64,000 nucleotides of DNA, from assembly GCF_020567425.1 (NCBI RefSeq), contig NZ_JAJCVJ010000003.1, forward strand, positions 248,001 through 312,000. Direction: 5' to 3'. This stretch comes from Salinirubrum litoreum. Lineage in GTDB: Archaea > Halobacteriota > Halobacteria > Halobacteriales > Haloferacaceae. Of the stretch, positions 1 to 64,000 are shown one piece after another. The stretch's first letter is position 1; every line of letters starts with the position of its first letter. A program made the translations under genes and the position numbers. Under the pieces are notes generated by a model. It was not told the DNA's origin and did not search any database. It was given only the letters and a program-made list of their open reading frames with translations.

Positions 1-792
1 CATGACGTACCGGCCGGTCGGCGTGAGCACACGCCGGTAGGCACGCATCGGGTGCGAACCTGCCGTATCGACGATGAGGTCGTACTGCGTCCCGGCGGTG
101 GTGACGTCGGTCGTCGTGTAGTCGACGACGTGGTCCGCACCGATCGAGCGGACCAGGTCCGCCTTCGCGGTGCTGCACACTCCGGTCACCTCTGCACCGA
201 GGTACTTCGCGATCTGTACCGCGAACGTCCCGACGCCACCCGAGGCACCGTTGATCAAGACGTGTTCGCCGGCCTGTAACTGGCCGGCGTCGCGGAGTGC
301 CTGGAGGGCAGCGACGGCAGACGTCGGTATCGTAGCAGCCATCTCGAAGGGGACGGACGCCGGTTTCCTGACCAGTGCGGTCGCCGGGACGCAGACGTAC
401 TCGGCGAAGCCACCGAAGCCGTGTTCCGAGAGGTCGGCGAGCACCGCATCACCCACCACGAAGCCGGTGACGTTCCGGCCGACTGCCTCGACGCTCCCCG
501 CGACGTCGACACCGACCGTCGGGAACTTCGGTCGTCGGTAGCCGCCGTAGACGAGTCGGACGAGGAGCGGCGACCCGCGCATGAGGTGCCAGTCACCGAC
601 ACCGACCGACGCGGCGACGACGCGGACAAGCACCTCGTCGTCGTCCGGCACGGGCTTCTCGACAGTCGTGAACGACAGGACCTCGGGTCCGCCGTACGTC
701 AACTGGACGATCGCGTGCATCCGGGTCTCTTCGATGTCGGGGGCTTCCGATATCGCGGTGTCGGGGGTCGGCTGGAATTCGTCCGCCGCCAT
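1..792 (-). CDS. NAD(P)-dependent MDR oxidoreductase (quinone reductase type), 3' end cut off
   Basis: The gene is cut by the left edge, so only residues 1-264 are visible. It is a medium-chain dehydrogenase/reductase. The GroES-like N-terminal domain contains VGVDVAGSVEAVG, and the Rossmann domain has the dinucleotide loop GASGGVG at about residues 182-188. No structural zinc cysteine cluster is visible, which fits the zinc-independent quinone oxidoreductase branch; NADPH and a small enone or quinone are the likely substrates. The first ATG is used. A second Met at residue 25 (position 720, MHAIVQ) aligns better with the usual start of this family and may be the true one. The start overlaps the stop of a 53-codon ORF just upstream. 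Confidence 0.88.
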   Translation of the reverse strand, partial: MAADEFQPTPDTAISEAPDIEETRMHAIVQLTYGGPEVLSFTTVEKPVPDDDEVLVRVVAASVGVGDWHLMRGSPLLVRLVYGGYRRPKFPTVGVDVAGSVEAVGRNVTGFVVGDAVLADLSEHGFGGFAEYVCVPATALVRKPASVPFEMAATIPTSAVAALQALRDAGQLQAGEHVLINGASGGVGTFAVQIAKYLGAEVTGVCSTAKADLVRSIGADHVVDYTTTDVTTAGTQYDLIVDTAGSHPMRAYRRVLTPTGRYVM

Positions 793-953
793 CACGCCAC
801 CTCCGGCGTCGCCGGGTTCTGTGCGCTGATTCCTCGGACCAGCGGGGACAAGATCAGGACCATCTCGCCGCCGACGGCAGTCACACTGTTCGATACGCTC
901 CGGACGCGACGCGACTGGTGCGTCCCGCACACTTCGGCTGTCGTGGTTGCCAT
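792..953 (-). CDS. possible 53-residue ORF upstream of the MDR reductase
   Basis: An open frame of 53 codons starts MATTTAEVC. Its TGA stop overlaps the ATG of the downstream dehydrogenase (TGATG), the arrangement seen for translationally coupled archaeal genes. There is no recognisable domain and composition is unremarkable. It could be a leader peptide or a chance ORF; the overlap is the only argument for it. Confidence 0.2.
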   Translation of the reverse strand: MATTTAEVCGTHQSRRVRSVSNSVTAVGGEMVLILSPLVRGISAQNPATPEVA

Positions 954-1223
954 TGATACACCTCTGGAGTCCGTCTGAACGATTCCGAGGGGCTGAAGCG
1001 CCGAGAAACAGCGATTCGGTCACTGGGGACCGTCGGAACGGAATGAGATTCACTGACGCGCCCAGAGAGCATAATCGTTTCCGCGAAGTCGTCGGTGACC
1101 CGACCGACCGTCGCTCTCGGGCAGTGAGTCCAGGCCGCGGTCGACGGGACGCCCCGACGTCGAGATCGTCTGCTGGGTCCTCCCGGCGGAACGGTCACGT
1201 TCTCGGGACGCCTCTCCACTCGG

Positions 1224-1808
1224 ATGAGTCGTACACCACACGATACCGATCTTCCGGAGCAGTCGTCCGACACCGACTCCTCGACGACCGAGTACCCGCG
1301 CACTGTCGTCGATTCGTCGACCGGGGCCAGTATCACGTTCCGCGAACGGGGCACCGACGACCGAGGGTCCTATCTGGTGATGGACGGCGTCCTCCCGCCG
1401 GGAGTCGGCAGTGGCCCGGCCCGCATCCACCCGCGCGCCGAGGCAGTGTCCGAGGTGATCGAGGGCCGTGCCGTCGTCACGATACGTGACGAGGAGACGG
1501 TACTGTTACCCGGCGAGTCGGTCGCCATCGCCGCAGGCGACCCACACACGATCCGCAACTGGGACGATGCGTCTCTCGTCGTGCGGACGACACTGCGGCC
1601 ACCCGGCGAGTTCGAATCCGCGATCCGGGGGCTGTACGGACTCGGCGCTGGCGGTCGACCGGACCTGCTCGGCGTCGCCGCAGTGCTGTATCACCACCGG
1701 GAAGACGTTCAGATCGCGGCACTGCCCTGGAGGGTGCAACGCCCGGTGTTACGTCTCCTCACAGCAGTCGCCGGCGTCCTCGGCCGTGACCCGTCGGCGG
1801 ACCGCTGA
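1224..1808 (+). CDS. cupin-domain protein
   Basis: A 194-residue soluble protein with one cupin beta-barrel at about residues 30-130. Cupin motif 1 is visible as ARIHPRAEAVSEVIEG and motif 2 as LPGESVAIAAGDPHTIRN, giving His and Glu side chains suitable for one metal ion. The C-terminal 60 residues are helical (LYGLGAGGRPDLLGVAAVLY), a region often attached to cupins of unknown substrate in haloarchaea. It lies upstream of a membrane protein on the same strand with a 92-base gap. A cupin enzyme or small-molecule sensor is likely; the substrate cannot be told. Confidence 0.85.
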   Translation: MSRTPHDTDLPEQSSDTDSSTTEYPRTVVDSSTGASITFRERGTDDRGSYLVMDGVLPPGVGSGPARIHPRAEAVSEVIEGRAVVTIRDEETVLLPGESVAIAAGDPHTIRNWDDASLVVRTTLRPPGEFESAIRGLYGLGAGGRPDLLGVAAVLYHHREDVQIAALPWRVQRPVLRLLTAVAGVLGRDPSADR

Positions 1809-1900
1809 GTCGCTCACGAGCGTCCGGGCCTGGGCTCTCGGGGACCGATACGGCGCAGGTTAAGCTCTCTGGCGTCGATACAGTCTCTCGTGGTGACCTA

Positions 1901-2602
1901 ATGGCCTCTGCGAGTGGTGTGGCAGTGGGGGGTACCGAACCGTCTGTCCGGACGAACAGGTGGAATCTACGACGGATCGGCGGTATCGCCGCCCTGACCG
2001 AAGCAGCGATCTACGTCGCGGGGATCCTCTACTTCCTGGTCGTGCTGGACTACGCGAACGTGTCCGGGCCGCTCCAGCAGGTAGAACTGTTCGTCGCCAA
2101 CCAGACGAGTCTGTACGCGATGAATCTCCTCATCTACGTCGTCTTCGGTGCCGTCCTCGTCGCACTGGTTCTGGCACTGCACGACCGACTGAAGACCGGT
2201 GCACCTACGTTGATGCAGGCGGCGACCGCGTTCGGGTTGATCTGGGCCGGTCTCGTGATCGCCAGCGGGATGATCGCCAACGTCGGCACGGGCGTCGTCG
2301 TCGACCTCTACGCGACCGATCCGACACAGGCGGCGGCCACCTGGACGGCGATCGGTCCGGTCGTCGACGGACTGGGCGGCGGGAACGAGGTGGTCGGCGG
2401 GATCTGGACCCTGCTCGTGAGCGTCGCAGCCCTGCGCGGGAAACTGCTCCCCAGCCTGCTGAACTACGTCGGGATCGTGGTAGGTGCGGCGGGCATCGTC
2501 TCTGCTGTCCCGGCGTTCGGTGAGATCGGCGGGGCCGTCTTCGGTCTGACGCAGATCGTCTGGTTCGTGGGGCTCGGTATCGTCCTGTTGCGGACGAAGT
2601 GA
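1901..2602 (+). CDS. DUF4386-like multi-pass membrane protein
   Basis: A 233-residue integral membrane protein. Six hydrophobic segments are visible at roughly residues 28-52, 70-95, 108-132, 150-175, 180-203 and 208-230. The loop with the TSLYAMNLLIY and EVVGGIWTLLVS segments is like the DUF4386 family of unknown function. It follows the cupin gene on the same strand; co-transcription is possible. No catalytic motif is seen, so the role is unknown. Confidence 0.8.
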   Translation: MASASGVAVGGTEPSVRTNRWNLRRIGGIAALTEAAIYVAGILYFLVVLDYANVSGPLQQVELFVANQTSLYAMNLLIYVVFGAVLVALVLALHDRLKTGAPTLMQAATAFGLIWAGLVIASGMIANVGTGVVVDLYATDPTQAAATWTAIGPVVDGLGGGNEVVGGIWTLLVSVAALRGKLLPSLLNYVGIVVGAAGIVSAVPAFGEIGGAVFGLTQIVWFVGLGIVLLRTK

Positions 2603-2827
2603 AGAGGAGAGCCTGAATCCCGTCGATCAGTGCTTCGGTCCCTGTGCTGTCAAACGTGAGTCAGCACGCTCAGTCGCACAGCTCCGCATCGTAGGCGGAG
2701 TCTGCACAGTTCTGTTCATGTGGTCGCGGTACGCGGGGTCGGCGGACCAGTCCTGATTCAGGATCTCGGTTGCCGCCGAGAAGTTCGTGCCGTCCGTGTA
2801 CGAGAGGGGGTTCTCCGGCCGCGCGGA

Positions 2828-3475
2828 CTACTCCTCGCGTGTCAGTCCCAGTGTGCGTGCGGTCGGGAGTGACCATCCGTAGACGAGGGCTGCGACGCGC
2901 GTTCCGACGACCACCGCCGCACAGATCGCCGCAGCGGTACCACCCGACCAACCGGCGGTCGTGACGAGCCAGTACGCGCTCCCGCCGAGCACTGCGCAAC
3001 TGGCGTAGAAGTCGCCCAGCAAGATGAACGGGGACCGGTCGAGGAGGATGTCGGCGACCGCACCACCGCCGACTGCGTTGATCGTCGCGATGGCGACGAC
3101 ACCGAACGCGGGGATACCGGCCTGCGTGGCGACGATGGCACCCGTGGTGGTAAACGCCGCGAGGCCGATCGCGTCCGACACTTGTGTCAGTGGATGCTCG
3201 TCGGCCGACTCGAGTGCGGCACTGACCACGACTGCGAGGCTCACGCCGACGACGCCGAGTGCGATCTCGACAGGCGAACTGAGCGCGAGCGGAATTCGCG
3301 TGACCAGCAGATCGCGGGTCATCCCGCCGGCGAACGCCGTGGCGAGGCCGACTACCGTGACGCCGAAGACGTCGAAGTTCTCACGGATCGCTTTCGTCGC
3401 GCCGACCAGCGCGAAGGCGACGAGTCCGACGGTGTTCATCACGGCGAACGGGGTTCCGAGGAACGCCTGGGTCAC
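2828..3475 (-). CDS. trimeric intracellular cation channel (TRIC/UPF0126, YicG-like) family membrane protein
   Basis: A 215-residue membrane protein with two repeats of three transmembrane helices. It carries the TRIC/UPF0126 signatures AFALVGATKA and GGMTRDLL in the first repeat and VGGGAVADILL in the second. Prokaryotic homologues form trimeric potassium-type cation channels. The GTG start at 3475 gives the usual family length of about 205-215. A longer in-frame reading to an ATG near 3620 would add a hydrophilic stretch and overlap the promoter of the divergent SRPBCC gene, so it was not used. Confidence 0.85.
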   Translation of the reverse strand: MTQAFLGTPFAVMNTVGLVAFALVGATKAIRENFDVFGVTVVGLATAFAGGMTRDLLVTRIPLALSSPVEIALGVVGVSLAVVVSAALESADEHPLTQVSDAIGLAAFTTTGAIVATQAGIPAFGVVAIATINAVGGGAVADILLDRSPFILLGDFYASCAVLGGSAYWLVTTAGWSGGTAAAICAAVVVGTRVAALVYGWSLPTARTLGLTREE

Positions 3476-3620
3476 AGCACGAAAGGTGAACGAGGCGTCT
3501 GATGAGCGCTTCGTCTTCGATCTGTCCGTCCGCGTTTCGACACGCTCGCGCCCGGCGAGGTCGTCGACGCCAGTCGTGGTACTGGACGGGATTTTTGCTC
3601 GAGCCACGCCAAAGTATAGC

Positions 3621-4313
3621 ATGAGCCCCACGTCCACACGCCGCGACGCTGGCCGCCGCGTCTCGTCGAGTCTTCTGGCCCGCGCTCTGCTCCTCGTCAC
3701 ACTGCTGGCAGGGTATCTCGCGGTCCGGCCCTGGCTGAACAACTGGGGAGCGTCGGCGGCTGAGACCCGTCGGTCGCTCCCCGGCGACGACCTCGTTCCC
3801 GACCCGAACTACCAGACGACGCGGGCGATCACGATCGATGCTCCACCTGAGCGGGTCTGGCCGTGGCTCGTCCAACTGGGGAAGGGGAGAGGCGGCTTGT
3901 ACAGTTACGACTGGCTCGACGTCGTGTTCGGTATCCTCGACGGCCCGAGTGCAGACGAGATCGAGCCTGCGTATCAGCGACTCGGCGTCGAGGAGACGAT
4001 TCCGCTCGGCGGGGACGGTGAGGGACTCCTCGTGAAGGCTGTCCAGACAGAGCGTGCACTCGTCACCGTCCCGGAGCGTCTGCCCGAGGGGACGCTGACG
4101 TGGGTGTTCGTCCTCGAACCGCTGAGCGGTGGCCGGACCCGACTGCTCACGCGGAACCGTGGTTCGATCCCTCGGTCACCGAGATGGGTGGCGCTGGTGG
4201 CCGTGATCGAACCGGCGGCCTTCCTCATGACGCGGAAGATGTTGCTCGGGATCAAGCGTCGCGCAGAGCGTCACCGGGTGGACGCAGACGGGTCGGAGGA
4301 GCCGCACCCGTAG
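3621..4313 (+). CDS. SRPBCC-fold protein with N-terminal membrane anchor
   Basis: A 230-residue protein. Residues 14-35 form one hydrophobic segment (LLARALLLVTLLAGYLAV) and the rest is a START/SRPBCC ligand-binding fold beginning ITIDAPPERVWPWLVQLG, a typical opening for this family. A second hydrophobic stretch, VALVAVIEPAAFLM, lies near residue 205. The ligand is unknown. The start at 3621 follows an AT-rich box (aaagtatag). The last 43 bases overlap the 3' end of the convergent polB2 gene, so the two transcripts are antisense to each other there. Confidence 0.8.
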   Translation: MSPTSTRRDAGRRVSSSLLARALLLVTLLAGYLAVRPWLNNWGASAAETRRSLPGDDLVPDPNYQTTRAITIDAPPERVWPWLVQLGKGRGGLYSYDWLDVVFGILDGPSADEIEPAYQRLGVEETIPLGGDGEGLLVKAVQTERALVTVPERLPEGTLTWVFVLEPLSGGRTRLLTRNRGSIPRSPRWVALVAVIEPAAFLMTRKMLLGIKRRAERHRVDADGSEEPHP

Positions 4314-6421
4314 CTCTCGACCGAGACCTGTGTGGTCTCCGCGAGGGCGGCCCGAACGTCGTCGCGTCCCCACCCGAGCGGTGCGAGTATCGAACTCGTC
4401 GCCCGAACCGCCAGCTCGGTGTAGAACGCCGCGTCGTAGCGGTCGGCCGCCCCGGGGAGAGCGACCCGCGCCTGCCCGCGTGCCTCGTCGTTCACCACGA
4501 CGTACTCGACGTACTGGCCGGGCTGGAGGTTCCACGCCGCCGCCGCCCGTTCGAGCGCGGCGACCGTCCGCGTCCGGTGGGTGTACGCCTCGGGCGGCTT
4601 CGAGACGCGCTGGTCGATCACCAAGTCGTCGGTCGGCACGTCGCCGCGTTCGAGTTCTCCGAGTCGCCGCCGAAGCCGGTCACACACCGCCGCTGGCGAG
4701 CGTGTCCGATCGAACACTCGGAGCAGGTCGGTCTGGACGTCGACGACCCAGTCGGGCGTCGAGCGCTGGCGTGCCTCGATCCCTCGTAGCTTGTAGGCGT
4801 CCAGTCCCGCCGCCTCGGGGTCGGCGTCCGCCCGCCGGCCGAAGTACTTCGTCAGCGCCCCCGCCTCGCTCTCACGCTGGGGGACGAACGCACACCAGTC
4901 GAACCGTCCCTCGTAGTCGAGGCGGACGTCGGCACGGTCGCTGATTTCGGCGGCGACCGTCTCCAGGTCGGTCTGCTCGCGATCGGGCATCGCCGTGATC
5001 CAGAGGCTGTCGACGATACCGTGGAGGACACGCCAGCCGTGTGCCTCGAAGCGGTCTTTCGCGGTGAGGATCAGTTCTCTCGCGTAGGCGTTGATCGCCT
5101 CGTGACACTCGATCCGGCCGTACTTCGCGTTCGCGAAGCCCTGATAGCCGAAACACGAGACGAGGATCCACTTCAGCGCCGCCGAGCGGCCCTCGAGTCG
5201 CTCGCGCGTCTCGGGGTCGTCGGTCTCGCGGAGGTCGGCCTTGATGGCTTCGCGGTCGTCGATGATCGGGGCGAGCACGTCCGGGAGCACCCCGGGGTCG
5301 TCACAGATCGCGTAGCCGAGACCGGGGACGTCGTCGCGGTCGTGACACCCACACCGGATCGTCTCGGGTGAGATGTTGCGCGTCCGGATGATGTTCGGGT
5401 ACAGCGACGCGAAGTCGAGTTCGTGGACGTCCTCGTGGACCCCGACTGCGGGGGCGAACGTGAACCCGCCGCGATCCGCGTCGTGGAGCGTCCGCGCCGA
5501 CTTGAACAGTTCCGGTCGCCACGACCGCCACGGCGTGAGGACGCCCCTGTCGTGTGCCTCGCGGATCTGGATCGCCGTCAGGACGGTGCCGATGGAGGCC
5601 CACGCGAGTTCTTGCAGTGGGCGGCCCGAGCGTGCGACGAGGTCGAGACAACCCGCGAGGTTCGTCTCGTGGAGCAGGAACGTGTTGCGTCGGTCGACGA
5701 TCGCTCGCCCGGGGAGCGTGTAGCGCGCCGGCGAGTGCCCCACCTGCCCGTAGCTCTCGTACGTCGAGGCACTCGCCACCTGTTCGTAGCCCGGTCGCCG
5801 GCCCAGTTCGTACGCGCTCAGCGGCCTGTCGCTCGCGGCGAACAGCGTGGGGAGCAGTTCGGCCGACGAGCAGACCAGCACGTCCGGGTCGGCCTCGTGG
5901 ACACGACTCGCCACCCGTCGGGCGACGTCGGCGGGCGTGCCGGTGAGCGTCTCGTCGGCGACCGTCGTCTCGTCGAGGGGGTCGTCCCCGGTCGTCACCC
6001 GCCGTGGCGCGGACAGTTCGAGCGTCGTCGGCGCTCGATCCGGCGTCGGATCGGTGCCCGTCTCCAGACAGTAGCGGAACTGCGGGTCGAAGTCCACGTC
6101 GAAACACCGATACTGGCCGGGCCGACCCTGCTGGGCGACCTGTCGAGCCAGTCGGTCGACCGCGTCGGGTGTCCGCGTGTCGATCCGGAGGACCTCCCGT
6201 TCGCTCTCGCGGTAGCCCGTCCGCCAGCGTTCCGTCGAGGTGTCGACGACCGCGGGATGGCCGGTGAGCCACCCCCGAAGGTCGGCGAAGGAACCGTCGA
6301 GATCCGAGGCCGGCGTGACGTACCACCGTGGATGATACGCCCGCGTCCGGGACTCCACACCCGTCTCGGTCAGGTGCCACTCGCGGGCGAGGCCATCGTC
6401 GGGGAAGTCGACGGTGTACAT
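4271..6421 (-). CDS. polB2: B-family DNA polymerase PolB2, exonuclease residues and one motif-C Asp missing
   Basis: A 716-residue archaeal B-family polymerase of the PolB2 type, shorter than replicative PolB1/PolB3. Polymerase motif A is intact (DFASLYPNII). Motif B has the conserved Lys followed by ILVSCFGYQG. Motif C reads GIVDSLW, so only the second of the two usual aspartates of the DTD motif is present. In the N-terminal half the exonuclease positions are degenerate: the Exo I stretch reads LELSAP and the Exo II stretch DPDVLVCSSAE, without the normal acidic and Asn/Asp residues, so proofreading is unlikely. It is the last gene of a three-gene operon with a RadA-like protein. Crenarchaeal PolB2 (Dpo2) acts in damage tolerance, and the same role is inferred here. 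Start MYTVDF lies 14 bases after the previous stop. Confidence 0.92.
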   Translation of the reverse strand: MYTVDFPDDGLAREWHLTETGVESRTRAYHPRWYVTPASDLDGSFADLRGWLTGHPAVVDTSTERWRTGYRESEREVLRIDTRTPDAVDRLARQVAQQGRPGQYRCFDVDFDPQFRYCLETGTDPTPDRAPTTLELSAPRRVTTGDDPLDETTVADETLTGTPADVARRVASRVHEADPDVLVCSSAELLPTLFAASDRPLSAYELGRRPGYEQVASASTYESYGQVGHSPARYTLPGRAIVDRRNTFLLHETNLAGCLDLVARSGRPLQELAWASIGTVLTAIQIREAHDRGVLTPWRSWRPELFKSARTLHDADRGGFTFAPAVGVHEDVHELDFASLYPNIIRTRNISPETIRCGCHDRDDVPGLGYAICDDPGVLPDVLAPIIDDREAIKADLRETDDPETRERLEGRSAALKWILVSCFGYQGFANAKYGRIECHEAINAYARELILTAKDRFEAHGWRVLHGIVDSLWITAMPDREQTDLETVAAEISDRADVRLDYEGRFDWCAFVPQRESEAGALTKYFGRRADADPEAAGLDAYKLRGIEARQRSTPDWVVDVQTDLLRVFDRTRSPAAVCDRLRRRLGELERGDVPTDDLVIDQRVSKPPEAYTHRTRTVAALERAAAAWNLQPGQYVEYVVVNDEARGQARVALPGAADRYDAAFYTELAVRATSSILAPLGWGRDDVRAALAETTQVSVESYGCGSSDPSASTR

Positions 6422-6435
6422 CCGACTGGACCGGG

Positions 6436-6717
6436 CTACTCGGCTCCGTGCTCGTCGTTCAGGTGCGTCTCCAGTGCGTCGAGTCGCTCGTCGAGTTCCT
6501 GCCGTTCCCGTTCCTGTGCGAGCAGCATCGACAGGAGGACGGCCTCCATCGCGTCGGGTGGGTTCTGGAACCCGCCGGCGTCGGCGTAGCCGTGGGCGTG
6601 TTCCCACAGCGCCTCGTAGGCGTCGCGGTCGCGTCGCCGGAGCGCCCGCTCGAAGTCCGCCCACTCGTCGCGCGTCGCCCGCAGGCGGTCGCGGTAGGTC
6701 GGCGTCGTTCGGCCCAT
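6436..6717 (-). CDS. small helical protein of the polB2 operon
   Basis: A 93-residue acidic and Arg-rich protein, almost entirely alpha-helical by composition, with a coiled-coil-like C-terminus (ERERQELDERLDALETHL). I know no named domain for it. Its ATG overlaps the stop of the upstream RadA-like gene by one base, and polB2 begins 14 bases after it, so all three should be made from one mRNA. An adaptor between the polymerase and the RadA-like protein is an inference from position only. Confidence 0.82.
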   Translation of the reverse strand: MGRTTPTYRDRLRATRDEWADFERALRRRDRDAYEALWEHAHGYADAGGFQNPPDAMEAVLLSMLLAQERERQELDERLDALETHLNDEHGAE

Positions 6718-7424
6718 CAGGCGGACACCTCCACGGTCGGGCCGCTCTGTGCGTACAGTGGCTCGCGCTCGGCGAGGACCGTCTCCCAGTACGCGAGTGT
6801 CGTCTGCACCCAGCCGTCACCACGGTCGTACACCAGCGTCTCCTGCTCGCCGCGTTCGACGTCGCGGAACTGCGGCCCGAACTGCGTCTGTGTGAGTTCG
6901 AGGTGGTGGTCGGCGAGGCGTTCGAGCGGCGCGGAGAACTCGTCACGCCGGGAGCGCGTCACGAGGACCGTGAGGTCGTGCTCACGGACGAGACCCCGGA
7001 GTTCGGCGAGCGCCCGGCAGAACACCTCGTGGTCGTCACGGGCGAGTTCGCCGTCGCGGTAGTGGGTGTCGAGTCCGGGGAGCGTGCAGACGACCGGCTC
7101 TCTGTCGCCTGTGAGCCGGTCGCCGAGCGTCCGCAGCAACTGGAGGTGCTGGTTGGTCGTGAACGCCCGGGCGACCTGCAGGCGGTCGAGGACGCGCGGT
7201 GCGGGCGCGATCTCGTGCAGACCGTCCGTCCGGGCGTGTCTCCCGTTGCCGATCCAGTAGCCCTCGCTCTCGCCGTCCGCGCCGGCGAGGAGGATACGGT
7301 CGAGCGTGAGCGTCTGGACTGCCCCGGTCGTGTTCGTGTCGGCGTCGAGGAGTGTGATCCCCGGATCGAGATCCGGGAGCGTCGGCGTCGCCGCCGGGCC
7401 GGCGGTCGTCTGTGTGAGGTGCAT
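6717..7424 (-). CDS. RadA/RecA-fold protein lacking a P-loop, first gene of the polB2 operon
   Basis: A 235-residue protein with RadA-like landmarks but a broken nucleotide site. Where Walker A is expected the sequence reads DADTNTTGAVQT with no GKT/S. The segments VARAFTTNQHLQLL and VVCTLPGLDTHYRD correspond to the RadA VARAYN-type and Walker B regions, and TVLVTRSRRDEF to the strand after Walker B. Inactivated RadA paralogs beside PolB2 are a known archaeal association. ATG at 7424 is chosen because a TATA-like box lies about 27-30 bases upstream, fitting a leaderless transcript. Loading the polymerase at damaged DNA, by analogy to bacterial ImuA, is inferred. Confidence 0.78.
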   Translation of the reverse strand: MHLTQTTAGPAATPTLPDLDPGITLLDADTNTTGAVQTLTLDRILLAGADGESEGYWIGNGRHARTDGLHEIAPAPRVLDRLQVARAFTTNQHLQLLRTLGDRLTGDREPVVCTLPGLDTHYRDGELARDDHEVFCRALAELRGLVREHDLTVLVTRSRRDEFSAPLERLADHHLELTQTQFGPQFRDVERGEQETLVYDRGDGWVQTTLAYWETVLAEREPLYAQSGPTVEVSA

Positions 7425-7448
7425 CGTACCACCGACTAACAGACGGGT

Positions 7449-7458
7449 GTCAAAAGAC
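7449..7458 (-). promoter_or_regulatory. TATA box of the RadA-like/polB2 operon
   Basis: On the minus strand the box reads TCTTTTGACA and is centred about 30 bases before the ATG at 7424, the expected distance for a leaderless haloarchaeal transcript. No other promoter-like box is visible before the next two genes, which are coupled by a 1-base overlap and a 14-base gap. Confidence 0.45.
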
Positions 7459-7459
7459 G

Positions 7460-7840
7460 TGAGCCACGGATGCGGTGTGAAACTGAAACTACCCGAGTCA
7501 GGCCCAATCACGCGTGGTGCGTGACCCTCCGGACGGCGCGTGCTCGCAACGACGATTCACGGGCGAGACGCTCGTTCGGGGACGTTCTCGGCGCTCTCGC
7601 GGTCGGCCGGTCGAGGTGTCGGCGGCGCGGGTCGTCGGGCGGGCGAGCGACCGGAAGCGGCGGTGAAGGTGAACGTCGCTCGTCGATGATCGTGAGCCCA
7701 GTCGAAGAAGTCGGAGGTGTTCGTCGGCCAGAAACGCGAGGCGTGTCTGGCGGAGACGGGCACGCAGTGCCCGGTAGCAGGTGGGCTACCTCTGGACTGG
7801 AGAGACCGTCGGTATCGTCTCGCTCACCCGGAATCCGGCG
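7460..7840. other. intergenic stretch, nothing recognisable
   Basis: About 460 bases separate the polB2 operon from the Bat-type regulator. Open frames exist on both strands, but they are Arg/Ser/Pro-rich like antisense shadows and show no domain or hydrophobic segment. The end near 7842-7852 holds a TATA-like catatttaact that probably serves the next gene. No tRNA or repeat was seen. Confidence 0.5.
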
Positions 7841-7885
7841 TACATATTTAACTGACCCTCCGGCAAAGGTAGGGTAGTTCGAGGG

Positions 7886-8611
7886 GTGTCAACGATCCTC
7901 CGAATCAAGTTCCAAACCGTGCCGTCCGGGATCATCGCCGGTCTCGAGTCCACCATCCCGGAAGTGAGAGAGATCAGCTACGAGAACATCTTCTACGCGA
8001 GTGACGGAGACTGGATCGAGTCGCTCACGGTCACTTCGCGAACGTCGTTCGATCCGGCGTCGGTGGTCGAGTCACTCTCGCGCGTAGAACTGTTCCATCA
8101 CCAGAGAACGGGAGTCGACTCCACCGACGGGACGACCCACCGTCTCACGATCGTCGCACACGAACCGTACCCGTTCCTGCTGGGGGTGATCCTGCGGGGG
8201 AGAGCGCTCCCGAACCGACTCGAACTCCGTGACGGGGTGCTGACTGGGGTGGTCACGGTCAAGGAGTGGGCCGACTTCCGGGCCCTCGCAGACACCATCG
8301 AAGAACAGTTCGGTCGGTTCGAACTGCTGAGCGTGAATCAGGCCGACACGATCGGTGCGCCGCTGGGGTCCGGGCAACTCAACCGGGTGCTCCGTGACGA
8401 ACTCACCGAAGAACAACTGACGGTCCTCCGGACTGCACACCGACTCGGGTACTTCGACGTCCCACGAGGTGCCTCTGCGGACGACATCGCATCTGAACTC
8501 GACATCGCACAGTCCACGCTGAGCGAGCGACTCCGACTCGCCGAAGGCCGACTGTTCGACCTGATGTTCTCTGCGGGGAGCGGCAGTTCTGCCGACGACG
8601 GCGAGGAGTGA
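7886..8611 (+). CDS. Bat-type HTH transcriptional regulator upstream of the peptide transporter
   Basis: A 241-residue regulator of the haloarchaeal Bat/HTH_10 kind. The N-terminal 150 residues form a sensor-like alpha/beta region. The C-terminus has the HTH_10 landmarks LTEEQLTVLRTAHRLGYFDVPR and then IASELDIAQSTLSERLRLAE. The start codon is GTG, about 34 bases after a TATA-like catatttaac. It sits immediately upstream of, and on the same strand as, the ABC importer at 8800-14792 and is its best candidate regulator. Confidence 0.87.
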   Translation: MSTILRIKFQTVPSGIIAGLESTIPEVREISYENIFYASDGDWIESLTVTSRTSFDPASVVESLSRVELFHHQRTGVDSTDGTTHRLTIVAHEPYPFLLGVILRGRALPNRLELRDGVLTGVVTVKEWADFRALADTIEEQFGRFELLSVNQADTIGAPLGSGQLNRVLRDELTEEQLTVLRTAHRLGYFDVPRGASADDIASELDIAQSTLSERLRLAEGRLFDLMFSAGSGSSADDGEE

Positions 8612-8725
8612 CTCCCGTTCGAGGACGCTCTCTCGTGCCCGAGCGAGAGACACCGAAGGTCGACCACGTCACGCTCGGTGACGGACCGACTCGTCTCCCG
8701 GCTGAACCGGGTCCATCCGGGGTAG

Positions 8726-8735
8726 TATATAAAAG
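8726..8735 (+). promoter_or_regulatory. strong TATA box of the peptide ABC transporter operon
   Basis: The box tatataaaag is one of the best TATA matches in the window. It lies about 70 bases before the binding-protein ATG at 8800, so the mRNA should carry a leader of roughly 45 bases, unlike the leaderless genes around it. A short leader region is available for regulation. Confidence 0.6.
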
Positions 8736-8799
8736 ATGATGACTATTTGGCGGCATCGGGGATGGGTACAGGGCAGTTACCTCGAATGACGTAAGTGCC

Positions 8800-10770
8800 A
8801 TGTCGGATGACAACACGGTCGAGATCGAGACAGGGAAGAGTTCACGGAGGAACTTCCTCCGCATCGCGGGCGTCGCGGGGGCCGCCGGGCTTGCAGGCTG
8901 TGGTGGCAACAACGGCGGCGGTGGCGGCACCGGTGGCGGCGGTGGTGGCGGTGACGACGGTGGGGGTGGCGGCGGCGGTGGTGGTGGCGGCGGCGGCGGC
9001 CGGTCGATCGAGACGCGGTTCTGGGAAGAGTGGCCGGTCGAGACGAAAGGCGTCGACGTCAACGACGAGGCGATCCAGTTCGAGTACACCGCCGTCGAGG
9101 GCCAAGCAGTGCCCGAGGTCGACACCCACTTCGCGCAGGCAGAGACCCCGTGGATGCGGGAGTTCGCCCTACTCGTTCAGCAGTCACTGAACGACCTCGG
9201 CGTCCCGGTCAACCTCATCAACGTCCAGCCGAGCACGAGATACGGTGAGTTCTGGCGGGCCGACATCGGCCACCCGGTGCCGATCACGATGAACCTGCAC
9301 GGGCCGGACCCCCAGCGCGGACTCGACCCCAACCCGTTCCTCATGCGTGCACACCCGGAGACTGGTGGGAACTACTACAACTACAAGAACGACGAGATCA
9401 CCGAACTGCTGGACGAACAGGCGAGCACCATCGGTGACGTGGAGGCTCGCGCAGAGATCTGCCAAGAGGTCCAGCGCAAACTCAGTGAGGACGCCTACCT
9501 CATCGCAGCCAACTTCCCCGAAGTCATCACGGTGGCAAACACCGCAGACTGGGAGGGATACGTCCCGACTCCCGGGAACGGGACGACGCGAGACTCGTTC
9601 ATCTGGACGCAGGTGAACCTCCAACCCCGTGGCGACTCGACGACGTGGGTCAAAGGTGTCACGGCGGGGATGCAGGGGACGAACCTCCCGTTCTCCAGCG
9701 GTGGCCAGGAAGAGAAGCGACTCCTGAACGTCTACGACGGGCTGTTCGACGCCTCGCCGGAACTCGAGATCGTCCCGGCGCTGGCGACGAACGCAGACGT
9801 CGTCGACGACACGACGGTCGAGATGGACCTCCGCGAGGGCGTCGAGTGGCACGACGGCGAGTCGTTCGGTCCCGACGACGTGAAGTTCAGCGTCGAACTG
9901 TACAAGCAGAACAACGCGCCACAGCAGGGGGCGTTCGTCCGGACCATCGACGGCGTCGAGATTCTCTCGGAGTCCGGCGGCGGGCGCGTTAGGTTCACGT
10001 TAACAGAGCCTGACGCGGCGTTCCTCACCCAGCGGGTGGCCCGCAGTGCCATCATCCCGAAGCATCGCTGGGAGGACGTGGACAGCCCCGCAGAGTACAA
10101 CCCCGACAACCCGGTCGGGACCGGCCCGTTCTCGTTCGTCAACTGGGAGCAGGGCTCGGAGCTCAGACTCGAGAAACACGAGAACAACTGGATGTGGGAC
10201 GACGAGATCCGCGAGGAACTCCTCGGGGAGTACTTCGTCCCCGGCGACGGCATCGACGAGATGGTCCACGCCAACGTCGGCAACGTCTCGACGCTCATCG
10301 GCGCGATGCAGTCGGGCGACATCGACGCCATCGGGACGACCGTCTCGAACCAGCAGGCGGACCGTGCGGCCAACGCGAGCGGCGTCGAGAAACAGACCGC
10401 ACGCAACTACGTCCCCACGGACGTCCACCTGAGCCATCTCGTCCCGCTGTTCCGCGACAAGACGTTCCGCGTCGCGTTGAGCCACGCCTTCGACAAGGAG
10501 GGCTTCGTCGAGAACACCCTCGGCGGTCGGGGTGAGGCGATCCAGGGACAGAACCTGCTCACGCCACTGCTGACGCCGTTCTACGGCGAGACGGAGCCGT
10601 ACGCGTACGACGTCGACCAAGCACGCCAGATGCTCCAGCAGGCGGGCTACACGTACAACGGCGACGACATGCTGGTGTGGCCGGAGGGCGACGCCTGGAG
10701 CGCCTTCGAGGCACGTGTGGAGGACGGACACGCGACTCGCTCGGAACTCGACCAATCAGACTTCTCGTAA
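8800..10770 (+). CDS. peptide/oligopeptide-type ABC binding lipoprotein with apparently permuted domains
   Basis: A 656-residue family-5 solute-binding protein. It begins with a Tat signal (SRRNFLR) and lipobox LAGC, then a poly-Gly linker (about residues 28-67). The domain order is unusual. Residues about 95-260 resemble the part of DppA/OppA that normally comes last (SLNDLGVPVNLI, GGNYYNYKNDEITELL, WEGYVP). Residues about 290-470 resemble the normal N-terminal lobe (VPALATNADVVDD, LREGVEWHDGE, PVGTGPFSFVNW). The end (FRVALSHAFDKEGF ... QARQMLQQAGY) is the normal middle. It therefore reads as a circular permutation. It is the first gene of an operon with two permeases and a double ATPase. 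The substrate is probably a peptide or other large solute; family-5 proteins are broad. Confidence 0.88.
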   Translation: MSDDNTVEIETGKSSRRNFLRIAGVAGAAGLAGCGGNNGGGGGTGGGGGGGDDGGGGGGGGGGGGGGRSIETRFWEEWPVETKGVDVNDEAIQFEYTAVEGQAVPEVDTHFAQAETPWMREFALLVQQSLNDLGVPVNLINVQPSTRYGEFWRADIGHPVPITMNLHGPDPQRGLDPNPFLMRAHPETGGNYYNYKNDEITELLDEQASTIGDVEARAEICQEVQRKLSEDAYLIAANFPEVITVANTADWEGYVPTPGNGTTRDSFIWTQVNLQPRGDSTTWVKGVTAGMQGTNLPFSSGGQEEKRLLNVYDGLFDASPELEIVPALATNADVVDDTTVEMDLREGVEWHDGESFGPDDVKFSVELYKQNNAPQQGAFVRTIDGVEILSESGGGRVRFTLTEPDAAFLTQRVARSAIIPKHRWEDVDSPAEYNPDNPVGTGPFSFVNWEQGSELRLEKHENNWMWDDEIREELLGEYFVPGDGIDEMVHANVGNVSTLIGAMQSGDIDAIGTTVSNQQADRAANASGVEKQTARNYVPTDVHLSHLVPLFRDKTFRVALSHAFDKEGFVENTLGGRGEAIQGQNLLTPLLTPFYGETEPYAYDVDQARQMLQQAGYTYNGDDMLVWPEGDAWSAFEARVEDGHATRSELDQSDFS

Positions 10771-10786
10771 GGACCTCTCACCACTC

Positions 10787-11770
10787 ATGAGCTTTCGACG
10801 CTTCCTGATAAAACGGACCCTGATCGCGGCGGTACTGACGCTGATCGCCGTCAGCGTCATCTTCGTCACGCTCCGGATGTTACCCGCCGATCCGTTCAGC
10901 GGCCTCGTCGCGTCCGGGGCGCTCACACCCGAACAGGTCGAGCGCGTCCGGGCGATGTACGGGCTGGACGAACCGATCTACGTCCAGTACTTCAAGTACA
11001 TCCAGAACCTGTTCACCTTCCAGTTCGGCATCTCGCTCACCCAGCAACGGCCGGTCGGCGAGATCATCATCCCGGCGCTGATCAACACGCTCGTCCTGCT
11101 GTTGCCCGCACTCGTCGTGACTGCGATCCTCAGTTCGCTGGCCGGGATGTACGCCGGGTGGAACCGCGGGTCGTGGTTCGAGCAGTCGAGCATCGTCGTG
11201 ACCACGGTCTTCCGTGCGGTCCCCATCTTCGTGACGGGCATCTTCCTGCTCATCATCTTCTCGTACGGGTTGGGCTGGCTCCCGGCGTTCGGGATGCGCA
11301 GTCCGCTCGCGAACCCGGACGGCTACCTGGAGACGTACCTCTCGGTGGACTTCCTGAAACACTACATCCTCCCGTTCAGCGCGACGGTGTTGTTCTACAG
11401 CGGCGACTTCCTGATGCTCGCCCGCAACTCCGTCGTCGAACGGAAGGGGTCGGAGTTCCTCATGCTCCACCGTGCGAAGGGGCTGTCGGACATGGAGCAA
11501 CTCGGTCGGGCCGGGCGGAACTCGTTGCTGCCGCTCGTGACCTACTTCGCGCTCCGGACCGGCATGCTGTTTCAGGGCGTCATCACGCTGGAGGTCGTCT
11601 TCGCGTGGCCGGGTATCGGTCGCGCACTCGTCCAGTCGATCCTGAACCAGGACTACCCGACGGTCCAGGCGGCCGTGTTCATCATGGCGCTGGCGGTCAT
11701 CGTGATGAACCTCACCGCCGACGTGGCCTACGCGAAACTGGACCCGACCGTGGAGGCAGGTGACGTCTGA
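10787..11770 (+). CDS. dppB: ABC transporter permease, DppB type
   Basis: A 327-residue inner permease with six transmembrane helices and the binding-protein-dependent transport signature near its end (GVITLEVVFAWPGIGRALV). The N-terminus FRRFLIKRTLIAAVLTLIAV and the following LRMLPADPF are typical of DppB/OppB. It starts 16 bases after the binding-protein stop and its stop overlaps the next start by one base. It forms the membrane channel with the DppC partner. Confidence 0.92.
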   Translation: MSFRRFLIKRTLIAAVLTLIAVSVIFVTLRMLPADPFSGLVASGALTPEQVERVRAMYGLDEPIYVQYFKYIQNLFTFQFGISLTQQRPVGEIIIPALINTLVLLLPALVVTAILSSLAGMYAGWNRGSWFEQSSIVVTTVFRAVPIFVTGIFLLIIFSYGLGWLPAFGMRSPLANPDGYLETYLSVDFLKHYILPFSATVLFYSGDFLMLARNSVVERKGSEFLMLHRAKGLSDMEQLGRAGRNSLLPLVTYFALRTGMLFQGVITLEVVFAWPGIGRALVQSILNQDYPTVQAAVFIMALAVIVMNLTADVAYAKLDPTVEAGDV

Positions 11771-12690
11771 TGTCGGGGTACTCACTCGACGCCGACACCG
11801 CGAAAGAGCGGCTCCGCTCTGAGTTCGGTCGGGCCAGACGGGTCCTCGGTCACGTCCTGGAGGACAACGCGGCGAAGGTCGGTGTCGCGATCATCGTCAC
11901 GTTCGGCTTCCTCGGGCTCTTCGGACCGTACATCGCCCCGTACCACCCCATCGAGGACACGCTCCGACAGGGCGGCTCGATGATGCGCCTGCAGGACCCC
12001 GGCGGGAAGGCCCTGCTCGGGACGACCTCGTTCGGGAAGGACGTGCTCAGCCAGTTCCTCGCCGGCGCACGGCCGACGCTCATCGTCGGTCTGTTCGGCG
12101 GCGTCGGGACGGGCGTCCTGGGCTTCCTCGTCGGACTCACGAGCGGCTACTTCGGCGGGACCGTCGACGAGTTCCTGATGCGACTGACCGACCTGACGTT
12201 CGCGCTCCCGTTCTTACCGATGGCGCTGGTGATCCTCTCGTTCGTGACGCCGAGCGTCTGGCTGATCACCACCGTACTGGTCGTCTTCCTCTGGAAGATG
12301 CCGGCGCGGGTCATCCGCTCTGAGGTGATGACGGTCAAGGAACGGACGTTCGTGAAGTCCGCCCGAGCACGGGGTGCAGGCCACCTCCGGACGATGTTCC
12401 TGCACGTCGCGCCGAACGTGCTCGGGATCGGCTTCCTCTACACCGCCTACGCCGTCGGGTGGTCTATCGTCGCCGGGGCCTCACTCGCCTTCCTCGGCTT
12501 CGGCGACCCGACGACCACCTCCTGGGGTCGGATGCTCCAGCAGGTGTTCCGCTCGGGCGCGATCCGCGTCGCGTGGTGGTGGGTCCTGCCGCCCGCACTC
12601 GGTATCGGTGCCGTCACGACGGCCGTCTTCCTGGTCGGACGGGCGTTCGAGGAGATAGTCAACCCAGACCTACAGACGGAGCAAGAATGA
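11770..12690 (+). CDS. dppC: ABC transporter permease, DppC type
   Basis: A 306-residue permease with about six transmembrane segments. The periplasmic-side N-terminal loop ends in HPIEDTLRQGG and the region LLGTTSFGKDVLSQFLAGAR is the DppC hallmark. The cytoplasmic coupling loop is seen as SARARGAGHLRTMFLHVAPN. The start overlaps the dppB stop by one base and the stop overlaps the ATPase start by four, so the complex is probably made stoichiometrically. Confidence 0.92.
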   Translation: MSGYSLDADTAKERLRSEFGRARRVLGHVLEDNAAKVGVAIIVTFGFLGLFGPYIAPYHPIEDTLRQGGSMMRLQDPGGKALLGTTSFGKDVLSQFLAGARPTLIVGLFGGVGTGVLGFLVGLTSGYFGGTVDEFLMRLTDLTFALPFLPMALVILSFVTPSVWLITTVLVVFLWKMPARVIRSEVMTVKERTFVKSARARGAGHLRTMFLHVAPNVLGIGFLYTAYAVGWSIVAGASLAFLGFGDPTTTSWGRMLQQVFRSGAIRVAWWWVLPPALGIGAVTTAVFLVGRAFEEIVNPDLQTEQE

Positions 12691-14792
12691 GTCTACTCGA
12701 AGTCGACGACGTGAAGATCACGTATCGGTTGCCACACAGTCAAGTCCACGCCGTCAACAACGTCTCCTTCTCGATCGACGAGGGAGACAACTACGGACTC
12801 GTCGGCGAGTCAGGCTGTGGCAAGTCGACGCTCGCCAAGTCGGTTCTCGGGCTCCTCGACAGCAACGGCGAGATCCAGTCGGGGAGCATCCGGTTCAACG
12901 GCCGTGAACTCACCGACCTCTCCGAGCGTGACTGGCAGTCTGTCCGCTGGGAGGAGATATCGTACATCCCACAGAGTGCGATGGACTCGCTCGACCCGGT
13001 GATGTCCGTCGGTGCGCAGATCCGACAGGCGATCCGCAAACACCGGGACGTCTCGAAACGAACGGCGAACGAGCGCGTCGACGAGGTGTTCGAGATGGTC
13101 GGGCTCGATCCGGCACGAACCGGCGACTACCCGCACCAGTTCTCTGGCGGCATGCGCCAGCGCGTCACGATCGCGATGGCGCTCGCGTTAGACCCCGATC
13201 TCATCATCGCCGACGAACCGACGACGGGGCTGGACGTGATCGTCCAGGACAAGATCATCGACAAGCTGATGGAGATTCAAGCGGAGACGGGGAGTTCGCT
13301 CCTGTTGATCACCCACGACGTGGGCGTCGTCGCGGAGAGCTGTGAGGAGGTGTCGGTCCTGTACGGCGGGAAGGTGATGGAGCAGGGCGAGACGAATCAG
13401 GTGTTCAGAGCGCCGACGAACCCCTACTCGATGGGGCTGAAGAACGCGTTCCCGGAGGTCGACGAGTTCGACGAGCAGGCCATCTCGATTCCGGGATCGC
13501 TCCCGAGCCTCATGCACGAACCGGACGGCTGTGTGTTCCGTAACCGCTGTCCGTTCGCGACAGAGGAGTGCGAGCAGGGACACCCACCACTCGTCGAGAC
13601 AGACGGCCAATCATCGGCCTGTTACTACACCGACCGGGCCGACGAGATGCGAGACGCCGCGGCCGACCCCGAGACCTGGGGGATCGAAGCCCGCGACGAA
13701 CGTGACCGGTCGGGTGAGACTGGCGACGTCATCCTCGAGACGCAAGGCCTGGAGAAGTGGTTCAAGCAGTCACAGGGGATTCTGGACGACCTTCGCGGCC
13801 GCGAGCCGAACTACGTCAAGGCCGTCAACGACGTCGATCTCACCGTCCACGAGGGCGAGATCGTCGGCGTCGCCGGCGAGTCGGGGTGTGGGAAGTCGAC
13901 ACTCGCGGAGGTGATCGCCGCCCTGCAAGAACGGACGGGCGGGGAGATCTTCGTCGACGACACACCGGTCGACGAGTTGCTCGACCGCAGTACCAAAGAG
14001 TTCCGCTCGCGGGTGCAGTTCATCTTCCAGGACCCGTTCGACTCGCTCAACCCCCGTCAGCGGGTTCGAGCGGCCGTCTCCGAGCCACTGAAGATTCAGG
14101 GACTCGACAGCGAGACGATCGACCGCCGCGTCCGGCAGACCGTCGCGGACGTCGGTCTCGAACCGGTCGAGAAGTACCTCGACAAGCTTCCGGCTCAGCT
14201 CTCGGGGGGAGAACGACAGCGTGTCGCCATCGCGCAGGCGCTCGTCCTCGAACCACAGCTACTCATCTGTGACGAACCGGCGTCGATGCTCGACGTCTCG
14301 CTGAAGGCCAACATCCTCAACATCCTGCGGGAGATGGCCGACGAGCGCGAGATCGGCATCGTCTACATCTCCCACGACCTCGCGAGCCTCACCCAGATCG
14401 CCGACCGTCTCGCGGTGATGTACCTCGGGCGGATCGCCGAACTCGGTGACACCGAGGACGTGGTCAGCACCCCGAAGCATCCCTACACCGCGTCGTTACT
14501 GGCGGCCTCACCGAAGACCGACCCGGACGTGGACCGCCAGCGAGTCCTGCTCCCCGGCGAGCCACCGGACCCGGTCGACCTGCCGAACGGGTGTAACTTC
14601 GCCCCCCGGTGTCCGAAGGCGGGGCCGGAGTGTCGCGAGGAGGAGCCCGAGCGTGGTGCCTTCGCGGACGACGACCACGAGGCTGCCTGCTACTTCCCCG
14701 TCGAAGACATCGAGACCGAACTGCTGGAACGGTACGCAGAGGAACACGAAGAAGACGTCTCGGAGGCCATCGGCGACGAGGTGACCCTGTAG
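12687..14792 (+). CDS. fused DppD-DppF double ABC ATPase
   Basis: A 701-residue protein carrying two complete nucleotide-binding domains that are separate DppD and DppF proteins in most bacteria. NBD1 has Walker [10 protein letters not shown] (about residues 40-48), signature FSGGMRQR and Walker [12 protein letters not shown]2 has GESGCGKST near residue 397, LSGGERQR and LLICDEPA. Each is followed by the oligopeptide-transporter C-terminal domain with its cysteines ([10 protein letters not shown] and [11 protein letters not shown]). ATG at 12687 overlaps the dppC stop by four bases. It powers the importer encoded upstream. Confidence 0.93.
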
Positions 14793-14942
14793 TCACCGGC
14801 GCGGCTCCCACTCACAACTTTTCGCGGGTTCGGCGATGGTGAGCCGAGTCGGTAGACAGTCGTCTCACGAGCGAACAGTGAGAACGAGACCGGGAGACTG
14901 AACCGGCCTACCACCGGCAAGCAGACGAGTTCAGCAACGGGT

Positions 14943-17090
14943 TCAGCGACGTGTTCGGACGAGCGCGTCGACGGCCACCGGTCCGTCCTCGGTGACGACG
15001 ACCGGATTCAGATCGAGTTCGGCGACGGCGTCGACCGACGCCGCCAGATCGCCGACACTCACGAGGAGGTCGACGACCGCCGACACGGACAGCGGTTCGC
15101 CAGCGCGCCGGTCGGTCAACAGGGCTGCGAGTGCCGTCTGCTCGACTGCGCGGCGGGCGTCCGCCCGCGAGAACGGCGGGACGAGCGTCGTGGTCTCGTC
15201 TACCGCCTCGACGAGCACCCCGCCCGGACCGACGGTGACGAGCGAGTCGAACACGTCGCCGGGTGCCACTCCGAGGATGGCCTCGACACCGTCTGTGACC
15301 ATCGGTTGGACGAGGACACCGGCCACGTCAGACTCGGCGGTGTGGTCCAACGCCGCATTTAGCACCTCGTGGTACGCGTCCCGGACCGCAGTGGGCGAGT
15401 CGAGCCCCAGTTTCACCCCGCCGACGTCGGTCCGGTGTGGGAGCGCCGGCGAGTCGATCTTGAGCACGACGGGGTAGCCGACAGCGTCGGCGGCCGCGAC
15501 GGCTTCCTCGGCGTCGGTCGCGAGTCGCGTCTGCACGACGGGGATATCGAAGGCGTCGAGGAGCGGTTCCGTCTCGGCCCACGTCAACACTCGTCCTGCC
15601 GGGAGGTCGACCGAGGGTGTTTCGAGCGACGCGTTCGACTCGACTCTGGAGGGCTGACCGACGAGGCGGTCACGATCCTCGACGGCCATCGCCGTCGATG
15701 CGACAGCGTCCAGGCACCGCCCCGGGTCCTCGTACACCGGAACCGACTTCCTGAGGTCGGCGTACGGTGGCGTCGTCGTCGGCTCGTCCGGTTCCTTTCG
15801 GCCGGTCCAGAGGACGTAGACCGGGTCGTCGGCCGCCGCGACGATTGACTCGAGATCGGCGGCGATGGTCTCGGCGCGTTCGTCGGTTCCGGGGAGGCCG
15901 ATGGCGAAGACGTAGGCGTCGAACGCGTCGTCGGACAGGACGGCGTCGGCGATCTCGGGGAGCACCTCGGCACCGTACCCGCGAATGTCCGCAGGGTTCG
16001 TGAACCCGCCGTAGGTCAGGAGTTCCTCGACGTCGAGCAGTCTCCGTTCGGTTTCGCCGTCGATGTCGGGGAGCACGAGATCTCGCTCGGCGGCCATGTC
16101 CGCGAGGAGACTCGCGAGACCGCCGCTTGTCGAGGCGATACAGACCCGGTTCCCGTCGGGTGGGTCGTACGCGGTGTGGGCGCTCGCCCGCGAGAGTAAA
16201 TCTGGGATGTCCGGCACCCGCTGGACACCGGTCTGGTCGAACGCCGCCCGCCAGGCGTCGTCGCTCCCGGTGAGCGACCCGGTGTGTGACAGCGTGGCCG
16301 CCTCGGCGAGGTCCGACCGCCCGACCTTGACCGTCAGAACCGGCGTCCCCTCGCGGGTCGCCCGTTCTGCGACGCGCATGAACCGGTCCGGGTCGTCGAT
16401 GCCCTCGATGTACGTACAGATCACGTCGACCGTGTCGCGCTCTGCGAGATACGCGACGTAGTCGGTCAGTGTCAGGTCGGCCTCGTTGCCGGTCGAGACG
16501 ATGTGGCTGAAGTGGAGGTCCCTGTCCGCCGCCCGCTCGAAGAAGGTCGTGAACGCCAGCGCCCCGGACTGGCTCACGAGACCGATCCGTCCGGGCGCCG
16601 GTTCGCGCGAACACGTCGAGGTGAGCGTCGCCCCCCGGGCGGCCATCACCCCGATGCAGTTCGGCCCGACGACGCGGATCCCGGTCTCGGCGGCCGCGTC
16701 GGCGAGCCGCGACTCCAGTTCGACGCCGTCGTCGTCTGCCTCGGAGAAGCCCGCTGTGAGAACGAGCGCAGTCGGGACGCCCCGGTCGCCCGCCGCCGAA
16801 ACCACGTCGACGACGTACTCCCGGGGCACACTCACGACGGCCACGTCGACGGTCTCGGGGACGTCGTCGATGTCGTCGTAACACGCTCGACCCCAGACCT
16901 CGTCTCGACCGGGGTTGACGGGGTAGAGCGAACCGTCGAAGCCGTAGCCGAGGAGGTTCTCCACGAGGTTCCCGGAGTAAAACGAGTCGGGACTGGCACC
17001 GACGACGGCCACCGAGTCCGGGTCGAACAGCGGGTCGAGTGCCGGCACTGCCGGTGCGGCGTCCGGAGTCACCGGGTCGCTATCTGACAT
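14943..17090 (-). CDS. ADP-forming acyl-CoA synthetase, fused alpha and beta subunits
   Basis: A 715-residue NDP-forming acyl-CoA synthetase of the acetate-CoA ligase (ADP-forming) superfamily. The alpha part has a CoA-binding domain (SVAVVGASPDSF, VGPNCIGVMA) and succinyl-CoA ligase-like domains with the phosphohistidine region LSHTGSLTGSDDAW. The beta part, from about residue 480, is an ATP-grasp domain (VGYPVVLKIDSPALPHRTDVGG, GVLVQPMV). Haloarchaea use such enzymes to make ATP from acyl-CoA or to activate organic acids. Beside CitE-, PrpF- and PEP-mutase-type genes, a branched or dicarboxylic acid is a reasonable but unproven substrate. A TATA-like box lies near 17151-17162. Confidence 0.9.
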   Translation of the reverse strand: MSDSDPVTPDAAPAVPALDPLFDPDSVAVVGASPDSFYSGNLVENLLGYGFDGSLYPVNPGRDEVWGRACYDDIDDVPETVDVAVVSVPREYVVDVVSAAGDRGVPTALVLTAGFSEADDDGVELESRLADAAAETGIRVVGPNCIGVMAARGATLTSTCSREPAPGRIGLVSQSGALAFTTFFERAADRDLHFSHIVSTGNEADLTLTDYVAYLAERDTVDVICTYIEGIDDPDRFMRVAERATREGTPVLTVKVGRSDLAEAATLSHTGSLTGSDDAWRAAFDQTGVQRVPDIPDLLSRASAHTAYDPPDGNRVCIASTSGGLASLLADMAAERDLVLPDIDGETERRLLDVEELLTYGGFTNPADIRGYGAEVLPEIADAVLSDDAFDAYVFAIGLPGTDERAETIAADLESIVAAADDPVYVLWTGRKEPDEPTTTPPYADLRKSVPVYEDPGRCLDAVASTAMAVEDRDRLVGQPSRVESNASLETPSVDLPAGRVLTWAETEPLLDAFDIPVVQTRLATDAEEAVAAADAVGYPVVLKIDSPALPHRTDVGGVKLGLDSPTAVRDAYHEVLNAALDHTAESDVAGVLVQPMVTDGVEAILGVAPGDVFDSLVTVGPGGVLVEAVDETTTLVPPFSRADARRAVEQTALAALLTDRRAGEPLSVSAVVDLLVSVGDLAASVDAVAELDLNPVVVTEDGPVAVDALVRTRR

Positions 17091-17224
17091 GACGTGTGAT
17101 TCCCGACGACGGCGCCTGAACCTACTCCCGAAGGGCGACTATCTGTATCGTCATTTAAGTACTCGACTCCGAGAACGGTGAACGATCTGCCGGCTTTAGT
17201 AGGGGCTGTTCCCTGTGAGAGTGC

Positions 17225-18031
17225 ATGACACGAGAGATCACAGCCGGGATCCACTGGATCTACGAAGCCGGGCCGGATCGAACAGCCTCGTGGGACGTAG
17301 CCGACCGCGATCCGGGGTGGTACGAGGCGGGACGGGAGGCGTACGTCCCCCAGTGTGCGTACCTCGTCGACGGCGGGGAAGAGACGCTCCTGTTCGATAC
17401 ACTCTCGCCGGCGAGCACCGACGAGATACTCGCCGCGATCGACGACCTCGTCGGCGACCGGGGTCTCGACTACCTCGTCGTCTCACACCCGGACGTCCCC
17501 CACGCCGGGAACACAGTCGCCATCCTCGAGGAGCATCCCGAGACGACGCTCGTCGCTCCCGGCTACGGCAACGACCACGAACTGTATCGCCTCGACGACG
17601 GGATTCACGTCACCGAGGGCGACCGGATCGACCTCGGTGATCGGACGGTCGAGTTCCACGAGGCGACCTTCCTCGACGCGCCAGTCTCGCTGTGGATGAC
17701 GGAACGGGAGACAGAGACGCTATTTCCGGTCGACTGGATGGGGTTCATCCACCTGGACGAGGAGCGACTGGCCTTCGTCGACGAACTCGACGGGGAGTTC
17801 GACCCGAGCAGACTCGTCGAGTTCCACGGTCGCGTCCTGTTCTGGTACCAGTACGTCGACGTCGAGACGACGAACGCCGAGATCGACGCACTCGTCGAGA
17901 AGTTCGACCCGGAGATCATCGCGCCGGCACACGGACTCGTCATCCGCGAGGACGCGACCGACTACATGGAACTGATGAAAGACGTGACGCGCACGATCGA
18001 CGACCAGGGACGCATCGGGACGCTCGGGTGA
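17225..18031 (+). CDS. metallo-beta-lactamase-fold protein with HxDxPH motif (paralog 1)
   Basis: A 268-residue MBL-fold protein. The usual HxHxDH zinc motif is replaced by HPDVPH at about residue 92, and the later regions read LFPVDWMGF and PAHGLV. This layout is closest to the flavodiiron oxygen-reductase MBL branch (HxExDH), but with Pro where an Asp ligand should be and no flavodoxin domain. The next gene but one is a paralog with the same substitution. A TATA-like box (ctttagta) about 28 bases before the ATG suggests a leaderless mRNA. It may be an oxygen- or redox-related hydrolase; the substrate is unknown. Confidence 0.83.
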   Translation: MTREITAGIHWIYEAGPDRTASWDVADRDPGWYEAGREAYVPQCAYLVDGGEETLLFDTLSPASTDEILAAIDDLVGDRGLDYLVVSHPDVPHAGNTVAILEEHPETTLVAPGYGNDHELYRLDDGIHVTEGDRIDLGDRTVEFHEATFLDAPVSLWMTERETETLFPVDWMGFIHLDEERLAFVDELDGEFDPSRLVEFHGRVLFWYQYVDVETTNAEIDALVEKFDPEIIAPAHGLVIREDATDYMELMKDVTRTIDDQGRIGTLG

Positions 18032-18035
18032 TCAG

Positions 18036-18104
18036 ATGACGGGACACACCACCACAGAGGGAGGCGAATCGACGGCACACACCACCACGGAGGGACGCGT
18101 ATGA
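18036..18104 (+). CDS. 22-residue ORF with duplicated HTTTEG motif
   Basis: A very short frame between two MBL genes. It encodes two copies of an (A/G)HTTTEG unit separated by GESTA and begins 4 bases after the first MBL stop. Its TGA overlaps the ATG of the second MBL gene (ATGA). The same arrangement couples known genes elsewhere in this window. It may be a translated coupling peptide, or simply a duplicated spacer; two histidines in repeated context could bind metal. Confidence 0.35.
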   Translation: MTGHTTTEGGESTAHTTTEGRV

Positions 18105-18841
18105 CGGTCCAGATCGCGCCGGGCGTCGAGTGGCTCAACCAGTGTTACGAACACGAGGGGAGTCACGAGCACGTCTCGCTGTACCTCCTGCACGCGCCGG
18201 AGGGGACCGTCCTCGTCGACTCGGGGTCGTTCTACCACCGCGAGGAGATCACCGCCGCCGTCGACGAGGCGACCGGCGGCGAGGGCCCGGACGCCATCGT
18301 CCTCTCACACTCGGATTACCCCCACGCGGCGAACGTCTCGTCGCTGGGCGGTGACACGGAGGGCGTCGAACTCGTCGCGTCGTCGGCCTCGCCGGCCCAG
18401 CAGGGACTCCCGAACGCGCGCAAGTGCGACATCGGCGGCACACTGACGATACAGGGACGGGAGTTCAGCTTCATCGACCCACCGCTCGCCGACCGCTCGC
18501 ACACGACCTGGATCTACGACCACGGCGACGGGGTGCTGTTCACTGCCGACGGCTTCGGCAACTACCACGACCCCGGCCAGTGTGACTACCGCTCTGGCGA
18601 CTTCCCGGAGTCCACACCTGCCGAGCAGATCTACGAGTACCACCGCGACAACCTCGTGTGGCTCCGCTACGTCGCCCCGGAGAAGGTCGAGCGTACCCTC
18701 GAAGACATCTTCACGTCGTACGACGTCCGGGCCGTCGCACCGATCCACGGCAACCCGATCGAGGGCGAGGACCTCGACACCTACCGCGGCAGACTCAGCG
18801 AGGCGATGGAACGGATCGCGTCCGAGTACTCTGTCGGGTGA
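18101..18841 (+). CDS. metallo-beta-lactamase-fold protein with HxDxPH motif (paralog 2)
   Basis: A 246-residue MBL-fold protein related to the one upstream. The metal motif is HSDYPH at about residue 69, again with Pro in place of the Asp ligand; later motifs are LFTADGFGNYHD and APIHGNP. Together with the first copy and the 22-residue ORF it forms a three-frame run on one strand. The C-terminus carries a helical region (PEKVERTLEDIFTSYDV). A physiological pair acting as a heterodimer is possible. Confidence 0.85.
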   Translation: MTVQIAPGVEWLNQCYEHEGSHEHVSLYLLHAPEGTVLVDSGSFYHREEITAAVDEATGGEGPDAIVLSHSDYPHAANVSSLGGDTEGVELVASSASPAQQGLPNARKCDIGGTLTIQGREFSFIDPPLADRSHTTWIYDHGDGVLFTADGFGNYHDPGQCDYRSGDFPESTPAEQIYEYHRDNLVWLRYVAPEKVERTLEDIFTSYDVRAVAPIHGNPIEGEDLDTYRGRLSEAMERIASEYSVG

Positions 18842-18872
18842 GCCCCCCGGAGCGTGCGAGGCGTCGACGGGG

Positions 18873-19727
18873 CTACCGGACTCCGGCGACTTCGGCCCGG
18901 CGCACGACGACCCGTGCGCGCTCGACCAACGGCGGGTCGATCATCTGCCCGTCGACGGTGAACACCCCATCGTCCGCCTCGCTGGCTCGCGACTGGCCGG
19001 CGAGCACTCGCTCGGCCCACTCGATCTCCTCGTCGGTGGGCGTGAACGCCTCGTTGATGATCGGGACCTGTGCGGGGTGAATGGCGAGTTTCCCGTCGAA
19101 GCCGAACTCGAGGACCGTGCGAGTCTGCTCGCGGAGGCCCTCGCTGTCCTCGATGTCGGTGTGAACGGTGTCGAAGGCGTCGACGCGGGCCGCGCCGGCG
19201 GCCGCGACGACGCGCTGGCGGGCGTACAGCGACTCGGTCTTCGCCGCTGTGACGGTCGCGCCGACGTCTGCGGTGTAGTCCTGATCGCCGTAGGCGACCC
19301 CGACGACGCCGGACGCCTCGGCGATCTCTTCGACGGCGAGCAGGCCCGCCGCAGTCTCGATCAGCGGAATCACGTCGACGGAACTCGCGCCGGCGGCTTT
19401 GAGGTCGGCTGTCAACCGCTCTACCTGATCTGGACGGTCTACCTTCGGGAGGACCACGCTGTCGGGCAGTCGCTCGGCGTCGCGGACGACCGCCTCGACG
19501 TCGCTGGGTCCCTCGCGGTCGTAGGAGGTGATCCGGACGCTGATCGAGGGGTCGGGATCGTCGAGTCCGTCGAGGGTCTCCCGGACGGTCCGGCGGGCAG
19601 TCGCTCGTGCGGCCGGTGCGACCGCGTCTTCGAGGTCGAATATCACCGCGTCGGCTCCCGAGTCGACCGCTTTCTGGTGCATCTCGCGCTGGTCGCCGGG
19701 ACAGTAGAGCAGCGAACGAGCGATCAT
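18873..19727 (-). CDS. CitE/HpcH-HpaI family lyase (citramalyl- or malyl-CoA lyase like)
   Basis: A 284-residue TIM-barrel enzyme of the CitE/malyl-CoA lyase family. Visible landmarks are RSLLYCPGD at the N-terminus, the metal-site region ADAVIFDLEDAVAP, IPLIETAAGLL, and YGDQDYTADVG, where most members have a Glu-Asp or Asp-Leu pair. CKLAIHP-type substrate loop appears as GKLAIHPAQV. Members cleave beta-hydroxyacyl-CoA such as malyl-, citramalyl- or beta-methylmalyl-CoA using Mg2+. It faces the MBL genes convergently. A TTTTTG-type box near 19753-19761 is about 30 bases before the ATG. Confidence 0.9.
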   Translation of the reverse strand: MIARSLLYCPGDQREMHQKAVDSGADAVIFDLEDAVAPAARATARRTVRETLDGLDDPDPSISVRITSYDREGPSDVEAVVRDAERLPDSVVLPKVDRPDQVERLTADLKAAGASSVDVIPLIETAAGLLAVEEIAEASGVVGVAYGDQDYTADVGATVTAAKTESLYARQRVVAAAGAARVDAFDTVHTDIEDSEGLREQTRTVLEFGFDGKLAIHPAQVPIINEAFTPTDEEIEWAERVLAGQSRASEADDGVFTVDGQMIDPPLVERARVVVRRAEVAGVR

Positions 19728-19803
19728 ATCCCAGTATCGACCGTGGGGGACAAAAACGCTGAGGCGGCCGAACGCTCATGACGGTTCGGTCGAACGCGGG
19801 GCT

Positions 19804-20565
19804 ATGGACGAGCAGACTGACCGCAAACGGTCCGCCGCGGCACGCTTCGGGGAGCACGCCGGGGCGTATCTGGACAGCAGTGTCCACCGGGCGGGCGACG
19901 ATCTCGATCAACTCACCGACTGGGTCGGCCCGGCCGACCGTGCGCTGGACGTCGCAACCGGTGCCGGCCACACCGCCGGTGCCCTGCTCGATGCGGGTGT
20001 AGACAGCGTGGTCGCCGCCGACGCCGCACCCGAGATGGTCGCGACGACGAGGGAGGCGTACCCCGGCGTCGAGGGGGTCGTCGGTGACGCCGAACGGCTC
20101 CCGTTCGCGTCGGACTCGTTCGACGCCGTGACCTGTCGGATCGCCGCGCACCACTTTCCCGACCCCGCCGCGTTCGTCGCGGAGGTCGCTCGGGTGCTCG
20201 AACCCGGCGGTGTCTTCGCCTTCGAGGACAACGTCGCGCCGGACGACGACACACTCGACGAGTTTCTCAACACCGTCGAGCGCACTCGGGACCCGACCCA
20301 CGTCCGCTCACACCGCGTCGGTGACTGGCACGCGTGGCTCCGAGCCGAGGGCTTGACCGTCGAACGGTCGCGGGTCGTCACGAAGACGCTCGACTACGAC
20401 GAGTGGGTCGGGAACGTCGACGCACCAGCCGAGCGTCGCCGGCGACTTCGCGCCGTGTTCACAGACCGACCGCCCGGTGCGACCGAGTTGTTCGAGATCG
20501 TCGAGTCGGACGGCGAGGTGGACTCGTTCGCCAACCTGAAACTACTGCTTCGCGCGACACTGTGA
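19804..20565 (+). CDS. class I SAM-dependent methyltransferase
   Basis: A 253-residue UbiE/type-11 methyltransferase. Motif I is DVATGAGHTAGALL, the motif II region VAADAAPEMV, motif III GDAERLPFASDSFDAVTCRIAAHHFPD, and then LEPGGVFAFEDN. The protein is acidic and soluble with no added domain. It is divergent from the CitE-type gene and convergent with the orphan ATPase, so neither neighbour indicates its substrate. Confidence 0.9.
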   Translation: MDEQTDRKRSAAARFGEHAGAYLDSSVHRAGDDLDQLTDWVGPADRALDVATGAGHTAGALLDAGVDSVVAADAAPEMVATTREAYPGVEGVVGDAERLPFASDSFDAVTCRIAAHHFPDPAAFVAEVARVLEPGGVFAFEDNVAPDDDTLDEFLNTVERTRDPTHVRSHRVGDWHAWLRAEGLTVERSRVVTKTLDYDEWVGNVDAPAERRRRLRAVFTDRPPGATELFEIVESDGEVDSFANLKLLLRATL

Positions 20566-20639
20566 GCACAATCTCGGCGGCCTGAACGCGGTCCTGTCGG
20601 TCGCCCGCCTCACTGCGTGGCCGTCTCTTCGGAGCCGGG

Positions 20640-20682
20640 TCAGTCGGTGTCGGGTCAGTCGGTGTCGGGTCAGTCGGTGTCG
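20640..20682. repeat. 15-base tandem repeat spanning the stop codon of the orphan double ATPase
   Basis: The unit tcagtcggtgtcggg occurs twice in full and a third time in part. On the minus strand the third copy encodes the last residues and TGA of the ATPase. The two further copies repeat the same Pro-Asp-Thr-Asp-stop reading in the same frame, so readthrough meets two more stops. It looks like slippage or duplication at the gene end. Confidence 0.8.
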
Positions 20683-22829
20683 ATCCGCTCTTCGATACGC
20701 GCCGACTCGTCGTCGGGCGTGACTCCGGCCGGGTGGAAACACGCCGCGCTGTGCTCTTCGGCCGTCCAGCTATCGAGTTCGGGTTCCGTCTCGAGACAGC
20801 GATCGGTCGCCTTCGGACACCGCGAGGCGAACCGACAGCCAGCAGAGATATCCACGGGGTCTGCGGGTTCTCCGTCCAGCATCACGCGGTCTCGACTGCC
20901 CCGTGGGTCAGTCTCGGGAACTGCGTCGAGGAGTGCCTCGGTGTAGGGGTGTTTCGGATCACCGACGATCTGGGCGGTCCTGCCGCGCTCGACGAAGCGA
21001 CCGAGGTACATGATCGCCAGCCTGTCGGCGATTCGAGTGAGGCTGGCGAGGTCGTGTGAGATGTACAGGACGCCGATTCCTTCGGTGTTCGCGAGCGAGC
21101 GGAGGAGGTTGAGCACCACGGCCTTGAGTGAGACATCGAGCATCGACGCCGGTTCGTCACAGATGAGAAAGTCGGGGTCGATGACGAGTGCCCGCGCGAT
21201 GGCGACACGTTGACGCTGACCGCCCGAGAGCTCGTTCGGATACTTGTCCAGATAGCGCTCGACGGGCGCCATCCCGACCTGTTCGAGCGTCTCGTAGACG
21301 GCCGTGTCACGCTCGTCGAGCCGGTAGTTGTGGATCGTCAGTGGCTCTCTGACCAACTGTTCGACGGTCATTCGCGGGTTCAACGAGTCGTAGGCGTTCT
21401 GAAAGACGATCTGGAGTTTCTGCCGAAGCGACTGGAGGTTCCCGTCCTGGTAGTACTCGTGTGAGCGCCCGTCGAACGTGAACCCGCCGCGAGTCGGCTC
21501 CTCCAACAGCGCGAGGGTCTGCCCGAGCGTCGTCTTGCCACAACCGGACTCGCCGACGACGCCGAGAATCTCACCGCGCGAGACCGACAGCGAGACGCCG
21601 TCGACAGCACGGACGTGTGACTCACCTTCGTTCAGTACCTCGGTGAGGATCTCGCCGCGCTGTTCGTACCACCGGCGGAGGCTGTTCGAGATGCCGGTCA
21701 CGTTCGGGGAGATACCACCGACTGGAAGCCGGCCCAGTAGCGACTCCGACCGCTCGTACCACGTACACAACTCGTCGACCTCAAGCAGCACCTCGCCCGA
21801 GTCGGAACGCGACCCCTCCGTGGACCAGCCCCACGTCGACGCGTCTTCTGCGTCCCGGCGCATCCACGCACCGTGTTCGGCGTTGTGACAGGCGACGCTG
21901 TGATTCCGGTACGGAAGTGCTTCGACCTCCGGCTCTCTCGTCGCACACGCTTCGCTCGCGAACGGACAGCGCGGTTCGAAGACACAGCCAGTCGGCTCCG
22001 CTTCGAGGTTCGGCGGTTCACCCGGGACCGAGACGAGATCCTCGTCCTCGTCTTCCAGCGCCGGGAACGCGTTCTTCAGCCCCATCGTGTACGGGTTCGC
22101 CGGGTTGAGCAGGACGTTCTCGACTCGCCCCTGTTCCATCACCGTCCCGCCGTACATCACCGACATCTCGTCGCACGTCTCGGCGATGACACTCATGTCG
22201 TGGGTGATCAGCAGCAGCGAACTGTCCGTCTCCTCTTGAATCTGGAGGATGTTGTCGATGATCTTGTCCTGGACGATCACGTCCAGCCCCGTCGTCGGTT
22301 CGTCGGCGACGATCAGTTTCGGTTCGAGCGCGAGTGCCATCGCGATGACGACACGCTGGCGCATCCCGGCAGAGAACTGGTGGGGGTACTCGTCCGTCCG
22401 TTCGGCGTCGAGGCCGACCGCCTCGAACAGTTCACGGGCGCGTCGTCTGGCGTTGGCGTCGGAGAGTTCACGGTGGGTCTGGATCGCCTGGACGATCTGT
22501 CCACCGACGGTCATCACCGGGTCGAGGGCGTCGATGGCCGTCTGTGGGATGAACGCGATCTCCTCCCAGAGCATGTCCTGTCGCTGTGAGGGGGTCAAAG
22601 CGAGCAGGTCCCGTCCCTCGAACTCGACGCTCCCGGACTCGATCACCGCGTGGTCGGGCAGGAGTCCGAGGATCGCCTTCGCGGTCGTCGACTTGCCCGA
22701 GGCGGACTCACCCGAGAGGCCGTAGTTGACGCCGTCGTCGATACTGAACGAGACGCCGTTCACGCTGTAGAGCGGGCCGTCCCGGGTCTCGTATCGCACC
22801 GCGAGATCTTCGACGTCGAGGAGCGTCAT
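20670..22829 (-). CDS. fused DppD-DppF double ABC ATPase without adjacent permeases
   Basis: A 719-residue double ATPase. NBD1 has an atypical Walker [10 protein letters not shown], signature FSAGMRQR and Walker [12 protein letters not shown]2 has [17 protein letters not shown] and LICDEPA. Each NBD is followed by the oligopeptide-transporter cysteine module ([11 protein letters not shown] and [11 protein letters not shown]). The linker between them has an extra charged helix (about residues 370-410). No binding protein or permease lies beside it. It might energise the system at 8.8-14.8 kb or one outside the window. Start MTLLDVED was chosen; the longer in-frame reading upstream is not coding-like. 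Confidence 0.9.
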
Positions 22830-22985
22830 CCGCCGATCCCGCCGAGGAGTGCCCGGGGAGAGGTCACACCCCGGTAACGACCATCCAGACTCACAGAGGG
22901 ACCGCCCCTGCGCGTCGTTCGAGCCATCTCGACACTGCATAACACGCAACATGTTAAGAACCCTCGCATCACACCACCCCATGAC

Positions 22986-24203
22986 ATGACCGAGTCACTC
23001 GTCCGTCGACTCGGTCGGTTCGACGCCGTGCTGCTCACTGCCGGGTTGTGGTTTCTCGGCAAGTTCGTCCGGTTCGCCTTTCCGCCACTGTTCGAGCAGT
23101 TGGCGGTGGTCTACGACGTCTCGACTGCGATACTGGGTGGCGCGTTCAGTGCCCTGTTGCTGGTCTACGCCGCCCTGCAGTTCCCCTCGGGGCTCCTCTC
23201 GGATCGCCTGAGTCCCGTGGTCGTCATCGCTGTGGGTTCGGCGCTGTCGATCGGTGCGGCACTCGCCCTGAGCCTCGACGGGCCGTTCGTCGTTCTTGTC
23301 GGTGCGATGGTGGTGATCGGAGCGGGGACCGGGCCGCTCAAGACGGTCGGCATGCAGATCCTCTCTCGAACCTACCCGAAGCAGACCGGTCGGGTGTTCG
23401 GTGTGTTCGACACCTTCGGCACGCTGGGCGGCGCCGTGGCACCGGCCGCAGTCGTGCTGTTCGCCGGGTCGCCTGCGGTGTTCGGCGCGGGATGGCGGAC
23501 GACGTTCCTCCTCGCGGGGCTGACCGGCATCGGCGTGACAACGGCCTTCGTCCTCCGGGTTCCCGGTCGGATGCCAGACGAGAGCGAGGAGTCCCCGGGC
23601 GAGGACGGTACTGTCCCGATTCGTGAGTACGGAACGTTGTTCCGGGAGTGGCGGTTCTCCGTGTTCGTCCTCGTCACGAGTCTGTTCTCGTTCGCGTTCA
23701 ACGCCGCGCTCGCGTTTCTCCCGCTGTACTTCACGCGAGAAGCCGGACTCGGACCGACCACCGCGAACCTGCTGTACAGTTCACTGTTCGTGGTGAGCTT
23801 CGTGCAGTTGCTCACGGGCGAACTGAGTGACCGAACCGGGACACTCCTGGTCATCGCACTCACGGTCGGTCTCGCGGCGGCCGGACTGGGGTCGGTCGTC
23901 CTGTTGACCGGCGTCGCTGGACCGCTCGCGCTCGGGGTGGCGGTCGTCTGTTTCGGCCTCGGTGCCCACGGCTATCGACCGGTCCGGGGGGCGTACCTGA
24001 TGTCGGTCATCCCCGCGTCGGTCTCCGGGGGGAGCCTCGGTGCGGTCCGGACGATTCAGATGCTCGCCGGCGCCTCCGCGCCCGCACTCGTGGGCGTCCT
24101 CTCCGAGACGACCGGCCTCCAGCCGGCGTTCACCCTTCTCACTGCGGCGTTGGTGCTCGCGACGGTCCTCTCGGCGCTCCTCTGGCTCGCCGACGGTGAC
24201 TGA
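22986..24203 (+). CDS. MFS transporter
   Basis: A 405-residue major facilitator with 12 predicted transmembrane helices. The cytoplasmic loop 2-3 shows PSGLLSDRLSP, a relaxed form of the family GxxxDR motif, and the matching loop in the second half reads TGELSDRTG. The central hydrophilic loop is near residues 195-220. A TATA-like catgttaag about 28 bases upstream suggests a leaderless start. It sits immediately before the PEP-mutase-type gene and could import an organic acid used by it; the direction and the substrate are inferred. Confidence 0.9.
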   Translation: MTESLVRRLGRFDAVLLTAGLWFLGKFVRFAFPPLFEQLAVVYDVSTAILGGAFSALLLVYAALQFPSGLLSDRLSPVVVIAVGSALSIGAALALSLDGPFVVLVGAMVVIGAGTGPLKTVGMQILSRTYPKQTGRVFGVFDTFGTLGGAVAPAAVVLFAGSPAVFGAGWRTTFLLAGLTGIGVTTAFVLRVPGRMPDESEESPGEDGTVPIREYGTLFREWRFSVFVLVTSLFSFAFNAALAFLPLYFTREAGLGPTTANLLYSSLFVVSFVQLLTGELSDRTGTLLVIALTVGLAAAGLGSVVLLTGVAGPLALGVAVVCFGLGAHGYRPVRGAYLMSVIPASVSGGSLGAVRTIQMLAGASAPALVGVLSETTGLQPAFTLLTAALVLATVLSALLWLADGD

Positions 24204-24263
24204 CGCGTCGGCGTGTGGTGACAGCCGGTCGATGTTTTTTGTACTAGGTCGTGTACGGCCAGT

Positions 24264-25163
24264 ATGGACACTCGTCAACAGTTGGCAAGGATGGTCGAAG
24301 ACGACGGAATAACCGTCGTTCCGGGGGTCTACGACGGAATCAGTGCGCGCCTCGTCGAACAACAGGGCTTCTCCTCGGGATTTCTCTCCGGTGCCGGCGT
24401 CTCGAACAGCCGGCTGGCACAACCGGACGTCGGCTTCCTCACGCTGCCCGACGTCGCAGACCAGTCGAGAGAGATCACAGACGCGGTCGACATCCCGGTC
24501 TGGGTCGACGCCGACACCGGCTACGGGAACGCTGTCAGTGTGCACCGGACCGTCCGGCGTCTGGCGGACGCGGGTGCCGCAGCGGTCATGATCGAAGACC
24601 AGGAGTGGCCGAAGCGCTGCGGCCACATGGCGGGGAAGTCCGTCGTTTCGTTCGAGGAGGCAGTCTCGAAGATCGAGGCCGCAGCAGACGCTCGTGACGA
24701 GCACGCACCCGAGATGCTCCTGAAGGCGCGGACCGACGCCACCGAACCGCAGGGACTCGACGAGGCGATCGAGCGGTTGAACGCGTTCGCCGACGCCGGT
24801 GCTGACGTCGTCTTCGCGGACGCGCTCCGGTCCGAGGAGGCGATCGCTCGGGTCGCCGCAGGGGTGGACGCGCCCCTCTCGGTGAACATGGGGTTCGGCG
24901 TCCGGAGTCGGCCGACGACACCGCTGATCCCCGCTCCGCGACTCGAGGAGATGGGCGTCGACGTCGTCATCTACCCACGACTCATCACCGCCGCGGCGAC
25001 CGCCGGCATGAAACACGCTCTGACAGAACTGGAGACGGCCGTCGAGACGCGCGAGGCGTACGAGGCACCCGACGCCGTCGTCGACTGGGCGTACTACACC
25101 GACCTGATCGGCAAGCCGGCGGTCGACGACCTCGAAGGGCGGTTCGCACCCGACGATGGGTGA
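24264..25163 (+). CDS. isocitrate lyase/PEP mutase family enzyme (oxoacid-forming C-C lyase)
   Basis: A 299-residue TIM barrel of the PEP mutase/isocitrate lyase superfamily. The substrate and metal residues are visible as SGAGVSNS, WVDADTGYGN, IEDQEWPKRCGHM and LKARTDA. The Cys in KRCGH is the lyase nucleophile or base, so a C-C lyase such as 2-methylisocitrate lyase, dimethylmalate lyase or oxaloacetate decarboxylase is likelier than a phosphonate mutase. It is followed on the same strand by prpF- and tartrate-dehydrogenase-type genes. A TTTTTTG box about 26 bases upstream supports the ATG. Confidence 0.9.
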   Translation: MDTRQQLARMVEDDGITVVPGVYDGISARLVEQQGFSSGFLSGAGVSNSRLAQPDVGFLTLPDVADQSREITDAVDIPVWVDADTGYGNAVSVHRTVRRLADAGAAAVMIEDQEWPKRCGHMAGKSVVSFEEAVSKIEAAADARDEHAPEMLLKARTDATEPQGLDEAIERLNAFADAGADVVFADALRSEEAIARVAAGVDAPLSVNMGFGVRSRPTTPLIPAPRLEEMGVDVVIYPRLITAAATAGMKHALTELETAVETREAYEAPDAVVDWAYYTDLIGKPAVDDLEGRFAPDDG

Positions 25164-25303
25164 ACCTCTCGGGAGGTGCTCATCTTGGACGGGAGAGCGA
25201 TCGAACTGACGACCTCGGACGAGACAGCGGTCGAACAGGCTGACGAGCCAACGAGGTGTGTGGAGGCACAACGCCTACCACGACCGGGCGTGAGCCTCCC
25301 GGT

Positions 25304-26455
25304 ATGACGGAGACACCACACCAGAGCTCTCTCGACGGGCGCCTGATTCGCGGCGGGACGAGCAGGGGCCTTTACCTGACTCCCGGCGAGTTGCCGGACG
25401 ACGCCGACCGGCGTGACGAGGCTCTCGTCGACCTGTTCGGGACCCCCGACCCACTCCAGATCGACGGCATCGGTGGGGGAAACTCCCACACGAGCAAGGT
25501 GATGGTCGTCGCGGCGAGCGACCGCGACGACGCCGACGTCGACTACACCTTCGGGCAGGTCGGGATCGAGAACGCGGTCGTCGACTGGTCGGGCAACTGC
25601 GGGAACCTGACCAGTGGCGTCGGCGTCTTCGCGCTCCTGTCTGGACTCGTCGATCCCACGCCGCCCGAGACCGAACTCACACTCTACAACACGAACACGG
25701 AGACGTTCATCGACCAGGTCGTCCCCGTCGCGGACGGCCGACCAGCGGTCCACGGCGACTACCGCGTCGACGGGATTCCGGGGACTGGCGCCCGGATCGA
25801 CTCGTACTTCCGCGACCCCGCCGGGGCCGTCACAGACGAACTCCTGCCGACCGGTGACCGCGTCGAGACGCTCACGGTCGGCGGCGACACCTACGACGTC
25901 TCGATCGTCGACGTGGCGAACCCGAACGTCTTGCTCCGGGCCCGTGACCTCGGACTGGACGGGACGGAACTCCCGGCCGACCTCCAGGACCCGGACCTCC
26001 TCGACCGACTCGAACTGATACGCGGGGCGGCCTGCGAGCGTCTCGGTCTCGTCGACGATCGACGCGACGCGGCCGACGAACGGGCGGCAGTCCCGCAGAT
26101 CGCTCTCGTCTCGGAGCCCCAGTCGTTCACGACCGCCGGCGGCGAACGTGTCGAGGCCACCGATCTCGACGTCACCGCTCGCATCGTCACCACACAGACG
26201 CCCCACCACTCGTATGCGACGACCGGCGCGATGTGTCTCGCGGCGGCGACTCACCTGGACGGGACGATACCCGCCGAGTTCGCTCGACCGGCTACCGGGA
26301 CGGACGTGAGTATCGGCCATCCGAAAGGGACGATCACGATCGGCGTCGAGTCGAGCGCGGGTGCGGGTGAGCCGACGATAGATCGCGTTCGCGTCGGTCG
26401 GACCGCCCGACTGCTCGTCGACGGCGAGTTCTACTACCACCGTGCGTCCGAGTGA
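25304..26455 (+). CDS. PrpF/methylitaconate isomerase family protein
   Basis: A 383-residue member of the PrpF family: diaminopimelate-epimerase-fold isomerases acting on methylaconitate, methylitaconate or 4-oxalomesaconate. Family signs include RGGTSRGLYL at the N-terminus, IGGGNSHTSKV, DWSGNCGNL, GTGARI and, near the end, TTGAMCLAAA and GHPKGTI. ATG at 25304 (MTETPH) fits the family start, while an upstream in-frame ATG at 25256 adds only low-complexity residues. It is 140 bases downstream of the PEP-mutase-family gene and 145 before the dehydrogenase. Confidence 0.9.
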   Translation: MTETPHQSSLDGRLIRGGTSRGLYLTPGELPDDADRRDEALVDLFGTPDPLQIDGIGGGNSHTSKVMVVAASDRDDADVDYTFGQVGIENAVVDWSGNCGNLTSGVGVFALLSGLVDPTPPETELTLYNTNTETFIDQVVPVADGRPAVHGDYRVDGIPGTGARIDSYFRDPAGAVTDELLPTGDRVETLTVGGDTYDVSIVDVANPNVLLRARDLGLDGTELPADLQDPDLLDRLELIRGAACERLGLVDDRRDAADERAAVPQIALVSEPQSFTTAGGERVEATDLDVTARIVTTQTPHHSYATTGAMCLAAATHLDGTIPAEFARPATGTDVSIGHPKGTITIGVESSAGAGEPTIDRVRVGRTARLLVDGEFYYHRASE

Positions 26456-26600
26456 AGTCGGGTCCTCGAATCCGGGTTAGTGCTGGTGTCGGCCGCCGCT
26501 CCTCCGAGTAGTTGCGGTCTCGTCAGGACTCGTCACGACTCGCCGCGATTCTGTCTCACGAGACGAAGGTTCAAACGGGGCCCCTTCGAACCGGTCGGCC

Positions 26601-27659
26601 ATGGCTTCACACAACATCGCAGTCGTTCCGGGCGACGGGATCGGTCCGGAAGTCGTCGACGCGGCACTCCCGCTCGTCGAGGGCGCAGCAGCAGATTCGG
26701 GGGTCACCGTCGAGACCACGCGCTTCGACTGGGGGACGGAGTACTACCTCGATCACGGTGAGATGATGCCCGACGACGCGCTCGACCGACTCGCCGAGTT
26801 CGACGCGATCTTTCTCGGTGCCGTCGGCCACCCCGACGTCCCCGACCACGTGACGCTGCACGGACTCCTGTTGCCGATCCGGAAGGGGTTCGACCAGTAC
26901 GTCTGCAAGCGGCCGAACGTCTTGTTCGAGGGGATCGAGAGCCCGCTCCGTGGCTACGAACCGGGCGACATCGACTTCGTGGTCTACCGGGAGAACACGG
27001 AGGGCGAGTACGCAGACGTCGGCGGGCGAGAACACCGGGGACTCGCCCACGAGACGGCGGTGCAGTCGGCGGTGTTCACCCGGCGTGGGACCGAGCGGAT
27101 CGTCCGGGCCGCGTTCGAGGCCGCGACCCGGCGCGAGGGGCACCTGACCAGCATCACGAAGTCGAACGCGCAGGCACACAGCATGGTCTTCTGGGACGAG
27201 GTGGTCGCCGACGTGAGCGAGGAGTTCCCCTCGGTCGACGTCGAGCGTCTGCTCGTCGACGCGGCTGCGATGGACCTGATCCGCCGCCCCCACGAGTTCG
27301 ACGTGGTCGTCGCCTCGAACCTCTTCGGCGACGTCCTGACCGACATCGGTGCTCAGATTACGGGGAGTATGGGGCTGGCACCGTCCGGTAACGTCCACCC
27401 CGGCGGAGAGTACCCCTCGATGTTCGAACCGGTCCACGGAAGCGCACCCGATATCGTCGGCGAGGGTGTCGCGAACCCGCTCGCGACGGTGCTCTCGTGG
27501 TCACTGCTGTTCGAGGACCTCGAAGAACAGCGGGTCGCAGCCGACCTCTGGCAGGCTGTCGTGGACCAACTCGGCGACGACTCGGCACCACGGACGCCGG
27601 ATCTAGGGGGCGACGCCGGGACCGAACAGGTCGTCGCAGACCTGCAGTCCCGCCTGTGA
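26601..27659 (+). CDS. tartrate/D-malate dehydrogenase type (isopropylmalate dehydrogenase family)
   Basis: A 352-residue NAD-dependent beta-decarboxylating dehydrogenase. PGDGIGPEV at the start is family-wide. EYYLDHGEMMPDD, LGAVGHPDVPDH and RKGFDQYVCKRP match the tartrate/D-malate dehydrogenase branch rather than LeuB. Metal and substrate residues appear as DAAAMDL, ASNLFGDVLTD and EPVHGSAPDI. It would oxidise D-malate, tartrate or a 3-alkylmalate to the oxoacid and CO2. With PrpF and the lyase it suggests C4-C5 hydroxyacid use. Confidence 0.9.
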   Translation: MASHNIAVVPGDGIGPEVVDAALPLVEGAAADSGVTVETTRFDWGTEYYLDHGEMMPDDALDRLAEFDAIFLGAVGHPDVPDHVTLHGLLLPIRKGFDQYVCKRPNVLFEGIESPLRGYEPGDIDFVVYRENTEGEYADVGGREHRGLAHETAVQSAVFTRRGTERIVRAAFEAATRREGHLTSITKSNAQAHSMVFWDEVVADVSEEFPSVDVERLLVDAAAMDLIRRPHEFDVVVASNLFGDVLTDIGAQITGSMGLAPSGNVHPGGEYPSMFEPVHGSAPDIVGEGVANPLATVLSWSLLFEDLEEQRVAADLWQAVVDQLGDDSAPRTPDLGGDAGTEQVVADLQSRL

Positions 27660-27769
27660 GCGGGGAACCACGGTGAGCCAGCCTGTCCGAGCGAGAGACG
27701 GACCACGACCGACTGGCCGGCACGGCGTTCGGGAACCGGGGCCGGTAGGTGCTCGGAGCCCCGAGTCAC

Positions 27770-28525
27770 CTATCGCTCGCCGACCGACGAGAGCCGAGAC
27801 GGCCACCCACGGGCAGCGAGTTGATCGGCGAAGTCCGCCAGTGAGTCGGCGGTGAGAGCCGGAGTAACAGGTAAACTGTCGGCGTCGTTGTGCGACCGCT
27901 CGACGAAGACCGCGTCGAGTCCGGCACGCGTCGCTGCGAGCACGTCCGTCGCACGGTCGCCGACGTACAGACCGTCGGTTCCACCCAACGCCTCCATCGC
28001 GTCGAGGAGGTAGTGCGGGTCCGGTTTCCGGCGGTAGAAGCCTCTGACGCCGGGATCTCGCCCCTGCTGGTGCTCGAAGGCGTCGAAGCCGTGGTGCTCG
28101 GCGACGAACTGGACCACGGCGTCGTAGTTGTTACTCACCAGACCGAGGGTGTAGCGGTCGGCGAGAGTCGTGAGAACGCCCACATCGTCGTAGGGTGTCC
28201 GACTGCCCGCAGCGAGTCGCTCGATCGACCGCTGGGCGCTGTACCGTTCTCTGCGGTCGTAGAACGTGACCGGGTCGACCCCGAGTCGAGTACAGCCCAG
28301 CGCGAAGTCGGTATCGTACTCGTACCCAGAGAGCAGTCGGTGGGTCTCCGGATCGGGGTCGAGGTCACGGTCGCTCAGTGCGTCCGCGAGTGCCTGTTCG
28401 TGGACCTCGCCGTCGGTTCCACGACCCTCGAGGAGCACGCCGTCCATGTCGAACAGGACGACACGTCGGTCGGGCCCCGTATCGACGCCGGTGTGCTCGT
28501 CTGCCGACCGGTCGGCCGACGTCAC
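27770..28525 (-). CDS. HAD-family phosphatase at the end of the phn operon
   Basis: A 251-residue HAD hydrolase. Motif I is VVLFDMDGVLLEG (about residues 22-34), motif II LGLVSNNYD, the motif III region RRKPDPHYLL and motif IV LYVGDRATDVLAA. The insertion between motifs I and II is all-helical (C1 cap), as in phosphoglycolate phosphatase and phosphonatase types. The GTG start overlaps the phnE stop by four bases (GTGA), so it should be co-translated with the transporter. It may dephosphorylate an imported organophosphate. The Lys that phosphonatase uses as Schiff base was not identified. Confidence 0.85.
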   Translation of the reverse strand: MTSADRSADEHTGVDTGPDRRVVLFDMDGVLLEGRGTDGEVHEQALADALSDRDLDPDPETHRLLSGYEYDTDFALGCTRLGVDPVTFYDRRERYSAQRSIERLAAGSRTPYDDVGVLTTLADRYTLGLVSNNYDAVVQFVAEHHGFDAFEHQQGRDPGVRGFYRRKPDPHYLLDAMEALGGTDGLYVGDRATDVLAATRAGLDAVFVERSHNDADSLPVTPALTADSLADFADQLAARGWPSRLSSVGER

Positions 28526-29316
28526 CGGACCAGCCCCCGGGTGTACGCCGACAGGCTCTCGGTGACGACGACGACACCGAGGATGACGATGAGGACCATC
28601 GCCACCGACTGCCAGGCGAAGGCGTTGACCGCGCGGAACAACTGGACGCCGATGCCGCCGGCACCCACGAAGCCGAGGACGGTCGAGTCGCGGATGTTGA
28701 TGTCCCACCGGTAGATCGACAGGCCCACGAGCGCGGGCTTGATCTGCGGCAGAACGCCGTACAGCAGGATCTGTATCGAGGAGGCACCGGAGGCCCGCAC
28801 GGCCTCGACCTGCCCGAAGTCGATCTCCTCGATCTCCTCGCCGAGGAGTTTGCCGAGGAACCCGACAGACCGGAAGGCGATGGCGACCGCCCCGGCCAGC
28901 GGGCCAGAGCCGAAGGCGACGACGAAGAACAGCGCCCAGATGATCGTGTTGACCGACCGACTGACCGTCACGATCAGCTTCCCGAGCCAGAACGTCGCGG
29001 CGTTGGGCGTCGTGTTCTCGGCGGCCAGCAGCGCCACTGGCACCGACAGCACCAGCGCACCGATCGTCCCCAGCGCGGCGATGTGGATCGTCTCGATCAG
29101 CGGGCCGACGATCTGGGTCGTGTACGCGACGTCCGGCGGGTACATCCGCGTCAGCAGGTCGGCGATCTCACGCGGGATGGTGTCCGGGTTGGCGACGCCG
29201 ATGTCCATGAACTGCCACGACCCGACGACGGTGACCGCGGCGACGAGGAAGACGACGAACCGCGTGAGCCGACGCCGGCGGTCGAACCGTTCCCAGGTGT
29301 ACTCGTCGGCCGCCAT
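28522..29316 (-). CDS. phnE: phosphonate ABC permease PhnE (second copy)
   Basis: A 264-residue permease, six transmembrane helices, beginning MAADEYTWERFDRRRR. PhnE landmarks are EAVRASGASSIQILLYGVLPQI and YRWDINIRDSTVLGFVGAGGIG. It overlaps the first phnE by one base and the HAD gene by four. A longer reading of 524 residues through the upstream phnE in another frame was rejected. The two PhnE proteins should form a heterodimeric channel. Confidence 0.92.
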   Translation of the reverse strand: MAADEYTWERFDRRRRLTRFVVFLVAAVTVVGSWQFMDIGVANPDTIPREIADLLTRMYPPDVAYTTQIVGPLIETIHIAALGTIGALVLSVPVALLAAENTTPNAATFWLGKLIVTVSRSVNTIIWALFFVVAFGSGPLAGAVAIAFRSVGFLGKLLGEEIEEIDFGQVEAVRASGASSIQILLYGVLPQIKPALVGLSIYRWDINIRDSTVLGFVGAGGIGVQLFRAVNAFAWQSVAMVLIVILGVVVVTESLSAYTRGLVR

Positions 29317-30116
29317 CACTGGTACCTCCGTCTGACGACAGCACTCACGCCCTCGGCGACGAGCACCACGGCGATGATCGCCAGCAGGATGGCGGTGACG
29401 TACTGGTAGTCGTAGCGGTTGAACGCGGTCAAGAGGACCGACCCGATGCCACCCGCACCGACGATACCGATGATCGTCGAGGTGCGGATGTTGATGTCCC
29501 ACCGGTACACCGACAGGCCGGCGAATCGGGGGATGATCTGCGGGACGACCCCGTACAACAACGTCTGGATCGGCGACGCACCCGAGGCGCGGACCGCGTC
29601 GACCGACCCCATGTCGATGTCCTCCAAGTCCTCCGCGAGCAGCTTCGAGAAGAAGCCGACCGTCTTGAACGTGATCGTGATGATGCCCGCCAGCGGACCG
29701 AAGCCGACGGCCTTCACCGCGATGATGGCGATGATGATCGCGTTGAACGCCCGCGAGACCGAGATGAACCCGCGATTCAGCGCGTACAGCGGCTTCGGCG
29801 AGAGGTTCTCGGCGGCCATGAACGCGATGGGGATGCTCAACAGGATGCCCGTGACCGTCGAGACCATCGCCATGGCGACGCTCTCGAGCATCTTCTCTAA
29901 GATGCGCTCCCCCTGTCGCGGGGTCGCCGACGGCGGCAGGAAGTCGCCGATCAGCGAGACGAGACTCCCGAGTCCCTGCACGATCCGGGCGGGGTCGGCA
30001 CCGACACCCCACGCGGACCACAGGAAGAAGCCGACGACCCCGGCGTAGACGGCCCACTTGATCTCTCGGCGCGGGAAGACGGTCGGCCGCTCCCACCTGC
30101 GTTCGCCCGTCGCCAC
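29316..30116 (-). CDS. phnE: phosphonate ABC permease PhnE (first copy)
   Basis: A 266-residue permease with six transmembrane helices and the PhnE coupling-loop sequences DAVRASGASPIQTLLYGVVPQI and YRWDINIRTSTIIGIVGAGG. The GTG at 30116 lies one base after the phnC stop and is preferred. The longer ATG start at 30224 would overlap phnC by more than 100 bases and adds Thr/Arg-rich residues. It is paired with the second phnE. Confidence 0.9.
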   Translation of the reverse strand: MATGERRWERPTVFPRREIKWAVYAGVVGFFLWSAWGVGADPARIVQGLGSLVSLIGDFLPPSATPRQGERILEKMLESVAMAMVSTVTGILLSIPIAFMAAENLSPKPLYALNRGFISVSRAFNAIIIAIIAVKAVGFGPLAGIITITFKTVGFFSKLLAEDLEDIDMGSVDAVRASGASPIQTLLYGVVPQIIPRFAGLSVYRWDINIRTSTIIGIVGAGGIGSVLLTAFNRYDYQYVTAILLAIIAVVLVAEGVSAVVRRRYQ

Positions 30117-30117
30117 C

Positions 30118-30951
30118 TCAGGTCTCCCCCTGAAGCGGTCTGTCGCCCGGCGAGAGGACGTCCCGGTCGTCGTCGCGGCCGTCGGTGCTCGCCGAGTCGG
30201 TGTTGTCGGGGATCTCTGCGCCACGGTACACCCGGTCGAGGCCCGCCTCGTCGAGGTCCGCGGGACTGCCCTCGAAGACGAGTTCGCCGTCGTGCAGGCC
30301 GACGATGCGGTCGGCGTGTTCGAGCGCGAGGTCGACCTCGTGGATGTTGATCAACACCGGCACCTCCCGCTCGGCGGCGATGTCGGTCAACAACCGCATC
30401 ACCGTCTCGGAGGTCTCGGGGTCGAGACTCGAGGTGGGCTCGTCGACCAGCAGGATCTTCGGCTGCTGGATCACGGCGCGTGCGATGCCGACGCGCTGGC
30501 GCTGACCGCCGGAGAGTTCGTCGACGCGTTTGTTCTCCATGTCGCCGAGACCGACCCGTTCGAGGATGTTGTAGGCGCGCTCGATGTCCTCGGCGGGGAA
30601 GGAACGCCGGAAGGCGTCCCAGGCGGAGACGTACCCCAGTCGGCCGGTGAGCACGTTCTCCATGACGGTCAGCCGCTCGACGAGGTTGTACTCCTGGAAG
30701 ATCATCCCGATGTCCTTCCGCGCCGACCGGAGCGCGTCGCCGTCCAGCCCGGTCAACTCGCGCTCGTCGAGGCGTATCTCGCCGGCGCTCGGTTCCGTCA
30801 GCCGGTTGATACACCGGATGAACGTACTCTTCCCGGCACCGCTCGGGCCGATCATGGCGACCGTCTCGCTACCCTCGACAGACAGCCCGACGCCTTTCAG
30901 CGCCTCGTCGCCCGTCGGGTAGGTCTTCTCCAGGCCAGTGACTTCGAGCAT
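30118..30951 (-). CDS. phnC: phosphonate ABC ATPase PhnC
   Basis: A 277-residue ATPase with Walker [10 protein letters not shown] (about residues 36-44), Q-loop region [10 protein letters not shown], signature LSGGQRQR, Walker [13 protein letters not shown] and the switch His in INIHEVDLA. The pattern [15 protein letters not shown] is characteristic of PhnC. The C-terminal tail of about 30 residues is acidic. Its ATG abuts the phnD stop with no gap. Confidence 0.93.
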
Positions 30952-32127
30952 CTATGATCCGAGTGCGCTTTCGGTGTACTCGACGCCGTTGTACCGCTGG
31001 ATGATCATGATGTCCTTGAAGACGGTCCGGTAGTCGATCGGCACGAACTGGTCGTAGCCGGTCCGCTTCTGGTAGTCGGTGTCGGCGAAGTCGGACTCGA
31101 GGTAGGCCCGCTCGATGCCCTCCTGGATGTCGGGGTGGAGGTTGTAGCGGTAGGCGACCGGCCCGTTCGGGAACGGTGCCGACGCCCAGACGATCTTGAA
31201 GTCGTCGAAGCTCAGATCGCTCTGTGCCTCGACGGTGTCGACGAAACAGGTCGAACAGATCGGGCCGGCGTCGTAGTCGCCCGCGGCGATACCGCGCGTC
31301 GTGTTGCCGTGCCCGCCCGAGAAGTTGACCTCGTAGTCCTCCTCTGCGGTCACGTCGAAGTACTGGTCGAACAGCGCCGAGGGAGCCTGGTGGCCGGAGT
31401 TCGACGCCGGCTCGGAGTGGCCGACCGTCACGTCGTCACGGGCGAAGTCGTCGACACTCTGGATGCCGTCGGCGTCCGCACGCGTCGTCGCGAACAGCCG
31501 GTAGCCGAACAGTTCGTCGGGGGTGAGCCCGGCCGCGAAGGGCACCGCACCGGCCAGGTTGACGGCGAAGGCCGTCGTCCCGGTCGAGAAGTTCGCGATG
31601 TGTGCGCGCTCGGAGCGCATCGCCTCGACAGACGCGGCGTAGCTGTTGACCTTGCTGAACTCGACCGGCTTGCCGGTCTCCTCTTCGATGCGGTCGAAGA
31701 CGACCGCGAAGTCCTCCTCGAACCGGCCCTGCACGTCCTCGCTCGGACTCTCGGTGAACACTAACGTGTCCGGGTCGAGCCACTCGCTCTCGTCTTCGGG
31801 GGTCTGCTGGACGGGCTCGCCGTGGGGAACCTCGTCGACCTCCCGGCCTCGCATGTTCTCCAGGTCGACCGTCGAGCCACGCTGGTAGTCGTTGTCGACC
31901 AGCGCGTTCGACAGGTAGTTGTTGTCCTCCCACGCGGGGGTGGCTGGGTCGAAGCTACTCGCATCGGCCAGCAGCGAGTCGCTCGACGAACCGGACGACC
32001 CGCCCGAGCCACTCGATCCGGATCCACCCGAGCCACCACTACCGGTACAGCCGGCCAGCCCCGCGGTGAGAGCTGCTGCCGACCCTTTCAGAAACACACG
32101 CCGTCGCGAGGTATCACGATCTGACAT
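30952..32127 (-). CDS. phnD: phosphonate/organophosphate binding lipoprotein PhnD
   Basis: A 391-residue binding protein. Tat signal SRRRVFLKG and lipobox LAGC are followed by a Gly/Ser-rich linker to about residue 50. The ligand fold has PhnD marks: LVFTESPSEDVQGRFEE, FSTGTTAFAVNLAG, PASNSGHQAPSALF and ICSTCFVDTV. It binds phosphonate-like or phosphate-like anions outside the membrane. It is the first gene of the phnD-phnC-phnE-phnE-HAD operon, with a TATA box about 26 bases before the ATG. Confidence 0.92.
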   Translation of the reverse strand: MSDRDTSRRRVFLKGSAAALTAGLAGCTGSGGSGGSGSSGSGGSSGSSSDSLLADASSFDPATPAWEDNNYLSNALVDNDYQRGSTVDLENMRGREVDEVPHGEPVQQTPEDESEWLDPDTLVFTESPSEDVQGRFEEDFAVVFDRIEEETGKPVEFSKVNSYAASVEAMRSERAHIANFSTGTTAFAVNLAGAVPFAAGLTPDELFGYRLFATTRADADGIQSVDDFARDDVTVGHSEPASNSGHQAPSALFDQYFDVTAEEDYEVNFSGGHGNTTRGIAAGDYDAGPICSTCFVDTVEAQSDLSFDDFKIVWASAPFPNGPVAYRYNLHPDIQEGIERAYLESDFADTDYQKRTGYDQFVPIDYRTVFKDIMIIQRYNGVEYTESALGS

Positions 32128-32149
32128 CGTGTGTGTCGCAGGAGCATCT

Positions 32150-32160
32150 CTAAATAAATC
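32150..32160 (-). promoter_or_regulatory. TATA box of the phnDCEE-HAD operon
   Basis: On the minus strand the box reads GATTTATTTAG, centred about 28 bases from the phnD ATG at 32127, as expected for a leaderless start. A second very AT-rich block at 32170-32184 (tatctatatatc) lies a little further upstream. Confidence 0.55.
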
Positions 32161-32238
32161 TGGCGTAATATCTATATATCTTCGAACTGTGACCTCTGTT
32201 CGGCTCAGGGTGGCAAATACCAGTATGTATCACTGATT

Positions 32239-32254
32239 AGAGAATACATTCTCT
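32239..32254. promoter_or_regulatory. inverted repeat between phnD and the zinc-ribbon gene
   Basis: The 7-base arms agagaat/attctct are separated by two bases and form a perfect dyad. It lies between two AT-rich promoter blocks serving divergent genes, about 110 bases upstream of phnD and just before a gatatatag box of the other gene. It is a candidate operator, possibly for phosphate control; no known consensus is claimed. Confidence 0.4.
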
Positions 32255-32322
32255 GTTCGCCTGTGGAGAGATATATAGTTTCACTCCGTCAGTGGTATGT
32301 GGTCGTACCCAGGGCCGGTCAC

Positions 32323-33120
32323 ATGGACACTCCTAACCCGGTCGACCGGTTCCGGGACCCAGTCTACACCGGATCGAACCGGTGCTGGCCGTGTACTGCT
32401 GTCAACCTCTGCATCGTCGCAGTCGGCGCGGCCGCCGTGTCGGCGCTCTCACTCGTCGCCGGTCTCGGTGTCGCAGGGCTCGGTATCGCACTCGTCTGGC
32501 TTCGCGGCTACGTGCTTCCGGGGACGCCGACGCTCACCCGCCGGTATCTCCCGACCTGGGTGCTCGCCAGATTCGGGAAGGTCCCCGGTGGGACGTCGCC
32601 ACCGGGAGGAAATCCGACCGAACAACTGTCGGCACTCGGCGTCCTCTCTGACGAGGACGCGCACCTGCACCCCGCGTTCCGCGAGGCGTGGGGCGAGACG
32701 GCAGCCGCGCTTTCGGAGAGCAAACGGGTGCTCCGGCGGGCGGTCGGTGAGGTCCTGGCCGTTCCCCCGGCCGACGTGCGCATCGAGACGAGCGAGCGCG
32801 ACGTCGAACTGACCGTCGCTGGCGACTGGGTCGGCCAGTGGCCCTCACAGACTGCACTCGTGGCGGATGTGGCCACCGAACTGACGCTCGCCGAGACAGC
32901 GTGGACCGGCTTCGACCACCCGACACGCGCGGACCTGGCGGCGAGAATCCGGGGACTCACAGAGCAGTGTCCCGTCTGTGAGAGTGAGACCCGCGTCTCC
33001 GAGGATACTGTTCGGTCCTGCTGTGGCGCGGCAGACGTCGTCGCGGTCACGTGCCCGGAGTGTGGGGCCCGACTCGCCGAGTTCGACCCCGCCCCCGCCG
33101 CGTTCGCTCCGGGTCAGTGA
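32323..33120 (+). CDS. haloarchaeal membrane protein with C-terminal zinc-ribbon cysteines
   Basis: A 265-residue protein of unknown function. It starts with a short charged head containing CWPC, followed by two adjacent hydrophobic helices (about residues 28-72). A soluble alpha/beta region comes next and, near the C-terminus, two CxxC pairs (CPVC and CPEC) with an extra Cys-Cys between them, a zinc-ribbon layout. ATG at 32323 is preferred to 32263 because a TATA box (gatatatag) overlaps the longer start. It is divergent from the phn operon. Confidence 0.72.
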   Translation: MDTPNPVDRFRDPVYTGSNRCWPCTAVNLCIVAVGAAAVSALSLVAGLGVAGLGIALVWLRGYVLPGTPTLTRRYLPTWVLARFGKVPGGTSPPGGNPTEQLSALGVLSDEDAHLHPAFREAWGETAAALSESKRVLRRAVGEVLAVPPADVRIETSERDVELTVAGDWVGQWPSQTALVADVATELTLAETAWTGFDHPTRADLAARIRGLTEQCPVCESETRVSEDTVRSCCGAADVVAVTCPECGARLAEFDPAPAAFAPGQ

Positions 33121-33284
33121 TACTGTGAGGGAGCGAAGGGTCTTCTCTCTGGGTTTCACCGCGATCCAGACACCGGCAGCGAGGTCGGAGTACCACTCCG
33201 CAGTCGTGTTCTTCTGGCTACACAATTTCAGTTCAGCGAGCACTTATGGACGTTTGTCGCCTGGAGAATACCGGGATACAATCG

Positions 33285-33887
33285 ATGACCGAGTACGAAC
33301 TCGATCCGCTGCCGTACGACTACGACGCACTCGAACCGCACATCTCCGAGCAGGTGCTCACGTGGCACCACGACACCCACCACCAGGGCTACGTCAACGG
33401 CTGGAACGCCGCCGAGGAGACCCTCGCCGAGAACCGCGAGAACCACGAGTTCGGGTCGTCGGCGGGCGCGATCCGGAACGTGACGCACAACTCCTCGGGG
33501 CACATCCTGCACGACTTGTTCTGGCAGAACATGTCTCCGGAGGGCGGCGACGAGCCAGCCGGCGCGCTCGCAGACCGCATCGCGGAGGACTTCGGCTCTT
33601 ACGAGGCGTGGAAGGGCGAGTTCGAGGCTGCGGCCGGTAACGCGTCCGGCTGGGCGCTCCTCGTCTACGACACCTTCTCGAACCAGCTTCGCAACGTGGT
33701 CGTCGACAAGCACGACCAGGGTGCGATCTGGGGCGGTCACCCGATTCTCGCGCTCGACGTGTGGGAACACTCTTACTACTACGACTACGGTCCGGCCCGC
33801 GGCGACTTCGTCGAGAACTTCTTCGAGGTCGTCGACTGGGACGAACCGAGCGCCCGCTACGAGCAGGCCGTCGAACTGTTCGAGTGA
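33285..33887 (+). CDS. sod: superoxide dismutase (Mn/Fe)
   Basis: A 200-residue iron/manganese superoxide dismutase. It has LPYDYDALEP at the N-terminus, and the four metal ligands are visible: His28 in WHHDTHH, His in ILHDLFWQN, and Asp and His in LDVWEHSYYYDY. The length is that of the archaeal family. It converts superoxide to peroxide and dioxygen in the cytoplasm. ATG at 33285 matches the family start; an upstream ATG at 33246 adds 13 unlikely residues. Confidence 0.97.
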   Translation: MTEYELDPLPYDYDALEPHISEQVLTWHHDTHHQGYVNGWNAAEETLAENRENHEFGSSAGAIRNVTHNSSGHILHDLFWQNMSPEGGDEPAGALADRIAEDFGSYEAWKGEFEAAAGNASGWALLVYDTFSNQLRNVVVDKHDQGAIWGGHPILALDVWEHSYYYDYGPARGDFVENFFEVVDWDEPSARYEQAVELFE

Positions 33888-33898
33888 CGACTGCACAC

Positions 33899-33913
33899 GT
33901 GACCCCGGGTCAC
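33899..33913. terminator. dyad just after sod
   Basis: The sequence gtgacccCgggtcac is a perfect 7-base inverted repeat around one base, 11 bases after the sod stop. It could be a transcription-end hairpin or a protein site. No T-run follows, so calling it a terminator is weak. Confidence 0.25.
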
Positions 33914-34232
33914 AGTCAGGGCGGATCAGACCGCCTGTCCGGGTAGAGCGGTCCTCGGCCGCACTCACGAACGCTCCGTGGGCGGTCCGCACGACCGCTC
34001 GCCGGGCCATCACCGAATCCATCGGGCTACAGGGTTGAGCGTCGAGCAGTGGAATTAGCTGGGAGGAGTGTCCTCCCAAGGGGTGTTGGTTGCGTGTTGG
34101 CGGAGCCGACAGAAACGTCAGAGTCGACGAGAACTGACAGTTCTCTCCGCTCTCGGGTCACACGGGTCGAGGCTCAGAGACGTGCTGTGACCTCACACGA
34201 ACGATTTTGTGTGAGTGTGGCGTCTTTCATGT
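33914..34232. other. intergenic region between sod and usp with one hairpin
   Basis: No convincing gene is present. A perfect inverted repeat gggagga-gtg-tcctccc lies at 34061-34077. The stretch after it is rich in short GT-rich words. A TATA-like acgattttgtg near 34201-34211 probably serves the stress-protein gene at 34233. A transposon scar is possible but not shown. Confidence 0.4.
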
Positions 34233-34667
34233 ATGCCAGAACGCGTCCTCGTTCCGTTCGATGGTTCTCCACTCTCCGAGAAAGCGCTCGACTACGCGTG
34301 TGAGACCTTCGGCTCGACCCGGATCACGGTCCTGTACGTCGTCGACAGCCACAGAGACGACACTGCGGCCACCGGCTGGGGTGACCACCCGAGTGAGTGG
34401 GACGACTGGCTCGACGACCGTAGAGAGCACGCAGAAGAGCTCTTCGTGACTGCCCGAGCGGTCGCCAGTGAGCACGACGTCGACGTCGAGACGGGCGTTG
34501 CAGTCGGCCGAGTCGTCGAAGCGATCATCGATGCGATCGACTTCTACGACGCCGATCTGCTCGTCATGGGCACCCACGGCCGATCACATCTCGAAGAGTT
34601 CGTCCTCGGTAGTGTCGCTGAGTCACTCGTCCGGCGGTCTCCGGTTCCCGTCACGACGGTTCGCTGA
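34233..34667 (+). CDS. universal stress protein (UspA family)
   Basis: A 144-residue single-domain USP. It opens RVLVPFDGSPLSEKAL and carries the ATP-binding signature GTHGRSHLEEFVLGS. Such proteins bind ATP or AMP and respond to stress or starvation; the exact target is unknown. ATG at 34233 is preferred over the in-frame ATG at 34215 because MPERVLVP is the usual start. It sits alone after sod, with gene debris beyond it. Confidence 0.92.
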   Translation: MPERVLVPFDGSPLSEKALDYACETFGSTRITVLYVVDSHRDDTAATGWGDHPSEWDDWLDDRREHAEELFVTARAVASEHDVDVETGVAVGRVVEAIIDAIDFYDADLLVMGTHGRSHLEEFVLGSVAESLVRRSPVPVTTVR

Positions 34668-34769
34668 GCACGACCACTGGCTCTGCTCGGACCGCCGTCC
34701 GCCCATCGTCGACAGCGGTGGCAGGATCGGTGACGTGAGCAACACTGGAACCCGACGGGCTGAGGGACC

Positions 34770-35080
34770 ACACTCTCGAGCGGTTGCTCCGAGTCGCGCC
34801 GCTGATGTGCCTGTTGTCCCTGCTGCTACTGTTGGGCGAGCTGTTGGAGTTCCGACTGGCTCTCGTCGGCCTTCTGCTAGAGTTCGGTCGTGTCGATATC
34901 GAACTCCACGAGGGGTTCGAGAGCCACCTCGGTAAGCCGGTGGGCGGCCCTGGGAACCGGACGGAACGGGTGAGCACGGACGATGGGTACGATCGTCGGG
35001 ATGTCGGCGTGATAGCACTCTCTCGGACGATTGCACCGGTGATCCCCCGACGATGCCGGAGTCCGTCGCTCGTTCGATGC
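34770..35080 (-). pseudogene. degraded gene with two in-frame TAG stops (PAC2-like C-terminus)
   Basis: In one minus-strand frame the reading ADIPTIVPIVRAHP ... ALEPLVEFDIDTTEL, then TAG, then QKADESQSELQQLAQQ, TAG, QQGQQ looks like a genuine conserved C-terminus broken by two TAG codons (34877-34879 and 34826-34828). Both could be CAG to TAG changes. Upstream the likely continuation (SGIVGGSPVQSSERVL) is in another frame. The sequence resembles PAC2/proteasome-assembly-chaperone-like haloarchaeal proteins, but that family call is from memory and uncertain. Confidence 0.45.
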
Positions 35081-35179
35081 CGAGCCGGTCGTGCCTGAAG
35101 AGGTCTGCATCAAGGTGCGGTAACTGGCTGGGAGGGTATCGAGTTTGGTTCGCGCCGGGGCGATGTGGCGACACTTCCT

Positions 35180-35400
35180 AGTCACTACGTGTCACGAGAG
35201 CGAGTAGTAGACAAACTGTTTTCGTGCTGCCGCCATAGATACAGTTACGCCGCGATATCACACGACTCGACCTACTTGACATCAGTGCCCGACTTTGTAG
35301 GTTGCTGAGATGTTTCATCGAGCGTTTTGTTTATTCTATTAATTCAATAGATCTATTACTTATTTAGATAAACTCTTTGTGGAAGTATTCTATGGTTCGG
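35180..35400. other. AT-rich accessory DNA upstream of the 44-residue peptide gene
   Basis: Base composition drops sharply from that of its neighbours. There is no ORF of note. It contains runs such as tgtttattctattaattc, the palindrome at 35346-35357 and a TATA-like cttatttag at about 35355-35364. It fits a recently acquired or integration-prone segment. Confidence 0.5.
35346..35357. promoter_or_regulatory. 12-base perfect palindrome before the small-peptide gene
   Basis: aatagatctatt is self-complementary and abuts the TATA-like block of the gene at 35408. The half-site aatagat also occurs (minus strand, about 38331-38337) in the promoter of the CHAT operon, as ctaatagattc. It is a candidate shared operator. 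Confidence 0.4.
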
Positions 35401-35407
35401 GTGGACC

Positions 35408-35542
35408 ATGTCCGACAACACGATCGCGGCGTACCTGCGAGAGAATCCCCGACTGATGGGTGTCCTGTTCACGATGTGCCTGCTGCTGGCGCAGGCTGGG
35501 CCAGTCGCAGCGAATAATAGTGTTGGCCTCGGGGGACCGTGA
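35408..35542 (+). CDS. 44-residue hydrophobic peptide (DUF7503-like)
   Basis: This short gene encodes 44 residues. It has a polar, charged head (SDNTIAAYLRENPRLM), then a hydrophobic segment GVLFTMCLLLAQAGPVAA and a short NNS/Gly tail. It resembles small haloarchaeal proteins grouped as DUF7503. The AxA-like end of the hydrophobic part could be a signal-peptide cleavage site, or the segment may stay in the membrane. It is convergent with the CHAT protease gene and ends 4 bases before that gene's stop. The function is unknown. Confidence 0.7.
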   Translation: MSDNTIAAYLRENPRLMGVLFTMCLLLAQAGPVAANNSVGLGGP

Positions 35543-35546
35543 TTAT

Positions 35547-37631
35547 TTATAAAACATCGTCGATTTTACAGGGGCTCCAGTAGATCTCGTCACCCGAGAG
35601 TACAGGGACCGATCCACGTTTAAGAAACTCCTCTGCTTTAGGTTTGTTAATGATATACTCGTCACCGAATCCGCCTAGCAAGTGCCACTTTGATAGATTA
35701 TCCATGATCGGTTGTTTGACTTTGCCCAATTCGTGTCGGTCGCTTGGGAAGGCATAAAGCTCTATTTTTATAGTATCCTTGCTATCTTTGTCAATCCTTA
35801 TGAGGTCTGGAAGTGGATTCGAAGTTTGACAAATGGTTGTTCGATAGTCACCCAATGCAGCATACCGATGACTCGACAGTGGACCGTGATCTAGAATAGA
35901 CATCGTCGCGTCCAGCGGGAAGCCGTGATTGAGCAACCGAGCGGTCAGCCGACCCATCTTCGTCGCCTGGTTGTTGAACACGCGCGAGAGCGTGACGATC
36001 CCCCCGTCTGCGCCAGCCTGCACGAGGGCTTCGCCCTGTGCGTAGGAGTGACAGGCGTTGAGGAGGAAGGCTCGCACGCCCGTCGTGTCCAGTGTGCGGA
36101 GGTCGAGTGAGCCGTCCGCACAGACGATACCCCCGTCGTCGACGTGACCGATGTAATGGAGGAAGTCGATCTCCTCGTGGCACAACTCGCGGAACTCGGC
36201 CGTCGTCAGGTCGTGTGACACCGCGATCTCGAAGTCGAGCAGGTCACGGAGACCGTACAGATCACCAGCCGTCTCGTCGACCATGTTCTCGTCGTTACAG
36301 ACGAGTTGGACCGTGATCGCATCCGGATCGACAGTCGTCCGTTCGAGTCGCCGTGTGATCGCATCCACGTCTGTCTTCGCCGTCCCGAGAGGGTAGCCGT
36401 CTCCGACCCACGCGTGGGTGGTCGCGTCGGCCTCTGGTGGCTCGAAGAACTCGATCTCGTCCCACGCAGGCGTGGCAGCGTCGCCCGCGTCGCGCGCGAT
36501 CCCCCGCGTCTCACCCCGGAAGAACGTCCCCAAGTGGGCCGGCTCCACCTCGGCAGCGTTCGCCCGCACGCCGTCTGCGATCCGGACGTGTGACAGTCGG
36601 TTCGCCGCGAAGGGAAGGTACTCGATCGTCTCCGGGGACGACCGAACGTCGGAGCAGATCGGCCACTCGGGGATCTCCGGTTCGAGCAAGATGTACGGCA
36701 CCTCGTCGTAGATCTGGAGCCGCGTCGCGAGCGACTGCTCGTAGACGACGCTCGGTTCGAACGGGAGGCTGTCTTCCAGTGCCGACCGTTCCCGCAGGTC
36801 GAGTTCGTACAGTCCCTCGGTCCGAACGAGACAGTCGAGGAAGAACGTCTGTTCGAGCGTCCGCTGTACCCCTTCTTCGATATCTCCGTCGGCCGTCGCC
36901 AGCGGGAGTGTCCTCCCGTCTGCGACGACGTGCGGGACTCGTCCGGCCTCGATCGGTGCGCCGAGGTAGTATGCCAGCGGCGTGACTCGGTAGATGTGGT
37001 CCAGCGTCGGCGGCACCTCGATGTGAACGTTCTCCGCGGGTGGTTCCAACCCATCGGGGATGGAGAGTTCCGCTCCCCGTTCGAGCAGCGGCGGATGCCC
37101 GCGGAGCGTCGGCCACGACCGTTCGGGCGAAGTGGTCTTCAGCGCAGATCCGAGCGTCGAGACGGCCTGCATCAGATCGAACGGGTCGGACGTCGTCGTC
37201 ACCGTCGCCGCCGGTTGCTCATGAAACGAGCGGAAACCGAGTGTGATCGTCGTCGGCTCCGCGAAGCTGAACTGCGTGTGGCCGTCCTGTGGCTGGATCG
37301 TGAACGTGCCAGTGACGTGTGCGTACAGTTTGAAGGGGAGGCTCGTCAGTTCGAGTTCGTACCGCCCTGCGTCGAGTGTGGTCTCCTCGTTCGGAGCCGT
37401 CTCGGCTAGCGTTACGCCCTCGTGTGTCCGGATGTAACAGACGATCTGCTTGGGAATCGTGAGCCGTTCGGCCGTGATCTCGGCAGCCGTCGAGACGGGA
37501 ACGCGGAACACGTCCGGATCGGCAGAACGAGGGTTCACCTGCCGGTCTGTGAGCAGTTCGAACCGGACGTCTTCGATCCGGTCGTGGACTGTGAGCCCGG
37601 ACCGTGCATCGAGCGGAGCGACGGTGAGCAT
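35547..37631 (-). CDS. CHAT-domain (caspase-like) protease
   Basis: A 694-residue protein whose C-terminal third contains a CHAT protease domain. The likely catalytic dyad is His in YIGHVDDGG (about residue 496) and Cys in LLNACHSYAQG (about residue 527), the standard spacing of caspase-like CHAT enzymes. The first 400 residues are beta-rich with no named domain and may be a sensor region. The last roughly 90 residues are Lys-rich and encoded by low-GC DNA, unlike the rest. It is co-transcribed with the gene upstream (3-base gap). CHAT proteases often act in signalling, cell-death or antiphage systems; the target here is unknown. Confidence 0.85.
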   Translation of the reverse strand: MLTVAPLDARSGLTVHDRIEDVRFELLTDRQVNPRSADPDVFRVPVSTAAEITAERLTIPKQIVCYIRTHEGVTLAETAPNEETTLDAGRYELELTSLPFKLYAHVTGTFTIQPQDGHTQFSFAEPTTITLGFRSFHEQPAATVTTTSDPFDLMQAVSTLGSALKTTSPERSWPTLRGHPPLLERGAELSIPDGLEPPAENVHIEVPPTLDHIYRVTPLAYYLGAPIEAGRVPHVVADGRTLPLATADGDIEEGVQRTLEQTFFLDCLVRTEGLYELDLRERSALEDSLPFEPSVVYEQSLATRLQIYDEVPYILLEPEIPEWPICSDVRSSPETIEYLPFAANRLSHVRIADGVRANAAEVEPAHLGTFFRGETRGIARDAGDAATPAWDEIEFFEPPEADATTHAWVGDGYPLGTAKTDVDAITRRLERTTVDPDAITVQLVCNDENMVDETAGDLYGLRDLLDFEIAVSHDLTTAEFRELCHEEIDFLHYIGHVDDGGIVCADGSLDLRTLDTTGVRAFLLNACHSYAQGEALVQAGADGGIVTLSRVFNNQATKMGRLTARLLNHGFPLDATMSILDHGPLSSHRYAALGDYRTTICQTSNPLPDLIRIDKDSKDTIKIELYAFPSDRHELGKVKQPIMDNLSKWHLLGGFGDEYIINKPKAEEFLKRGSVPVLSGDEIYWSPCKIDDVL

Positions 37632-37634
37632 GTC

Positions 37635-38306
37635 TCAGTGGCTGGGGGAGATCTGCACCCAGGTCGTGTAACCGTACTGGGGGATGTACCATCTTTGTTC
37701 CGGCTGGTACGTATCGGGGAACCGTACCTCGACGAGTGCGTCGACGAGGGGTTCGAATTCACCGACCATCGGGTGTTCTGCCGGTTGATTGAGGTGTACG
37801 TGACCCATCCCCCGTCGACTCCGGACTCGCTCGATGACGTCCTCGAGAAACGACAGCGCCTGCTCACGACCGTACGCCTCGGCGAGGGCATCGGCCGTAT
37901 GCACGCCGATCCGGAGCACACCCGGATCGAAGGGATACTGAGTGTCGGCGATCGCCGTATCGAGTTCCTCGAGTGCGGTATCAAGATCGGCCGCTCGTGG
38001 CTCCGGAGAGTCGGGTCGTGTCGCCGTCGCACTCCGCTCGGATTCACGGACCGAGACCGTCCGTACGCGCGACGGAGAGACCCCTCGCGGGAGCCACGGT
38101 TCGACCGGGTAGTCACCGTTCGGTGTGAGCAGTACCCGGTGGCGATCTTTGTCTGGTGCGCCGAACAGCCGCTGTGACATCGCCTCGCGCGCCATCCGGG
38201 ACTCCCCCACGATCATGACCGCACACCCCTCCCGTTTCAGTTCCCCCAATACCGTCCCGAGGGGAGGTGTGTCGTCCCCGCGAAACGTTAACTCCCGAAT
38301 CGTCAT
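37635..38306 (-). CDS. partner of the CHAT protease, degenerate RecA/KaiC-like (DUF7504-type)
   Basis: A 223-residue protein that ends three bases before the CHAT start. The N-terminal segment GCAVMIVGESRMAREAMSQRLFG looks like a P-loop region without a Gly-Lys-Thr/Ser. The C-terminal LSFLEDVIERVRSRRGMGHVHL and PLVDALVEVRF recall the end of KaiC/RecA-like folds. The pattern matches haloarchaeal proteins called DUF7504. ATG at 38306 has an AT-rich box about 27 bases upstream. Its role as regulator or adaptor of the protease is inferred from the operon. Confidence 0.65.
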   Translation of the reverse strand: MTIRELTFRGDDTPPLGTVLGELKREGCAVMIVGESRMAREAMSQRLFGAPDKDRHRVLLTPNGDYPVEPWLPRGVSPSRVRTVSVRESERSATATRPDSPEPRAADLDTALEELDTAIADTQYPFDPGVLRIGVHTADALAEAYGREQALSFLEDVIERVRSRRGMGHVHLNQPAEHPMVGEFEPLVDALVEVRFPDTYQPEQRWYIPQYGYTTWVQISPSH

Positions 38307-38387
38307 TGATAAACCATCAATACAGAATCTATTAGTAGTTTTCATTGACGGGGTTGGTATCTTCATGAGTAGGCACCGAGTAGAGAG

Positions 38388-38620
38388 ATGACGACGTTGA
38401 AGGGCGTGTCGTCCCAGAGACGGATCGTGCAGATTCGCGGCTCGGTGTACCGCTTCGAGCGCCAGTGCACGCATACGAGCGACGAGCGATCAGCGGGCGA
38501 GAGCCGTCCCCGAGACTGCGAGAAACCGTGACGGAAGCACCTGTATGGAGGATCAACAACAGGCTACCGCCGGGACTGTGAAGGGCGGGGAGCGACCCCC
38601 TCAGAAGCTATCTCTCTCGC
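38388..38620 (+). other. possible decayed IS605-type TnpB tail
   Basis: Two short frames read CTHTSDERSAGESRP and then QATAGTVKGGERPPQK. The first resembles the zinc-finger end of IS1341/IS605 TnpB proteins (CxxCGHTSD...), with residues missing and no second cysteine pair; the second resembles nothing certain. The evidence is weak. It lies between AT-rich DNA of the CHAT module and the alpha/beta hydrolase, so a transposon scar at the edge of the accessory patch is plausible. Confidence 0.25.
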
Positions 38621-38636
38621 GGTCGTATCGACCGGT

Positions 38637-39641
38637 ATGCACCGAAACGTGAGACGGTCCATCGGAGTCGGTGCGGGACTGCTCCTCTGTGCAGCGGGCG
38701 GTGCACTCTGGCGCTGGAAACGGCGGCGACTCACGGAGCTCTCGGCCGGAAGTACACTCGTCGAGACTGACCGGGGTGTCGTCGAAGTCGCGCGACGGGG
38801 CTCGGGGTATCCCGTGCTGGTCCTGCACGGCGCACCGGGCGGCTACGATCAGGGACTCCTCCTGGACGGGGTCCTGGGAGACGATGTCGAGATCATCGCC
38901 CCGTCACGACCGGGCTTCCTCCGGACGCCGCTCGACGACAACCGCTCTTTCGAGGATCAGGCCGCCCTCCTCGTGGCGCTTCTCGACGCCCTCGACGTGG
39001 AGCGCCCGATCGTCGTGGGGATCTCTTGTGGCGGTCCGGTCGCCCTCCAACTCGCCGCCGAGTATCCCGAACGGGTCGCAGGGCTCGTCCTGGCGTCGGC
39101 GATCACGACCGAGATCGACGAGCGGACGTACGACACGGGAAACCCGATCGTCGACCCGGTGCTCACCTCGACGCCGGTACTCGACGTCCGCTCCGGACTG
39201 TTCGCCTTCTTCCATCGGTTCAGGTCCGATCGCTTCATCGAAGGCATGCACGCCGGACTCTCAACGCTGGAGGGTGAGGCCCTCGAAACCTACGTCGAGT
39301 ACATCCGGACACACCCCGCACAGTACAGGAGGGACCTCGAGTTCGCCACGACCATTCTCCCCGCCAGCCCCCGCATCGACGGGACGCTCAACGACGAACG
39401 CTGGTGCCGCGAACTCCCGGTCGTCGACTACGAGACGATCGAGTGTCCGGTCTTCGTCTTTCACGGGGAGTTCGACGCGGCCGTCCCGATTGCCCACGCC
39501 GAGTACGTGGTCGAGGCACTGCCAGACGTCGAGTTCCTCCGCGTCGATGCCGATCACCTCGCGGGCGTCGGCCCGGATGCCGACCGCCTCCGAGGGGCGC
39601 TCCACTCGTTCACCGAGTCGGTACTCGAGCAGGTGGCGTAG
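38637..39641 (+). CDS. alpha/beta hydrolase, membrane-anchored
   Basis: A 334-residue alpha/beta-hydrolase. An N-terminal hydrophobic stretch (GVGAGLLLCAAGGALW) is followed by Arg/Lys, giving a membrane anchor or signal. Catalytic triad candidates are Ser in GISCGGPVA, Asp in FHGEFDAAVP and His in VDADHLAGVG; LVLHGAPGG supplies the oxyanion region. A lipase, esterase or haloalkane-type activity is possible; the substrate is unknown. The first ATG is used. Confidence 0.87.
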   Translation: MHRNVRRSIGVGAGLLLCAAGGALWRWKRRRLTELSAGSTLVETDRGVVEVARRGSGYPVLVLHGAPGGYDQGLLLDGVLGDDVEIIAPSRPGFLRTPLDDNRSFEDQAALLVALLDALDVERPIVVGISCGGPVALQLAAEYPERVAGLVLASAITTEIDERTYDTGNPIVDPVLTSTPVLDVRSGLFAFFHRFRSDRFIEGMHAGLSTLEGEALETYVEYIRTHPAQYRRDLEFATTILPASPRIDGTLNDERWCRELPVVDYETIECPVFVFHGEFDAAVPIAHAEYVVEALPDVEFLRVDADHLAGVGPDADRLRGALHSFTESVLEQVA

Positions 39642-39801
39642 AGGAGTACTCGTCGACACGACGGCCCTCGTTGCTGCGACGGACGGCCGAGATACCCCCA
39701 CGATGCCGCGGCTCACGTGCAGCGGTGGTGTGTGACCGTCGCCAGTCCCGCTCGTTTCAGGTCCTCTCGGGTGATCACCCTACGTCGTGGCTCGTGCAGT
39801 C

Positions 39802-40605
39802 TCACTCCCGGTTCCACGGCCCGATGTCGGGGTCGATGACCCGCTGTCGCTCCTCGATGCTGTCGATCGCAGCGAGGTCTGCGGTGTCAAGTGAGAGCGA
39901 CGTCGCCGCGAGGTTCTCGGTGATGTGAGTGCCCGTCGCCTTCGGAATCGGGACGATGTCGTGTGCTACGGCCCACGCGAGACAGACCTGCGCCGTCGAG
40001 ACGTCGTGTTTCGCGGCGACCTCGGCGAGGACCGGGTGATCGAGGATCTGACCGCGACCGAGCGGCGAGTAGGCGACGAGTCGGTGGCCGTGTTGCTCGG
40101 CGTACGCTCGGAGTTCTCGCTGTGGCAACAGCGGGTGACACTCGACCTGATGAGCGGCGACGGGCGCGTCGAGGATCGACCGCGCCTCGTCCAGCAGGGC
40201 CGGCGTGAAGTTGCTCAGACAGACGTGATCGACCAGCCCCTCGTCGTGGAGGGCGTCGAACGCCGGCAGTGTCGTCTCGGGGTCGTAGGCTCTGGCCGGC
40301 CAGTGGACGTACAGCATGTCGACGCTGTCGACGCCGAGACGGTCCAGACTCTCGCGTGTCGTCCGTCGCACGTCGTCGGGTGCGAGGTTGGTCGGGTGAA
40401 CCTTCGTCGCGAGAACGACCTCGGAACGGTCGACGCTACTCTGCCGGATGCCCGCGCCGACCTGTGCTTCGTTCTCGTACATCTGTGCGGTGTCGACGTG
40501 TCTGTAGCCGGCATCGAGCGCCGCAGCGACGCTGTCGGTCCACACCGCGTCGGTCTCGTCGCCGGACGTTCCGTATCCGATCGGCGGGAGTTCGAGCCCA
40601 GTCAT
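39802..40605 (-). CDS. aldo/keto reductase (AKR5-like)
   Basis: A 267-residue NADPH-dependent aldo/keto reductase. The catalytic tetrad is visible: Asp and Tyr in VDTAQMYENE, Lys in LATKVHP and His in YVHWPAR. The cofactor-binding end reads PIPKATGTHITEN. It is the same kind of short reductase as 2,5-diketogluconate reductase. It is divergent from a second, unrelated-type AKR 191 bases away. Confidence 0.92.
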   Translation of the reverse strand: MTGLELPPIGYGTSGDETDAVWTDSVAAALDAGYRHVDTAQMYENEAQVGAGIRQSSVDRSEVVLATKVHPTNLAPDDVRRTTRESLDRLGVDSVDMLYVHWPARAYDPETTLPAFDALHDEGLVDHVCLSNFTPALLDEARSILDAPVAAHQVECHPLLPQRELRAYAEQHGHRLVAYSPLGRGQILDHPVLAEVAAKHDVSTAQVCLAWAVAHDIVPIPKATGTHITENLAATSLSLDTADLAAIDSIEERQRVIDPDIGPWNRE

Positions 40606-40796
40606 AGCCACACCGACGGAGAGGAGGCGGAAAAAGGCGAGTGAACGGGCAGGTTCGCGTGACGTACAGGTGTCAGTAGCACATACCTGTTCGTGGCAGC
40701 GAGTGACGCCGACCTGAGTCGGCACGCCAACAGCGTTCTGGGGGACGATCGTCTCTGCTCCCACAGCTTTTTCCGCTCCTCCGCCGCGTCTCCTGT

Positions 40797-41792
40797 ATGG
40801 AACGACGACACCTCGGGAGTACCGAGTTGCCACTGTCCGCAGTCGGCCTCGGGACGTGGAACGTGGGGCCGGTCTGGGACGACGTCTCGGACGAACAGGC
40901 CCGCGAGGCGATCCGGACCGCCCTCGACGCGGGTGCGAACTTCGTCGACACGGCCGAAGTGTACGGCGACGGCCGAGCCGAGACCCTCATCCACGACGTC
41001 CTCGCAGAGCGGCCCGCTGACGGAGAGCGGGTCTACGTCGCGACGAAAGCCGCCCCGGACGCAGACGAACGTCACTCGGAGGCGGGACTGCGCGCGTCTG
41101 TGGCCGGCTCACAGGAGCGTCTCGGCGTCGACGAACTCGACCTACTCCAGTTGCACTGCCCCGAGACGGCCGCCTTCTACGAGCCCGAGACGTTCGCCGT
41201 GTTAGAAGAGCTCGAGGCCGAAGGCGAGATCGCACACGCCGGCGTCAGCGTCGAGAAGGTCGAGGAGGCGACGAAGGCCATCGAGTACGACGTGGTCGAG
41301 TCGGTGCAGATCATCTTCAACCCGTTCCGCCAGCGACCCGCAGAGCGCTTCTTCGAGCGTGCCGCCGCCGAAGACGTCGGGATCATCGTCCGTGTCCCCC
41401 TCGCGTCGGGGCTGCTCGCAGACGCGTTCGACGGGATCGACGACTTCGGTCCGGACGACCACCGCCGGACGGCAGCCGAGGGTGGCGTCTCCGCAGGCGT
41501 CGGGCGTGAGGGTGGCGAGACGTTCGCGGGCGTGCCGTTCGAGGACGGCCTCGATGCCGTCGCCGCGCTCCGGCGACTCGTCCCCGAGCAGGCGACGATG
41601 GCGCAGTTCACACTCCGCTGGATTCTCGATTTCGACGCCGTGACGACGGTCATCCCCGGGTCGACGACACCCGACCACGTCGCGGAGAACGTCGCCGCTG
41701 CCGACCTGGACCCGCTCTCTCACGAGACCCACGGCGCGGTTCGCGACGTGTACGAAACCCACCTCTACGACGCAGTCCACCACCGCTGGTGA
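40797..41792 (+). CDS. aldo/keto reductase (oxidoreductase of the AKR11/12 kind)
   Basis: A 331-residue aldo/keto reductase with HLGSTELPLSAVGLGTW at the start, the tetrad residues in FVDTAEVYGDG, VATKA and LLQLHCPE, and the cofactor loop TTVIPGSTTPDHVAEN. It is longer than the neighbour and belongs to the general-aldehyde branch. It is divergent from the other AKR and could share regulation through the 191-base intergenic region. The substrate is unknown. Confidence 0.92.
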   Translation: MERRHLGSTELPLSAVGLGTWNVGPVWDDVSDEQAREAIRTALDAGANFVDTAEVYGDGRAETLIHDVLAERPADGERVYVATKAAPDADERHSEAGLRASVAGSQERLGVDELDLLQLHCPETAAFYEPETFAVLEELEAEGEIAHAGVSVEKVEEATKAIEYDVVESVQIIFNPFRQRPAERFFERAAAEDVGIIVRVPLASGLLADAFDGIDDFGPDDHRRTAAEGGVSAGVGREGGETFAGVPFEDGLDAVAALRRLVPEQATMAQFTLRWILDFDAVTTVIPGSTTPDHVAENVAAADLDPLSHETHGAVRDVYETHLYDAVHHRW

Positions 41793-41882
41793 CAGTCGAC
41801 TCGGGCGGGCCACCACACGCTCGGACTGTGTGTCGGTAACACGACGAGTCGGTCGGAGCAGAGGGTCGAGCGACAGGCCGGC

Positions 41883-43175
41883 TCAGCCGTCGAGTGTGAC
41901 CCCGACTCGGCGGATCACGGGCGGGGCAGCGGCTGCGTACTGGTTCGCGAGGGCGTACTCCGCGTAGAGGTAGCTCGCGGGAGCGGAGACCCGTTCCTGC
42001 CGTACCTGCCGGTCGGCGTTGCCGAGTTCGGTCGCGACCCGCGAAGCGAGTCGGGAGGCCAGCGGCGCAGGCTCGGTGTCGAGTAGTGTCTGGAGTTGCT
42101 CTACGGCGGCGGTCCGTTCTGCGGCGATGGGGTCGACCGACTCCGGCGTCTCGTACGCACCGGCTTCGACGGCCTCGGTCACGGCGGCAAAGGCGCGGTC
42201 TGCGACCAGGCTGTGCATCGCGGCGCTGATCGTGAGTACGTCGTCGCCGGCGTCGTCGTCCGCTTCGACCGCGGTCTCTGCGTGACTCCAGCGACGGCGG
42301 GCGAGTTCCTCGAGCAGGCGTTCGGCCGCCGTGTTCTCGATGTCACGCTCGAAATCACTCGTCAGTGTCTCCCAGTCGGGTGCTGCTGCGTGAGTTTCGA
42401 CCTCGACGACGAGGCCGTCTGCAACCCCTGCGAAGCGATCGGTGTAGTCGGTGGTGTCCGCCAGCGTCGAGACGTAGTGGTCGCGGAGACGGCGAGCGTC
42501 GGCGGCGTACGCACGCCCCCACTCGATGTCCCGTGCGAGTTCGGCTCGGTGCAGGACGGTGTTCTCGTACTCGTAGTACTGATCGGGCTCGAGCAGCCGA
42601 CTCCCGGTCGTAGCCCACTCCACGATCCGGGCGTGTTCGGCGAGCGTCTCCGCCGGCGCACCCGACGAGCCGACGTACCGGTAGTCGTCGAGAAACGCGG
42701 TCGCCTCGCGCTGCTGTCGGTCGCGGCGGGCCGTGAGATCCGTGGCGGTGAGCCGCCCGTCGAAGGCGGCGAGGCCGGCCTGGACGAACATCGCCTCGGC
42801 ACGAGGATGCGTGAGACCGGCGAGTGCTTCGACGCGCGAGTCGCCGGTCTCGTCGGCAGCGAGCGCGTCTCGTGCAGAGTCCCGCTCACGGTCGAGTCGC
42901 TGACGGACGACCGCGTTCGGCACCCGTGAGAGGTCTGTCCCCGCCAGCGACGATCGAACCCGGTCGCGGGCGGCCTCGAGGTGTGCTGGCGTCGGCTGGA
43001 CGGGTTCCGGAGCGGGTACCTCGGGGACGTCGCCGGGGAGTGCAGCGAGTGCCGAGTCGTCGTACTCGACGGTCGACTCACTCGAGAGGCCTTCGAGCGT
43101 GCTACACCCTGCGAGCGTGCCCGCGAGTGCGGTCCCGGCGGTCGCGAGGAGCGACCGGCGACCGTGGTCGGTCAC
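41883..43175 (-). CDS. haloarchaeal lipoprotein, all-helical
   Basis: A 430-residue secreted lipoprotein. It has a Tat-like signal GRRSLLATAG and lipobox LAGC (Cys about residue 24). The rest is long alpha-helices with many Arg/Asp/Glu and no named domain. Its start overlaps the end of the upstream lipoprotein gene by four bases (ATGA), so the two probably act together at the outer face of the membrane. The function is unknown. Confidence 0.8.
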   Translation of the reverse strand: MTDHGRRSLLATAGTALAGTLAGCSTLEGLSSESTVEYDDSALAALPGDVPEVPAPEPVQPTPAHLEAARDRVRSSLAGTDLSRVPNAVVRQRLDRERDSARDALAADETGDSRVEALAGLTHPRAEAMFVQAGLAAFDGRLTATDLTARRDRQQREATAFLDDYRYVGSSGAPAETLAEHARIVEWATTGSRLLEPDQYYEYENTVLHRAELARDIEWGRAYAADARRLRDHYVSTLADTTDYTDRFAGVADGLVVEVETHAAAPDWETLTSDFERDIENTAAERLLEELARRRWSHAETAVEADDDAGDDVLTISAAMHSLVADRAFAAVTEAVEAGAYETPESVDPIAAERTAAVEQLQTLLDTEPAPLASRLASRVATELGNADRQVRQERVSAPASYLYAEYALANQYAAAAPPVIRRVGVTLDG

Positions 43176-43792
43176 GCCGACTCACTCCCGTTGTGCTCCG
43201 CCCGCCGAACGGGTCGACAACGACTGCTCCGTCCGATGGAGTAGCCGCCGAACTCACCGGGGAACGGCAGGCGGACGAACGCAGCGACGGCGTCGCGCAC
43301 CTCACGCTCGCAGGGGGTCTGCGCGTCGCGGATCACCTGACAGAACTGGAAGTCCGGATCGCCGTCGGCGTCTCGGCTCACGTCGATCAGCTTCAAGCGG
43401 TAACACTCCTGGATCTCCGTCTGGTAGACGAAGACGGACTCCTCGGCGAACGCCGTCTCGGCGAGGAGTCGACGAACGGCGGCGACGTTCGTCGCCTCGT
43501 CGGCGAACTCGACTCGGGCGGCGTCCGTCTCGTTTCCGATCGACCGAGAGAAGATCCGGTCGGGTGTCGACGCCGACGCCTCGTCGGTCACTCCGTCGTC
43601 GGCAGTGTCGGGCAGGGCGACGACCGGCGGGCGCTCACCCGTCGAGCGGGTGAACTCGACGGCGTACTCACGGATCCGTGTCTCGCCGTCGGGTGTACGC
43701 CCGGCCTCGGACGCACTGCACCCCGAAAACAGGGTGGTGAGGCCGGTCCCGACGCTGGCGAGGAGGACACGTCTGGAGGGCGTGTGAGCCAT
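43172..43792 (-). CDS. haloarchaeal lipoprotein, partner of the helical lipoprotein
   Basis: A 206-residue Tat lipoprotein with signal SRRVLLASVG and lipobox FSGC. Three further Cys appear in the mature part (ECYRLKL, QFCQVI, TPCEREV), which could pair or bind a cofactor. ATG at 43792 gives a normal signal length, and a longer reading upstream is not needed. It is translationally coupled to the next gene by an ATGA overlap. The function is unknown. Confidence 0.78.
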   Translation of the reverse strand: MAHTPSRRVLLASVGTGLTTLFSGCSASEAGRTPDGETRIREYAVEFTRSTGERPPVVALPDTADDGVTDEASASTPDRIFSRSIGNETDAARVEFADEATNVAAVRRLLAETAFAEESVFVYQTEIQECYRLKLIDVSRDADGDPDFQFCQVIRDAQTPCEREVRDAVAAFVRLPFPGEFGGYSIGRSSRCRPVRRAEHNGSESA

Positions 43793-44033
43793 CGTATCGG
43801 GTTGTGAACGGACGGTCAATAAGCACCGGGGAGTCGGGGGAGTCGCCGTCGAACGCCACCGAAGCCGTCGGAGAGACGCTCACTCGACAGTTTGGTGTCG
43901 CCGTCGAATCGGACCGAGAGCTGGAGCAGTCCGGCGAAGCGGTAGCCGACGATGTCCGGACCCGGTCGCGGACCACGAAGAGCGGGGTCTCCTGAAGAGG
44001 TTATGCGGCTGGACGACCGAGAGTCCGTATGCA

Positions 44034-44762
44034 GTGGGTCAGCCGAGCGACGAGGGCAGTAGGGAGGGCGACTACAGCGTCGCCGAACCAGCACCAGACG
44101 GAGCGACTGCCGTGACCGGCGAACCGCTTCCGGGTGAACACCTCACGCCGCTCGCCGCACTCGTCGAGGAGGTACTCGCCGCCGTAGGGTACGAGATGGA
44201 GACCGCCACCGACCGCATCGACGAGGCCATGCCCGACTACGGCGGCCTGTTCGCCCCGACGACCACCCCTGCCGAACTGCGAGACGCACTCGAACGGCTC
44301 CGTGGATCGGACATCGGCCGGCCCCCAGTGGCCGAGCCGACGGGGGACTCGTTCGTCCTCTACGTCGACGGAAGTTCACGCGGGAATCCCGGCCCAGCAG
44401 GTGCCGGAGCCGTTATCCTGGATGCGTCCGAAAACGACCTCGCCAGACTCGGTCGGCCCGTCGGCTCGCAGACGGGGAACAACACCGCCGAGTACGGTGC
44501 GCTCCACCTCGGCCTCTCGGAACTGCTCGCGCGCTACGAGCCACAGACACTGGAAGTGCGGATCGACTCGATGACCGTGATCCGGGACGTGTGGGGCGGC
44601 ACCGAGCCGACCGAACCCGGCGTCGAACCGTACAGCGAGGCCATCGCGGCGGCACTGTCGACGATTCCCGACCACCGGTACACACACCTCGCCGACCACG
44701 AGCCGAATCCCGCAGACGCGCTGGCGACGGTCGGCGCGGACATCGCGGCGCTGGGGCCCTGA
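44034..44762 (+). CDS. rnhA: ribonuclease HI family protein with N-terminal extension
   Basis: A 242-residue protein. Residues about 108-240 form an RNase H fold with catalytic acidic residues in LYVDGSSRGNPG, GNNTAEYGA, RIDSMTVI and ADHEPNPADAL. The first 100 residues are an acidic, helical extension. The start codon is GTG; an ATG five bases earlier is out of frame. It should cut RNA in RNA-DNA hybrids. Confidence 0.88.
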   Translation: MGQPSDEGSREGDYSVAEPAPDGATAVTGEPLPGEHLTPLAALVEEVLAAVGYEMETATDRIDEAMPDYGGLFAPTTTPAELRDALERLRGSDIGRPPVAEPTGDSFVLYVDGSSRGNPGPAGAGAVILDASENDLARLGRPVGSQTGNNTAEYGALHLGLSELLARYEPQTLEVRIDSMTVIRDVWGGTEPTEPGVEPYSEAIAAALSTIPDHRYTHLADHEPNPADALATVGADIAALGP

Positions 44763-44849
44763 GACGCGCTCCGGTGGTGACCACGGGAGGCGACGACCGA
44801 CCGATGCACACTGCGGTCCCGGAGCCGGTCTCTTTCGGGTGAATCCCGA

Positions 44850-44858
44850 GGATATATT
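44850..44858 (+). promoter_or_regulatory. TATA box of the TRAM-protein gene
   Basis: The block ggatatatt is centred about 28 bases before the ATG at 44883 and implies a leaderless transcript separate from the RNase H gene. Confidence 0.55.
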
Positions 44859-44882
44859 CGCGTTCACCCGGAGAACAGACCA

Positions 44883-45386
44883 ATGCAGTCATCCACACCG
44901 CTGTGCCTGTTCACCGGACGCGTCGAGAAGCAGAACGGCGAGTACGTCCTCACGATTCCCGACCAAGAGATCGAACTCGGCACGCTCCAGCGCGGAGACA
45001 CCTACCGGATCGGTGTCCACCCGAGCGAGTCGGTCCCGCCTGCCACCGGTGATCGCCAGCACGAACCGACAGCACGGCGTGTCGAAGAGACCGACGAGGA
45101 TCGGCAGCCCTCGAAGCCCGCCCAGCGCGGTGATACGCCACAGACGGGAGCGAACGCTGGTCGGTCACACTCCCCGACCGAGTCACACTCGGACCAGCCA
45201 CCGGTCACGGAAGGGGAGACACTCGAAGTCGAGATCGAGAGTATGGGCGAGAAGGGCGACGGCCTGGCCAGAGTCGGCCCGGGGTACGTCGTGTTCGTCT
45301 CGGATACCGACGTCGGCCAGCAACCGCTCGTTCGGATCACCGCCGTCCGCGAGAACGTCGCGTTCGCCGAAGTCGTCCACGAGTAG
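44883..45386 (+). CDS. TRAM-domain protein
   Basis: A 167-residue protein with a C-terminal TRAM/OB-fold at about residues 108-166 (GETLEVEIESMGEKGDGLARVG, GYVVFVSDTDVG). A short N-terminal part (GRVEKQNGEYVLTIPDQEIELG) is followed by a 50-residue acidic linker. TRAM proteins bind RNA and act as RNA chaperones in archaea. It has its own TATA box. Confidence 0.9.
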   Translation: MQSSTPLCLFTGRVEKQNGEYVLTIPDQEIELGTLQRGDTYRIGVHPSESVPPATGDRQHEPTARRVEETDEDRQPSKPAQRGDTPQTGANAGRSHSPTESHSDQPPVTEGETLEVEIESMGEKGDGLARVGPGYVVFVSDTDVGQQPLVRITAVRENVAFAEVVHE

Positions 45387-45456
45387 GAGACAGAACTCCC
45401 GTCTACAGAACGACCGAGGCGTCACCAGCGCTTCGGGGTCACGCTCCGAGGCGACG

Positions 45457-46404
45457 CTACTCCTCGCCGAGTTCGTCGCCGAGCGACCCCTCGTACTTCT
45501 CCCGATCCTCGGCAGGCAGATACTGCTCCTCCCACTCGACGACCTCGGGGAAACCGGAGAAGTCGTGGAGACTCCCGAGTGACTGGGCGTCGAAGGCGTC
45601 GTCCACCCCGCGCATCGCCGCACCCGGATCGTCCGCGAACGCCTGCATGTCGGCGTGGACCGACGCGATGGTCGACAACGTCGAGAGGATGGGGAACAAC
45701 ACGAGGTCGAACCCCCACGCGTCGAGATCCTCCATGGCGACGTACGGCGAGGTCCCGAGGTCGCCGACGAAGTTGTAGAGCACGGGCCCGTCCACTTCCC
45801 GGCCGACGCGCTGTAACTCCGCGGGATCGGTCGGCCCCTCCACGAACCCGACGTCCGCACCGGCGTCGAGATAGGCGTTCACTCGGTCGATAGCCTCCGC
45901 GAGTGAGCCGCCACCCGTGCCACGGGCGTCGCTCCGGGCGATGACGACGAACGAATCGTCGCGCTCGTCGCGGACGTCGGCGGCGGCTTCGATCTTGCCG
46001 ACCGCTTCGGCTTTCGGAACGACCTGCCGCCCCTTCGTGTGGCCACAGCGTTTCGGGAAGGTCTGGTCTTCGATGTGGATCGCCCCGACGCCGGCTTTGA
46101 TGTACTCGCGGACGGTCCGGACGACGTTCGTCGCGTTGCCGTAGCCGTTGTCGGCGTCCGCGATGAGCGGGACGCCGATTCGCTCCTGGATGGTGCTCGC
46201 GTTCTCGATCATCTCCGGCATCGTGATGAAGCCGGCGTCGGGGTAGCCGACCTTCGAGAGCGACGTGCCGTATCCGGTCATGTAGATCGCGTCGAAGCCG
46301 ACCGAGTCGGCCACGGCGGCGGTGAGCGGGTCGTGGACGCCGGGGCAGACGAGCAGTTCGTCCTCGGCGAGTCGATCGCGGAGTGTCTCCCCTGTGGTAG
46401 TCAT
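45457..46404 (-). CDS. isocitrate lyase/PEP mutase family enzyme in the hyu operon
   Basis: A 315-residue TIM barrel of the PEP mutase/isocitrate lyase family with ADADNGYGN, IEDQTFPKRCGH and VIARSDARG. The Cys in KRCGH again favours C-C lyase activity. The C-terminal 50 residues (EWEEQYLPAEDREKYEG) are a typical helical extension. It lies 96 bases downstream of the isochorismatase-type gene, on the same strand as hyuA/hyuB. A paralog lies at 24264-25163. Confidence 0.88.
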   Translation of the reverse strand: MTTTGETLRDRLAEDELLVCPGVHDPLTAAVADSVGFDAIYMTGYGTSLSKVGYPDAGFITMPEMIENASTIQERIGVPLIADADNGYGNATNVVRTVREYIKAGVGAIHIEDQTFPKRCGHTKGRQVVPKAEAVGKIEAAADVRDERDDSFVVIARSDARGTGGGSLAEAIDRVNAYLDAGADVGFVEGPTDPAELQRVGREVDGPVLYNFVGDLGTSPYVAMEDLDAWGFDLVLFPILSTLSTIASVHADMQAFADDPGAAMRGVDDAFDAQSLGSLHDFSGFPEVVEWEEQYLPAEDREKYEGSLGDELGEE

Positions 46405-46500
46405 GGTCGGATCAGCCGCCGGGTCGCTAAACGGTCGTCGATTGTCGTGCGTCGCTGGGTGAGACAGGTCGTGTGAGAGTCGGGTGAGTGCATGATCGGA

Positions 46501-47259
46501 TCAGGTGTCGCTGTCGGTCGCGTCGGTCGCATCAGTCGCGTCCGTATCGGATTCGTCCCCCGCAGTCCCGGCGAGGTCCGTCGCGGTCTCGGTGAGGTGA
46601 TCGACGACGTCGTCGGTTCGGACGACGTCGCCGTACTTCGCGTCGATGTCGAAGAGGTTGGCTCGGTGGGGACCCTCGGCCCGGTCGCCGACCGCGTCGG
46701 CCGGAACGATGGTCCGGTAGCCGTGCTGGAGGCTGTCGACCGCCGTCGCGCGGATACAGCCACTCGTCGTCACGCCCGTGATGACGAGCGTATCGACGCG
46801 GTGGGTCGTCAGTTCCGTGGCGAGGTCGGTGCCGAAGAACGCACTCGCGTACTTCTTGAGGATCACGCGCTCGTCGCCGACCGGCGCGATGCGGTCGTCG
46901 ACGGCGACGCGGTCACTCCCGAGGCGGAGTTCGCGCAGAGCCGGGACCTTCTCGACGAATCGACCGGCGTCGCCGTAGGACTCCTCGAACGCGACGGTGG
47001 TGAAGTACCGGGGCAGGTCGTGCTCGCGGAACGCGTCGAGGAGTCGGCGGGTCTGCGCTACGACGTCGCTCACGTCCGCCCCGAGGTCGCTGTCGGGATC
47101 GGTGAAAGCGGTTATGAGGTCGACGACGAGCAGTGCTGGTTGGTCACCGAAGCCGACGCGCTCGCCGAACTCCCGGTCGCCGTAGTGGTCGGCGACGTCG
47201 GTGGAGTCGTTGGAGTCGTCGATGTCGCCGACCTCGTCGAAGTCGTCTGGCCACGTCAT
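46501..47259 (-). CDS. isochorismatase-family cysteine hydrolase (N-carbamoylsarcosine-amidase-like)
   Basis: A 252-residue hydrolase with the Asp-Lys-Cys triad: Asp in LLVVDLITAF, Lys in ILKKYASAF and Cys in TTSGCIRAT. An N-terminal acidic extension and a C-terminal (DAT)n-type repeat, DATDATDATDSDT, flank it. Such enzymes hydrolyse N-carbamoyl amides or isochorismate-like substrates. It starts 36 bases after hyuB, so it could act on the product of the hydantoinase. Confidence 0.87.
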   Translation of the reverse strand: MTWPDDFDEVGDIDDSNDSTDVADHYGDREFGERVGFGDQPALLVVDLITAFTDPDSDLGADVSDVVAQTRRLLDAFREHDLPRYFTTVAFEESYGDAGRFVEKVPALRELRLGSDRVAVDDRIAPVGDERVILKKYASAFFGTDLATELTTHRVDTLVITGVTTSGCIRATAVDSLQHGYRTIVPADAVGDRAEGPHRANLFDIDAKYGDVVRTDDVVDHLTETATDLAGTAGDESDTDATDATDATDSDT

Positions 47260-47295
47260 GTGAGATGGGATGAGGGCAACGAGAAGGGCCGGGAG

Positions 47296-49149
47296 TCAGT
47301 TCCCCCGACTGTCGAACTCGCGGCGTTCGGCCGCGATCTGTGCTTCGAGGGCCTCGTCGTCCGGAAGCGGCCCGTAGTCGAACTCGGCGAGTTCGTCTCG
47401 CGTCTCGCGGATCTCCGCGCGCCGAGCCTCGGTCGCTTCCTCGTCCACACTACCGTCCGCGAGGACGACGCCGTACTCCTCGTCGGCGGCCGACTCGGAG
47501 ACGAGTCCACGACGCACTTCGACCGCGACCTGCTCCGGATCGCGTTCGAGTGGGTCGCCGAGTCCGCCGCCGCCGGCGGTGCTGAAGACGAGTTTGTCGC
47601 CCGCCGCGACCGGGACGTTCTCGACTTTCGAGGGCAGATCCTCCTCGGTGCCGTCGGTCCGGAGCAGTCGCTTCTCGCTCGGCTGGGCGTATTTCCCGCC
47701 GTCGACGCCCCACGGGTAGGTGTGCGCGCGGTCGTCCTGGAAGGTGATCGCGCCGTCCTCCTCGAAGGTGTAGAGCTTCGTGATGCCGTGGCCGCCACGG
47801 AACGTCCCCGCCCCGCCCGTGTCGGCTCGCGTGCTGTACTCGTCGATGCTCAGCGGGTAGTACGCCTCCTGGTACTCGGCCGGGACCGTCCGGAACAGCG
47901 GCCACCACGAGTGGCCGTCGAGACCGTCGCCGCCGGGCCGGGCCGGAATCCCCCCGTAGAGGATCTCCAGCATCTGGAAGTCGTTCCCCTCCGAGTCGGT
48001 GCCGGCGTACACCAGATTGGGCGAGGTGCCGTAGCTCCCGGCGACCGAGAAGCCGTCGATGAGCTTCGAGAACGTCGCCTGCAGGACGTCGAACTGGCGG
48101 GCCATCATCGGCAGGCGGTTGCCGAGTGCGGCCGGGTACTCCGGTTGGACGACCGACCCCTCAGGGAGCGTGACCTCGAACAGGTCGTAGTAGCCGTCGT
48201 TGAACGTGAGGAGCGGGTCGAACGCCATGATGAGGAAGACGCCGGTGAACATCTTGAACATCTTCTCGTTCAGGAGGAAGTTCACCGTCCCCGGCACCTG
48301 CGCGTCTGTGCCCGTCCAGTCGAGGTACACAGTCTCGCCCTCGCGGTAAATCTCGAGGTGGAGTTTGATCGGGCCGTTGCCCATGCCGTCGTCGTCGACG
48401 TAGTCCTCGAAGGTGTAGCGTTCGCCCTCGGGGACGAACTCGTGGATGAGGTCGATCATCCCGTCCCGCGTCCGGTCGAGGATGGCGTCACACGCCTCGA
48501 CGTAGGTCTCCTTGCCGAAGCGATCACAGAGTTCCTGCACGCGTTTCTCGGCCGTCTTCGTGCCGGCGGCGAGTGCCTTGATGTCCGCTTCGGCGTGTTC
48601 CGGCAGGCGCGTGTTGTGCGCGAACGTCTGGAGGAGTTCGCTGTCGAACGCGCCTTCCTTGTAGAGTTTGACCGGCGGCAGGCGCATCCCCTCCTCGAAG
48701 ATGGTCCGTGCCTGCACGGGCATACTGCCGGGGGTCTTCCCGCCGACGTCCATCAGGTTCCCCCACTGACTGGAGAAGCCGACGAGGTCGTCGTCGTAGA
48801 AGATGGGTCGCAAGAGGAGCATGTCCGGCGTGTGTGACACCGCGCCGGCACACATGTACGGGTCGTTCGTCGCGATGACGTCACCGTCTTCGAGGTCCTC
48901 GATCTCGAACGGGGAGTTCTCGATGATGGTGTCGATCGCCGACCCGAACTGGCCCATCACCATCCGGCCCTGCGCGTCGGCGATGAGCGGGAACTGGTCG
49001 GACTGTTCGCGGATGACCGGGCTGATGGCCGTCGTCTCGACGACGCGGTCCATCTCCTCGCGGGTGTTCGCCAGCGTGCTCTCGACGATGTCGAGGGTCG
49101 TCCGGTCGATGTCGTGCTCGCCGACGAAGTCGGGCGTCTCACTGCTCAT
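47296..49149 (-). CDS. hyuB: hydantoinase/oxoprolinase family, subunit B
   Basis: A 617-residue HyuB-type subunit. Typical segments are GDVIATNDPYMCAGAVSHTPDM, PVQARTIFEEG and GPIKLHLEIY, with GGAGTFRGGHGI and AGGGGLGDPLERDPEQVA near the end. With HyuA it forms the catalytic complex that hydrolyses hydantoins, oxoproline or related cyclic amides with ATP. The overlap of four bases with hyuA supports co-translation. The exact substrate cannot be told. Confidence 0.92.
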   Translation of the reverse strand: MSSETPDFVGEHDIDRTTLDIVESTLANTREEMDRVVETTAISPVIREQSDQFPLIADAQGRMVMGQFGSAIDTIIENSPFEIEDLEDGDVIATNDPYMCAGAVSHTPDMLLLRPIFYDDDLVGFSSQWGNLMDVGGKTPGSMPVQARTIFEEGMRLPPVKLYKEGAFDSELLQTFAHNTRLPEHAEADIKALAAGTKTAEKRVQELCDRFGKETYVEACDAILDRTRDGMIDLIHEFVPEGERYTFEDYVDDDGMGNGPIKLHLEIYREGETVYLDWTGTDAQVPGTVNFLLNEKMFKMFTGVFLIMAFDPLLTFNDGYYDLFEVTLPEGSVVQPEYPAALGNRLPMMARQFDVLQATFSKLIDGFSVAGSYGTSPNLVYAGTDSEGNDFQMLEILYGGIPARPGGDGLDGHSWWPLFRTVPAEYQEAYYPLSIDEYSTRADTGGAGTFRGGHGITKLYTFEEDGAITFQDDRAHTYPWGVDGGKYAQPSEKRLLRTDGTEEDLPSKVENVPVAAGDKLVFSTAGGGGLGDPLERDPEQVAVEVRRGLVSESAADEEYGVVLADGSVDEEATEARRAEIRETRDELAEFDYGPLPDDEALEAQIAAERREFDSRGN

Positions 49150-51209
49150 CGGTCGTCACCTCGGGTGATCTCCAGGTTGCCGTACGGATCGACCGTCGCC
49201 GTGTAGGCCGGCTGCACGACGACCGTCGAGTCGTTCTCGACGACGATCGCCGGGCCGGTGATCTCGTTGCCTGCCACCAGTTCGGTTCGGTCGTAGATCG
49301 GCGTCTCGTGATAGCTCCCATCGAAGTACACCTCGTTCGTCGCCACCTGCGCGCCGCTCGGATCGCTGTCGCCCGGTTCGCTCGCCTCGATGGAGACGCC
49401 CTCGATCTCGCCCTTGCCGATGACGCGGATGGTGGCGATCTCCAGCGGGGCGTCGAGCGAGAAGCCGAACTGCTGGTCGTGTCTGGCCTCGAAGTCGTCT
49501 TTGATCTCGGCGAGTCCGCCGTCGCGCCGTAGGTTGTCGACGTCCACCGGGATCGACATCTGGATGTCCTGGCGGAAGTAGCGACAGTCGGCGTAGTACT
49601 CGAAGCGGTGGTCGTCTGCGGCGACGCCTTCGGAGTCGAGCCAGTCTGCCGCGTCCGCTTGGAGTGTTCGGAACTCTGCCTCGACGTCCGTGCCGTCGAC
49701 GTCTTCGTCCGTCTCGAGGTAGGTCTCGGAGAACTCGTTTTGCACGTCTGAGGTGAGGAAACCGAACGCGGACATGACGCCCGGTCCCGGTGGCACGATC
49801 AGCGGGTCTGCACCCATCACGTCCACGAGGGCGTTCGCGTGCATCGGGCCAGCGCCGCCGAAGGCGACGAGTCCGAAGTCGCGGGGGTCGTAGCCGCGTT
49901 CGACCGAGACGACCCTGAGCGCGCCGTACATGTTCTCGTTGACGATGTCGAGGATCGCCTGTGCGGCCTCCTCGATGGAACTGTCCCGTTGCTCGGCGAT
50001 GCCGGCGACCGCCTCGCGGGCCGCCTCGTGGTCGAGATCCATCTTCCCGCCGAGTTGGACCATCGGCGGGATGCGACCGAGCACGACGTTCGCGTCCGTG
50101 ACGGTCGGTTCCTCGCCACCCTGGCCGTAGCAGGCCGGGCCGGGGTCCGCACCGGCGCTCTCGGGGCCGACCTGTAAGGCACCGCTGAGTTGGACGCGGG
50201 CGATGGAGCCACCGCCTGCACCGACCGTGTTCACGTCGACCGACCGGGACTTGAACTCCCGATAGCCGACCTTCGTCTGTCGGGTGGTCCCCGGTGTGCC
50301 ACCTTCGACCAGCGAGACGTCCGTCGACGTGCCGCCCATGTCGAGGGTCAGCACGTCGGGAACGCCTTTTTTCGCGGCGATCGTCGCCGCGCCGACGACG
50401 CCACCGCTCGGGCCGGAGAGTGCGAGTTCGACCGGTCGACGTTTCGCAGCCGTCGAACTCATCAGTCCGCCGTCCGACCGGACGACGTTCATCGTCGCGG
50501 TCGACCCCGCCTCCTCGAGCGACACGTCGAGGTCGTCGAGATACTGGATGACCTGCGGCCGGGCGTAGTCGTTGATGACCGTCGTCAGGGTCCGCTCGTA
50601 CTCGCCGTACTCCGGGACGATCTCCGAGGAGATCGACACCGGGAGGTCGGGCGCTTCGGCTTCGATGATCTCGCGGACGCGCTCTTCGTGTGCCGAGTCG
50701 AGATACGAGTTGAGCAGTGCGACCGTGACGGCCTCGACGCCGGACGCGTGCAGTTCCTGTACGGCAGATCGGACCGCAGATTCGTCGAGTGGCTCGGTCT
50801 CCTCGCCTGCCGGCGAGTTGATCTTCCCTGCCACGCCGCGCGTGTCGACGAGATCAGCGAGGGGGTCGGGCTTCTCCATCCCGATCCACCCGTACAGCGG
50901 GCCGGGCGTCCAGGCACGTGCCAGGTGGAGGATGTCCTCGTGGCCGGCACTCGTGATGAGACCCACCCGAGAGCCGGTCTCCTCGAGCAACATGTTCGTC
51001 ACGACCGTCGTGCCGTGAAACAGCAAGTCGAGTTCGCCGACCGACGTGTCGGCTTTCGTCGTCGCCTCTTCGATACCTCGCAGGACGCCCTCCGATGGAT
51101 TCGCGGGCGTCGAGAGGACCTTGTCGATCGTGAGTTCGTGTGTCTCCTCGTCGAACACGATCACGTCGGTGAAGGTCCCGCCGACGTCCACACCCAAGTT
51201 GTATGTCAT
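49146..51209 (-). CDS. hyuA: hydantoinase/oxoprolinase family, subunit A (ATP-binding)
   Basis: A 687-residue HyuA-type subunit with the actin-like ATPase start GVDVGGTFTDVIVFDE, VTNMLLEETGSRVGLITSAG, LALSGPSGGVVGA, DMGGTSTDVSL and GADPGPACYG. These motifs bind and use ATP; the subunit works with HyuB. It is the first gene of the operon hyuA-hyuB-isochorismatase-PEP mutase family. A TATA box lies about 70 bases upstream, with a perfect palindrome just inside it. Confidence 0.93.
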   Translation of the reverse strand: MTYNLGVDVGGTFTDVIVFDEETHELTIDKVLSTPANPSEGVLRGIEEATTKADTSVGELDLLFHGTTVVTNMLLEETGSRVGLITSAGHEDILHLARAWTPGPLYGWIGMEKPDPLADLVDTRGVAGKINSPAGEETEPLDESAVRSAVQELHASGVEAVTVALLNSYLDSAHEERVREIIEAEAPDLPVSISSEIVPEYGEYERTLTTVINDYARPQVIQYLDDLDVSLEEAGSTATMNVVRSDGGLMSSTAAKRRPVELALSGPSGGVVGAATIAAKKGVPDVLTLDMGGTSTDVSLVEGGTPGTTRQTKVGYREFKSRSVDVNTVGAGGGSIARVQLSGALQVGPESAGADPGPACYGQGGEEPTVTDANVVLGRIPPMVQLGGKMDLDHEAAREAVAGIAEQRDSSIEEAAQAILDIVNENMYGALRVVSVERGYDPRDFGLVAFGGAGPMHANALVDVMGADPLIVPPGPGVMSAFGFLTSDVQNEFSETYLETDEDVDGTDVEAEFRTLQADAADWLDSEGVAADDHRFEYYADCRYFRQDIQMSIPVDVDNLRRDGGLAEIKDDFEARHDQQFGFSLDAPLEIATIRVIGKGEIEGVSIEASEPGDSDPSGAQVATNEVYFDGSYHETPIYDRTELVAGNEITGPAIVVENDSTVVVQPAYTATVDPYGNLEITRGDDR

Positions 51210-51258
51210 GTGTTACCGCGTGAGTTGGCAGTCTCGGTATCGGGGGGTAAGCATTCTC

Positions 51259-51272
51259 CCAACAGCTGTTGG
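51259..51272. promoter_or_regulatory. 14-base perfect palindrome, candidate hyu operator
   Basis: ccaacagctgttgg is perfectly self-complementary. It lies between the hyuA TATA box (51276-51285) and the predicted start of transcription, where a bound dimer would block the polymerase. The divergent Bat-type regulator 85 bases away is the obvious candidate to bind it. Confidence 0.6.
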
Positions 51273-51275
51273 TGG

Positions 51276-51285
51276 TTTTTATACT
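51276..51285 (-). promoter_or_regulatory. TATA box of the hyu operon
   Basis: The block reads AGTATAAAAA on the minus strand. It lies about 70 bases before the hyuA ATG, so the mRNA has a leader of roughly 45 bases containing the 14-base palindrome at its upstream edge. Confidence 0.55.
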
Positions 51286-51327
51286 GCCACCTCGGCGCTG
51301 ACACCCGCACATAGCTTTTTGTGCCGG

Positions 51328-51349
51328 TCTCGCCCATACGGGGGCGAGA
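51328..51349. promoter_or_regulatory. inverted repeat in the leader of the Bat-type regulator gene
   Basis: Arms tctcgccc and gggcgaga (8 bases, perfect) surround a 6-base loop, ending 6 bases before the ATG at 51356. A TATA-like agcttttt box lies at 51313-51320. It could be an autoregulatory operator or an RNA hairpin hiding the start. Confidence 0.5.
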
Positions 51350-51355
51350 ACGAGG

Positions 51356-52033
51356 ATGTTCACTGCCACGATCCACTTCAACCAGCACCGGGAGTGCATC
51401 CTCAGAGACCTCACGGCCGACGTCGACGGGCCCGTGCCGATCGAGATCGAGGAGGTCCGAAACGGCTCCGTGACGTTCGTCCTCCGGGCCGGCGAGCACG
51501 CCGATGCGTTCCAGACGGCTCTCGAAGCCGCCGAGCACGTCGAGTACGTCGCCCGACTCGACGACGTGAACCTGCTCGTCACCAAGCCCTCGTGTGGTGC
51601 CTACTCGGCCATCTACCGGAACCACGGGACGCTCCGCCGCTCGAACACGGTTCGCGGTCGTCACCGCGAGTACAACGTCCTCGTCTTTCGCCGCGACGAC
51701 CTGAAGGCCATCATCGACGACCTCGAAGGGTTCGGCACCGTCACACTCGGGAAACTGGAGACGTTCACCGAGACGACCGAGTCGCCGCTCACCGACCGCC
51801 AGCGAGAGGTGGTCGTCGAGGCGCTGGCACGCGGCTACTACGAGTGGCCGCGACGGATCAACAACGAGGACCTCGCCGAGGAACTGGGGATCAGTCGGGC
51901 GACGCTCCACGAACACCTCCGACGGGCCGAGAAGAAACTGCTGACGATGGGGTTGACCGACGAGTCACCACTGCCGGCTCAGACGCGTCCCGACTTGGGG
52001 GTGTCACACCTGCCCGATGGCGGTCCCGGCTGA
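51356..52033 (+). CDS. Bat-type HTH regulator, divergent from hyuA
   Basis: A 225-residue regulator. Residues 1-155 form a sensor-like region. The C-terminal HTH_10 has LTDRQREVVVEALARGYYEWPRR followed by LAEELGISRATLHEHLRRAEKK. The gene is divergent from the hyu operon, and shared intergenic DNA with two dyads suggests that it controls both. It resembles the regulator at 7886 in domain plan but not closely in sequence. Confidence 0.88.
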   Translation: MFTATIHFNQHRECILRDLTADVDGPVPIEIEEVRNGSVTFVLRAGEHADAFQTALEAAEHVEYVARLDDVNLLVTKPSCGAYSAIYRNHGTLRRSNTVRGRHREYNVLVFRRDDLKAIIDDLEGFGTVTLGKLETFTETTESPLTDRQREVVVEALARGYYEWPRRINNEDLAEELGISRATLHEHLRRAEKKLLTMGLTDESPLPAQTRPDLGVSHLPDGGPG

Positions 52034-52240
52034 TCGTCGGGACTGGTTGCCCAATCGCGATTCGCGGGTGAGACTGGGCTGTAAGGACGACAGTCGCCCG
52101 TTCGTCAGCACCGGCGTCTCGAAGAGTCGGTCTCACGAGGGGAACGGGCTATCCGGTGCCGACCACGACCTGTCGTCTCGTCTCATCTCGTCTCCGGTAG
52201 GCAGTACGTGCTTAATACCTGAAGATGCGATTCTGGGTGC

Positions 52241-53068
52241 ATGAGCCGAGCAGACGCCGAATCGACGGGGGGAGCCGGGACCGATCACGCGGACACGTTC
52301 AGACGTCGGTCCTTCCTCGCCGGGGTCGGCGTCGCCGGAGCGAGCCTGCTCGCCGGCTGTACGTTCAACGTCGACAGCGACAGCGTCTCCCTGTCCGACG
52401 GCAACTCCTCTGTCGCCTGCGTCCGAGACGGGAACAGCCTCACCTGCGAGACCGACGAGGCGAGGCCCGCGACCACGACGCCGGAGTTGGAGGTCGCACC
52501 GATCGAGGACCCCGAACTCGCCCCCGTCGATCAGGACTTCGAGGTCATCACGCCCGAGCCAGCGACGCCGACGGCCACCCCGGAGCCACGAGCCACCAGA
52601 TACCGCATCTACGACGTCACCATCGTCGTCGACGAGGCCAGCGACGGGAGCGGGCCGTTCGCGGACGACGAACTCGAACTGGTCGGGTGGGTGTTCGCGC
52701 GGGGGTACGACGCCCGGAGCGGTCGCTGGATCCGCGCCGAGGGTGCAGACGAGTACAACCAGATCGGGACGCTCGCCCCTCGGCGGAGTTCGCTCCCGAT
52801 GCGTGCGGGCGAACGGCGACGATTGAACGTCGACACGGTGGTCGAGTTCCCGGCCGGCGAACCGCTCGATGCACGGTCGTTCATCTCCGTCGGTGCGACG
52901 TTGCTGGAGGACGACGACGGGTTCAACAACTCGGATCAGTTGGGCTCCTACGGGGACGGCTACGAGTACCGGTGGCGGCCAGCAGACGGTGGTCCCGGTG
53001 GGGAGGTTCTCTATCGGGAGGGCGACAGTCAGGTCCGACTCCTGTTCCGGGCCGAACAGGTGGCCTGA
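52241..53068 (+). CDS. haloarchaeal Tat lipoprotein
   Basis: A 275-residue lipoprotein with Tat signal FRRRSFLAG and lipobox LAGC. The mature part opens with a Ser/Asp-rich segment and a Thr/Pro/Glu linker (about residues 80-115), then a beta-rich domain of about 150 residues (RYRIYDVTIVVDE). No enzyme motif is visible. A TATA-like cttaatacc lies about 25-30 bases before the ATG. It is probably a surface protein; the function is unknown. Confidence 0.82.
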   Translation: MSRADAESTGGAGTDHADTFRRRSFLAGVGVAGASLLAGCTFNVDSDSVSLSDGNSSVACVRDGNSLTCETDEARPATTTPELEVAPIEDPELAPVDQDFEVITPEPATPTATPEPRATRYRIYDVTIVVDEASDGSGPFADDELELVGWVFARGYDARSGRWIRAEGADEYNQIGTLAPRRSSLPMRAGERRRLNVDTVVEFPAGEPLDARSFISVGATLLEDDDGFNNSDQLGSYGDGYEYRWRPADGGPGGEVLYREGDSQVRLLFRAEQVA

Positions 53069-53356
53069 GCGGAGCGTCGAGTCTGCGCCTGACCGTCTCG
53101 CTACCGACAGTCTCAGCATCGACGAGTGGTATCCCGAGTCAGACGGAATAGTCGGTGTCGGACCTCCTCGATCACGTGAGCGAGGGCCCGGTGTCCACTT
53201 ACTCTCGATCTGCTCCGGAGAGGATCGACCTTCGGAATCCGCGTCGTCGGAGGTGTCCACAGTCCGACCTCGACGCCGTCGCCACAGCGTGCGGCCAAGG
53301 TCGGTCAGAGCAGTCCGACAGAAGACCCATTGTCCGTCGGTTCGGGGTCGTAGAAC
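53069..53356. other. intergenic, nothing recognisable
   Basis: No convincing gene, repeat or RNA is visible. Open frames here are shadow-like (Arg/Ser/Pro-rich). The next gene begins with a GTG. Confidence 0.4.
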
Positions 53357-54076
53357 GTGCCCCCGCAGACGCCCCTCCTCCGACCTGGGAGATACTTCCG
53401 AGAGCGCGAGTTGCACCCCGGTCGCGTGTTCCTCGCCGTCTGTCTCGTCCTGTTCGGCGCGCTCGGACTGGTCTACGGCGTCGGCCACGTCCTCGCGTCT
53501 CACGTCGACGGAACGGTGCTGGTGGACAACCCGGAACGTCCGCCGGAGACGTTCTGTGAGGGGACCGTGGACCCACCGGGTTTCGACGACGACGCGTGTG
53601 ACGCCCCACAACAGGTCGAACGGAACGTCGACCGGATCATCGAGCGGGCGATCGGAGAGATCGCCGGCATCGTGTTCGTCGGGATGGCTCTCGTCGTCGT
53701 CGGTCTCACGCTCGTCGTTCACACGGGGTCGTGGCTCGCAGGCGGATCGAACGGTCTCGGTGCGTCGTTCGCGGTCACCGTCTGGGGGCTGACCCCGATC
53801 GTGTTGACCGTCCCCGTCTCACTGGTCGCGCTGTCGATAGTGCTCGATCCCGTGACCGTCTCCACGGCGAGCGAACCGACCAGCGTGTTCGCCAAGATGG
53901 AGGCGCAGATCCGCTCGTTCGGCTGGATCGGGACGGTCTCCTCGGTCGTGAGCGGACTGTGGAGCGCGGTCATCTGGAAGTTCGGTCTCGAGCATCGACG
54001 TGACCTGACCGGGGCTGAGGCGACGACCGTCGCGGGGGCCACGGCACTTTTGCTGGTCCTCGGCGGGGCGATCTGA
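53357..54076 (+). CDS. multi-pass membrane protein (YIP1-like)
   Basis: A 239-residue membrane protein with about five hydrophobic segments at residues 24-47, 100-124, 138-163, 185-205 and 222-238. The N-terminal PGRYFRERELHPGRVFLAVCLVLFG motif is typical of haloarchaeal YIP1-family proteins, where RYF starts the domain. Two cysteines lie in the outer loop (ETFCEG, DDDACDA). GTG is used as start, since the reading cannot extend usefully. The function is unknown. Confidence 0.7.
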   Translation: MPPQTPLLRPGRYFRERELHPGRVFLAVCLVLFGALGLVYGVGHVLASHVDGTVLVDNPERPPETFCEGTVDPPGFDDDACDAPQQVERNVDRIIERAIGEIAGIVFVGMALVVVGLTLVVHTGSWLAGGSNGLGASFAVTVWGLTPIVLTVPVSLVALSIVLDPVTVSTASEPTSVFAKMEAQIRSFGWIGTVSSVVSGLWSAVIWKFGLEHRRDLTGAEATTVAGATALLLVLGGAI

Positions 54077-54228
54077 TCGCTGCACGCACCGCCCGTCCAT
54101 CGATCTCACAGTGTCCGCCAGGTGTGCAGTGAGGTGGCCACGACCGTCACAGGTCTCCGTCCGGGAACACCGGGTCACCGATCGGGCTGTCCGGGAGCAC
54201 AAGTTACTTCTACTGTTGCTCACTCGAT

Positions 54229-55161
54229 ATGCCCATGTCGATACAACGCAGACGGTTCCTGCAGGCGCTCAGCGTCGGCGCGGTCGCGAGCATCGCCGGG
54301 TGTCAGGCACCCGGACAGACGAGTGCAGACGGGGCGGGCGTCGCCGGCGAGACGCTGACGCTCACGACGACGACGAGCACCTACGACACGGGACTGCTCG
54401 ACGCGATCCACCCGCAGTTCGAGGAGATGTACGGCGTGACCGTCGACGCGGTCGCACAGGGCACCGGTGCGGCACTGGAGTCCGCCCGGAACGGCGACTC
54501 GGACGTGGTGATGGTCCACGCACGCGGCCTCGAAGACGAGTTCATGCGCAACGGCTACGGCATCAACCGCCGGAATCTCATGTTCAACGACTTCGTCATC
54601 GTCGGTCCCGAGAGCGACCCGGCCGGGATCCAGGGGATGGACTCGGCGACCGACGCCCTGACGGCCATCGCCGACGCGCAGGCGACGTTCGTCTCTCGGG
54701 GCGACAACTCCGGGACGCACACGAAGGAACTCAACCTCTGGGAGGCCGCCGGCACCGATCCCGGCGGCGACTGGTACCAGGAGACCGGGACCGGGATGGG
54801 CGAGGCGCTCAACATCGCTAACCAGCAGGGAGCATACACCCTCTCGGACCGCGGAACGTTCATCTCTCAGCGCTCGGAGATCGACCTGACGATCCTCGTG
54901 CAGGGGCCGATCGAGGGCGGGCCGGAGATCCTGGCGAACCCCTACGGGATCATGGCAGTGAACCCCGGCGTCCACGACAACGCCAACTACGATCTGGCGA
55001 TGGCGTACATCGGCTGGATCACCAGCCCACAGGCCCAAGAAGCCATCGCGGAGTACCAGGTGAACGACGAGCAGTTGTTCTTCCCCGAGGCCGTCTCCGA
55101 GGATCCGAACTTCCAACAGTACGTGCCGGAAGGCTGGAGTAGCGACGACTCCGAGGAGTGA
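54229..55161 (+). CDS. tupA: tungstate ABC transporter binding lipoprotein TupA
   Basis: A 310-residue binding protein with Tat signal QRRRFLQA and lipobox IAGC. The mature region has the TupA hallmarks [26 protein letters not shown] and [14 protein letters not shown], which hold the oxyanion. The ligand is tungstate most likely; molybdate cannot be excluded. ATG at 54229 fits a TATA-like aagttactt about 25-30 bases before; an ATG six bases later is equally possible. It is the first gene of tupABC. Confidence 0.9.
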
Positions 55162-55967
55162 GCGTGCCGGTCGAATCGGGTCTCGCAACGCTACCAGCCG
55201 TCGTCAGATCGATGACGGCCGGGCACACTGTGCTCCCGGCAGTCGCCGGATCGGTGTCGGTCGGCATCAGTTCGCTCCCGGCCGTCGTCGACCTCCCCTT
55301 CAGAGACGGCTACGTCTCCAGTATCATCTTCGTCTCACTGTACGTGAGTCTCGTCGCCGTGACGCTGAGCACGCTCGTCAGCGTCCCCATCGCCCTGCTC
55401 ACCGGGTTCACCGACTTCCCCGGCAAGCGACTCGTGAAGTCGATCATCAACACCGGGATGGGGTTCCCGAGCGTCGTCGTCGGCCTGCTGGTCCTCTTTG
55501 CGGTCTCGAATCAGGGACCGCTCGGCTCCTTGGAGCTGATCTTCACCAGAGAGGCGATGATCATGTCGCAGTTCGTCCTCGCCACGCCGCCGATCACAGC
55601 GATCACGCTCGCGGCGATCACCGGCGTCGGCGACGACGTACGGGACGCCGCCCGGGTCCTCGGCGGGACGCGACTCGACGTGGCACTGGTCGTCATCAAG
55701 GAGGCACGCTACGGCATCGCCACGGCGATCCTCGCCGGTTTCGGCCGGGCGATCAGCGAGGTCGGGTCGGTCCTGATCGTCGGGGGCAACATCACGAGTT
55801 CCGACGGTGTCTCGAAGACCCGGACGCTGACGACGGCGATCCAACTCGAAGCCCGCCAGGGTCAGTACGAGACCGCGATGGTCCTCGGGGCGGTGCTGGT
55901 CGGTCTCGTCTTGACCGTCAACGCCATCGTCGTCAGACTCGGCGACACGGGGGCGATGAACCGATGA
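55158..55967 (+). CDS. tupB: tungstate ABC permease TupB
   Basis: A 269-residue permease with five or six transmembrane helices and the coupling loop [22 protein letters not shown], plus [17 protein letters not shown]. The N-terminal 45 residues contain three LPAV words (TLPAVV, VLPAVA, SLPAVV), absent from ordinary TupB. GTG start overlaps the tupA stop by four bases. A shorter start is possible but no Met exists in the first 50 residues besides M19. Confidence 0.9.
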
Positions 55968-55998
55968 GCCGATGCAGTGTGTCGGAGGGACGCCGAGG

Positions 55999-56763
55999 AT
56001 GATCGAACTCGACGCGGTCTCGTACAGCTACGGCGACGACTCCGTCGTCGAGAACCTCTCGCTGTCGGTCGAACCGGGCGAGGTCGTCGGCATCATCGGC
56101 CCCTCCGGCGTCGGCAAGACGACCGTCCTGCGACTGCTCGCCCTCCGCCTCCGGCCGAGCGCCGGCGAGGTACGACTCGACGGCCAGTCGGTGTGGGACA
56201 CGGACGAGCGCACTCGGTTGTCGCTCCGCCGGCAGGTCGGCATGGTCGCACAGGAGGCGAGTCTGTTCGACGCCACGGTCGCCAGAAACGTCGAGTACGG
56301 CCTCCACGTCCGCAAGGAGTGGGACGAACGCCTCCGCGACCGACTGGCCGCGCTCGTCAGTTCCAACGGGACGCCCGAGGCGGTCCACGACGCCCTCGAC
56401 CTGGTGGAGTTGCGCGAGAAGCTCGACCAGCCAGCCCGGTCGCTCTCGGGTGGGGAGGCCCAGCGCGTCTCCTTTGCACGGGCGGTCGCGTACGAACCGA
56501 GTCACCTCCTGCTCGACGAACCGACCTCCGACCTCGACCCCCGGAACACCGGGCTGATCGAAGACGCCATCCGCGACGCGAGAGCGCGCGGCATCGGTGT
56601 CGTCGTCGCGACCCACGACATGCACCAGGCGGAGCGCATCGCAGACCGGGTCGCGGTCCTCCTCGGGGACGGCTTCACCGAGGTCGGTCCCACCGAGCGA
56701 GTCTTCGAGTCACCGACCGACGAGCGGACACGCCGGTTCATCGACGGTGAACTGGTGTACTGA
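55999..56763 (+). CDS. tupC: tungstate ABC ATPase TupC
   Basis: A 254-residue ATPase: Walker A GPSGVGKTT, Q-loop VAQEASLFD, signature LSGGEAQR, Walker B LLLDEPTSDLD and switch His in VATHDMHQA. ATG at 55999 (MIELDAV) is chosen; a longer start at 55972 adds only nine residues. A gagg motif lies just upstream. It completes the importer with TupA and TupB. Confidence 0.92.
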   Translation: MIELDAVSYSYGDDSVVENLSLSVEPGEVVGIIGPSGVGKTTVLRLLALRLRPSAGEVRLDGQSVWDTDERTRLSLRRQVGMVAQEASLFDATVARNVEYGLHVRKEWDERLRDRLAALVSSNGTPEAVHDALDLVELREKLDQPARSLSGGEAQRVSFARAVAYEPSHLLLDEPTSDLDPRNTGLIEDAIRDARARGIGVVVATHDMHQAERIADRVAVLLGDGFTEVGPTERVFESPTDERTRRFIDGELVY

Positions 56764-56922
56764 GTCGGCGCTCGATACGAGTCGACGGTGGACCGCCTCG
56801 GGGTCGAGCCCCGAGGCACTCGCCGTGTTTCCTCTGTAGAGGGGTTCACCGAGTCCGGACGACCCGCCGCCGGAATCCGGGGTCATCGCTTAAGACACCC
56901 GGTGGTGTTGAAGCGCACAGCT

Positions 56923-57627
56923 ATGACCGAACAGAAAGTCGCAATCGTCACGGCGGCAGGACGTGGAATCGGCGAAGCCTGTGCCCGACGACTCCACGAG
57001 GACGGCTACACACCCGTCTTGCTCTCGCCGTCGGGGAGTGCCGTCGACGTCGCAGCAGAACTCGGTGGGGACGGGTTCGAGGGGTCGGTGACGGAGCCCG
57101 ACGACCTGGCGACGCTCGTCGAGGCGACCGCGGACCGCTACGGCCGTATCGACGCGGTCGTGAACAACACCGGCCACCCGCCGTCTGGCGACCTCCTCGA
57201 CATCACCGACGACGAGTGGTACCAGGGACTCGACCTCGTGCTGTTGAATACGGTTCGGATGGCACGACTCGTCACGCCCATCATGGAGACGCAGGGTGGC
57301 GGGGCAGTCGTGAACATCTCGACGTTCTCGGCGTTCGAGCCGTCGACCGAGTTCCCCGTCTCGTCGGTGCTCCGTGCCGGACTCGGCAGCTTCACCAAAC
57401 TCTACGCCGACCGGTACGCGGCAGACGGTATCCGGATGAACACTGTCCAACCGGGGTTCGTCGACAGCTACGAGATCGACGACGCGACACGCGCTCAGAT
57501 TCCGATGGGTCGGTCGGCCCGGACTCGCGAGATCGCAGATGCGGTCGCCTACCTTCTCTCGCCGGCATCGAGTTACGTCACCGGACAGAACATCCGCGTC
57601 GACGGCGGCTTGACGGCGTCTGTCTGA
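56923..57627 (+). CDS. SDR family protein lacking the canonical Tyr-Lys pair
   Basis: A 234-residue short-chain dehydrogenase with the NAD(P) motif TAAGRGIG and the structural motif VVNNTGH. The N-x-S and C-terminal parts are normal (GGAVVNIST, VQPGFVDS, GQNIRVDGG). However the active-site segment reads FPVSSVLRAGL where family members have Tyr-x-x-x-Lys, so both catalytic residues are missing. It may bind cofactor without classic reduction, or use another mechanism as in related FabG-like groups with Asn/Arg in place. A TATA-like cttaagac lies about 30 bases upstream. Confidence 0.88.
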   Translation: MTEQKVAIVTAAGRGIGEACARRLHEDGYTPVLLSPSGSAVDVAAELGGDGFEGSVTEPDDLATLVEATADRYGRIDAVVNNTGHPPSGDLLDITDDEWYQGLDLVLLNTVRMARLVTPIMETQGGGAVVNISTFSAFEPSTEFPVSSVLRAGLGSFTKLYADRYAADGIRMNTVQPGFVDSYEIDDATRAQIPMGRSARTREIADAVAYLLSPASSYVTGQNIRVDGGLTASV

Positions 57628-57766
57628 CCGACGACGACTGTGTTCGTCACAGCCGCGAGGTTCGCCGGACAGCGGTCGGCGACGGAGTTTCTTCCATGCA
57701 CACTGACATCGATCAGTACACACACTCGGGGAGGCGAATCGTCTCCCGAGCGGGAGTTACTCTGCC

Positions 57767-57994
57767 TCACTCCCGGTCGCGGTCTCGACGCTGCTCCTGT
57801 TCGCGGTCGCGGTCGAGTTCTCTGTCGAGTGCGCTCCGGTCGTCGTCCAACAGCGCCGCGTCGCGTCTCTCACGAAACATCTCTTTCTCGTGGCGATGCC
57901 GTTCCTGCTGGCTGAAGTAGCGGTAGGCTCCGAGGACGGCGGCAAGCAGGACGACAGCCAGCGTGAGCATGACGAGTGCGAGTTTGGCGACCAT
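57767..57994 (-). CDS. small single-pass membrane protein next to the SPFH gene
   Basis: A 75-residue protein with one N-terminal transmembrane helix (LALVMLTLAVVLLAAVLGAY) and then a strongly charged, Arg/Glu/Asp-rich cytoplasmic tail ending DRDREQEQRRDRDRE. It lies 11 bases downstream of the prohibitin-like gene on the same strand, so an operon is likely. It could assist the SPFH protein. No domain is known. Confidence 0.7.
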   Translation of the reverse strand: MVAKLALVMLTLAVVLLAAVLGAYRYFSQQERHRHEKEMFRERRDAALLDDDRSALDRELDRDREQEQRRDRDRE

Positions 57995-58005
57995 GAGCGT
58001 GCTCC

Positions 58006-58920
58006 TCAGCCGGTCGTGTTCGCGGTGGTGTTCGTCCCGGTGGTCGACTCGGCGTCCACGTCCGCGGTCACGTCGCGGGTGAGGGTGAGTCCACCACTCT
58101 CGGTCGGGACGTAGATCGTCTCGCCCTCCTTGAGCGCCTCGATGTAACGCTGTTGCAGGACGACCTGGTTCTCCCGGAGCGCTTCACCGCGAATCTCGAT
58201 CGCCTCGGCGTCGGCTTCGGCCTGCACGATCTTCTGTTCGGCACGGGCCTCTTCCTGTCTGACCTTCTCCTTCTCGACTTCGACCTGTTGTTTCGCCTGT
58301 TCTTTCTGGTCGAGCGTCTGGTCGATCTGTTCCGGCAGGTCGATGTTGCGGATCTGGACGGCTTCGAGCGTGATCGGTTCGTCGTCGAACTCCTCACGCA
58401 GTGCACCGAGTGCCGCCTCTTCGAGTGCGGCACGGCCCGTCTGGGTGTAGATGGCGTCGGTGCCGGTCGTCTGGAGACTCGACGCCTCGTCTCTGAGGAC
58501 CGTCCGGATCGTCGGACGGATGAGTCGTGCTTCCATCTGCTGTTCGCGGTTCCAGTCTTCGACGAACGTGTCCGCCTGCGAGGGGTTGATCCGGTAGCGG
58601 ATGGTCACGTCGACGTCGACCGAGGAGCCGTTGACCGTCTTGACGGTGATCGCGTCGGCTCTCGACTTCTCACCCTCACCTTCGGTCGCGCTCATCGTGT
58701 ACGTCCGGGGCCGCGTCTCCACGCCCTGGACGGTCGTCATGATCGGGACCTTCCAGTGTGCGCCGGGTTCGAGTGTCGTGCCGGTGACTGCACCCCACTC
58801 CTTTTGGACGCCGGCCTGTCCTTCGGGGACCTGTCTGTATGCCAGTACGCCGGCCACGAGACTCACGACGAGGAGGAGTCCGAGGCCGACTGCGAGTGCA
58901 TTCTGTCGTGCGGAGGGCAT
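58006..58920 (-). CDS. prohibitin/SPFH-family membrane protein
   Basis: A 304-residue SPFH/band-7 protein. An N-terminal transmembrane helix (GLGLLLVVSLVAGVLAY) is followed by the SPFH domain VPEGQAGVQKEWGAVTG and VTIRYRINPSQADTF. A long coiled coil (DQKEQAKQQVEVEKEKVRQ, about residues 200-250) and a Thr/Ser-rich tail follow. These proteins form ring-like scaffolds on membranes. A TATA-like actttatacc is about 28 bases before the ATG. Confidence 0.93.
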   Translation of the reverse strand: MPSARQNALAVGLGLLLVVSLVAGVLAYRQVPEGQAGVQKEWGAVTGTTLEPGAHWKVPIMTTVQGVETRPRTYTMSATEGEGEKSRADAITVKTVNGSSVDVDVTIRYRINPSQADTFVEDWNREQQMEARLIRPTIRTVLRDEASSLQTTGTDAIYTQTGRAALEEAALGALREEFDDEPITLEAVQIRNIDLPEQIDQTLDQKEQAKQQVEVEKEKVRQEEARAEQKIVQAEADAEAIEIRGEALRENQVVLQQRYIEALKEGETIYVPTESGGLTLTRDVTADVDAESTTGTNTTANTTG

Positions 58921-58943
58921 TGCGTGCTACGGTCAGGGTGGCT

Positions 58944-58953
58944 GGTATAAAGT
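58944..58953 (-). promoter_or_regulatory. TATA box of the SPFH gene
   Basis: The minus-strand reading is ACTTTATACC, centred about 28 bases before the ATG at 58920, consistent with a leaderless transcript. Confidence 0.5.
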
Positions 58954-59128
58954 ACAGGTGGTTCATCGCAGGGAGGAGTCGAGACGTGAACCGCACGGTC
59001 TCGCCGGGAGCACGCCAATCGTCAGTCACCGTCTGTCGCTTCAGAGGCACGCCGGCTGTTGACACATCGACCGACCTGTGCCGCTAGATCCCACAGACTT
59101 TTTCCTCACTGTCGAGAACGTCACGACG

Positions 59129-59644
59129 ATGCCCTCCCGCAGGTTCACCCTCGTTCTCGTCGGGCTCCTCCTCGCCAGTGGCGTCTCACTCGCCGCCGGT
59201 GCCGTGATCGACGGCCCGCCGACGGCGACGTTCACGAACGAGGACGACGAGTCGTACCGGATCACGATGATCACGCCGCCCGACCGACACGCTGCACTGC
59301 TCACCAACGTCGCCGTGACCACCCAGGGGGGTGACCGACAACTCGTGACGGTCGAGGACCTCGTCTGGGACGAACCGTATCGAAACGCCTCGGTCGCCGA
59401 CGACGTGGAGACGAGTCAGATCGTCGTCGATCCGGGTGAGACGGTCACCACCAGCGTCGAGTCGTGGGAGCCCGGCGACAACACGGTGTACCTCATCGAG
59501 CGGCGGGCAGGCCCGGACAGTTCCGTCCGTGCAGACATCGTCACCTGTCCCCAGCGACAACAGGAGTACAACTGGACGTTCGAGAACAGCGGTGGGTCCG
59601 GGTCGTCGGTCTGTGCGTCGTCACTCGGCTGGTTTCTCGCCTGA
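59129..59644 (+). CDS. secreted haloarchaeal protein of unknown function
   Basis: A 171-residue protein with a signal peptide (RRFTLVLVGLLLASGVSLAAGA). The mature part is beta-rich and has one Cys in DIVTCPQRQQ and another near the end (SVCASSLGW). ATG at 59129 (MPSRRF) is preferred to 59078 because it puts the signal peptide at the very N-terminus. A TTTTT-containing box is about 30 bases upstream. No domain is recognised. Confidence 0.72.
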   Translation: MPSRRFTLVLVGLLLASGVSLAAGAVIDGPPTATFTNEDDESYRITMITPPDRHAALLTNVAVTTQGGDRQLVTVEDLVWDEPYRNASVADDVETSQIVVDPGETVTTSVESWEPGDNTVYLIERRAGPDSSVRADIVTCPQRQQEYNWTFENSGGSGSSVCASSLGWFLA

Positions 59645-59683
59645 GCCGTCTGGTGTGGGTCCCGTGCTCCCTCCTCGAGTCGC

Positions 59684-60499
59684 TCAGGCCGTCGACCAGT
59701 CGACGAGGACTGCGAGTGCAATCGCGTGAACCACACCGCCGACAGCCGTGCTGACGCCCCCGCCGACCGGGCCGAACAGGACGGCGAGCGCCCACGAGAG
59801 TGTGCCGAACCCGACGGCGAGGCCGAGTATCGCCAGGGCGTTGCCGGTCGATTCCCGGACGCTCCGCCGGACTGCTGTCACCAGTGAGTCACCGCCGACG
59901 ACGTAGCCGGGGACGAGAAACACACGAATCGTGAGGAAGGCCCCCACCACGAGGAGCAACAGCCCGACGAACAGCGAGGACACGTCGACGGTGGGAACGT
60001 CGACCAGCGTCGGGACTGTCACGACGGCGAGCACGACCCCGAGGTATCGGACGAGTCCACCGAGCGTCCGACCCCGAGTACTCGCTCGACCGACCGTGAG
60101 CCACCCGGCGGTCGCGATCACCAGCGGGACGAGCAGTTCGAGCCCCACCCCCGCGACGAGATACGTCGCTTGCAGGTCGACGAGTGCGTCGACACGTCTC
60201 ACGGTCCGCGGGACGCCCGACGGGACCACGGTGGCTTGCACTTCGAGTGTTCTCGACAGTGAGTCCGGTCGCGAGACCGGGAGCGGGTCGCGGCGTCGCC
60301 AGACGTCGACCGAGACGAGGACCAGTCCAGCACACGCAAACGGGAGGACGAGCACTGGGTCCGCGCGGAGTCGACGCACGACCTCCCGGAGCACGTCGAC
60401 CAGCCGCCAGTGAGGGTCGTTGGGGAGCTTCTGGTCGGTCGCGCTGTTCGAGGCTGCGCCGGTGCTTGCATCCACGTCCCGAGGTCGCTGACCGGTCAT
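59684..60499 (-). CDS. multi-pass membrane protein co-transcribed with the propeller
   Basis: A 271-residue membrane protein with about six hydrophobic segments at residues 46-66, 110-135, 148-170, 174-196, 222-242 and 244-268. It looks like the haloarchaeal membrane-domain family found with sporulation- or dimerisation-like names, but no motif fixes a function. Its start overlaps the beta-propeller gene's stop by four bases (ATGA). Confidence 0.72.
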   Translation of the reverse strand: MTGQRPRDVDASTGAASNSATDQKLPNDPHWRLVDVLREVVRRLRADPVLVLPFACAGLVLVSVDVWRRRDPLPVSRPDSLSRTLEVQATVVPSGVPRTVRRVDALVDLQATYLVAGVGLELLVPLVIATAGWLTVGRASTRGRTLGGLVRYLGVVLAVVTVPTLVDVPTVDVSSLFVGLLLLVVGAFLTIRVFLVPGYVVGGDSLVTAVRRSVRESTGNALAILGLAVGFGTLSWALAVLFGPVGGGVSTAVGGVVHAIALAVLVDWSTA

Positions 60500-61770
60500 C
60501 GACCGTCCTCCAGTGCGACGACGCGCTGCCGGTTCGAGAGGTACAGCGTCCCGTCGCCGACGGCCGGTGGAGAGAGTGGGACCTGCGAGGGTGAGAAGCG
60601 AAACTGGCGGTCGCCAGTCGCCGCGTCGAACGCGAGGAGTTCGACCCCCGAGCGGACCGCGTACACGACACCGTCTGCGACGACGGGCGCAGTGGCTCCG
60701 TCGAACGACGCCGTCCAGTCGGTCTCGCCGGTTGCGAGGTCGAGTGCGTACAGCGACCCCTGTTCGTCGGTGAGAAACACGCGCCCGTCGGCGACTGCGG
60801 GTGCGCTCTCGGTCGCGTTCCCGTCGAGGTCACGCCGCCACAGCGTGGTGCCGTCGTCCGGGTCGAGTAGCCACACGTACTGCCGTGAGGGGACGACGAC
60901 CCCTTCGGTCGTCGCGACCGGCGGGAGCAGGAGCTGGTCGTCGAGGTCACGTCGCCACCGTCGTTCGCCCGTCGTCGCGTCGTACGCTCTCGTCCGGGAC
61001 GGCCAACTCGTCACGTACACCGTCCCGTCACGGACGGCCGGACGCCGGGGCTGAGAACTGACCGTGTCGTCTTCGTTGACGACACGCTCCCACGCGACGT
61101 CACCGTTCGCTGGGTCGACCGCCACGACGTCGTTCGTCCCCGCGACTGGGGTGAACACGCGACTGCCCGCGGTGACGGCTGGAACGGGCGCGAGGCTGCC
61201 GAGGTAGCCTGACCCGGTGGCCCTCGGCCCGTGCCAGCGTTCGCCACCGAGGTTGCGATTCGTGAACGGGAGGTCGATGCCCCCCTTCGCGTTCACACCG
61301 AACAGGCCCGCCGTGGCCGTCGTCGCGAGCGTCGGGGTTCGATACACGTCTGTCCGTGCGACCGCCGGTGTCGACCGATACGCGCCGGGAAAGTCGAATC
61401 GTCGCGCGCCCGTCTCGACGTCGAGTGCGAGCATCCCGCCGCCGGCCGCGTACAGCGTCTGCTCGAAGAGAATCGGCGCGCTCGTCCCGGCGAACCAGTC
61501 GGGTGCAGCGGTCGTCCACGCCGTCCGGACGTCGTCTTTGGGGCCTGTGGCGGTCGGTGAGGACGCGGTCCCGGCCGGGTCGTACCGGGACATCGGCCAG
61601 TCGGGGACCACCTCGGGAGTCGTCGACTCCGTGTCTGTCGGGGGAGTCCGAGTGTCGCCGAGTGCGGTGCTGGCACCGACGGCTGCGACGGCCGCAGCGC
61701 CTGCACTCGAGAGGACGCGGCGTCTGGAGGGACACATGGGCTTCCGTTCGGCGATGGGTTGTTTAGTCAT
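60496..61770 (-). CDS. PQQ-like beta-propeller protein, Tat-exported
   Basis: A 424-residue secreted protein. A Tat signal (SRRRVLSSAGAAAVAAVGAST) precedes seven or so WD40-like PQQ repeats, recognised by the words GDVAWER, GERRWRRDL, GTTLWRRDL, GETDWTA and ALDLATGE/AYDATTGE. Such proteins are extracellular scaffolds or alcohol-dehydrogenase-like subunits. No calcium/quinone residues can be confirmed. ATG at 61770 is used; 61737 (MCPSRRR) is also possible and has a TAAACAA box about 24 bases upstream. Confidence 0.85.
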   Translation of the reverse strand: MTKQPIAERKPMCPSRRRVLSSAGAAAVAAVGASTALGDTRTPPTDTESTTPEVVPDWPMSRYDPAGTASSPTATGPKDDVRTAWTTAAPDWFAGTSAPILFEQTLYAAGGGMLALDVETGARRFDFPGAYRSTPAVARTDVYRTPTLATTATAGLFGVNAKGGIDLPFTNRNLGGERWHGPRATGSGYLGSLAPVPAVTAGSRVFTPVAGTNDVVAVDPANGDVAWERVVNEDDTVSSQPRRPAVRDGTVYVTSWPSRTRAYDATTGERRWRRDLDDQLLLPPVATTEGVVVPSRQYVWLLDPDDGTTLWRRDLDGNATESAPAVADGRVFLTDEQGSLYALDLATGETDWTASFDGATAPVVADGVVYAVRSGVELLAFDAATGDRQFRFSPSQVPLSPPAVGDGTLYLSNRQRVVALEDGR

Positions 61771-61967
61771 TGTGGGAGACGCCTGCCCGGCGGTGAGAGG
61801 ACGTGACCACGGCGAGAGTCTTCAGAGTCGTTCGGTCAATGGCGCGTGCCGTCCTCGGCGTCGCAGTTGTGTCGTGTCGTGCGTGGTTCAGGTGGAGTGT
61901 CTTCCGCCCGTGTGTCACCGCATACGGCGGTGCGTACATTCAACTCCGGCCCGCCCTACAGACGTGT

Positions 61968-62573
61968 ATGCAGCGGCGGCAACTCCTCGCGCTGGCTGGA
62001 CTCACTGGGCTCGGAGGCTGTCTCGGCTACGACGTCGTCGACTCGGAGGCGGTGACGGACCGGAAGGTCCGCATCGCGGAACTGGAGGCGAAACTCGACC
62101 GCCGCGACGAACTTCTCGCAGAGCGAGACGCGCGAATCGAGGAACTCGAAGCGGGGGTGGCTCGCCGGCGTGATCGCCAGCGAGCACCACGGATCAACGC
62201 TGTCGGGATCGTCGACCGCTGGGACCGGATCGGCGACGTGGTCGAACGCCGGATCGACGCGGTGCCGCCCGGCGAACCGGCACGCATCGCGGTCAACTTC
62301 ACCTACCGCCGCGACCGGCCGACGGACACACCCGGATCGACTCCCGCCGTCGGCGTGGTCGCGCGACTCCTGACACTCGAGGGGTTCCGCATCGAGCGAG
62401 TCGGTCGTCGGATCGACCTGTCGACCGACAGCGCCGGGTCGCTCCACGAGACGGTGGTGACGGTCGACGTGAACCGGTTCCCGACCGGGACGTACATCGC
62501 CGTCGTCGAACTGACCGACCTCGTCTCTGGGCGGAGCGCGTCGAACGAGTCGATCCTGCTGCCGGTCGGGTGA
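61968..62573 (+). CDS. lipoprotein with coiled coil
   Basis: A 201-residue protein with signal RRQLLALAGLTGLGGC, the Cys acting as lipid site. Residues 30-70 are a heptad coiled coil (KVRIAELEAKLDRRDELLAE). A beta-rich C-terminal domain (RIAVNFTYRRD, TVVTVDVNRFPTGTYIAVVE) follows. A longer reading upstream is not coding-like. A TATA-like gtacattc is about 30 bases before the ATG. The function is unknown. Confidence 0.75.
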   Translation: MQRRQLLALAGLTGLGGCLGYDVVDSEAVTDRKVRIAELEAKLDRRDELLAERDARIEELEAGVARRRDRQRAPRINAVGIVDRWDRIGDVVERRIDAVPPGEPARIAVNFTYRRDRPTDTPGSTPAVGVVARLLTLEGFRIERVGRRIDLSTDSAGSLHETVVTVDVNRFPTGTYIAVVELTDLVSGRSASNESILLPVG

Positions 62574-62721
62574 GGAAGTGGCGTCGTGCGACCGCGGCGG
62601 TGGACTGTTTCACCGGGCGATCGAGGTGCTGCGCAGTCGGTGTGTCTCGGACAGAGTCGGACACGCGCCGCCACAAGAACTATACTGTCGGTGTAAGGAC
62701 AGTTCTGGACGGTGACGACAG

Positions 62722-63066
62722 ATGGACCCCAAGACACTCGTGCGACCACTCCTCCTCTACACCGGTCTGCTCGGACTGCTCACGGTCGGTGCGGCGTATC
62801 TCGCGACACGCTCGGGGCTCGTCATCCTCGTCGTCGCAGGGGGCGGACTCCTCCTCGCCGTTCTCGGTGGCGGAACCGCGTCGAGCGTCGTAAACAGTAG
62901 CGGTACGGAACCGGCAGACGGGGACGGACTCGGGATGGAGGCGACCGGGCTGTCGGCGTACACGAACACGGAGAGCTCTCTCCGTCTCGTGTTGCTGTGT
63001 TACGGGAGCGGCGTGTTGCTGTGGAGCCTCGTCGTGTTGTTCACACTGCGCGAGACGCTGGTGTGA
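62722..63066 (+). CDS. small haloarchaeal membrane protein, three helices
   Basis: A 114-residue membrane protein with three hydrophobic segments at about residues 9-29, 31-50 and 88-108. The middle loop is Ser/Gly/Glu-rich. It begins MDPKTLVRPLLLYTGLLG. No domain is known to me with certainty. It is convergent with the gene that follows. Confidence 0.7.
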   Translation: MDPKTLVRPLLLYTGLLGLLTVGAAYLATRSGLVILVVAGGGLLLAVLGGGTASSVVNSSGTEPADGDGLGMEATGLSAYTNTESSLRLVLLCYGSGVLLWSLVVLFTLRETLV

Positions 63067-63101
63067 TGGGGGGCGGACGACCCACCGCCGCCGACGACCA
63101 G

Positions 63102-64000
63102 TCACTCGTCCGTGAGACCGACCGCCGGACTCGACTTCCGGACGAACGCGAGACCGTCGAAATCGCGTTTGGGGTTCGATTCGACCGAGCCGACCGGATC
63201 GCCGTCGATGGCCGTACCCGTGATCGAGTAGCGCGCTGGCCCGCGAGCGAACCACTCGCCGAGGGGACCGGTCTCGGAAAGGTCCGTGAGATCGAGATAG
63301 CCGACATCGAGGCCGGTGTCTGTGAGGGTCGCCGGGAGCGAACCTGCCGGCAGGTCGGAGACCGGATACACTTCGTATCGCCCCGCGTCCGGCGAGTAAC
63401 TCCGGACCGACCCCGAGCCGATGCTGATCCCCACCGGGACGTAGTCGACGTCGTCGCGCGCAGCGAGTCGTTCACCCATCGAGTCCATGTCGCCGTAGCG
63501 GCCCGAGGCGAGCGAGCCGCGTTTGACGTGGTCGTTGTGCGCCCAGACCGCGACGAGGTCGTCCTCGGTGCCCACCAGTCTGGCGACGTTCTCGGCCATC
63601 GCCTCGTCTCGAATGCCGACGTGGTCGAACGACTGCTCGCCCGGCTCCAACGCGTCGAACTGGCGGGCGGCCTGTCCCAACACCCGGACCTGGTGGCGCG
63701 CCCGCTCGAAGGCCTCCGGACTCGTCTGTTCGACGTACGCCTGTCGTGACTCGTCGAACCGGTCTGTCAGCGCCGTGGCGACCCGGTCGCACGCCTCGCC
63801 GTACGCCTGCAGGCTCTCGACGTCCTGCTCGTCCTTGGCCGGCAGTTCGACCGCTGTGAGGTCACTCTCGATCCGGTCGAAGAAGTCGGGGTCGACGGTT
63901 TCGAGATACGACCGGAGGTGGTCGGCGGTCGTCTCGTTGTGCTGCATGTCGAAGCCGGCGACACCGATCTGGTCGTCCGGGTGGCGCTCGTTGTACGACC
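63102..64000 (-). CDS. erythromycin-esterase-like protein, N-terminus cut off by the window edge
   Basis: Reading enters from the right edge (NERHPDDQIGVAGFDMQ), with 298 residues seen to the stop. Family landmarks are VAVWAHNDHVKRG (metal/substrate His), SMGERLA, PVGISIGSGSV and the C-terminal LGEWFARGPARYSI. The erythromycin-esterase/SuccB-like fold hydrolyses lactones in known members, but most archaeal homologues have unknown substrates. An ATG at 63947 is internal, not the start. Confidence 0.87.
   Translation of the reverse strand, partial: SYNERHPDDQIGVAGFDMQHNETTADHLRSYLETVDPDFFDRIESDLTAVELPAKDEQDVESLQAYGEACDRVATALTDRFDESRQAYVEQTSPEAFERARHQVRVLGQAARQFDALEPGEQSFDHVGIRDEAMAENVARLVGTEDDLVAVWAHNDHVKRGSLASGRYGDMDSMGERLAARDDVDYVPVGISIGSGSVRSYSPDAGRYEVYPVSDLPAGSLPATLTDTGLDVGYLDLTDLSETGPLGEWFARGPARYSITGTAIDGDPVGSVESNPKRDFDGLAFVRKSSPAVGLTDE

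Follow-up and report, generated by a model that had tools for sequence, protein, structure and literature searches.

The reading frame at positions 8800 to 10770 (+) of the window, by which the whole analysed stretch of 64,000 nucleotides is meant, encodes what we hold, with a probability of about 93%, to be a functional, membrane-anchored and circularly permuted family-5 binding protein that very probably supplies the Dpp-type importer whose genes follow directly after it. Proteins of family 5 rank among the most common binding proteins in prokaryotes. Judged by its sequence, the window protein is homologous to them and is a circularly permuted variant rather than an ordinary member. A sequence-only reading of the stretch had already described a circularly permuted family-5 lipoprotein, and two-part profiles, a doubled profile, structure matches of both halves, and 40 orthologues agree with that description.

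Gene and protein architecture

The gene is a single reading frame of 656 amino acids that starts with ATG and has no internal stops. The N-terminus carries a twin-arginine signal with a lipobox (RRNFLRIAGVAGAAGLAGC), after which a Gly/Asp-rich stretch extends to residue 67. The Tat-type lipoprotein signal peptide (RR...LAGC) covers residues 1-34 (8800..8901, +) and was recognized from the sequence together with a Pfam TAT_signal match that is weak and under the curated cut-off. The Gly/Asp-rich tether occupies residues 35-67 (8902..9000, +), and similar tethers occur on many unrelated lipoproteins of the genome. The poly-Gly stretch, earlier suggested as a possible new tether to the lipid anchor, is therefore an ordinary linker, and it was rejected as a special mark of the permutation, as the signal-plus-linker stretch matches many of these unrelated lipoproteins.

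Residues ~92-276 (9073..9627, +) form the front piece, which was assigned by profiles and structure matches to the old C-terminal part of the family-5 fold and contains the rest of lobe 2 as well as the last strand of lobe 1. A seam at residues ~277-281 (9628..9642, +), placed by profile mapping, joins the old C and N termini. It is followed by the back piece, residues ~282-628 (9643..10683, +), which by profiles and structure match is the old N-terminal part with the whole of lobe 1 and the beginning of lobe 2. Subfamily comparison identified residues 629-656 (10684..10767, +) as a new, conserved C-terminal tail. The protein had been read as ending just after QARQMLQQAGY, but the chain continues for 39 residues beyond AGY, and the tail is kept across the subfamily. 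SBP_bac_5 (PF00496), scoring 183.9 bits against a curated cut-off of 32.4, is the only Pfam family in the protein besides the signal-peptide match.

Rotated order of the segments

The SBP_bac_5 match covers residues 323-625 and runs from profile position 1 to 286 of 368, so that the end of the protein has no counterpart to the C-terminal part of the profile. The C-terminal half of lobe 2 and the final strand of lobe 1 are nevertheless present in the same chain, as seen with profiles and with the structure match of the front piece. For the two-part profiles, 15 ordinary haloarchaeal family-5 proteins were aligned and the alignment was split after the AGY helix into an N-part and a C-part. The N match precedes the C match in ordinary family-5 proteins, whereas the order is reversed in the window protein, with the N-part at residues 311-625 (iE 3e-56) and the C-part at residues 121-268 (iE 1e-8), residues 114-268 corresponding to profile positions 318-468, all in a numbering that is 8 aa longer from an upstream start. 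The matches cross in relatives of the window protein as well. A phmmer search against the PDB gave the same crossed order for 5isu, where query residues 321-618 correspond to chain 55-337 and query residues 120-244 to chain 354-472. The window protein does not follow the normal N-to-C segment order of family-5 proteins, and the crossed profile and phmmer matches bear out the earlier observation that the segments closing an ordinary DppA come first and the N-terminal lobe after them. Against a doubled ordinary profile, the protein gave one continuous match to positions 318-800 of 968 with 220 bits, which is one full turn of 484 positions, while the single profile needs two matches. Such an unbroken one-turn match is the signature of circular permutation.

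The front piece has diverged, scoring 25-32 bits with the C profile of canonical haloarchaeal proteins, and the front 200 residues might for this reason be a domain of unrelated descent, joined to a family-5 protein whose own C-terminal part was lost. However, the front piece scored 31.6 bits against the C-part profile, where the best of 2000 shuffles reached 7.9, and -2.5 bits against the N-part profile. A C profile made from non-halophiles alone also matched the window protein at residues 112-260 with 36.4 bits, more conserved permuted relatives reached 50-120 bits at the same place, and the structure matches fell in the C-terminal part of family-5 proteins. A fusion with an unrelated domain is, in our view, extremely improbable.

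Orthologues and gene neighbourhood

A search for the same order in other haloarchaea, as had been recommended, recovered full-length orthologues at 40 loci in named haloarchaea with 43-88% identity, all of which keep the permuted order. The dN/dS was 0.06-0.14 in the front and 0.11-0.23 in the back, and both halves are under strong purifying selection. An assembly or frame error joining two genes, which had been named beforehand as a case against the permutation, has nothing in its favor beyond the unusual segment order itself. The same order stands in one stop-free open frame at the 40 independent loci and in a single open frame in more than 150 listed junction matches, and selection acts on both halves. 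As an assembly error cannot recur across dozens of independent genomes, this explanation is ruled out for practical purposes.

Upstream of the gene lies an HTH_10/BAT-type regulator (7886..8611, +), identified by Pfam and by the flanks of orthologues, beside which it is conserved in 36 of 40 loci. Downstream, profile matches and ortholog flanks identified a DppB-like permease (10787..11770, +), a DppC-like permease (11770..12690, +), and a fused DppD-DppF-like ATPase (12687..14792, +). DppB and DppC homologues are located downstream of the orthologue in 40 of 40 loci and a DppDF match occurs in the flank of 36, the flank sequences of the other four ending before it. With its twin-arginine signal and lipobox, followed by the DppB, DppC, and DppDF genes, the window protein is predicted to be exported and to be associated with a DppBC-type importer, and this gene arrangement is conserved in the orthologues. 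A second fused DppDF-type ATPase gene is located at 20670-22982 (-) of the window, with no permease among the ORFs listed beside it and no SBP_bac_5 gene nearby in a genome search.

Structure models and the position of the cut

The AlphaFold model of residues 68-656, built with 38 sequences, was middling with a pLDDT of 69.6 and a pTM of 0.65. Model residues ~277-629 aligned with chain ~1-360 of solved family-5 proteins, and the best structure match of the back half was 1xoc_A with a Z of 18.2 over 326 residues at an rmsd of 5.4. The front piece alone gave a poor model (pLDDT 51.4), for which 49 of the 50 best rows were full-length binding proteins, nearly all of family 5. A match of residues 95-260 to the N-terminal lobe would have spoken against the permutation; instead, residues 92-243 sit at chain ~270-490, with Z values of 7.0 for 5isu and 6.3 for 1dpp_A (272-480). 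As the Z values of the front piece (5.8-7.0) are low and its model is too weak to stand alone, these matches served as support for the sequence evidence. Among the structures listed, no solved chain spans the junction, and each best stretch covers one side of it.

Lobe 1 of ordinary family-5 proteins is built from both chain ends. Profile mapping places the new ends at DppA mature residues ~343-352 and shows the old ends to be joined by ~5 residues (277-281). Lobe 2 of MppA comprises residues 288-506, and the hinges lie at 286-287 and 507-508 (PMC6022919). Set against these limits, the mapping locates the cut in the middle of lobe 2, which corrects the earlier statement that the joint falls exactly at a known domain boundary. 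We infer that lobe 1 becomes continuous and lobe 2 is split by the permutation, and from the MppA domain limits the hinge crossings would stay two. Lobe 2 would be assembled from the two end portions of the new chain, and the lipid anchor would therefore hold lobe 2 instead of lobe 1, to which it is attached in the ordinary order.

As the new termini split lobe 2 and a long flexible tether would permit exchange, the front piece could also complete lobe 2 of a neighbouring molecule and so link molecules at the cell surface into domain-swapped dimers or chains. The middling single-chain model of the whole protein and the low pLDDT of the front piece can likewise be cited in favor of this. On the other side, recent permutants of another archaeal family, described below, keep 420 of the 517 residues of an unpermuted relative, rotated and with almost no extra linker, which fits closure within one chain, and the seam in the window protein is only ~5 residues long. 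Exchange between molecules is considered unlikely, and closure of the lobes within a single chain is preferred.

Distribution in haloarchaea and bacteria

A junction profile of 251 positions was searched in 391 haloarchaeal genomes, 369 of which gave matches at E <= 1e-10, a score that ordinary proteins may reach via the C half alone. All of the ~155 matches listed at E <= 1e-63 are in a single open frame and extend over almost the full length of the junction model, and in a second junction search every match listed with E <= 1e-30 also spans the junction. The best junction match was at E <= 1e-30 in about 285 of the 391 genomes, which puts the share of genomes with a permuted protein at roughly three quarters. 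The genome of the window contains 16 SBP_bac_5 genes, three of which are permuted (the window gene, C3:204322, and C2:398784).

Permuted relatives were also identified on alphaproteobacterial plasmids of Nitratireductor, Maritalea, Neorhizobium, Microvirga, Roseomonas, and Ketogulonicigenium, the bacterial members having been drawn from plasmids only. Permease and ATPase genes adjoin these alphaproteobacterial genes wherever annotated. The Nitratireductor protein is 38% identical to a Halalkalicoccus jeotgali protein over 98% of its length, and this likeness suggests gene transfer between haloarchaea and alphaproteobacteria.

Independent origins of the permutation

When the sequences were rotated and placed in a tree, the permuted proteins of haloarchaea and of alphaproteobacteria grouped in one clade (SH-aLRT 90-95). 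Three proteins (L139, L140, and L141) from a different archaeal family within the same phylum are cut in the same loop and were placed among ordinary proteins. L139 shares 81% identity over profile columns with the ordinary L174 of the same genus, and their full-length rotated alignment, in which the 420 of 517 residues are kept, leaves the signal peptide in front. That all proteins cut in this loop share a single origin was rejected in a tree with close unpermuted relatives (AU p 5e-74), whereas an earlier tree without these relatives did not reject it (p 0.74). Haloarchaeal L044 (also L179) and L048 (also L144) are permuted elsewhere, around DppA mature residue 449, and this second cut site also maps inside lobe 2. 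L048 gave one match of 498 bits to the doubled profile, and both L044 and L048 are about 60% identical to the ordinary L004/L047. Because a single origin is rejected and a separate cut lies around DppA residue 449, the sequences indicate at least three independent permutations, namely in the haloarchaeal/alphaproteobacterial clade, more recently in the archaeal family of L139, and in haloarchaea at the second site. The sequence-only reading, sound on the permutation itself, was too narrow in extent, since the protein belongs to a large family with several origins.

The most likely route of permutation is an in-frame tandem duplication, after which the leading N part and the trailing C part were lost. 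An in-frame tandem family-5 fusion of the order N-C-N-C was found in a genome of the same phylum (L142:1810-4887, +), encoding 1026 aa with one signal peptide, and by its sequence it has the form to be expected of a duplication intermediate. It resembles such an intermediate in its two family-5 units, but both units keep the ordinary order, and the fusion and the window protein are not closely related. No leftover duplicate copies were found beside the recent permutants in the flanks examined, and the duplication route is therefore kept as a proposal.

Several origins, two cut sites, a tandem-duplicate form, and an 81%-identical pair differing in little but chain order together provide a natural experiment on permutation and its cost or gain. 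It is a rather doubtful idea that permutation in family 5 is not only recurrent but also selected, with the independent events all putting the new ends in lobe 2 and the tether holding that lobe. If true, a lobe-2 tether would alter opening, docking to DppB/DppC, or assembly on an archaeal surface that lacks a true periplasm.

Proposed function and ligand

The front and back pieces would fold into a normal two-lobed Venus flytrap. From homology and operon context, the solute would most likely be captured by the usual lobe closure and handed to DppBC, with the fused DppDF ATPase driving uptake, and the window protein is the predicted binding protein of the adjacent importer. In DppA, Arg383 and Asp436 hold the dipeptide ends, with R383 at the peptide carboxylate (PMC12136057). 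By profile mapping R383 corresponds to Q113 in the window protein, which argues against plain dipeptides as ligand, and D436 falls in a gap. The protein scored 49.4 bits with the DppA equivalog NF043070, below the NCBIfam cut-off of 1005.

Genes for carboxylic acids occur near the transporter at 14946-27659 of the window, encoding a succinyl-CoA-ligase-like protein, a CitE-like lyase, PrpF, and an isocitrate/isopropylmalate-type dehydrogenase. At L069, L073, L076, and L088, CitE-like genes of the HpcH/HpaI type are inserted between the binding-protein gene and DppB, and the same operon insert holds a family III CoA-transferase at L069 (Pfam) and at L076 (by eye). On account of these neighbouring genes, a carboxylic acid is a possible candidate ligand, proposed with low confidence.

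Comparison with known binding proteins

The window protein is homologous over its whole length to the canonical family-5 or cluster C proteins (DppA, OppA, MppA, AppA, and NikA; SBP_bac_5) and shares with them the lobes, the motifs, and the neighbouring DppBCDF-type transporter genes. Unlike them, it is cut in lobe 2 and has the old ends joined in lobe 1, its anchor would have moved to lobe 2, and DppA R383 is not kept.

In Treponema pallidum, a lipid-anchored solute-binding protein with a naturally occurring circular permutation has been described as TpMglB-2/Tp0684 or ‘Cluster Bc’, for which glucose binding and the accompanying conformational change and closure were shown experimentally, and whose authors raised the possibility that its permuted topology is adapted to tethering (PMC4990184). 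Both proteins are lipid-anchored and permuted, the window protein as judged from its sequence. TpMglB-2 differs in belonging to cluster B (sugar), in its other cut, and in adding a fourth hinge crossing, whereas the window protein is of family 5, to which nearly all structures listed for its halves belong. The permuted family-5 proteins would be the cluster C counterpart of TpMglB-2. Lipid anchoring is not supported as a necessary cause; the alphaproteobacterial permuted members inspected by eye have signal peptides without a clear lipobox, and tethering therefore cannot be the sole cause of permutation.

The literature searched, mostly without subscription papers, contained no description of a permuted family-5 protein, in line with the earlier statement that none was known, and no permuted member was present among the solved structures listed. 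Given the scope of this literature, the novelty of these proteins is likely rather than proven. That the rearrangement is common throughout haloarchaea, and that it arose several times independently, shows the observation itself to be real. Permuted proteins are currently annotated plainly as ‘ABC transporter substrate-binding protein’, and domain models that assume linear order silently drop their front third.

Divergent permuted proteins

A divergent permuted subfamily comprises L145, L146, L143, and L011, the last with 22% identity to the window protein; in some members, a long insert separates the C part from the N part. A further permuted family-5 protein, L138 (G563, minus strand, ~733-2496), may by its sequence represent another origin of the permutation. 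It ends with PGFG, a hydrophobic stretch, and RRRR, an end that resembles a PGF-CTERM surface anchor, so that this protein may be anchored by its C-terminus rather than its N-terminus.
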